A DNA stretch of 35,408 bases from an uncultured beta proteobacterium (GTDB taxonomy: Bacteria > Pseudomonadota > Gammaproteobacteria > Burkholderiales > Burkholderiaceae_C), in NCBI GenBank assembly GCA_903856025.1, contig CAIOAQ010000231.1, positions 1 to 35,408 of the forward strand, written 5' to 3'. Of the stretch, positions 1 through 35,408 are shown one piece after another (the stretch's first letter is position 1; each line of letters starts with the position of its first letter). The notes beneath the pieces are model-generated. The model had not been told where the DNA came from and did no database searches. It saw nothing but the letters and a program-made list of their open reading frames with translations. The position numbers and the translations under genes were made by a program.

Positions 1-189
1 CACACCCGCGCTGGCGTCAGAAAACATCCACCACCATGTGCCGTGGTGGTGCCCGCGCGTTGGACTTCGCGATGAACTGGCATTAGAAATTCTTTAGCAA
101 ACATCAAGTCTCGTCACAAATAGATACCAAAAAAAAACCGCGTTGATATTAAAACAGTGCCAACCATGCGGTCAAACTCTTCACAAATT

Positions 190-204
190 TGAAACCAGGT
201 TTCA
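190..204. promoter_or_regulatory. Perfect 7-bp inverted repeat TGAAACC-A-GGTTTCA upstream of the HTH-receiver gene, candidate operator
   Basis: Read directly: tgaaaccaggtttca, 40 bp upstream of the ATG at 245. Function is inferred only. Confidence 0.35.
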
Positions 205-244
205 TTTTCAGCTCTGTTTCTGAGGTATCTTTGGCGACCAAATA

Positions 245-850
245 ATGAATGAACTACCGATGGGCGAAAACGACTACACCACCCGCGATGCTGCCCGCCT
301 GCTGGGTGTCTCAGTACGCACCGTGCAGCTATGGCTTGAAAAGGGTCACCTGCAGGGATGGAAAACCAGCGGCGGCCATCGGCGACTCAAACGCAGTTCC
401 GTAGAGCAAGCCGCACTGGCGCGAAGTCAGGCTCAACCCCAGCCAACCCCAAAAAGATCCTTGAACGTACTGGTGGTGGAGGACAGCACGGCTTTGCTCA
501 AGTTGTATCGCAGCCTGATTTCACGTTGGCCTTTCCCCACCTCCATGTTTACGGCATGCAATGGCTACGAGGCACTGGTAATGGTGGGAAAAGTTACCCC
601 AGACCTGTTGATTTGCGACCTGCGCCTGCCCGGCATTACCGGGTTTCAGGTGGTGCGTGCGCTGTGCGACATGCCACGCTTCAGGCAACTTGCCATCGTG
701 GTGGTCAGCGGCATGCCACTCAATGAAATTGCCGCACATGGCGATTTGCCAAAGGGCGTTCTCACCATGGAAAAACCCATCGATTCAGAACAATTGCAAC
801 ACTTGGCCCAGAAAGTATGGCAAACCCGACGACCAAAAGGGCAAGTTTGA
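245..850 (+). CDS. HTH (BldC/MerR-like, N-terminal) - receiver (C-terminal) response regulator
   Basis: N-term TTRDAARLLGVSVRTVQLWLEKGHLQGWKTSGGHRRL (MerR/BldC-type HTH with GGHRR wing); then receiver motifs VVEDS, DLLICDLRLPGITG, MEKPI. Confidence 0.86.
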   Translation: MNELPMGENDYTTRDAARLLGVSVRTVQLWLEKGHLQGWKTSGGHRRLKRSSVEQAALARSQAQPQPTPKRSLNVLVVEDSTALLKLYRSLISRWPFPTSMFTACNGYEALVMVGKVTPDLLICDLRLPGITGFQVVRALCDMPRFRQLAIVVVSGMPLNEIAAHGDLPKGVLTMEKPIDSEQLQHLAQKVWQTRRPKGQV

Positions 851-999
851 ACCCGCGAAAAAACGGCGCCTGAGGCTTGCAACGCTCACAGAGTCAGTTG
901 CACACCCTGACCTGGTTTAAGAAAAACGTTGGAATCAATTTAATTTTGATAGCAATCTACCCAACAACGACAAGGGATAGAAGTCAAAATTCCTAATAC

Positions 1000-1644
1000 T
1001 TAACCCATGCTGTGGCGCAAGCCCAGCTTGATCAAGTCGGCGTTACTGGTGACATCGAGCTTGTCCATCAGCCGGACCTTGTGGGTGCTGATGGTTTTGA
1101 TGCTCAGGTTCAATGTCCGGGCAATGTCACTCACGCGCTGCCCCTTGCACAACTGGCGCATGACCTCATGCTCGCGCTGGGTAAGCGTTGCGTCCCAGGC
1201 CGGTGCATGCAACGCCGAGTCCAAGTTCACCACAGCCAGTACCTTGCGTGGGTCCAGGTAGTGTTCACCCATATGTATATGCCTGACAGCTTGTGTCAGC
1301 ACATCAAACGGGCTGCCCTTGGTGACAAATCCAAAAGCGCCAGCGGTCATCGCCGCCCGAACAGTTTCTGGATCGTCGTGGCCGGACAACACCAAAATAC
1401 GCAACCCGATGTATCGCTTGCACAACTCACCAATATCGCCAATGCTGTCCGACGCACCTTGTGTACCCAGGTTCAAGTCGAGTATCAGGACATCGATGTC
1501 TTTCGATTGCGCGTCAAGCGCCTTGAACAACTCCGCACGGCTGGACACCTGCGCCAGTACCTTGAACCTTCCATCGCCATCCAGAAGGCGGGTAACAGCT
1601 GTTCGAATCAGCTCGTGATCGTCACAAATCATCAACTGGATCAT
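1000..1644 (-). CDS. NarL/FixJ-family response regulator (REC-LuxR HTH)
   Basis: ICDDHELIRTAV, DVLILDLNLG, FVTKGSP; LuxR-type HTH LTQREHEVMRQLCKGQRVSDIARTLNLSIKTISTHKVRLMDKL. Confidence 0.92.
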   Translation of the reverse strand: MIQLMICDDHELIRTAVTRLLDGDGRFKVLAQVSSRAELFKALDAQSKDIDVLILDLNLGTQGASDSIGDIGELCKRYIGLRILVLSGHDDPETVRAAMTAGAFGFVTKGSPFDVLTQAVRHIHMGEHYLDPRKVLAVVNLDSALHAPAWDATLTQREHEVMRQLCKGQRVSDIARTLNLSIKTISTHKVRLMDKLDVTSNADLIKLGLRHSMG

Positions 1645-1739
1645 GGTTGACTGACTCCGAAGGGAGCCGCATGAAGGCTAAGTTGAAAGGCTGACTCCAG
1701 ATGGCACGATGGACAGTTCATGATAGTTCGCTGGGTACG

Positions 1740-1818
1740 CAGATCTGGGTCAACAGATCTCAAATAACTCAGATTTATCTGATATTTCCTCAGATTATTC
1801 CTCCAAATAAACAGATTT
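1740..1818. promoter_or_regulatory. Cluster of five CAGATYT-like repeats in the divergent intergenic region
   Basis: CAGATCT at 1740 and 1754, CAGATTT at 1770, CAGATTA at 1791, CAGATTT at 1812; the last three are spaced exactly 21 bp. Confidence 0.45.
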
Positions 1819-1886
1819 CACCGACAGACAGAAAAACTTTTATTGCATACCATTTGGCCAACGCTTAGGCATATTGGGTTTATTCA

Positions 1887-2282
1887 TTGAACATTAGCAC
1901 CGCCCGACCTGAAAGAACGGTCACCATTTTGTCAATCGATGACACCCCGCTTTTCCAGCAACTCATCAAAATTTCGCTCGAATACCAGGGCATGAAGGTG
2001 CTGGCGACAGACAACGGCACCGATGGATTGAAGCTGGCGCGCATGAACCTGCCAGATTTGATCCTGCTTGATCTGATGATGCCCATCATGGACGGTGTGG
2101 CAGTGTGTCAACAGCTCAAGGCCGATTTGCGGCTCAAGAACATTCCGGTGGTGCTGCTGTCCTCCTCAGACGACTCCGACGAAATTGAAGCCTGCCTTCA
2201 ATTGGGCGCAGTGGGCTATCTACTCAAACCCTTCCAACCGGCTGTTTTAGTTGACATGGTTCGAAAGCACCTGCCGGCTTGA
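1887..2282 (+). CDS. CheY-like single-domain response regulator (TTG start)
   Basis: TILSIDDTPLFQQL, PDLILLDLMMPIMDG, VVLLSSSDD, YLLKPF. Start codon is TTG at 1887. Confidence 0.9.
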   Translation: MNISTARPERTVTILSIDDTPLFQQLIKISLEYQGMKVLATDNGTDGLKLARMNLPDLILLDLMMPIMDGVAVCQQLKADLRLKNIPVVLLSSSDDSDEIEACLQLGAVGYLLKPFQPAVLVDMVRKHLPA

Positions 2283-2378
2283 CGGCTGCCGCGTCCGACG
2301 CCTGCCTTATCTATTTCCCTTCCCCATTGACTTTGCATTGTCCCAAGTAATCGCCATTTAAACCTCAGGAGACTTCAC

Positions 2379-4301
2379 ATGGCACTTATCAAAAAATCCA
2401 TCGGCAGCACCACTGCATCCGCTTCTACCGAAACCAGTGGCCGCTCCAGCAGCGCCAACCGTGATGCCGAAGTGCAGCGCAAGCGCGCCCGCACCCTGGC
2501 CAAGCAACAGCAGGCTGCCGAACGCATTGCAGCAGCCACTGGGCAAATGGCCTCTGGCATCGCCGAAGCGGCCTCGGCAGCAGAAGAGCTCAAACGCGCG
2601 ACTGATCAGATTGCCACCGGCGCAGAAGAAGCATCTGGTGCTGCACAGGAATCCTTGGCAGCGTTCAAACAGGTTGAAGGTTCAATCAACCGTCAGCTGC
2701 AAAACGCCGACTTGTCACGCAAACTTTGTGAAGAAACCCAAACCCTGATTCTCAGCACCAGTGCAGACGTGGCCGCCACCGTGGTGAACGTGGGCGTGTC
2801 CGCCCAACGTCAGGTGGCATCGGTGGGCATGGTGGCAGAACTGGAAAAACAAGCCGCCAATATCGGCGACATCGTCAAAGCCGTGGCCCGCATTGCCGAC
2901 CAAACCAACCTGTTGGCCCTGAACGCCGCCATTGAAGCGGCCCGTGCGGGTCAACATGGCAAAGGTTTTGCCGTGGTGGCTGACGAAGTGCGCACACTTG
3001 CAGAAACCTCCGAAAAGAGCGCCAAGCAGATTCAGGACCTGGTAGGCCAGATCCAAAAAGAAGTCAAGGTGATTGCCGACGGTATTGGCGAATCTGCCAA
3101 AACAGTCGAAGGCGAAGTTGAAAATGGCAAGATCATCAGCAAACAACTGGAACAAATCGCCGCTGATGCCGCTGAAATCGTCAAGGGTGTAGGGGAAATT
3201 GCAGTTGGTGCCACCCAGTCTCAAACTGCCGCCCGCCAAGCGCTAAAAGGCTCTGAAGACATTGCCGCTGCCGCGCAAGAACAATCTGCAGCCTCTGAAG
3301 AAGCAGCCAAGACGGTTGCCGAACAGGCCCAGGCGCTGGCCACCAGCGAGCAAACTGCACAACATTTGTCTGAATTGTCTGAAGACCTGAAAAACTCGAC
3401 CGACGTGGCCAAGAGCGCTGAAGAAGTGGCCTCAGCCGCGGAGGAGTTGTCGTCTGCAGTTCAGGAAATCAGCCGTTCAGGCACCCAGATCATGACCGCC
3501 ATTGACCAAATCCGCCGTGGTGCAGATGTGCAGTCTGCCGGTTGCGAGGAGTCATCTGCTGCCATCACACAAATCGAACGCGGCGCCCAGTTGGCAATCC
3601 AGCGTGGCCAGGTCAGTGCCGACAAAGTGGTGGCCATCAAGTCGTTGTTGGGCACCAATAAGAACTCGGTGGATGCGCTGATTACCAACGTACTGAGTTC
3701 CGCTGAATCCAGCAAGGTCAGCATCAAACAGGTCAAAGAGCTGGAACTGGTGTCACGCCGTATTGACAAAATTGTCGATGCCATCACGACTGTGTCGATT
3801 CAGACCAACATGCTGGCGGTCAACGGCTCAATTGAAGCCGCCCGCGCTGGCGAGTTTGGCAAGGGCTTTGTGGTGGTTGCCACCGACATCCGTAACCTGG
3901 CACAAGACTCGGCTGAAAACGCCGACCGCATCAAAGACCTGGTCAAGGCCGTGCAAGACCAGATCGGTGTGGTTGGACGTGACCTGGACGAGATTGTCGC
4001 CACCGCCTTGTCTGAGGTAGAAAAAGCCAAGGCCACCACTACCAATTTGGTGAGCATCGAAACCAGCATGGTGCAGGTGGAAAAAGCCTCTGCCGAAATC
4101 TTGTCTGCAGCCACCGAAATCGGTGCGGCTGTGGTGCAGGTCAAGCGTGGTGTTGAACAAATTTCTGCTGCCGCACAAGAAGCCGCCAAGGCATCTGACG
4201 AAGCGGCCGCCGCAGCCAAACAGCAGTCGCAAGGCGCTGAAGAATTGGCCAGCGCAATCGAAGAGGTCTCCTCTCTGGCCGACGAGCTGCAAAGCGCCTG
4301 A
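2379..4301 (+). CDS. Soluble methyl-accepting chemotaxis-like protein with two tandem MCP signalling modules
   Basis: Two hairpin-tip motifs: [39 protein letters not shown] and [39 protein letters not shown], about 300 residues apart; no hydrophobic TM segment seen. Confidence 0.93.
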
Positions 4302-4317
4302 TTAGGGGGCACTCCAA

Positions 4318-5874
4318 ATGAACAGTGAAACAACTGTAGACGAGACTGGTGCGGATGGCACCGTTGCAGCCGCCCAGACGACTGACACCCGCCAGTATGT
4401 GACCTTTGTCGCAGGCGACGAGGTGTTTGCGGTAGAAATGGCACCGGTGCAGGAAATCATCCGTGTGCCCGATGTGGTACGTGTGCCACTGTCGCCGCCC
4501 ACACTCAACGGCCTGGCCAATTTGCGTGGCAAGGTGCTGCCAATTGTGTCCTTGCGTCGGGCGCTTGGTTTTGCCGAGCGTGCAGCGGACGATTCCTCGC
4601 GCGCCGTGGTTATTGACATCGGCCAACCTTTGGGTTTTGTGGTGGACCGCGTTGCCAGCGTGGTGGGTGTCGAAGCCAGCAAAATTGAAGGTGTGGAAGG
4701 TATCCGTGGCACCGTCAACACCGAGCTGCTCACCGGACTGATCAAAGACATTGGCGGACACGCCATGGTGATGGTGCTCAACTTTGAGAAACTGATTGCC
4801 CAGGAATTTGCCCAAATTGCGGCCATCAGCCGCAGCCAGGGCAATGTGGCCGCACAAGGTCAGGTCAAGAAGGCCAGCGACGATGATCTGCACGCAAGCG
4901 ATACCGAGCTTCATCTGGTGAGTTTTGACGTAGCCGGACAGGAGTACGCCATTGCCATCGAAGACGTGCAAGAAATTGTGCAAATACCAGAGCAAATTGT
5001 GCAAGTACCACACGCCCAGTCCCATGTGCTGGGTGTGATGACACTGCGCAACCGCCTGCTGCCGTTGGTGGCTTTGCGGCGCATGTTTGCCCTGGCCGAA
5101 CAAGATGCAAACGAGCAAAGCCGCATTGTGGTGGTGGCTATTGGCGGTGCATCGGTCGGCATTGTGGTGGACAACGTCAATGAAGTGCTTCGCGTCGCCA
5201 AACGTGATGTCGAAGCCATGCCCACGATGTTGGCCCGCGAAGGCGACATGGCCGACATCACCGACATCTGCCGCCTGGACAAAGGCCAGCGTCTGGTGTC
5301 CATCATCTCCACCGACAACCTGTTCCGCCACTCGGCCATCAAAGAGGCTTTGACCACCGTGAGTGCAAATACCGACTCCACCACCGAATCCACTGCCTCA
5401 CACGACGGCTTGGGCGATGACGAACAAGTGGTCGTCTTCCGCTTGGGTGCTGAGGAATTTGGCGTACCAATTGACAGCGTGCAGGAAATTGTGCGCGTGC
5501 CAGAGACGCTGACCCACGTACCCAAGGCCCCTGCTTCAGTCGAAGGCGTCATCAACCTGCGTGGCAGCGTGTTGCCCGTGGTGGACTTGCGCCGCCGGTT
5601 GGGGCTGGACACCATTGCCCGCAACGATGGTCAACGCATTGTGGTGTTTTTGATTCGTGGCGTGCGCACCGGGTTTATCGTGGATGCGGTGGCCGAGGTT
5701 CTCAAAGTGCCACGCAGCGCCATAGAGCCATCGCCGAGCCTGTCAGCTGAACAGGCCACGCTGCTGGCACGCATGGCCAATCTGGAAAAACAAAAACGCA
5801 TGCTGCAACTGATTGACCCTGCGCATTTGCTTGGAGATGGAGAATTGTCCGGCATGGCAAGTTTGACGGTATAG
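4318..5874 (+). CDS. Triple CheW-domain coupling protein
   Basis: Three CheW signatures: VQEIIRVPDVVRVP...GLANLRGKVLPIVSLRRAL; VQEIVQIPEQIVQVP...GVMTLRNRLLPLVALRRMF; VQEIVRVPETLTHVP...GVINLRGSVLPVVDLRRRL. Confidence 0.94.
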   Translation: MNSETTVDETGADGTVAAAQTTDTRQYVTFVAGDEVFAVEMAPVQEIIRVPDVVRVPLSPPTLNGLANLRGKVLPIVSLRRALGFAERAADDSSRAVVIDIGQPLGFVVDRVASVVGVEASKIEGVEGIRGTVNTELLTGLIKDIGGHAMVMVLNFEKLIAQEFAQIAAISRSQGNVAAQGQVKKASDDDLHASDTELHLVSFDVAGQEYAIAIEDVQEIVQIPEQIVQVPHAQSHVLGVMTLRNRLLPLVALRRMFALAEQDANEQSRIVVVAIGGASVGIVVDNVNEVLRVAKRDVEAMPTMLAREGDMADITDICRLDKGQRLVSIISTDNLFRHSAIKEALTTVSANTDSTTESTASHDGLGDDEQVVVFRLGAEEFGVPIDSVQEIVRVPETLTHVPKAPASVEGVINLRGSVLPVVDLRRRLGLDTIARNDGQRIVVFLIRGVRTGFIVDAVAEVLKVPRSAIEPSPSLSAEQATLLARMANLEKQKRMLQLIDPAHLLGDGELSGMASLTV

Positions 5875-5880
5875 ACTTGC

Positions 5881-5953
5881 CTTTGCAATGATGTCGACCC
5901 TACGAAAGTGGCTGTAATTTGCAGGTCAAATCCGCTTTGCAATGGTCGACATC
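5881..5953. repeat. Pair of related elements CTTTGCAATG(AT)GTCGAC in the cheW-cheB gap, containing a 10-bp inverted repeat
   Basis: CTTTGCAATG at 5881-5890 and 5935-5944; GATGTCGACC at 5890-5899 and its exact reverse complement GGTCGACATC at 5944-5953. Confidence 0.6.
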
Positions 5954-6003
5954 AGCCGGACAAATGGTCGCATACCCATTAATTTCTGCAAGTGGTGTAG
6001 GTC

Positions 6004-7092
6004 ATGATCAAACTGTTAATTGTTGACGACTCGGCGCTGATGCGCCGCCAGCTCTCTCAGCTGTTTCAGGCTGAGGGTGACTTTGAGATTCGGCAGGCAC
6101 GCAATGGACAAGAGGCTGTGGACGAAAACCGCAGTTTCAGGCCCGATGTGGTCACGCTTGACATCAACATGCCCGAGATGGACGGCATCACCGCCCTGTC
6201 GCTCATCATGACTGAGCGTCCGGTACCCGTAGTGATGGTCTCGTCACTGACCGAAAAGGGTGCATTGGCCACGTTCGAAGCGCTGAACTTGGGCGCGGTG
6301 GACTATGTGGCCAAGCCCGGTGGCACCATTTCGCTCACGCTGGACCAGATCAAGCCGGATTTGCTGTCCAAGGTACGCGCTGCCGCCCGTGCCAAGCTGG
6401 GCAAAAGCAAGGCCGCCCCCGTCAGGCCAACAAGCTCAGCACAAGGTTTGCGCCAGCGCATGCAAGAAGAGCGTGAGTCCGCCCAGCGCACCGCCAGCGC
6501 CGCGCCTGCGCTGGGCACTGAAGGCGTGTTGCTGATTGGTGTATCCACTGGCGGCCCGCGTGCGCTGGAAACAGTCCTGCCCGCATTGCCCGCCAGTTTT
6601 CCGTGGCCGGTGCTGGTTGCACAACACATGCCGGGCAGTTTTACCGGCCCGTTTGCCACCCGTTTGAACGGATTATGTGAACTCGAAGTCGTTGAAGCCA
6701 ACCGCCCTATGGCGGTGGAGCGCGGCAAGGTTTACATCGGCAAAGGTGGCGCAGACATGTTGGTGACACGTCGTGGCGGCGTGCTGACCGTACTACCCAA
6801 ACCTGAATCGCAAGAGCATTTGTGGCACCCGTCGGTAGAACTGCTGGCACGAAGCGCGCTGGAGTGCATCAAGCCACAACATCTGGTGGCTGTGATGCTC
6901 ACCGGCATGGGTTACGACGGAGCTGATGGTTTTACCGCCATCAAGAACGCCGGTGGGCGCACGATTGCCGAGTCTGAAGAGACTGCAGTGGTGTTTGGTA
7001 TGCCTGCGGTACTCACTGAAAAAGGCGGCGCTTCAGTCGTAGTGCCGCTGGAAAAAGTCGCCACCCAGGTGAAAGCCTGGGCCAACCGCTAA
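6004..7092 (+). CDS. cheB: Chemotaxis response regulator protein-glutamate methylesterase CheB
   Basis: Receiver (LLIVDDSALMRRQL, VVTLDINMPEMDG) plus methylesterase motifs LIGVSTGGPRALE, VAQHMPGSFTGPFA, MLTGMGYDGADG. Confidence 0.97.
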   Translation: MIKLLIVDDSALMRRQLSQLFQAEGDFEIRQARNGQEAVDENRSFRPDVVTLDINMPEMDGITALSLIMTERPVPVVMVSSLTEKGALATFEALNLGAVDYVAKPGGTISLTLDQIKPDLLSKVRAAARAKLGKSKAAPVRPTSSAQGLRQRMQEERESAQRTASAAPALGTEGVLLIGVSTGGPRALETVLPALPASFPWPVLVAQHMPGSFTGPFATRLNGLCELEVVEANRPMAVERGKVYIGKGGADMLVTRRGGVLTVLPKPESQEHLWHPSVELLARSALECIKPQHLVAVMLTGMGYDGADGFTAIKNAGGRTIAESEETAVVFGMPAVLTEKGGASVVVPLEKVATQVKAWANR

Positions 7093-7107
7093 CCAAGAAA
7101 GTCTTTC

Positions 7108-7731
7108 ATGGCCCTGATCAAAAGCAAAATCACCCGCGACACACTGCACTTGCCCCGCAAGCAGGCGCGCGAATGCGTCGATCTGGAGGCCAGCCTGGAT
7201 GACCCCAGTGCAGAAGTACGCCGCTGGGCTGCACGCGACCTGGCCAACTGCCCCAACAGCTCGAAAGCCTTGGTGGCCCGTTTGACAACTGAGCAGAACA
7301 CCTCGGTGCGCGAGGTGATTTTGACCACCCTTACCCACTTGGGCGATGAGGTGGCGGTCGCGGGCCTGGTGGAGTGCCTGCGCAGCGAAGACACAAGCCT
7401 GCGCAATGAAGCCATCGAGGCCATGAAGCAACTCCCAGAGGCGGTGGCACCCATCATGCATGACCTGTTGCATGACACCGACGCCGATGTTCGGATTTTT
7501 GCCGTCAATGTGCTGGAGTCTCTGCGCCACCCTGACGTGGAACGCTGGCTGTGCGAGGTGATCATGCGCGATACCCATGTCAACGTCTGCGCCACTGCGG
7601 TTGACCTGCTCGGAGAGGTGGGTCAAAAGGATGCTCTGGAGCCATTGCACCAGTTGAAAGCCCGGTTTACCGGGGAGCCCTACATCCAGTTTGCCGCCGA
7701 CCTGGCCATCAAACGCATCTCAGAAGACTAA
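7108..7731 (+). CDS. HEAT-repeat (PBS-lyase HEAT-like) protein
   Basis: Repeated two-helix units: DPSAEVRRWAARDLANC, TEQNTSVREVILTTLTHLGDEVAVAGLVECLRSEDTSLRNEAIEAMKQLP, DTDADVRIFAVNVLESL, DTHVNVCATAVDLLGEVG. Confidence 0.83.
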   Translation: MALIKSKITRDTLHLPRKQARECVDLEASLDDPSAEVRRWAARDLANCPNSSKALVARLTTEQNTSVREVILTTLTHLGDEVAVAGLVECLRSEDTSLRNEAIEAMKQLPEAVAPIMHDLLHDTDADVRIFAVNVLESLRHPDVERWLCEVIMRDTHVNVCATAVDLLGEVGQKDALEPLHQLKARFTGEPYIQFAADLAIKRISED

Positions 7732-7742
7732 GGGGCAGCACC

Positions 7743-8579
7743 ATGCCCGCCCCTAGCATCTCGGACGAAGACTTTCACAAATTTCGGGAATACTTTTACC
7801 GGAAAACCGGCATTCAGTTCGAAGTCAGCAAACGCTACTTTGTTGACAAGCGCCTCCTTGAGCGGATGGAGGCGACTGACAACTCGTTGTTCAGAAGCTA
7901 CTTCACCATGTTGCGCTTTCAGGCCTCTGGCGAAGAGTTGCAGACCCTGACCAACCTGATGACGGTCAATGAGACTTATTTTTTTCGCGAGGAATACCAG
8001 TTCAAGTGCCTGGTGAATTCGATCTTGCCACTGCTGACCGAAAAGAAACGCGACCAAAGCCCCATCCGGATCTGGGTGCTGCCGTCCTCATCGGGGGAAG
8101 AGCCTTACTCGATTGCCATTTACCTTCTGGAAAAGTGGGCGGATATCAACCACTTTGATGTAGAAATCATCGCCTCAGACATTGATACCCACATTTTGGA
8201 GCATGCCAAGCGAGGTTTGTATTCGGAACGGTCTGTCGGACAGTTGCCCAAGCAGTACTTGTCCAAGTACTTTCGTCGTGTCAGCGAGTTTTACAAAATA
8301 TCGGATGACCTGCGTGGCGCGGTGGAGTTCACCCGTGTCAACCTGTCGGAGCCTGCCGACACGCGGCCTTATCGCAATTTTGACGTGGTGTTTTGCCGCA
8401 ATTTGTTGATTTATTTTGACGACTTGTCACGCAAAACTGCCGCTGAAACCTTTTATGACGCGCTCAAACCGGGCGGATTCATTTGCTTGGGGCACTCCGA
8501 GTCGATGAGCCGCATTTCGTCGCTCTACAGAGTGCGCAAGTTCCCAGAAGCCATCGTTTACCAAAAGCCTTCGGAGTAA
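7743..8579 (+). CDS. cheR: Chemotaxis protein methyltransferase CheR
   Basis: MTVNETYFFRE, IRIWVLPSSSGEEPYSIAI, IIASDIDTHILEHAKRGLYSERSV, FDVVFCRNLLIYFD, LKPGGFICLGHSES. Confidence 0.97.
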   Translation: MPAPSISDEDFHKFREYFYRKTGIQFEVSKRYFVDKRLLERMEATDNSLFRSYFTMLRFQASGEELQTLTNLMTVNETYFFREEYQFKCLVNSILPLLTEKKRDQSPIRIWVLPSSSGEEPYSIAIYLLEKWADINHFDVEIIASDIDTHILEHAKRGLYSERSVGQLPKQYLSKYFRRVSEFYKISDDLRGAVEFTRVNLSEPADTRPYRNFDVVFCRNLLIYFDDLSRKTAAETFYDALKPGGFICLGHSESMSRISSLYRVRKFPEAIVYQKPSE

Positions 8580-8586
8580 ATAAGTT

Positions 8587-8958
8587 ATGAAACGCATACT
8601 GATCGTTGACGATGCCGCCACCGTTCGCATGTACCACCGCCAGATCCTGCAAGGCGCTGGCTACGAGACCGAAGAGGCTGTCAACGGCATTGAGGCACTT
8701 GAGAAGGCGCTGGAAAACCCGTTTGACCTGTACCTGGTGGACATCAACATGCCCAAGCTCGACGGCTATGGCTTTTTGCGCGAACTGCGCAAGCAGGATG
8801 TGCCCCAAGCTCCGGCTATCATGATCTCTACCGAGTGCGCCGAAGGTGACCGCACCCGGGCTTATGCTGCCGGTGCCAACCTGTACATGGTCAAGCCCAT
8901 GAAGCCCGAGCAGCTGCTACAACCGGTCGCATTGTTTCTAGGGGAGCTTGAAGCATGA
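8587..8958 (+). CDS. CheY-like response regulator
   Basis: ILIVDDAATVRMY, FDLYLVDINMPKLDG, MVKPMKP; stop overlaps the next ATG (ATGA). Confidence 0.94.
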   Translation: MKRILIVDDAATVRMYHRQILQGAGYETEEAVNGIEALEKALENPFDLYLVDINMPKLDGYGFLRELRKQDVPQAPAIMISTECAEGDRTRAYAAGANLYMVKPMKPEQLLQPVALFLGELEA

Positions 8959-11699
8959 ACGAACTGCTAGAGCAGTTTCTATCCGAAGCGCGCGAAGCGC
9001 TTGAAGGCATTGGGGCGATGCTGATGGCGCTTGAAAACGCGCCTGACGACACTGAACTGATGGCACAGCTGTTCCGGCTGGTGCACACCCTCAAGGGCAA
9101 CAGCGGGCTGTTCGATTTTCCGGAAATGACCCGTGTGCTGCACGCCGGTGAAGACTTGATGGACGCGGTGCGCAACCATCGTGTTGCTTACTCACAGGGG
9201 TTGGCAGATCGTCTGCTGGATGCCATGGATTTTGTGGGCATGCTGTGCGACGACATCGAACATCAAAAACCGGTCGATCCAAGCACAACCGAAGACGCGG
9301 TCGCCCTGGCGGTGGGATTGCGCGCCTTGATTGGCCAAACTACCAGCGCATCGGTTGCACAGGCAGACAAGCCGCTTGCGCCACCCGACGCAGCCCATGC
9401 GCAAGCGCAAACGGTTGATGTAGCCGCTGCGCCCTCGGTAGCCGCATCTACCTTGGCTCGTGTTCCCGAATCGGTGCGCCTGCAAGCCTGGAGCCGGATA
9501 CAAGGCGGCGAAACTTTGCATTGGCTGCGCTACCGTCCGGCAGAAGAATGCTTTTTCCAGGGTGAAGACCCGCTGCACCAGGCCAAGCTGACCCCCGGTT
9601 TGCTTTGGGGCGGCATGGCCGCACGTGCCGAATGGCCCCCCCTGATAGAACTTGATGCCTACCGCTGCATGCTCGACTTTGAGCTGCTGGTGACTGCCGG
9701 CCGCACGGAGTTGCTGGAACACTTTCGCTATGTGCCTGATCAGATTGAGGTGATCGAAGTCGCCCCACTGCAGTTGGTCACACCCCAGGGCGACCCCAAT
9801 GGTGGACCGGTGTACGAAGATTTTGTCAGCGATGCGCTTGGTTTTCTAAGCCGCAATGACCGCCCCGGCTTGGCACGTGCGGTGCGTTCGCTGCTGGACT
9901 TGTCCAGTCCAAGCTTGTGGTTGTCGTCCGCTTTGCGCTGGCTTTCTGCGTTGCTGGAGAGTCCAAGCGTGTCTGTGGCGGAGTTGCGCGCACTGGTTGA
10001 GTCTCTGCGCAATTTTGATACGCCAAATTGGCCCGTACCCCACGTAGAAGCTGAGCATAAAGCTATCATAAACGTAGCGATTGAACAGCCTGTATTGGTT
10101 CAAGCCCTCCCAGCAACTGCGCCAGCGCCTGAACCCAGCAACGCCCGCCTGCAAGCCGTTCTGACGGTTGTGGCAGTGCAGCGCCAAATTTTGGCTTTGC
10201 CCGATGATCCGGTGCTGGTAGTTGGACGCCTGAAAGCTGTGCTGGTGGCGCTTACCGGCTGCCTGAGGGCCTGCGGGCGTAGTGACGACATTTCGGAGCT
10301 CACCCAGGTTGCACATGCCGCCATGCAAGCACAGCAAGCCCTGGCGCTTGCACAGTGGCTCGATGCCGCCTTCCCAGACGATGAAGTTGCAGCACCACCG
10401 GTTCAAACCGAAAGCATCGCCCAAGTCGAGCCTGTGGCTGCGCTGCCCGTAGAACAACCGCTGGCCAGCGCAGACACGCCTGAGCCAGAGGCGCGCTTTG
10501 GACGGCGCTCTGAGGACAATGCCAGTGTCAAGAGCCTCAAGGTTGATCAAGAAAAAATCGACCGGCTGATGAACCTGATTGGCGAGATGGTGGTGGCCAA
10601 AAACGCCATCCCTTACCTTGCCAACCGCGCCGAGAACGTGTTTGGCGTGCGTGAACTCTCACGCGAAATCAAGGCGCAGTACGCGGTGATCAACCGCATC
10701 TCGGAGGAAATGCAAGATGCCATCATGCAGGTACGCATGATGCCGGTGTCGTTTGTGATGCAACGCTTTCCCCGCCTGGTGCGCGATATCTCACGCCGCC
10801 TGGGTAAAGATGTCAATCTGGTCATGGAAGGCCAGGAAACCGCGGCAGACAAAAACATCATCGAGTCGCTGGGCGACCCGCTTGTGCATATTGTGCGCAA
10901 CAGCCTTGACCACGGGCTTGAGATGCCAAATGTGCGTCTAGCCCTTGGAAAACCTGCACAAGGCACTCTTAAAATAATAGCAAAGCAGGAATCAGACCGG
11001 GTGTTGATTGTCATCAGTGACGACGGCAAAGGCATTGACCCGCAGGTTATCAAACAAAAGGCCTACCAAAAAGGCTTGATCGACGAGCACCAGCTTGACC
11101 GAATCAGCGATTCCGAGGCCATCAACCTGATCTTTGCAGCCGGCTTCTCCACCGCAGAGGTCATCTCTGACCTGTCGGGGCGCGGCGTCGGCATGGACGT
11201 GGTGAGAACCGCCGTCGAGCGGGTCAACGGCACCATCCAACTCGAAAGCGTCAAGGGCCAGGGCACCACGCTAACCTTGTCATTGCCACTGTCGATGGCG
11301 GTCACCAATGTCATGACCGTCGCCTCTGATGGCCAGATGTTTGGCGTGCCGATGGAAGCGGTGGTGGAGACCGTGCGGGTTGCCGGCGACAACATCCGAA
11401 CCATCAAACAACGCCAGGCGACGGTGCTGCGCGGGCGCATTGTGCCGCTGCTCTCACTCAACCGTCTGCTTGGACTGGCCGCACCACCACTTGCCAATGA
11501 CAGCGGTGAGCTCGCAGTGCTGGTCGTGCGCCTGGGTGAAGAAACCGTGGGCCTGCTGGTGGACCAATTCCACGGCACAGCCGACATCATTTTGAAACCC
11601 CTGGGCGGGGTCTTGGGCCAGCTAAAAGCCTACAGCGGCTCGGCCCTGATGGGCGACGGCTCGGTGCTGATGGTGCTCAACCTCAAGGAGATGCTCTGA
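8955..11699 (+). CDS. cheA: Chemotaxis histidine kinase CheA
   Basis: N-terminal Hpt (LVHTLKGNSGLF); dimerisation and HATPase (NLIGEMVVAKNA, VHIVRNSLDHGLE, ISDDGKGID, SGRGVGMDVV, GQGTTLTLSLPLS); C-terminal CheW-like domain. Confidence 0.97.
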   Translation: MNELLEQFLSEAREALEGIGAMLMALENAPDDTELMAQLFRLVHTLKGNSGLFDFPEMTRVLHAGEDLMDAVRNHRVAYSQGLADRLLDAMDFVGMLCDDIEHQKPVDPSTTEDAVALAVGLRALIGQTTSASVAQADKPLAPPDAAHAQAQTVDVAAAPSVAASTLARVPESVRLQAWSRIQGGETLHWLRYRPAEECFFQGEDPLHQAKLTPGLLWGGMAARAEWPPLIELDAYRCMLDFELLVTAGRTELLEHFRYVPDQIEVIEVAPLQLVTPQGDPNGGPVYEDFVSDALGFLSRNDRPGLARAVRSLLDLSSPSLWLSSALRWLSALLESPSVSVAELRALVESLRNFDTPNWPVPHVEAEHKAIINVAIEQPVLVQALPATAPAPEPSNARLQAVLTVVAVQRQILALPDDPVLVVGRLKAVLVALTGCLRACGRSDDISELTQVAHAAMQAQQALALAQWLDAAFPDDEVAAPPVQTESIAQVEPVAALPVEQPLASADTPEPEARFGRRSEDNASVKSLKVDQEKIDRLMNLIGEMVVAKNAIPYLANRAENVFGVRELSREIKAQYAVINRISEEMQDAIMQVRMMPVSFVMQRFPRLVRDISRRLGKDVNLVMEGQETAADKNIIESLGDPLVHIVRNSLDHGLEMPNVRLALGKPAQGTLKIIAKQESDRVLIVISDDGKGIDPQVIKQKAYQKGLIDEHQLDRISDSEAINLIFAAGFSTAEVISDLSGRGVGMDVVRTAVERVNGTIQLESVKGQGTTLTLSLPLSMAVTNVMTVASDGQMFGVPMEAVVETVRVAGDNIRTIKQRQATVLRGRIVPLLSLNRLLGLAAPPLANDSGELAVLVVRLGEETVGLLVDQFHGTADIILKPLGGVLGQLKAYSGSALMGDGSVLMVLNLKEML

Positions 11700-11935
11700 T
11701 GGCCATCGAATTCAAGAAAAAGCTCGCACTGTTCGGCGAAACGGTTGGCGTTGAAGACGCTGAAACGCTTTTGGAATGGCTGCAAGGCAAAGCCAACGCC
11801 CGTGTAGATTTGTCAGCTTGTGTCCATCTGCATCCGGCTAACATTCAAGTATTGTTGGCCTCCAAGGCTCAAATCAGCGCCTGGCCGAAAGATCAGGTTC
11901 TGCACGCTTGGTTGCAAACCATTTTTACTGTTTGA
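11699..11935 (+). CDS. Small STAS-like protein
   Basis: 78 aa; ARVDLSACVHLHPANIQVLLASKAQI resembles the STAS beta-alpha core. TGATG overlap with the cheA stop. Fold call is tentative. Confidence 0.5.
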   Translation: MAIEFKKKLALFGETVGVEDAETLLEWLQGKANARVDLSACVHLHPANIQVLLASKAQISAWPKDQVLHAWLQTIFTV

Positions 11936-11956
11936 AAAAACTAGAGGAATAAATTC

Positions 11957-12331
11957 ATGGCAAAAAAAATTCTGATTGTTGACGACTCGATGACGATGAC
12001 CATGAGCGTCAGATCGACCCTTCAAATGAATGGGTTTCAAGTCGAAACGGCCTCTGATGGGGTCCAGGCATTGATCAAACTCAAAGGCGGCTTGAAGCCA
12101 GACCTGATCATCACCGACATCAACATGCCCAACATGGGAGGGCTTGAACTCATTAAAAATATCAAAGCGCTGCCCGGCTTAAGATTCACGCCCATCCTGA
12201 CACTGACCACCGAGAGCGACCCCGCCAAGCGTGACGAGGGCAAGCGCCTGGGGGCCACCGGGTGGCTGGTCAAGCCGGTGTCGGGTGCCGATCTGGTGAA
12301 AGTGGTCAAGCAGGTCGTGCCTGGGGCCTGA
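11957..12331 (+). CDS. CheY-like response regulator
   Basis: ILIVDDSMTMTMSV, PDLIITDINMPNMGG, TLTTESD, WLVKPV. Confidence 0.94.
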   Translation: MAKKILIVDDSMTMTMSVRSTLQMNGFQVETASDGVQALIKLKGGLKPDLIITDINMPNMGGLELIKNIKALPGLRFTPILTLTTESDPAKRDEGKRLGATGWLVKPVSGADLVKVVKQVVPGA

Positions 12332-12367
12332 AAAACCTGTCCATGAGTTAACACCAGAGTTTTTCAG

Positions 12368-13615
12368 ATGCTAGCCCTTAAGATAAAAACCTTCCCATCG
12401 CGCGTTGGACTGGTGTCCATTGCCATCAGCATCACCATTTTGGTGGCGATCGCGCCCTGGATGCATGAGGTGGCGATGCCGGCAATCGGTTTGGACATGC
12501 CCTGGGATGTTGCGGCCGAACTGGTGCTGGTTTTTGTGATGTCGTCGCTGCTGACAGCGGCGATCCGATATGGATTTAAGTTACCTGCAACCGATGAATG
12601 GTTGACGGGAACAGGCAACCTGGTGATTGAACACATGGTGACCGAAATCCGCCAGGTCGGCCCCTATCTGGATGTGATGAACCAGCAGCTCGAAGGCGCC
12701 ATCAAGGGGACCGAAGAGGGCGTGCTGGCACTGATCACGTCACTCAATACGATTCACGCCGTCTCCGACGAGCAGCTGAACCGTATACGAGCTTCCGAGG
12801 ACAGCGGAGCCGAGTTGTCAGCCGCACTCAAAGAAAAAATGCTGGTGGACAAACAACTGGGTTCGATCCTGCAAATGTTTGTAGAAAAGCAAGACCAGGA
12901 CGTTGAAGTCAACATCGGACGCATCAGACGCCTGCAGGAAGTCAAAAGCCTCACGGTGCTGGTGTCCGAAATCTCTCAAGTGGCCAAGCAAACCAACATT
13001 CTGGCCATCAACGCCGCGGTTGAAGCCGCCCGTGCGGGAGACGCCGGACGAGGTTTTGCGGTGCTGGCTGCAGAAATACGGCTGCTGGCCAACCGCACGG
13101 CCGAAGCAGCAGTGGCGATCTCGGCCAAAATCAAGTCCGCCACTGACGGTATTGATGAAGAATTGAAAAATGCCAGTGAGGTGCAAGAACGCAGCTCTGC
13201 CACCGGCACCATGCGCGGCGTGATCGCCAGCATTGATGACATGCAGCAGCGCTTTGCCCATGCCTCCAAAACCTTGATTCAGATCATCGACGGGGTAAAG
13301 ACCGGGCATCAGGAAATCCTGATGGGCCTGTCTGATTCGTTGGGACAAATCCAGTTTCAGGATGTCATCCGTCAGCGGGTTGAGCATGTGGAACAGGCCC
13401 TGGCTGAGCTCAACAATCACTTGCAAGAAATGGCTGACCAGACCCGTGCCAAGCCCTTTGGCCGCGCACCTGTCGTCACGCTGAAACAGCGCCTGGACGA
13501 CCAGCTTGGCCGCTACGTGATGCAAAGCCAGGTCGACACACACCAAAGCCGCACCGGCCAAACCAGCGCCGCTGCGCAAGCTGCAGATGAGCGACCAAAG
13601 ATTGAACTTTTTTAA
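12368..13615 (+). CDS. Short membrane methyl-accepting chemotaxis-like protein
   Basis: N-terminal hydrophobic segments ([34 protein letters not shown]); MCP tip [41 protein letters not shown]-terminal [16 protein letters not shown] and terminal KIELF. Confidence 0.9.
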
Positions 13616-13620
13616 TACCT

Positions 13621-14379
13621 ATGGCACGCATACTGGTCATCAGCAACCGCAAGGGCGGATCGGGCAAATCATCTACCTCAGTCAATGTGGCCGCAGAGCT
13701 GGCGGCCAGACGGCAACGGGTGCTGGTGATTGACCTGGACAGCCAAGGCCATTGCGCCTTGGGGCTGGGCGTCAAGCTGGAGCGTCAGGCCCCCACAGTG
13801 CACGGATTTCTGGCTGGACGGCATGACCTGCGCCCTGCGCTGACACACACCGCTTGGCCTGATCTGGACCTGATTGCGGCTGACCCGCTGTTTGAACACG
13901 GCATGGCCACCGACCGTGAAACCATGCTGCGTGATGCGTTGTGCGCCGAGGGACTTCACGAAGCGTATGACACCATCGTGCTGGACACCCCGCCTTCGCT
14001 GGACGGCTTGCTGATGAACGCCCTTTGCGCAGCCGACCGGGTGCTGGTGCCCTTTGTGCCTCATTTTTTGTCGGGCGAAGGCGTACGCCAACTCGCCCGG
14101 GTGCTGTTCAAGGTTGCCAGTAAAGGCCTGAACGAGCACCTCAAAGTGTTGGGCTTTTTGCCGGTGATGGTCGACCTGCGCATAGGTCAGCACCGTGAGG
14201 TCAGCGCCAGCCTGTCGCACCAGTTTGGCGCGGCGCGTGTGTTGCCCGGCATTCGCACCGACATCAAGGTGGCCGAAGCATTTGCCGCTGGCAAGCCGGT
14301 GCGTTGGTACGCGCCCAGCAGCCGGGCCAGTACCGACTATGCCGCTGCGGTGCAGGCGCTGGAAACACTTTGGGCGTGA
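13621..14379 (+). CDS. ParA/MinD-family ATPase, no ParB partner visible
   Basis: Deviant Walker A NRKGGSGKSSTSVNVAAELA; RVLVIDLDSQGHCALGLG; TIVLDTPPSLDGLLMNAL. Confidence 0.93.
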   Translation: MARILVISNRKGGSGKSSTSVNVAAELAARRQRVLVIDLDSQGHCALGLGVKLERQAPTVHGFLAGRHDLRPALTHTAWPDLDLIAADPLFEHGMATDRETMLRDALCAEGLHEAYDTIVLDTPPSLDGLLMNALCAADRVLVPFVPHFLSGEGVRQLARVLFKVASKGLNEHLKVLGFLPVMVDLRIGQHREVSASLSHQFGAARVLPGIRTDIKVAEAFAAGKPVRWYAPSSRASTDYAAAVQALETLWA

Positions 14380-14456
14380 TGCAAGGCATTTTTAGAAGTT
14401 TTCCCTTGAGGCGGCGTTTCATGCTGCCACCAGCTGTATCTACCCTTCCCTAACTT

Positions 14457-14963
14457 ATGGAAACCATTGAAGTGACCAACGACGTCTCGGCCGTTGAGGC
14501 CGTTACGCCCGACCAGGCAGCGCACCCCCAAGCGGACAACACGCAGTCCCACAACGAGTCAACCCCTGTTGACACACCAGCGCCTGCTCAAACCGCGCCG
14601 CCAAGTGAAGCTGAAAAACCCAAAAAACCAGCGCCATTGCTCAAAGAATCCAGAGCAGTGCCAAGAAAACTGTTTAGCGGCCGTGCCAAAGTTGCCCATG
14701 ACAAATTTAGCTGGTCAGGCCGCGTCCTGGATCTTTCGTTGCATGGATTTAGCGCCATTTTTGACGATCCCATTCGAGTGGGCACAAGCTGTTCTGTGTC
14801 GTGCGACATCTTCAGCGCAGGCATCACTCACCATTTTGTGTCGTCGGCCTTGGCCATTCAAAGCGTCCTTGTCAGCGGCAAAGGTTTTCGTGTTGGGTTT
14901 CAGTTTCAAAGATTGAGCGACAGTTCACGTGAGGTCATTCAACAGCTCGTGAAAGCGCCCTGA
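14457..14963 (+). CDS. PilZ-domain protein, putative c-di-GMP receptor
   Basis: RAVPR (RxxxR) and DLSLHG (DxSxxG) in the expected order and spacing; proline-rich N-terminus. Confidence 0.82.
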   Translation: METIEVTNDVSAVEAVTPDQAAHPQADNTQSHNESTPVDTPAPAQTAPPSEAEKPKKPAPLLKESRAVPRKLFSGRAKVAHDKFSWSGRVLDLSLHGFSAIFDDPIRVGTSCSVSCDIFSAGITHHFVSSALAIQSVLVSGKGFRVGFQFQRLSDSSREVIQQLVKAP

Positions 14964-14983
14964 AATCGCCCCTGGCCCCCATC

Positions 14984-17900
14984 ATGAGCATTCACCCGGA
15001 TCTGACCAAAAAATTTGAACTTTTCAAGCCTGCGATGGCTTTTTTGTTATTTTTGGGGCTCTCCGTTGCGGGCTCTCTTTGGGAGAAACGCACCGTCGAA
15101 CGTGAGGCGCAGGAGCAAGTCCAGCGCATTGCAGAACGTCTGGCTGGCGATGTAGAAGAACGGCTGCAAAACATCATTTCCGGCTTGAACGGTGCCAAAG
15201 GCGCTTTTGCAATCACTGCACTCACACGTTCACAATTCCGGACCTATGTGGCATCTCGCGACATGGCCAGGGAGTTTTCTGGTGTCCATGGCTTTAGCTT
15301 CAACCAGCGGGTCTTGCGCACCGACCTTGATCAATTTACCCGTGCTGTTCAGGCCGACGGAGTCCAAGACTTTTCGCTGCGCCAGCTCGAACACACCCAC
15401 CATGACGACCTGTACATCGTCAAATACATCGAACCCATGGCCAGCAATGCCGCTGCACTTGGACTGGACTACGGCTCGGAACCGGTGCGCCGAAATGCTG
15501 TGTTACAGGCCATGGACAGCGGGTTGCCAACCATGAGTGCCATTACCACGCTCGCCCAAAGCAGCCCGGCCGAGCCGGCTGTTCTCTTGATGGTTCCGGT
15601 CTACAACGCGGGCGAGGCACCTGCAAATGTGTCCGAACGCCGCAACAAATTGCACGGTGTCCTGGTTGCACCGGTGGTGGTGTCTGAGCTGCTTCACGGC
15701 GTGCAAAAGTCGTATGCCAACCTGGTTGATTTGCAGATTTACGACACCACCGATGGCAACAACCACTTGGCCTACAACTCGGACCATGACGAAGCCGACG
15801 AAGCCTCTTTTGAACCTGGGGCCGAAAGCCATTTCTACATGGCTCAAAGCCAGGTGAAACTCATGGGGCGGCAGTGGTCCTTGCATGTTCGTTCTGAAGT
15901 TGGGTTTCAGGACACTGTGAAATACACCGTTGCTTGGCTGATATTGATTGGTGGAACCTCACTGGGGCTGCTGCTGGCGCTGAACCTTCGAGCGCAGGGG
16001 CGACTTTACACAGCGACCACTGCACAGGTGGATGAGCGTACCCGCGAGCTCAAGCTTGAACGAAGACGCCTGGAAACCATCTTTGAGACCGTCACAGATG
16101 GAATTTTTATCGTGGATGAAACCGGCCTGTTGCTGGAAGCAAACGGTGCTTTTCTGAACTTGCTCGGGCTTGACGGCTGCGCGTTCGGCCGGTTTCGAAT
16201 TCAGGACTGTGATGTGAAATATGAATCGACAGTGATTCAAAAAAATTTAGAAACGCTCACCACAGAGCAGTCGAGCATGCACAACCGGAGTCAATTCAAG
16301 ACGACGCAGGGCCAGATCATCGACGTCGAGATCAGTGCAAAAGGCAGCAGCAAAGAAGGGCGAAAACGGGTTTATTGCACAGTGCGCGACATCACGGAAC
16401 GCCTGCGCCGTGACAAGGGGACCCAACGCGCAGAAAGCCTTCTGCACACAGCACTCGATGTCATCGATGAAGCCTTTGTGATTTATGACCAGCAAGACTG
16501 CTTGGTGTACTGCAATGACAAATACCGCCAAATTTACGCCCCTGTGTCTGACCTGATGGTGCCTGGCACCACTTTTGAAACCATCATCCGCGCAGGAGCC
16601 ATGCGTGGTGACTACCTGGATGCAGTTGGACGGGTGGACGAATGGGTGGCTGAGCGCCTGGCGGTGCATCGCCAAAGCAACAGCCGCCTGATCCAGCGCC
16701 TTGACACGGGGCGCGTGTTGCGCATTGTTGAGCGTCGCACCGATGAAGGACTGATTGTTGGATTTCGTGTGGACATCACCGAGCTTGAAAATGCCAGACT
16801 GGCCGCCGAAGCCGCCACGGTGGCCAAGAGCCAGTTTCTGGCCGCAATGAGCCACGAAATTCGTACCCCCATGAACGCTGTGCTGGGGATGCTGAGCTTG
16901 CTCAAGGGAACACCACTGAACCGGCAACAGATCGATTACGCCGAGAAATCAGAAACAGCGGCCAAGTCGCTGTTGGAACTGCTCAACGAGATTCTTGATT
17001 TTTCAAAAGTCGAATCAGGCATGCTCATGCTTGATATACGCCCAATGCGGCTCGATCAACTGATGCGCGACCTTTCGGTGATTTTGTCGGCCAACCTGGG
17101 GCGCAAGCCTGTTGAACTTTTGTTTGAGATGGACCCGCAATTGCCTGAGGTGGTCAGCAGTGACCTGCTGCGCCTCAAGCAGGTGTTGATCAACCTGTGC
17201 AGCAACGCGCTCAAATTCACCAGCGAAGGTGAGGTCCGCGTGTCGCTCAAACTGGAGCGGCGCGAGGGCGATGTGGCCTGGATAGAGTTTGGCGTCAATG
17301 ACACCGGCATTGGCATTGCACATGACAAACAAGCAACCATTTTTGAGGCATTTACACAGGCCGAGGCGTCCATCACACGTCGCTTTGGCGGAACGGGTCT
17401 GGGTCTGGCCATCAGTAAAAAGCTGGTGCACTTGATGGCTGGAGACCTGCAGGTCAACAGCACGCCCGGACAGGGAAGCAGGTTTTACTTTTGCCTGCCC
17501 ATGCAGGTGGTCACGCAGGCGCAGCCCGAAGTGATCGCCGTGGACGACACGCCAGCATTGCCGCATGAAGTCGAGGTTTTGGTAGTGGATGACAACCGCG
17601 CCAGCCTTGACCTGATGGTGGGCATGCTCAACACACGTGGCCAGCAGGCAACCGGTGTCTTGAGTGGTGCACAGGCACTGCAATTGCTTCATGAAAGGTG
17701 TGCGGCAGGTCGAAAACCTTTTGATGTGGTGCTGCTGGACTGGCAAATGCCAGACATGGATGGCTGGGACACGGCACGGCGCATCAAAGCGATCGATTTT
17801 GGCCAGCAACCTCAGCCACGCCTGATCATGGTCAGTGCCCAGGGCACGGCGTTGTTGGCTGACCGCACCGCAGAAGATCAAGCATTGCTCAGTGGCTTTT

Positions 17901-18817
17901 TGACCAAACCCGTCAGTCCCGGCATGCTGCTTGAAGCCCTTGCCCATACCAGTGAGGGCCATCACTACGTTTCCAAAGTCGCATGCGGGCAGCACGGCCT
18001 GGAGCGCATGCGCATTCTGGTGGTGGAGGACAATTTGCTGAACCAGCAAGTGGCTGAAGAGCTGCTAACCCGTGAGGGCGCATTGGTGTCCTTGGCTGCC
18101 AATGGCCGCCTCGGTGTAGAGGCGGTTGCCACAGCCGAAATACCGTTTGACGTGGTGCTCATGGACTTGCAGATGCCGGTACTGGATGGGTGGGCCGCCA
18201 CACGCGAAATTCGGCAAACCCTGGGCTTGAAGTCCCTGCCCATCGTTGCCATGAGCGCAAATGCCATGCCCGAAGACAGGGCTGAAAGCATGTCGGCGGG
18301 CATGAACGAACATGTCTCCAAGCCCTTTGATATTGAGCAGTTGGTGATGCTGTTGCGCCGATTGCTCGGGTGGTCTGAGCTGCCAGCAACGGACAAGCCA
18401 GCAAGGCTGAACCACACCATGCAAGCGCAGGCTCCGTTTGAGCCGGAGAACCCGATGGGGGTGATCGACTTTCAGCAGGCACTGAAATGGACAGGAGGCG
18501 ACACCACGCTGTACCTCCATTTTGCCCGCACCTATATGCAAGACGTCGCCAACTACCCGGAACTCCTGGCACAACACCTGGCCCGAGGCGAGCAACAGGA
18601 CGCGATGCGCATCATGCACACGCTTAAAGGTCTGTCGGCCACCGTCGGTGCGCGCAATTTGGCCGATTTTGCCGACAAGCACGAGCATGCCCTGAAGGCG
18701 CAGATGCCCGAACCACAAGACATCAACACCCTGGTTGAGCAAGTGCGCGGCGGCATCGAAGCGGCCCGCGCTGAAATTGGGCGCATTACAGAGAAAATTG
18801 ACGCTCAGCTGATTTGA
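14984..18817 (+). CDS. CHASE-domain hybrid sensor histidine kinase (CHASE-PAS-PAS-HisKA-HATPase-REC-REC-Hpt)
   Basis: N-terminal TM; CHASE-like GAKGAFAITALTRSQFRTYV...GVHGFSFNQRV; FLAAMSHEIRTPMNAVLGML; FGGTGLGLAISKKLV; two receivers (VLLDWQMPDMDG, VLMDLQMPVLDG); Hpt MHTLKGLSATVGA. Confidence 0.94.
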   Translation: MSIHPDLTKKFELFKPAMAFLLFLGLSVAGSLWEKRTVEREAQEQVQRIAERLAGDVEERLQNIISGLNGAKGAFAITALTRSQFRTYVASRDMAREFSGVHGFSFNQRVLRTDLDQFTRAVQADGVQDFSLRQLEHTHHDDLYIVKYIEPMASNAAALGLDYGSEPVRRNAVLQAMDSGLPTMSAITTLAQSSPAEPAVLLMVPVYNAGEAPANVSERRNKLHGVLVAPVVVSELLHGVQKSYANLVDLQIYDTTDGNNHLAYNSDHDEADEASFEPGAESHFYMAQSQVKLMGRQWSLHVRSEVGFQDTVKYTVAWLILIGGTSLGLLLALNLRAQGRLYTATTAQVDERTRELKLERRRLETIFETVTDGIFIVDETGLLLEANGAFLNLLGLDGCAFGRFRIQDCDVKYESTVIQKNLETLTTEQSSMHNRSQFKTTQGQIIDVEISAKGSSKEGRKRVYCTVRDITERLRRDKGTQRAESLLHTALDVIDEAFVIYDQQDCLVYCNDKYRQIYAPVSDLMVPGTTFETIIRAGAMRGDYLDAVGRVDEWVAERLAVHRQSNSRLIQRLDTGRVLRIVERRTDEGLIVGFRVDITELENARLAAEAATVAKSQFLAAMSHEIRTPMNAVLGMLSLLKGTPLNRQQIDYAEKSETAAKSLLELLNEILDFSKVESGMLMLDIRPMRLDQLMRDLSVILSANLGRKPVELLFEMDPQLPEVVSSDLLRLKQVLINLCSNALKFTSEGEVRVSLKLERREGDVAWIEFGVNDTGIGIAHDKQATIFEAFTQAEASITRRFGGTGLGLAISKKLVHLMAGDLQVNSTPGQGSRFYFCLPMQVVTQAQPEVIAVDDTPALPHEVEVLVVDDNRASLDLMVGMLNTRGQQATGVLSGAQALQLLHERCAAGRKPFDVVLLDWQMPDMDGWDTARRIKAIDFGQQPQPRLIMVSAQGTALLADRTAEDQALLSGFLTKPVSPGMLLEALAHTSEGHHYVSKVACGQHGLERMRILVVEDNLLNQQVAEELLTREGALVSLAANGRLGVEAVATAEIPFDVVLMDLQMPVLDGWAATREIRQTLGLKSLPIVAMSANAMPEDRAESMSAGMNEHVSKPFDIEQLVMLLRRLLGWSELPATDKPARLNHTMQAQAPFEPENPMGVIDFQQALKWTGGDTTLYLHFARTYMQDVANYPELLAQHLARGEQQDAMRIMHTLKGLSATVGARNLADFADKHEHALKAQMPEPQDINTLVEQVRGGIEAARAEIGRITEKIDAQLI

Positions 18818-18892
18818 TGCTCTGTGCACAACAACCGGGTGCCAAAAACCAATGCACACCGCACAGGCGCCTCATTTCTGAGCCAGCGGCGT

Positions 18893-20056
18893 TCAAACTG
18901 GCGACGATTTCTCCCCTGCAACAATTTTCAAGAACTCGGATTTTTGCTGCAGTTCATCGTCGCTGTCGGCAAAGCGCCGCGCAATGTCCTGAAATTCATC
19001 GCCAAGGGCCAAAAAGGCATCGACAATGTCAGGGTCAAAATGTTTTCCACGCCCTTCGACGATGATTTGTGTGGCTTTTTCGTGGCTCATGCCTTCCTTG
19101 TAGACGCGCCGGCTGATCAATGCGTCATAAACGTCGGCCAAGGCCATAAAGCGCGCTGCGATTGGAATGTTGTCGCCGGCCAAGCCTTGCGGGTAGCCCG
19201 ATCCATCCCACTTTTCGTGGTGCGAATAGGCAATTTGCTTTGCGATCTCCAAAAAACCCATCGACTCGCCAACCTCCTCTTGGGCATGCATCAGCGCCTC
19301 GTATCCCAACTTGGTATGGGTTTTCATGATGTCGAACTCAAAGGGTTCATAGCGACCTGGCTTGAGCAAAATTCTGTCAGGAATTCCGACTTTACCTATG
19401 TCGTGAAGCGGTGCGCACTTGAATATCAAATCGATAACGCTTTCATTTAGATAGGACGAGAACCGTGGGTGCTTGCATAAGTGCCGCGCCAGTACACGAA
19501 TGTAGTTTTGTGTCCGGCGCAAATGGTTCCCTGTGTCGAGGTCGCGCACCTCTGCAAGGGAGGCCAGCGCCAAAATCGTGACCTGCTGTAATGCGGCGTT
19601 TTCACGGCCACGCTTGGCTACTTCAAACTCCAGGTATTCATTGTTTACCCGCATGGTGCGGGCATACGATGCATCACGAAAATGCGCTTTGACACGCGAG
19701 AGCAAGATCTCAGGGTTAATTGGACGGGTGATGTAATCCACTGCGCCAAGTGCCATGCCAATTTCTTGACTTTCCGTCTCGGTCTTGCTGGTTAGAAAAA
19801 TGATCGGGATGTGCTTGGTGTGACTGTCTGCCTTGAGTTGACGGCACACCTCGTAGCCGCTTACATCCGGCATCACAATGTCCAGCAAGATCAAATCCGG
19901 TTGTTCTTCACTGGCGGCTTTAAGCGCTTTGCTTCCATGATTGACAGCCCGCACGGTATAGGACTTGTGCAACAGGCCGCCCAAGAGAGTCAGGTTGGCT
20001 GGTGAATCGTCAACGATCAGGACGCTGGGTTTAACCGGGTTAAATATGTCCATCAC
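18893..20056 (-). CDS. REC-HD-GYP response regulator, putative c-di-GMP phosphodiesterase
   Basis: VLIVDDSPANLTLL, LILLDIVMPDVSG; HDIGKVGIPDRILLKPG, HHEKWDGSGYPQGLAGDNIPIAARFMALADVYDAL. Confidence 0.95.
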   Translation of the reverse strand: MMDIFNPVKPSVLIVDDSPANLTLLGGLLHKSYTVRAVNHGSKALKAASEEQPDLILLDIVMPDVSGYEVCRQLKADSHTKHIPIIFLTSKTETESQEIGMALGAVDYITRPINPEILLSRVKAHFRDASYARTMRVNNEYLEFEVAKRGRENAALQQVTILALASLAEVRDLDTGNHLRRTQNYIRVLARHLCKHPRFSSYLNESVIDLIFKCAPLHDIGKVGIPDRILLKPGRYEPFEFDIMKTHTKLGYEALMHAQEEVGESMGFLEIAKQIAYSHHEKWDGSGYPQGLAGDNIPIAARFMALADVYDALISRRVYKEGMSHEKATQIIVEGRGKHFDPDIVDAFLALGDEFQDIARRFADSDDELQQKSEFLKIVAGEKSSPV

Positions 20057-23000
20057 GTTCTTTCAGGTTCAAATGGTTGTCGGCAGCTGCAACTGCCATC
20101 TGCAAGGTACCAAGTGCCTCGCCGAAATCAAAATTTACGATCTGGTGTTCGAGTTCTGCAAAAGAATCTCCCACGGCAGTTTGTAACATGGCAGCCTTAT
20201 CGCGAAGCCACTGCACGGCCTCGACATTGTCGGTTCTCAGCAGGTCGGCCAATTCATTGCAGGCCAATCTCAGCTCGTCGGGGGATGCACGCCCAGAAGT
20301 CGGAATTGCCACTTCTTTCGATAACAAAACAAGCTCTATCCCTTGTTTTAATTGATCTAAATGCTTCCATAAAGATAGCATATCCAAGGAAGTATCAGGC
20401 CAGGTGGCACGCTCGGCCAGGACCTCGCCCAACGTCTTTTCAAGCTCCGCACTCATGGCGCTGCAGGAGGTCGCACCAATGTTGCCCGCCATGCCCTTGA
20501 GGTTGTGCACCAGTCGCGCTGCCTGATTCCAGTGCCCACCGGCAAGTGCTGCGTTCAACAAACCGGGCAGGTCGCGGATGCTGCCAAGAAATTGACCGAG
20601 CAAGTCGATGTACAGCGTTTGGTTGCCTGCGCACAGGCGCAGACCCAGAGCCAGGTCAATGCCAGGAATGGACAGTTGGTCTGCAAAAATGTGCGGTTGC
20701 GCCTTTGAATTGCCCTGCGCAACACGGTCTTGAGATCTCGATGCCGCGGCGTCCATGATCAGGGGTTGCTGGTTGGACGAAGGTTCGCGAACAATGCCGT
20801 TCTTTCCCCACTGCGCCACGCAGGCAAACAACGCATCCGGGTCAATCGGCTTGGACAGGTGGGCATTCATGCCATCGGCCAGGCAGCGCGCAATTTCATC
20901 GGCACTGGCGTGGGCCGTCAGTGCAATGATGGGCAGGTTCTTGAATCGTTCGGATTGACGCAACGTGACCGTGGTCTGGTGGCCGTCCATCACTGGCATT
21001 TGCAAATCCATCAGCACCAGGTGATAAGGCAATGGCTCAGACGCTTGGTGCAGCAGCTCAAGTGCCCGTTGACCGTTGTCGGCCAGCGTCACACGCGCGC
21101 CAGCGGACTCCAACAGCTCTCGGGCAATTTGTTGGTTGATCGCGTTATCCTCAACCAGCAGCACAGACAGGCCGTCAAGTGCAGGAAGACTCACTTCATG
21201 CAAAGGACCTTGATGCTGTACAGTGCCCTGCACCACCCCGCCATCGGCGAGCCCGTGAAGGCTTTGTTGAGAGCCTTGTTCCAGCCAAACCGTCGCCGTA
21301 AAGGTGCTGCCCTCACCCAACGTCGACTCCACGCTGACGTGACCATCCATCATGGTCACCAGCCGATGGGTGATGGCCAGTCCCAACCCTGTGCCGCCGT
21401 AACGACGCGTGGTGGAACTGTCGGCCTGGTTAAACGAGGTAAACAGCGCGCCGATTTGTTGCGCGGTCATGCCGATGCCGGTGTCTTGCACCGCCACGCT
21501 CAGCTGCACGCGGTCACCCACCGGAGAACGGCCAGACAACACAGCCTGCCGCTGCGACAACGCCACCGTGACGGTGACCTTGCCATGTTCGGTAAATTTG
21601 ACGGCGTTGCTGATCAGGTTGGTCAACACCTGCTTCAAGCGCAGGGAGTCGCCCACCAGCTCGTTTGGCACCGAGGGCTGTACATTGATCAGAACCTGCA
21701 GGCCCTTGGCCTGCGCCGGCTGTGCTACCAGCGTACAAACGCTGTCAAGGACATGGTCCAGGCAAAACGGCACGGATTCCAGCGTCAACTTTTCCGCCTC
21801 AATTTTGGAGTAATCAAGCACATCGTTGATGATGTCCAGCAGGGCTTTGCCCTCAGAGTGAATTTTTTGAATGTAATCACGCTGCTGGTCGCTTAACGAG
21901 GTCTTGAGTGCGAGGTGAGCCAGACCTATTACCGCGTTCAATGGGGTGCGGATTTCGTGGCTCATGTTGGCCAAAAAATTGCTCTTTGCGCGCGTGGCCT
22001 CCTCAGCTAAAGCCCGAGACTTTTGCGCAATTTCAAACTGCTGGTGCAATTCTTCAGCCTGGTTGAGCAGATCATCTTCAGAAAGCTGTAAGCGATGCGT
22101 TTGCGCCTGGGTTTCTTCAAGCAACTCGCGCGCCAAACGGCTGCGCTCGAGCCTCTCAAGATTCAGCGACACCAGCGGGAGAAGTTCATCCAGCAACGCC
22201 TGGTGGCGCGGCTCGAATGCACCCATGCTGCACAGTTCCAGCACCGCCAACACCTTGCCGTCGCCAACGCTGAGTACCGGCACAAGCAGCACACTGCGCG
22301 GCTGCGCATTGACAAGACCGGAACTCATACGCAGGTGCGTTTGCCCCACATCACTCAAGCGCATCGGGCTCGCCTGCTTGGCGCACATACCAACCAAGCC
22401 TTGCCCGAGGGCAAAGCTTTCGGGCAGACTTTCAGGTGCTTCCAAACCCGTGCCGCCACAATAAACATAGTGTTGCTGCGCTTGATTCCATACATAAAGC
22501 AGGCTGGTTTGTGCACCCGTCAGTGGGGTGATTTGCGCCAACAAGGCCGCAGCAAATTCGTGCTGCGACTCGACCTTGAGGACGCGCTTAAGCACCTCTG
22601 CGACTGTTGCCTTGACCCAATGCTGGATGGTCACTTCACGTGCAGCCTGCTGCAGCACGGTGATGGATCGGGCCATGTCACCAACTTCATTGTCAAAATC
22701 CAGGTGCGGCACCGGGGCGTCCAACTTGCCCTTGGCCAGCCCTTCGATATAGGTACGCAAATGATCGATGGGGCGTCGAACCGAAGCCGCCGTGAGCACA
22801 CCGGTAGCCGAGCCAAACAGCAAAGCGGTGAGCAGCAGTGCCACGCTCAGGTGCTCTGACTCTTTTGAAAATGACTGTGCTTCTTTCCAAAATTGTTGCA
22901 CCTCGTCTTCTTTGTTCTGAACTAAGTGATCAATCAGCCGGTCACTTTCGTCATAGACGGCAGAACTGTCCTTTTTGTACAACCAAGCTGCCGCACTATC

Positions 23001-23519
23001 AATCGGGAAACTTTGGTCGGCGTTGATGCTGACAAGCACTTCGTCCACATCATGCAGATAGCGCGTCACCGCATCGCGCAGCGCGCCATGGAGCCGCGCA
23101 TTGTCCGGCTCAGCAAAGTAGGGTTTGGTTTGCTCCAGGCTGAACAGCAGCTGCTGGCGTGAGTTGTGCAGCTTGCGCAGTATGTTCTGCCGCTCCGAGG
23201 GGTTCTGGGTTAACAATATTTGCAACAAATAGCGTCCCACACCCGTGATGCCAATGTGGGCTTCTTTGATTTCCGATATGGCTTTTACCTCCATATCATG
23301 CATGTGCTGCATCATTTCGGCATGCTGACGGCCACTGTAATAAGCGTTCAGGCCAAGCAACAACGCAATACCCAACAGCACAGACAACCCCCTGCGCAGT
23401 TTGCTGGCCAGCGTCAGGCTGTCAAAATGTCGGTTCAGTCGCTCCACTTCATGGCCCTTTAACGCAGGCTCAACTAAAGTCACCGGGTCGGGTGTCTTGA
23501 ATGCTTTCCAACGGGACAT
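20040..23519 (-). CDS. Hybrid sensor histidine kinase (TM-HAMP-GAF-HisKA-HATPase-REC-Hpt)
   Basis: FLANMSHEIRTPLNAVIGLA, YGGTGLGLAITHRLV, VLLVEDNAINQQIA, LVLMDLQMPVMDG, Hpt LVHNLKGMAGNIGA. Overlaps the HD-GYP start by 17 nt. Confidence 0.94.
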   Translation of the reverse strand: MSRWKAFKTPDPVTLVEPALKGHEVERLNRHFDSLTLASKLRRGLSVLLGIALLLGLNAYYSGRQHAEMMQHMHDMEVKAISEIKEAHIGITGVGRYLLQILLTQNPSERQNILRKLHNSRQQLLFSLEQTKPYFAEPDNARLHGALRDAVTRYLHDVDEVLVSINADQSFPIDSAAAWLYKKDSSAVYDESDRLIDHLVQNKEDEVQQFWKEAQSFSKESEHLSVALLLTALLFGSATGVLTAASVRRPIDHLRTYIEGLAKGKLDAPVPHLDFDNEVGDMARSITVLQQAAREVTIQHWVKATVAEVLKRVLKVESQHEFAAALLAQITPLTGAQTSLLYVWNQAQQHYVYCGGTGLEAPESLPESFALGQGLVGMCAKQASPMRLSDVGQTHLRMSSGLVNAQPRSVLLVPVLSVGDGKVLAVLELCSMGAFEPRHQALLDELLPLVSLNLERLERSRLARELLEETQAQTHRLQLSEDDLLNQAEELHQQFEIAQKSRALAEEATRAKSNFLANMSHEIRTPLNAVIGLAHLALKTSLSDQQRDYIQKIHSEGKALLDIINDVLDYSKIEAEKLTLESVPFCLDHVLDSVCTLVAQPAQAKGLQVLINVQPSVPNELVGDSLRLKQVLTNLISNAVKFTEHGKVTVTVALSQRQAVLSGRSPVGDRVQLSVAVQDTGIGMTAQQIGALFTSFNQADSSTTRRYGGTGLGLAITHRLVTMMDGHVSVESTLGEGSTFTATVWLEQGSQQSLHGLADGGVVQGTVQHQGPLHEVSLPALDGLSVLLVEDNAINQQIARELLESAGARVTLADNGQRALELLHQASEPLPYHLVLMDLQMPVMDGHQTTVTLRQSERFKNLPIIALTAHASADEIARCLADGMNAHLSKPIDPDALFACVAQWGKNGIVREPSSNQQPLIMDAAASRSQDRVAQGNSKAQPHIFADQLSIPGIDLALGLRLCAGNQTLYIDLLGQFLGSIRDLPGLLNAALAGGHWNQAARLVHNLKGMAGNIGATSCSAMSAELEKTLGEVLAERATWPDTSLDMLSLWKHLDQLKQGIELVLLSKEVAIPTSGRASPDELRLACNELADLLRTDNVEAVQWLRDKAAMLQTAVGDSFAELEHQIVNFDFGEALGTLQMAVAAADNHLNLKERDGHI

Positions 23520-25584
23520 TCACGCTGTTGTCGTTACGCAGCGTGGTATAGGCCGGCAGGCAAATCTGCACGCAGGTGCCTTTGCCGGGCGTGCTTTCCA
23601 GGTGAATCTCGCCGTGGTGCAGATCAATGATTTCTTTGACGATGCTCATCCCAAGACCTGTACCCAAAACCTTACCGGAAGTGTCTGCACGGTAAAAGCG
23701 CTCGAATACCCGCTGAAGTTGTTCTGGTGTCAGACCAATGCCATGATCGGTGATCTCAATGCACACCATGCAAGTCTGGTCTGATTGTTCATTGACCCAG
23801 GCACGGATAAGCACTGTTCCACCCTTGGGCGAATACTTGTAGGCGTTAGAAAGCACGTTGATGAGCGCTTGGCGCAGCTTGCCTGAATCGGCCATAAGGT
23901 ACAGCGGTTGTGCAGGCAAGTCCAACTCGGGCGCGGTGCGCTGTGCCGGCAGTGGCAGTCCCTTGATCACCTCGGTCAACAGCTCCTGCATGTGCACCAA
24001 GGTGTAGCGGAAGTCCTTGCTGCGCCGTGCTTCGATGCGCGCCAGGTCAAGCAGTTCGTTGAGGATGTTGGCCATCAGCGTGGACTGGCTGTAGATGGTG
24101 TCGAGCATCTCATGGCGGGTGGGTTCGTCAAACTCTGCATGCAGCAAAACTTCAGAGTAGCCCAGAATGCTCGCCATGGGGGTACGCAACTCATGGGCAG
24201 CAGTGGCCAAGAATTCGCTTTTCAGGTGTTCAACTTCGTTTTCGCGTGTGATGTCGCGCAGATACAAGATCTGCGACACCGCCCGTGAGGAACTGACACG
24301 CAACCCCACTTCCAACACCCGTTTGACTGGTTTTTCAAGTTCAAACACTTCGCGATGGTCCAATGTTCCCTGCGTGACTTTTGCGTGTAGCGCGGCGATA
24401 CCGGAAAAGGCCAGGTTGGGTGCGCAACGTTCTATCAGCCATTCAGAGATTTCCAGCTCATTGCAACCGTGCAGCACGTCAGTGCCCTGGCCGGTCATCG
24501 AACGAAACGCCGGGTTGATGTAAGTCACCCGTTTCTCGCTGTCAAACGACACAAAGGCATCTGGGCTCAATTCAAAAATGGCATTGAGTTGCTCATTGCG
24601 TTCTTCAATCTGCTTTTGCGCCCTTTGGCGGTTGTACATGGCACGGCGCAACTGGATCAGGTAGCGGGTGAGCGCGGCAGCCAACGCGACGATGAGCAAG
24701 CTCACCATGGAAGCCTGAAGTAACAGTGCCTCCTTGCTTCGTTGATGGCTGGCAAGCACGTATTTGATGTCCTGAGCGTCGATTACGAACAGGTTGTAGC
24801 CCGGGATTTTTCGGTAGGAATACAAGCGCTCGATCCCATCGACGAGCGAACGATTGGTGAAACTTCCCATCGTTTCGCCACGGTTAATAGCCGCCAGCGC
24901 ATAGGAATCCGAGGGGATCGTTCCAAACTCATCGTTATCACCGACCCTGCGCACACGCGCTACTCCATCAAGTCCATACAAGGCCGCCATTCCCCGGCTG
25001 CCCAACTGCAGCTCGCCATAAAAGCGTGTGAAGTAGTCCACCGCGATCGACACCACCACCACACCGGCAAATTCCCCATTGGCACGGGTAATGCGGCGTG
25101 TGAGCTGGATAGACCACTTGCCGCTGGCACGCCCTAACACCGGTTTGGAGACAAATAGTTCACCGGTATCGGCTGCCACATGGACTTTGAAGTGCTCGCG
25201 GTCGGACAAATCCATCGGCGTTGGAATGGGCAGATTGGCCAGTATGTACATGCCATTGGCGTCGATGATGCCGACTTGCGGAAAAAGTTCGGCATCAATC
25301 ACACCCTTTCGAGTAAGTTCGGTCAGATCAATTTTGTTACCGATTTCAAGGTACCGTGACTGGATAAACCGTATGACCTGATCGACCGCGCGGAAAGTCC
25401 GGTTGGCGTGTTCCTGGCTGACTCGCGTCAGGTTGGACAGGTCACGTTGTGCATTGCTGATTTCTCTGGTGTGACTTTCGCTTATCAACCGGGCAACATG
25501 CCACCAGGACAGCCCTGTCAACAACAATGCGGTGAACCAAAGAAAAATGAGGATTCGGCGGTACTTGGAGACAATGGCTGGCAT
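23470..25584 (-). CDS. Membrane sensor histidine kinase (periplasmic sensor-PAS-HisKA-HATPase)
   Basis: Two TM segments flanking a Cache-like region; PAS; FLATAAHELRTPMASILGYSEVL; NVLSNAYKYSPKGG; VLGTGLGMSIVKEIIDLHHGEIHLES. Confidence 0.93.
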   Translation of the reverse strand: MPAIVSKYRRILIFLWFTALLLTGLSWWHVARLISESHTREISNAQRDLSNLTRVSQEHANRTFRAVDQVIRFIQSRYLEIGNKIDLTELTRKGVIDAELFPQVGIIDANGMYILANLPIPTPMDLSDREHFKVHVAADTGELFVSKPVLGRASGKWSIQLTRRITRANGEFAGVVVVSIAVDYFTRFYGELQLGSRGMAALYGLDGVARVRRVGDNDEFGTIPSDSYALAAINRGETMGSFTNRSLVDGIERLYSYRKIPGYNLFVIDAQDIKYVLASHQRSKEALLLQASMVSLLIVALAAALTRYLIQLRRAMYNRQRAQKQIEERNEQLNAIFELSPDAFVSFDSEKRVTYINPAFRSMTGQGTDVLHGCNELEISEWLIERCAPNLAFSGIAALHAKVTQGTLDHREVFELEKPVKRVLEVGLRVSSSRAVSQILYLRDITRENEVEHLKSEFLATAAHELRTPMASILGYSEVLLHAEFDEPTRHEMLDTIYSQSTLMANILNELLDLARIEARRSKDFRYTLVHMQELLTEVIKGLPLPAQRTAPELDLPAQPLYLMADSGKLRQALINVLSNAYKYSPKGGTVLIRAWVNEQSDQTCMVCIEITDHGIGLTPEQLQRVFERFYRADTSGKVLGTGLGMSIVKEIIDLHHGEIHLESTPGKGTCVQICLPAYTTLRNDNSVNVPLESIQDTRPGDFS

Positions 25585-25627
25585 GATGTTGTGTCCTACT
25601 TGGGGAAATATTCAGCGGCAAGCGCCA

Positions 25628-27802
25628 TCAGAGTGTGCGGCCATAACATGCCAGCAATGCGTCTGGAGTCATGGGTCGCCCGGTTAAATAGCCCTGTATC
25701 AACGGGCAACCTTGGTCAATGAGGGTTTGATGCTGCTCTGGGGTTTCAACCCCTTCCGCAATCACATCCATACCCAGCGCCAGTGCCATGTTGATGAAAC
25801 ACTGGCTGATGGCTTGTGCCTTTTCACAAGTGGGCAAGTCGCGAACAAAGCTTTGATCAATTTTCAGGCAACTCACTGGCAAAAACTGTAACCTGGACAA
25901 GCTGGAAAATCCGGTGCCAAAGTCATCAATCGCAAGCTTGATGCCCAATGCCTGCAAGGGCAGCAGGTAGTGGTGGCCATCGCTTTCGGCACCCAGTGCC
26001 TCGGACTCGGTGATTTCAAGTTCCAGGTCTTGCGGGTCGGTATCCGTTTGCGACAAAATTTCTTCGACACGCCGGACAAAATCGGGGTTGGACAACTGGC
26101 GAGCAGACACATTCACCGACATGGTGATGCGGTGCAAACCTGCTTGACGCCACTGCTGGAGTTGTCGGCATGCTGTTTCCAGAACCCAGTCACCAATCGG
26201 AAGAATGGCACCGTTGGTCTCGGCAACCGGAATGAAGGTCGCAGGCGGCACGTTGCCGAGTACCGGGTGTGTCCAGCGCAGCAGTGCTTCACAACCACGC
26301 AAATATCCATCATGAGTTACCTGCGGCTGGTAAACCAAGTGCAGTTCCTGATGCACCACGGCGTGCCAAAGTGTCAGACCCAAATTGGCCAATGCGCTGT
26401 GGTTCCCATCGGCATCGTGAAAACAGAAGTGATTGCCCCCGCAGCTCTTCGCTGCGTACATCGCCTCATCGGCGTATTGGAGCAGCGTAGCGGTATCAGT
26501 CGCATCTTTTGGATAACGCGCACAACCGATACTTGCCCCTATCACCAGTTGGTTGTCGCCCACGACGATGGGCACAGTCAACGCAGTTAGAACATCAACA
26601 ACTATTTCTTGAATGTCCTGCGTCTTTCCTGCGCTTTGCAACAAAATTACAAACTCATCGCCACCCACGCGCGCCGCCGTATCGCCCTGTCGCACCGACG
26701 TTGAGAGTCGCCTGGCAACCTCTTGCAACACGCTGTCGCCCACCGCATGCCCTAAGGTGTCGTTGACAGGTTTGAATCGGTCCAGGTCAATGTAGATTAG
26801 GCTCATGGCAGTACCGTTACGGTGCGCCAGCTTGAGCGACTGGGTCATTCGGTCTTCCAGCAACCGACGGTTGGGCAGGCCGGTCAATGCATCGTGGTTG
26901 GCCAGGTGTGCAAGCTCTTCTGTGTCGTTGTGATGCGAGCTGTCAGTCAGCAAGGCGAGGTAGGCGAGAGTCGTTCCAAGTGCATTTTTTACCACCTTGA
27001 CGGTTATCCATTCAGGATAGATCTGACCATTCTTTCGACGATTAAAAAACTCACCTGACCAGCTGCCTTCATCAATCAAACCACCCCAAAAGGCTTTATA
27101 AAACGCGATGTCGTGGCGGCCCGAGCTGAACAATCTTGGCGTATTTCCAATCATCTCATCGGACTCAAATCCGGTGATTTTGCTCAACGCAGTGTTGACA
27201 TCGCAGATGCGATCCTGTGCATCAGTCATCAGCATGCCTTTGCTGCTGTGATGAAACAGTTGGAAACTTCTTAATCTCGACACATCGTCAACATTGCCGG
27301 AGTTGGTCGGCCTCAGGAGCCAAAAATACTCCATTTGCGCATAGGTCTTCAACGGCACAATCAAGACGTCAAAGCAGGTCACGCTGTCAAAATCGCGACC
27401 ATCAAAAAAATTGATTTGACGCATCTCGATGGCTGCATTGTGTGTCGTAGCTCGCAACTGCTCGAGCAATGTGGACAAACTCGCACGCTGCTTGTTCGGT
27501 GCCAAATTCAAAATGGGTAACCCGGACCAGTGCATTCCGGACTCGCCAAGAAGTGGCTCTGTATTGGCGCTCACCTGGGTAATGTTGCCCGCAGCATCGG
27601 TGATCAAATAAGGCGTCTCACCCTCAAGCAGCTGAAGCATCCACAAGTCGCGGCTCAAACTGGTGCGCCCAAGTGACTGTAATGCTGACTGATGCCGTTG
27701 CTGAAGTTTGCTGTGTTGCTCAATCAGTTCCTGAAGATCCGTTGCATAACGAAATAACTGGTCTTGCAGAAGCATCTCGCCCGTTGGTTTCTGTGCATTC
27801 AT
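25628..27802 (-). CDS. PAS-GGDEF-EAL protein
   Basis: YIDLDRFKPVNDTLGHAVGDSVL, ARVGGDEFVILL, CEALLRWTHP, LELEITESEAL, LAIDDFGTGFSSLSRL, LKIDQSFVRDL, AEGVET. Start set to ATG at 27802, because the extension to 28183 lies over the neighbouring gene and paralogues begin at the matching coil. Confidence 0.93.
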   Translation of the reverse strand: MNAQKPTGEMLLQDQLFRYATDLQELIEQHSKLQQRHQSALQSLGRTSLSRDLWMLQLLEGETPYLITDAAGNITQVSANTEPLLGESGMHWSGLPILNLAPNKQRASLSTLLEQLRATTHNAAIEMRQINFFDGRDFDSVTCFDVLIVPLKTYAQMEYFWLLRPTNSGNVDDVSRLRSFQLFHHSSKGMLMTDAQDRICDVNTALSKITGFESDEMIGNTPRLFSSGRHDIAFYKAFWGGLIDEGSWSGEFFNRRKNGQIYPEWITVKVVKNALGTTLAYLALLTDSSHHNDTEELAHLANHDALTGLPNRRLLEDRMTQSLKLAHRNGTAMSLIYIDLDRFKPVNDTLGHAVGDSVLQEVARRLSTSVRQGDTAARVGGDEFVILLQSAGKTQDIQEIVVDVLTALTVPIVVGDNQLVIGASIGCARYPKDATDTATLLQYADEAMYAAKSCGGNHFCFHDADGNHSALANLGLTLWHAVVHQELHLVYQPQVTHDGYLRGCEALLRWTHPVLGNVPPATFIPVAETNGAILPIGDWVLETACRQLQQWRQAGLHRITMSVNVSARQLSNPDFVRRVEEILSQTDTDPQDLELEITESEALGAESDGHHYLLPLQALGIKLAIDDFGTGFSSLSRLQFLPVSCLKIDQSFVRDLPTCEKAQAISQCFINMALALGMDVIAEGVETPEQHQTLIDQGCPLIQGYLTGRPMTPDALLACYGRTL

Positions 27803-27806
27803 GGGC

Positions 27807-29306
27807 TTAACTCGGTCCAATCTGGTCGTAGCTGGTTTCAATGCATTCAGTGCGCGCATCGTTTTCAAAAAAGCAAAAGCGCAAATTGAATTGCCTTGCG
27901 GCGTAGGTGGCCGCATCAGCGCAATAGAAAAGGTCGGCGGCGGCCTCGCCATCCTGAGGGAAACGCGCGCACCCAACGCTGGCCTGAATCTCGAACGCAT
28001 GGCCACCCACATGCAACGGCGTGTCCAGCAACTGCAAAATCTGGTTGGCAATGTTCTCGATAATTTCGGAGCTGGCCAGAGTGGGCAGCAAAATGGCAAA
28101 CTCGTCATCACCAATTCGCGCCACCATGTCACCACCTCGCACAGCGAGTTGCAGCTTGCCACTGATGGTCTGCAGGATCTCATCGACTGCTTCGCCTGCT
28201 ACCTTGCCATTGAGACGCTTGAAATGGTTCAGGTCCACAATCAACAGGCCAAGTTCGGCAGAATGGGTTTTGGCATGCTCGATCGCCTGCTTCAACGTTC
28301 TATCAAGGAGTCTTCGGTTGGGCAAGCCCGTCAATGCATCGTGAAATGCCATTTGAGCAAGCTGCTTGTGATCGTTCGCGCTGGGCGACTTGTCTGCAAA
28401 AACAGCCATGTATGAAAGAGTCTGCGTGTGGATGTTCTTGATAGCCTTGATGGTCAACCATTCAAAAAATATCTGCCCGTTCTTGCGTCGATTAAACATT
28501 TCGCCGCTCCAACTTCCACTGAGCCGCAACTTGTTCCACATGGCGCGGTAGAAGGTCGGTTCTTGTAGACCGGAGTTGATCAATCGAGGGTTTTTTCCAA
28601 GAACTTCCGACTCGGCATAGCCAGTGATTTGCGTAAATCCGTCATTCACATATTGAATTTCAGCCGCTTCATTTGTAATCATCAAACCTTCAAAGACCTC
28701 TGCCATGGCCGGAATCCGAAGATTCCACACATTGGAAGCGACACCTTCCAGCGTTGGAGAAGGGATCAGAAGCCAGTAGATTTCTGTACGATCGCGCTTG
28801 CGCACGGGCATCAACAGCGCGTCATAAATCCGAGCTTCATCGCGCTTTAAAGGCCCAAAGAATGGCAGTGTGCAATGTGCAATTGCCGCATCTTCGCGGT
28901 CAGTGGACCATTGCTGCAACATCTTGGCAATAAGTGGCCGATTCTGTTGCGACAATAAATCAAAGATTACCTTTCCCATCAAGGAAGAAGTGCCTTCAAA
29001 GCCCAACTCGCGATGAGCGGCCGAACTGGTTGCAACGATGGCACCCCTGAGGTCGGTCACCAAATGGATGTCGATACAGCGCGTCAACGCATCAAGCATC
29101 AAGTCATCGTCTTGCCCGCCGCGACCCAAAGCGTTGATCATGATTTGATTGCGCTGGTGCAATGCACTTTGCTGCGAAAGAAGTTCTTGCAGATCTTCAG
29201 CGTAGCGCAGCATCTGCTGTTGAAAATCAATGGTGGTTGGTGCACTCATAACTTCTGAAAAATGCAACATTCGATTTTGGAAATAAATGTTGGTCGGCGC
29301 ACTCAT
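27807..29306 (-). CDS. PAS-GGDEF-family protein with degenerate signature (GDDEF)
   Basis: PAS block SGSWSGEMFNRRKNGQIFFEWLTIKAIKN; DALTGLPNRRLLDRTL; LLIVDLNHFKRLNGKVAG; ARIGDDEFAILL. Confidence 0.89.
   Translation of the reverse strand: MSAPTNIYFQNRMLHFSEVMSAPTTIDFQQQMLRYAEDLQELLSQQSALHQRNQIMINALGRGGQDDDLMLDALTRCIDIHLVTDLRGAIVATSSAAHRELGFEGTSSLMGKVIFDLLSQQNRPLIAKMLQQWSTDREDAAIAHCTLPFFGPLKRDEARIYDALLMPVRKRDRTEIYWLLIPSPTLEGVASNVWNLRIPAMAEVFEGLMITNEAAEIQYVNDGFTQITGYAESEVLGKNPRLINSGLQEPTFYRAMWNKLRLSGSWSGEMFNRRKNGQIFFEWLTIKAIKNIHTQTLSYMAVFADKSPSANDHKQLAQMAFHDALTGLPNRRLLDRTLKQAIEHAKTHSAELGLLIVDLNHFKRLNGKVAGEAVDEILQTISGKLQLAVRGGDMVARIGDDEFAILLPTLASSEIIENIANQILQLLDTPLHVGGHAFEIQASVGCARFPQDGEAAADLFYCADAATYAARQFNLRFCFFENDARTECIETSYDQIGPS
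29193..29306 (-). repeat. Imperfect 57-nt tandem duplication at the 5' end of the GDDEF gene
   Basis: Units 29250-29306 (MSAPTNIYFQNRMLHFSEV) and 29193-29249 (MSAPTTIDFQQQMLRYAED), each beginning with ATG. Confidence 0.85.
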
Positions 29307-29354
29307 GACGTAGATATCCTTATCCCTTGTAGTCCAACTGCCGGTTCAATCGGC

Positions 29355-30749
29355 TCAGGCCTCGTGCATGGCACAGCTGATGCCTTGCCGCCTTGCCATT
29401 TGCATGGCGCTACGAGCATGGTCGATCAAGCCGCGCACGTCTACTTTCAAATTCCAATGTGCATAACCGATGCGGGTAGTGACCACCAGGTCATGTTGCA
29501 CCGCATGGATTGACTCAGACAACGCACTTAGCAAGGTATTTACCAATGTCCGGGCACAAGCGTTGTCAGTGACATTGCTGAGCATGACCACAAACTCATT
29601 GCCGCTCAGGCGCGCAGCCACGTCTCCAGTGGGCAACCAGGCCTTCAGGCGCGCGCTGTACAGCTCCATCAGGCGATCTCCCACGTCGTGCCCAAGTTCG
29701 TTGGCGATGTCGCGAAAACGCTCAAGGCTTATCGACAGCACATACAAACCGTTGTTTGCCGGACTATTGGCCTTCATGGTTTGGCTCAAGCGCTCTTCAA
29801 ATAGGCGTCGATTTGGCAGTCCAGTCAGCGGGTCATGGTGGACTTCAAGTTCGAGTTGTTTCTGCAAGTTTCCGTTCGAGGACATGTCGCTAAACGTGGC
29901 GAAATACGCACAGGTTTTTCCTTGTGCATCCTTCACTACTTTGACGTTTGACCAATTGAGAAACAATTGCCCGTTTTTGCGGCGGTTGAAGAACTCGCCG
30001 CTCCAACTTCCTTCGGTATGCAAAGCTGACCAGAAGTTCTGGTAAAAGACGGTATCTTGCAGGCCTGAGCTTATTTTGTTTGGGTTTTGCCCCAGCACTT
30101 CGTCCGGTTTGTAACCGGTGATCTGACTGTAGGCAACGTTGGAAGCGATGATTTCGGCATTTTCGTTGGTGAGCAACAGAGCCACTTGGCCGCTATTTGA
30201 CAGCGCCAGCAGGCGCAAAAGTTCCGGTGTGGAAGCAGTTGCCAGCACCGGTGGACTCAACAGCCAGTAAATTTCAATTTGGTCTGCATCGGCCGAGCGC
30301 AGCACCAACGCATCAAAAGCCACTGGCGCGACGGAAGCGGCCTGCCCTTGTGGATGGAGTCGTGTTTGATAGATGGCACCCGATCCATTGTCGCCAACGA
30401 ATGTATTGAGCAGCGACTGGATGTTTGCACGGCACTCGGCGCGCATGAGTTGTTCAATCGGGAGCCAACTCAGGCTCTGGCCGTTTTGCGCGAGCGCCCG
30501 TTCAGCAGAAGGGCTGGCGTGCAAAATCTCACCAAGTGCACTGGTCACCAAGTACCTGTCAAATGCCTTAAGAATCGTGTTGAGCAACAAATCATCGTTC
30601 ACATCGCAATGGCCTATGAACTGCAGCACCTTTTGATGGTGCTGTTGCAGGGCGCTTTGCTGGCGCATCAGCTGTTGCAGGTCTTGGGCATACTGCAGAA
30701 GCTGACGTTGCACCAAATCTATGTTTGGCGCCAATGTGCGCGAACTCAT
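29355..30749 (-). CDS. PAS-GGDEF-family protein with degenerate signature (SGNEF)
   Basis: PAS block EGSWSGEFFNRRKNGQLFLNWSNVKVVKD; DPLTGLPNRRLFEERL; VLSISLERFRDIANELGHDVGD; ARLSGNEFVVML. Confidence 0.89.
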   Translation of the reverse strand: MSSRTLAPNIDLVQRQLLQYAQDLQQLMRQQSALQQHHQKVLQFIGHCDVNDDLLLNTILKAFDRYLVTSALGEILHASPSAERALAQNGQSLSWLPIEQLMRAECRANIQSLLNTFVGDNGSGAIYQTRLHPQGQAASVAPVAFDALVLRSADADQIEIYWLLSPPVLATASTPELLRLLALSNSGQVALLLTNENAEIIASNVAYSQITGYKPDEVLGQNPNKISSGLQDTVFYQNFWSALHTEGSWSGEFFNRRKNGQLFLNWSNVKVVKDAQGKTCAYFATFSDMSSNGNLQKQLELEVHHDPLTGLPNRRLFEERLSQTMKANSPANNGLYVLSISLERFRDIANELGHDVGDRLMELYSARLKAWLPTGDVAARLSGNEFVVMLSNVTDNACARTLVNTLLSALSESIHAVQHDLVVTTRIGYAHWNLKVDVRGLIDHARSAMQMARRQGISCAMHEA

Positions 30750-31108
30750 TTCACGTGGCTCCGAATCCAGGCGACGACCTGCAATGGACTGAAAGGCTTG
30801 ATGAAATACGCGTCGGCGCCGCGCTTGCGGGCATCATCGCCATCAGCAACCTGACCGCGCGCGGTCACCATGGCAACCAGGGTATCGCGGGTGGCTCGAT
30901 CCTTCTTTATGGCATCCAGAACCTGCAAGCCGTCCATCTCGCCAGGCATCATCACATCAAGCAAGACGGCTTTGGGGCGGTGGTGTCGCACAGCCTCCAG
31001 TGCGCTGACACCGTCTTCCGCCTCGATGATGTTGAACTCCTTGCCCAGCGTGATGGACAACAAGCGCCGAATGTCCGAGTGATCGTCAACGATAAGAATG
31101 GTGGTCAT
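30746..31108 (-). CDS. Stand-alone receiver-domain response regulator
   Basis: MTTILIVDDHSDIRRLL, AVLLDVMMPGEMDG, YFIKPFSP. Start placed at ATG 31108, since the longer ORF runs into the upstream gene. ATGA overlap with the next gene. Confidence 0.93.
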   Translation of the reverse strand: MTTILIVDDHSDIRRLLSITLGKEFNIIEAEDGVSALEAVRHHRPKAVLLDVMMPGEMDGLQVLDAIKKDRATRDTLVAMVTARGQVADGDDARKRGADAYFIKPFSPLQVVAWIRSHVK

Positions 31109-31130
31109 GGTGGCTCCCTTTTCAGGCGGG

Positions 31131-32261
31131 TTAGTTGGTGGTAAGAAGTTGTGAAAGGTCAGTCGCATAGGCTTGCGCCTGCAGGGTGTAACGGCAACTA
31201 GAACAGGACTCACGACTGCGCTCTTGCAATGGCAATCCTGTGGCCAACGTCAGGGTGAAGGATTCAATCGGTGGATTGGCAGGATCCTGAGACGGCCCCA
31301 AAGGCAATACCTCAAGCTTGAGCTGTCCGCCCTGCAAGGCAAGAATGCGTCGGCACATGAGCCACCGAACGCTGTCATCGCTCAAGGGGCTTTTTGCGGC
31401 GCTGGATTCGCCCGAATGGGTTGCGACAACCGGCCTGACCTTGCGCCGAGCAGTGGCGTTCGTCACACGAGCGGTAAGGACAACAAAATTGCCCAACTGG
31501 CGCAAAGATACAGCGACCAGACTGCGTACCGGTGCACTGTCTTGTAACGCATCAAATAGAACCCGCAAGGCATAGCTCATCCAGGCGGCATGACCATAGA
31601 CAACGCCAAGCCCTGAGCCGTCTTGGGTCAATTCAAATCTGGGTTGATCTGGATCCGGGCTGACCGGCGGGAAGCTGCCGTTGATCAAGGTTGGCAAGTC
31701 CAGCCTCTCATCGGCAAATACCTCGTCGCGTTGCATCAGCAGCGTCAGGTCAGAAAGTTGCTGTAGCAACGTGAGTACACTTTGACTCTGACTGCCTACT
31801 GCTTCGATGTCACGCATGGAATTGCCAGCTTGCGGATTAAGCAACATTTGCAGAGCGCAAAGTTGGGCGCGTGCCTCCTCCCCGAGCAAGAGAAGAAAAC
31901 TTTTTTCCGCGACTGAATTAGCACGCAATTCTTCTCTATCCCCTGTATTTTCAGGTGATGGTGCTATATAAATTGCATAATCACGGCGCCCATTTCTGAT
32001 CAGCCAGACCGAAGCAGTCACTTTGTCGTCGTCGGTTCGAACTTGCCAGTTACCCAATTTGACAGGCAACTTGACACGAGATCGCACCTCCAGGTCAATC
32101 AGCACCTTGATTGCACTGCTGCGCGCCATGATCTGCTTGACCCAAGGAAGTGCGGCCTGGTTGTGGGTTGTGACTTGGGCCAGATGATCAAGCAGGATCA
32201 CCCCTTCGGACAGGGTGTCCATCAGTGGAGCGTCAAAGTTCAGGCGCGTGGTTGCAGTCAT
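31131..32261 (-). CDS. Degenerate histidine-kinase-like protein (PAS-like, pseudo-HisKA, pseudo-HATPase)
   Basis: LSEGVILLDHLAQVTTHNQAAL (PAS-like); EKSFLLLLGEEARAQLCALQMLL aligned to an H-box; GHAAWMSYALRVLFDALQDSAP and VRWLMCRRILALQGGQLKLE aligned to the N and G regions. Family call by motif alignment only. Confidence 0.6.
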   Translation of the reverse strand: MTATTRLNFDAPLMDTLSEGVILLDHLAQVTTHNQAALPWVKQIMARSSAIKVLIDLEVRSRVKLPVKLGNWQVRTDDDKVTASVWLIRNGRRDYAIYIAPSPENTGDREELRANSVAEKSFLLLLGEEARAQLCALQMLLNPQAGNSMRDIEAVGSQSQSVLTLLQQLSDLTLLMQRDEVFADERLDLPTLINGSFPPVSPDPDQPRFELTQDGSGLGVVYGHAAWMSYALRVLFDALQDSAPVRSLVAVSLRQLGNFVVLTARVTNATARRKVRPVVATHSGESSAAKSPLSDDSVRWLMCRRILALQGGQLKLEVLPLGPSQDPANPPIESFTLTLATGLPLQERSRESCSSCRYTLQAQAYATDLSQLLTTN

Positions 32262-33139
32262 GGCGCTGGTGCATTAAAAAAAGCCGTTTCGTGGTTGGCA
32301 CGCGACTCAATGCGACCGAAAAGGTGGCGCGCAGAGTCGTCCCAGATCAGGCCAAGTTGCTCGCAGGCGGTGAGGGAAAGGTTTGTCACACGGTTTTCTG
32401 CCCGTGCGACCAGATCAAGCGCATTGCTGAGCACTTCTGCGACCTGCACAAGCGCTACCAGTGGATTGCTCGCAACGATTTTTCCATCATGGTGCCCAGA
32501 CACGGCTTCAGCCATCGCTTCTGGCAGCGCCCAGTGCTCCAGCAACCAGGCGCCTACGCATCCGTGTCCAATACCAAAATGCTCTCGCTCGACTTGTTCG
32601 ATATCCACTGCACGGTCACGCGCCACGCCCCGGCAAAAGTGCGCAAGCTTTGGGTCAAAGTGATACAACCAGAGTTGCCCAATGTCATGCACCAGCCCGG
32701 CAAGAAGCGCCATGGAGGGTGCTACGTCCAAACCGCAATGAATAGCAAGCTCCTCGCAGCAGATTCCAACCGCGACGCTGTGCGTCCAATAGGCATTGGG
32801 CAACCCATTTCGTGCTGCACCGTTTACAAAAGTGCTCAAACTGCTGATGAGCGCAATATGCCTCAGGCGGTTCAGGCCAATGAGCGAAGTCGCTGCGGAA
32901 ATGTCGTTGATTTCAGTCGTACGGGTACCGCGCAATGCAGCCGTGTTGGCCAACGAGATTACCCTCGCACTGATCAACGGGTCGCGACGAATGGCACGTA
33001 CCAAAATATCAAGGTTACTGTCAGGGTCGTCAAGTGTGTTGACAATTTCCACCACCACACAGGGAAAGCTTGGCAGGCTTCGACTGCGCGCAATCACGAG
33101 TTCGCGAGTTATCGGTGCGAGGTTCATGGCCCCCATCAT
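32258..33139 (-). CDS. HDOD-domain protein
   Basis: LPSFPCVVVEIVNTLDDPDSNLDILVRAIRRDPLISARVISLANTA; SLIGLNRLRHIAL; MALLAGLVHDIGQLWL. ATGA overlaps at both ends. Confidence 0.91.
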   Translation of the reverse strand: MMGAMNLAPITRELVIARSRSLPSFPCVVVEIVNTLDDPDSNLDILVRAIRRDPLISARVISLANTAALRGTRTTEINDISAATSLIGLNRLRHIALISSLSTFVNGAARNGLPNAYWTHSVAVGICCEELAIHCGLDVAPSMALLAGLVHDIGQLWLYHFDPKLAHFCRGVARDRAVDIEQVEREHFGIGHGCVGAWLLEHWALPEAMAEAVSGHHDGKIVASNPLVALVQVAEVLSNALDLVARAENRVTNLSLTACEQLGLIWDDSARHLFGRIESRANHETAFFNAPAP

Positions 33140-33462
33140 GTGCTCCGATAGATCAGAACCTGATCAAAAAAGTTGGCCATGTATGGTTCGCTGAGATCAG
33201 CACCTTCGAAAATTTCAAGGAGTCGGTGCGCAGCATGCGCGGCGTCATCCGCAACTTGTTCGTCGGATCTGGGATCATCAAGATCCACATCGACAAACTC
33301 TGCGCGATGCGCAATCAACTGGTTTATGTTTTCCTGAGTCAACACAAGACCTGCCGGCAAAGTCATGCTCAGAAAACCTTGCTGGGAAATTTGCATAGGC
33401 GCACTGATCACCATGCCTGGCAACGCCTGTTCGATTGGGAGATAGTGATGTCGTTTTTTCAT
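33136..33462 (-). CDS. Small protein resembling the module often found N-terminal to HD-GYP domains (DUF3391-like)
   Basis: YLPIEQALPGMVISAPMQISQQGFLSMTLPAGLVLTQENINQLIAHRAEFVDVD; overlaps both neighbours by 4 nt. Confidence 0.5.
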   Translation of the reverse strand: MKKRHHYLPIEQALPGMVISAPMQISQQGFLSMTLPAGLVLTQENINQLIAHRAEFVDVDLDDPRSDEQVADDAAHAAHRLLEIFEGADLSEPYMANFFDQVLIYRST

Positions 33463-34079
33463 GAGATTTGGACATCACTTTGACTCGCAATGGCACTGGC
33501 AACTGCGAGCAATCGATCGAACGGAATCGGTTTTGGCAACACTTCCATACCCTCAGGCAAACCGCCTTTATCGGCAATAGCTTGTGCATCCAAACCAGTC
33601 ACCACAACAATCTTTGTATGACGCACTTCCGGTGCAAGCTTGAGCAGTCGCAACATGCTGAATCCGTCCATGCCGGGCATGTGCAAGTCGACAATCAGCA
33701 AGTCTGGACCGCCTCTGCCCAACGCCATCAACGCTGAAACTGAGTTGTCGGTGCAGGTAACCAACGGCTGCATTGGCCAGCGTGACAAGTTCGCTTGGTA
33801 CAGGCGCAACAGGTCAAGGTCATCGTCGACAACCAGAACGCTGAGTTTGCGTGGCTGAGCCTCGGACTTGGTGTGCAACGTGGACTCAACTGGTGCTGGT
33901 GCCTTGCGAAGCAACCGCTCGACCGAATCGCGCATGACGCGGCGGTGCCCCCCCGCCGTCTTCCACGCCTGCAACAAACCATTTTCGACCCAAAGCTGAA
34001 CCGTTCCCACCGAAACCCCCAGCAAGGCAGATGCTTCACGCGTGGTGCAAAAGGATTTCTCAACGGCTACTGAGGACAT
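33459..34079 (-). CDS. HTH (BldC/MerR-like, N-terminal) - receiver response regulator, paralogue of 245-850
   Basis: CTTREASALLGVSVGTVQLWVENGLLQAWKTAGGHRRVMRDSVE; VVDDDLDLLRLY; DLLIVDLHMPGMDG; LPKPI. GGAG lies 9 nt upstream of the chosen ATG. Confidence 0.89.
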   Translation of the reverse strand: MSSVAVEKSFCTTREASALLGVSVGTVQLWVENGLLQAWKTAGGHRRVMRDSVERLLRKAPAPVESTLHTKSEAQPRKLSVLVVDDDLDLLRLYQANLSRWPMQPLVTCTDNSVSALMALGRGGPDLLIVDLHMPGMDGFSMLRLLKLAPEVRHTKIVVVTGLDAQAIADKGGLPEGMEVLPKPIPFDRLLAVASAIASQSDVQIS

Positions 34080-34162
34080 ATAACAAATCTCCGACAGTTC
34101 AAGCACAAAGCCATGTGGCACACGGTATCTTTGATAAACACCTTTGTCATGGCATTTGCAAA

Positions 34163-34191
34163 ATTCTATGTTTTATGTTGAATTTTGTCAA
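34163..34191 (-). promoter_or_regulatory. Predicted sigma70-type promoter TTGACA-N17-TAGAAT with A/T-rich upstream DNA
   Basis: Reverse complement reads ttgaca aaattcaacataaaaca tagaat; upstream aaagaacaataaaaaataataaaaa resembles an UP element. Confidence 0.68.
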
Positions 34192-34403
34192 TTTTTATTA
34201 TTTTTTATTGTTCTTTGAGATTTATATGCGCGTTGCTGGCAGTCATTACTTCAAGCCAACCAAATTTATTCCTGCTTCCGAACTGGCTAGAACGGAGGAC
34301 TCGACTAGGCAAGAGTTGGCACCGAGCAGGCCGTTTGACGGGACCATGTTGCGTTTGCACAGAACATGTCCGGCCCCGTGCTCGTGTACCCCCCTCCCCC
34401 GGC

Positions 34404-34847
34404 CTAATTCGCCAAATGAGCATCAATGCGCGCTTTCGCCTGAGCGAAAGTAGCGGCAAGTACAGCGGAAAATGCCGCACACTTCGCCGATTCATTGGCC
34501 AAGCCAGCGGTTTCAATCTGCTGGCAAAGTTCCCCCAATGCCAAAGTACCTACAGAATATGCGGCCTATTTGAGCGTGTGTGCTACCTGGCCCGCCTGGA
34601 TAACGTCATCGACGAGTATGGCGGATTCAATGCGGCTGACTTGCGCTTGTGCATTGTGCAAAAACTTCTTTAACAAGCGTTGGTGCAAATCTGGGTTGTC
34701 ACCCACCAGTTGTTTCAAAGCATCGGGGCTCCATACGTCAAATTCACCCGCAGCCCTTGTAACAATTGATTTATTCACTACTATTTCGGTAGCGCAATCA
34801 GGTTTCTCGGCATGATCTGGCAGCGGCCGCCAAGACAACAAAACCAA
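34404..34847 (-). pseudogene. Hpt-domain remnant, probably the tail of a hybrid histidine kinase, interrupted by an in-frame TAG
   Basis: Reading through 34566-34568 gives ...QAGQVAHTLK*AAYSVGTLALGELCQQIETAGLANESAKCAAFSAVLAATFAQAKARIDAHLAN*, a continuous Hpt fold apart from one stop. Confidence 0.8.
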
Positions 34848-35408
34848 GCCGACCGGTTGGCCCCAGTAGCCAGAAGAGCAGGCCCACCGCAGTCAGTCCC
34901 AAAGTGATGCGTTCGTTGGTCTGAGATGTATTCAGTTTCAGCCCGGCGGTCGAACTCATGGTGAAGGCAGGTATTACGCGGCCAGCCATTACACATTCAA
35001 TCATCACTATCAACCCGAGGGCAGCGTGCAAAGGTGTGGTGGGCGCAATGTCCAACACACCCAGAACGGCCAAGTGGAAACTGACGTTAGCCACGGTCAG
35101 CAAAAGTAGAATTCCTGCGAGTGGCAAGTTTCTAATGTTGCCGGCGCGCACCAGCAATCTGATCAGAATACCCGCGACGATCGGTAGCAAAAGCACATCG
35201 ACCATCGCGAAAATAGCGTATGGCATGGTGACTGCTGCCACTCGCGCCGCCACCCATAGCAAGACCAACACGCCCAGAATCGGCCCGCGTGGGGTCGCCA
35301 GGCCGGTCCAGTTTTTAGCGGCAGTCATCAGAAACCCAATGATCACTGCCGATGCAAAGCCAAAGAGCATTTCATGGGCATGCCACAAAAAAGGAGATAT
35401 CGACGCAG
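34798..35408 (-). pseudogene. NnrS-family membrane protein, 3'-truncated and running off the window at its 5' side
   Basis: WHAHEMLFGFASAVIIGFLMTAAKNWTG, VMAGRVIPAFTMSSTAGLKLN; ORF ends in AAAARSCRET* overlapping the Hpt remnant, without the later NnrS transmembrane helices. Confidence 0.72.

Follow-up and report, generated by a model that had tools for sequence, protein, structure and literature searches.

Introduction

Spo0B and ChpT are phosphotransferases composed of a DHp domain and a degenerate CA domain; they have lost ATP binding and keep the phospho-accepting histidine. Studies of naturally conserved pseudo-histidine kinases are few, and the papers we found centre on DivL of Caulobacter. 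DivL is inactive both as a kinase and as a phosphatase but still binds DivK~P, a single-domain regulator, and it has been proposed to act as a DivK~P sensor (PMC4211667). In RetS/GacS and in the pair formed by the ChrS pseudokinase and HrrS, a histidine kinase (HK) is controlled by an HK-like partner (PMC9491836). In SiaC-SiaD, a diguanylate cyclase is reported to be activated by a small protein that partners it (PMC8457831).

Here we describe a 376-residue protein encoded in a 35,408-nucleotide stretch of DNA (the window) from an uncultured beta proteobacterium. The original prediction had taken it for a pseudo-histidine kinase, and this identification was borne out by profile comparison, by the absence of all the catalytic boxes and by purifying selection throughout the family: judged from sequence comparison, the protein is a genuine HK-superfamily member that is conserved and non-catalytic. 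It belongs to a pseudo-histidine kinase family of one bacterial order that is linked to a lone receiver and is previously undescribed in the literature we searched (open-licence papers), where we found no description of it.

Like DivL, the family combines a PAS, DHp and CA layout with a non-histidine acceptor residue and an association, by gene order, with a single-domain receiver, and its profile matches the DivL structure 4q20 at E = 5.8e-12. However, it comes from another order and shows no sign of orthology; we rejected a DivL orthologue because VicK, HK853 and others outscore DivL and because none of 31 homologues has a tyrosine at the acceptor position, which is variable here, whereas DivL homologues mostly keep a conserved tyrosine. 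The family also differs from DivL in its genomic setting, a receiver operon that includes GGDEF or HK genes, in having a conserved tail motif, and in its more degraded N and G boxes. RetS structures match the family profile as well (1.3e-9), and the resemblance to RetS and ChrS lies in an HK fold and a presumed action on a second HK that does not rely on the protein's own phosphotransfer. In contrast to the window protein, RetS, a hybrid that contains receivers, is encoded away from GacS, and the ChrS pseudokinase arose by a laboratory frameshift that removed the CA domain and is not a conserved family. SiaC-SiaD is a precedent for a GGDEF protein under the control of a small protein that binds it, although SiaC, unlike the partner in the window operon, is not a receiver. 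The window protein shares with Spo0B and ChpT a DHp plus CA-like fold in which ATP binding is lost, but unlike them it has no histidine in its DHp helix. With members in several families of one order, graded loss of the histidine and the ATP site, and a fixed receiver and tail, the family would make the logic of dead kinases comparable across operons.

Results and Discussion

The gene lies in a run of signalling genes on the minus strand, with the following features.

31131-32261, minus strand: pseudo-histidine kinase, 376 aa, with a PAS-like N-terminus, a DHp domain with Glu128 for the acceptor His, a CA domain without N, G1 and G2 boxes, and a C-terminal motif (ATG start; profile alignments)
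31878-31880, minus strand: Glu128 codon, aligned with the phospho-acceptor His (hhalign and MAFFT against canonical HKs; counted from the start at 32261)
31147-31181, minus strand: C-terminal motif QAQAYATDLSQL, kept in all homologues
30746-31108, minus strand: lone receiver that keeps its Asp, Thr and Lys, the family's constant downstream neighbour (Pfam Response_reg, 2.7e-23)
29355-30749, minus strand: PAS-GGDEF protein with degenerate signature SGNEF; N-terminal motif at 30670-30704
27807-29306, minus strand: PAS-GGDEF protein with altered signature GDDEF; N-terminal motif at 29182-29216
25628-27775, minus strand: PAS-GGDEF-EAL protein with canonical GGDEF and EAL signatures; N-terminal motif at 27726-27760 (the longest open reading frame begins at 28183, overlapping the preceding gene)
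32258-33139, minus strand: HDOD protein, whose gene overlaps that of the pseudo-kinase at ATGA (Pfam HDOD, 7.3e-45)
33136-33462, minus strand: protein of 108 aa whose DUF3391 match falls short of the Pfam cut-off (E = 0.067)
33459-34121, minus strand: MerR-type HTH fused to a receiver
23470-25584, minus strand: dCache-PAS-HisKA-HATPase histidine kinase, a candidate for the cluster's active kinase
20040-23519, minus strand: hybrid histidine kinase that carries a receiver and Hpt, another candidate for the cluster's active kinase

The predicted reading frame and its immediate setting were confirmed: the start of the pseudo-kinase gene overlaps the stop of the HDOD gene by four bases, and the lone receiver begins 22 nt past the pseudo-kinase stop. 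Positions 8955-25584 are rich in signalling genes, among them those for a CheA-like kinase, an MCP, a ParA-like ATPase, a CHASE hybrid HK, the hybrid HK with Hpt, a receiver-HD protein and the dCache HK.

We gathered 31 homologues from Burkholderiales-level relatives, drawing on genomes of the family, two named MAGs and genomes of the order. At the family level, 26 of 401 genomes gave a match at E<=1e-3, the weakest matches being ordinary HKs; the two MAGs (L031 and L032, a Comamonadaceae MAG and a beta-proteobacterial MAG) encode proteins 53-54% identical to the window protein, and it is from these two that we take the order to be Burkholderiales. Each of the 29 loci examined has a lone receiver downstream of the pseudo-kinase and on its strand, with the DD motif at most 175 nt from the pseudo-kinase stop in 28 of them and 781 nt away in L050. 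Receivers of this operon type (n = 34, including six from operons without a pseudo-kinase) kept the phospho-Asp and Lys without exception and the Thr in 32 cases. The proposed association with a lone receiver is thus strongly borne out as a matter of gene order, and the receiver's catalytic residues are nearly invariant. Among the loci examined, an HDOD partnership is particular to this window, the only one in which the HDOD gene adjoins the pseudo-kinase. A MerR-HTH/receiver fusion is a neighbour in most of the family's operons. Sister operons without a pseudo-kinase (L108-L111 and L113) carry an HTH-receiver fusion, a lone receiver, a GGDEF/EAL protein bearing the motif described below and often an HK; L109 and L113 also carry HDOD and a 108-aa DUF3391-like protein, which adjoins HDOD in both, as in the window.

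Because the parts that bind ATP and handle phosphate are lost, yet the gene is kept beside the same receiver in many relatives, the protein probably regulates by binding the receiver or an active kinase and not by catalysis. By analogy with DivL, we think the chances slightly favour a pseudokinase kept for binding, which monitors or sequesters the receiver, thereby tuning the output of c-di-GMP or of an HK. In such a scheme the candidate active kinases at 20040-23519 and 23470-25584 would phosphorylate the lone receiver, and the pseudo-kinase dimer would bind it through the former kinase surface, the C-terminal helix or both. Binding would either keep the receiver off the motif-bearing GGDEF/EAL proteins or relay its state to these proteins or to the active kinase; a signal at the PAS-like domain would tune the interaction, and the output in the window's lineage would be c-di-GMP. 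The original suggestion of a dead-kinase scaffold or receiver-binding switch is a plausible prediction and the best reading of the locus. The conserved gene order fits other partners too, namely an active HK or the GGDEF proteins.

The strongest alternative is that the pseudo-kinase, in the manner of RetS or ChrS, pairs with an active HK of the same operon and alters its activity, the receiver being the substrate of that HK and not a ligand of the pseudo-kinase. In clades B and C the receiver gene is usually followed by one for an intact HK, intact HKs lie downstream in the window too, and RetS/GacS and ChrS/HrrS are precedents for such control (PMC9491836). However, in clade A, to which the window belongs, GGDEF or GGDEF-EAL genes and not an HK come right after the receiver, and proximity to the receiver is more constant than proximity to an HK. 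We regard pairing with an HK as an unlikely, though credible, account.

Binding through the C-terminus could involve a tail motif, a similar form of which appears in neighbouring proteins in the window's lineage. All 31 pseudo-kinases end in QxxxYAxD[LMI]xxL or a close variant, and the three GGDEF proteins of the window begin with the same QxxxYAxDLxxL pattern. In its DNA form the motif has ten six-frame matches in the 4.04-Mb genome, four of them within the 4.1-kb stretch of this operon. Clade A cyclases of relatives carry the motif or a close variant at their N-termini, and a profile of the cyclase N-terminus gave matches at E<=1e-5 in nine of 401 genomes, eight being those with a clade A pseudo-kinase, in a test that is partly circular because five of the nine matched genomes supplied profile sequences. 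When a profile was built from the tails, a cyclase N-terminus topped the non-self list, with weak single E-values (at least 0.18). Since the individual E-values are weak, the sharing of the motif between pseudo-kinase tails and cyclase N-termini is suggestive and falls short of proven homology. We found no motif-bearing cyclase in clades B and C, where the receiver is the common neighbour, and this favours the receiver as the docking target.

Taken further, the QxxxYAxDLxxL helix might be a portable receiver-docking element through which the dead kinase and the GGDEF/EAL proteins share one receiver, with the pseudo-kinase acting as a PAS-controlled sink in a c-di-GMP partner switch; we put this forward tentatively, as an idea with odds clearly against it. 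The motif is short enough to be tested readily, and it may link lone receivers with diguanylate cyclases. Of the three GGDEF proteins, two depart from the usual signature (SGNEF and GDDEF), and the L033 counterpart of the first reads GGGDF; the operon may hold dead cyclases besides a dead kinase. Just ahead of the tail motif, Cys353 and Cys356 form a CxxC pair that is invariant in ten aligned clade A sequences and absent from clades B and C; it possibly serves in metal or redox sensing, or may be shared across a dimer.

The residues required for catalysis are gone from the window protein. With profiles of close relatives, hhalign set G127-E128-E129-A130-R131 on the canonical G-H-E-L-R, so the predicted gapless H-box alignment with Glu in place of His was correct (E = 1.9e-13, controls failing). 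No histidine occurs anywhere in residues 118-147, and the absence of a phospho-acceptor is therefore independent of the exact register; a phosphotransferase of the Spo0B/ChpT type was rejected on the same ground. We also considered a register one helical turn further on, at the His of 'RHEL' in L006, L007 and L030: the window protein has Ala132 there, and hence no histidine in either register. The predicted losses in the ATP site were likewise upheld by the alignment. In the N-box region AAWMSYALRVLFDALQDSAP Val and Ala stand in for the two Asn, and the G2 region SDDSVRWLMCRRI has no glycines; the Asp and Gly of G1 are missing too. The position that confers phosphatase activity, a Thr or Asn four residues after the His in HisKA kinases, is Ala in the window protein and is Thr or Asn in none of the 31 homologues.

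Across the family, loss of the histidine is general and loss of the ATP site graded, since the canonical His is missing in 29 of 31 homologues while some members of clades B and C keep the N-box Asn or the G1 or G2 glycines. Clade A has lost the N, G1 and G2 positions as well. The two homologues that keep the His, L009 and L070, are scattered on the tree, L009 being nested among Ser/Thr members. Because of these two proteins, and of the ATP-site residues kept in part of clades B and C, complete inactivity may not extend to the whole family. L067 and L068 keep the N-box Asn and G2 glycines with the His lost (to Ala and Thr), may still bind ATP, and would be useful intermediates.

Glu128 itself could be a functional phosphomimetic that locks the DHp domain in a state resembling phospho-His, given that Glu is found in the window protein and L065 and Asp in six others. 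However, the acceptor column of the 31 homologues (D6, A5, T5, S4, Q3, E2, G2, H2, L1, R1) also holds Ala, Thr, Ser, Gln, Gly, Leu, Arg and His and varies even within clade A. Expected conservation of the Glu was not seen: in orthologues the residue is D, Q, G, A or T, and among wider relatives it is S, D, T, A, E, L, R or, in two cases, H. The data thus give no support for treating the exchange of His for Glu as special, and because Glu is not conserved at this column we rejected a fixed phosphomimetic, which we consider very improbable.

Even less probable is a former kinase that is decaying without function. All catalytic boxes are lost, and one copy, L008, is truncated, in a fragmented assembly. 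Against decay, dN/dS was 0.05-0.3 (NG86, pairs from several clades; only rough for the most diverged pairs, whose dS is high), which indicates working genes under purifying selection as read from codon changes. Apart from L008 the reading frames are intact across the family, and the tail is invariant and the place in the operon constant across families of the order. The window protein thus couples an HK fold without catalytic residues to continued selection.

Descent from HisKA-type kinases was evident from profiles. Searched alone, the window protein matched no Pfam family at E<=1 and gave nothing significant in Pfam, NCBIfam or the PDB; its weak matches were mostly HKs in the correct register (CreC, E = 0.13 in NCBIfam; RetS, E = 0.42). 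A profile of 24 family members matched solved HK structures across PAS, DHp and CA (VicK, 1.2e-16; HK853-type sensor kinases, about 1e-15), and these matches, with those to DivL and RetS given above, answer the question of an unrelated fold. The profile of clade A4, the window's own clade (10 sequences), aligned by hhalign with 13 canonical HKs at a probability of 98% and E = 1.9e-13 over 211 columns, and a profile of the window protein and its two closest relatives did so at E = 1.6e-8. Five column-shuffled HK profiles gave E = 0.18-0.8 over 11-35 columns and a reversed HK profile E = 0.22; all controls together, including a receiver profile, gave E = 0.098-0.8 over at most 35 columns. HATPase_c was matched by 14 of the 24 relatives at E<=0.1, with a best value of 8e-11. 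The predicted PAS-like N-terminus held at the family level, where 3-4 of 24 relatives matched PAS models and the VicK match started at profile position 7, but not for the window protein alone, which matched no PAS model. AlphaFold2, run on three sequences, gave a pLDDT of 36 and the model was set aside; the superfamily assignment is secure without it, because the profile comparisons hold while the shuffled, reversed and receiver controls fail. That the protein is unrelated to HKs and matches their boxes by chance, as its lone searches might suggest, has a next to negligible probability and is refuted by the profile-profile alignments, the failure of the shuffled controls and the HATPase_c matches of its relatives.
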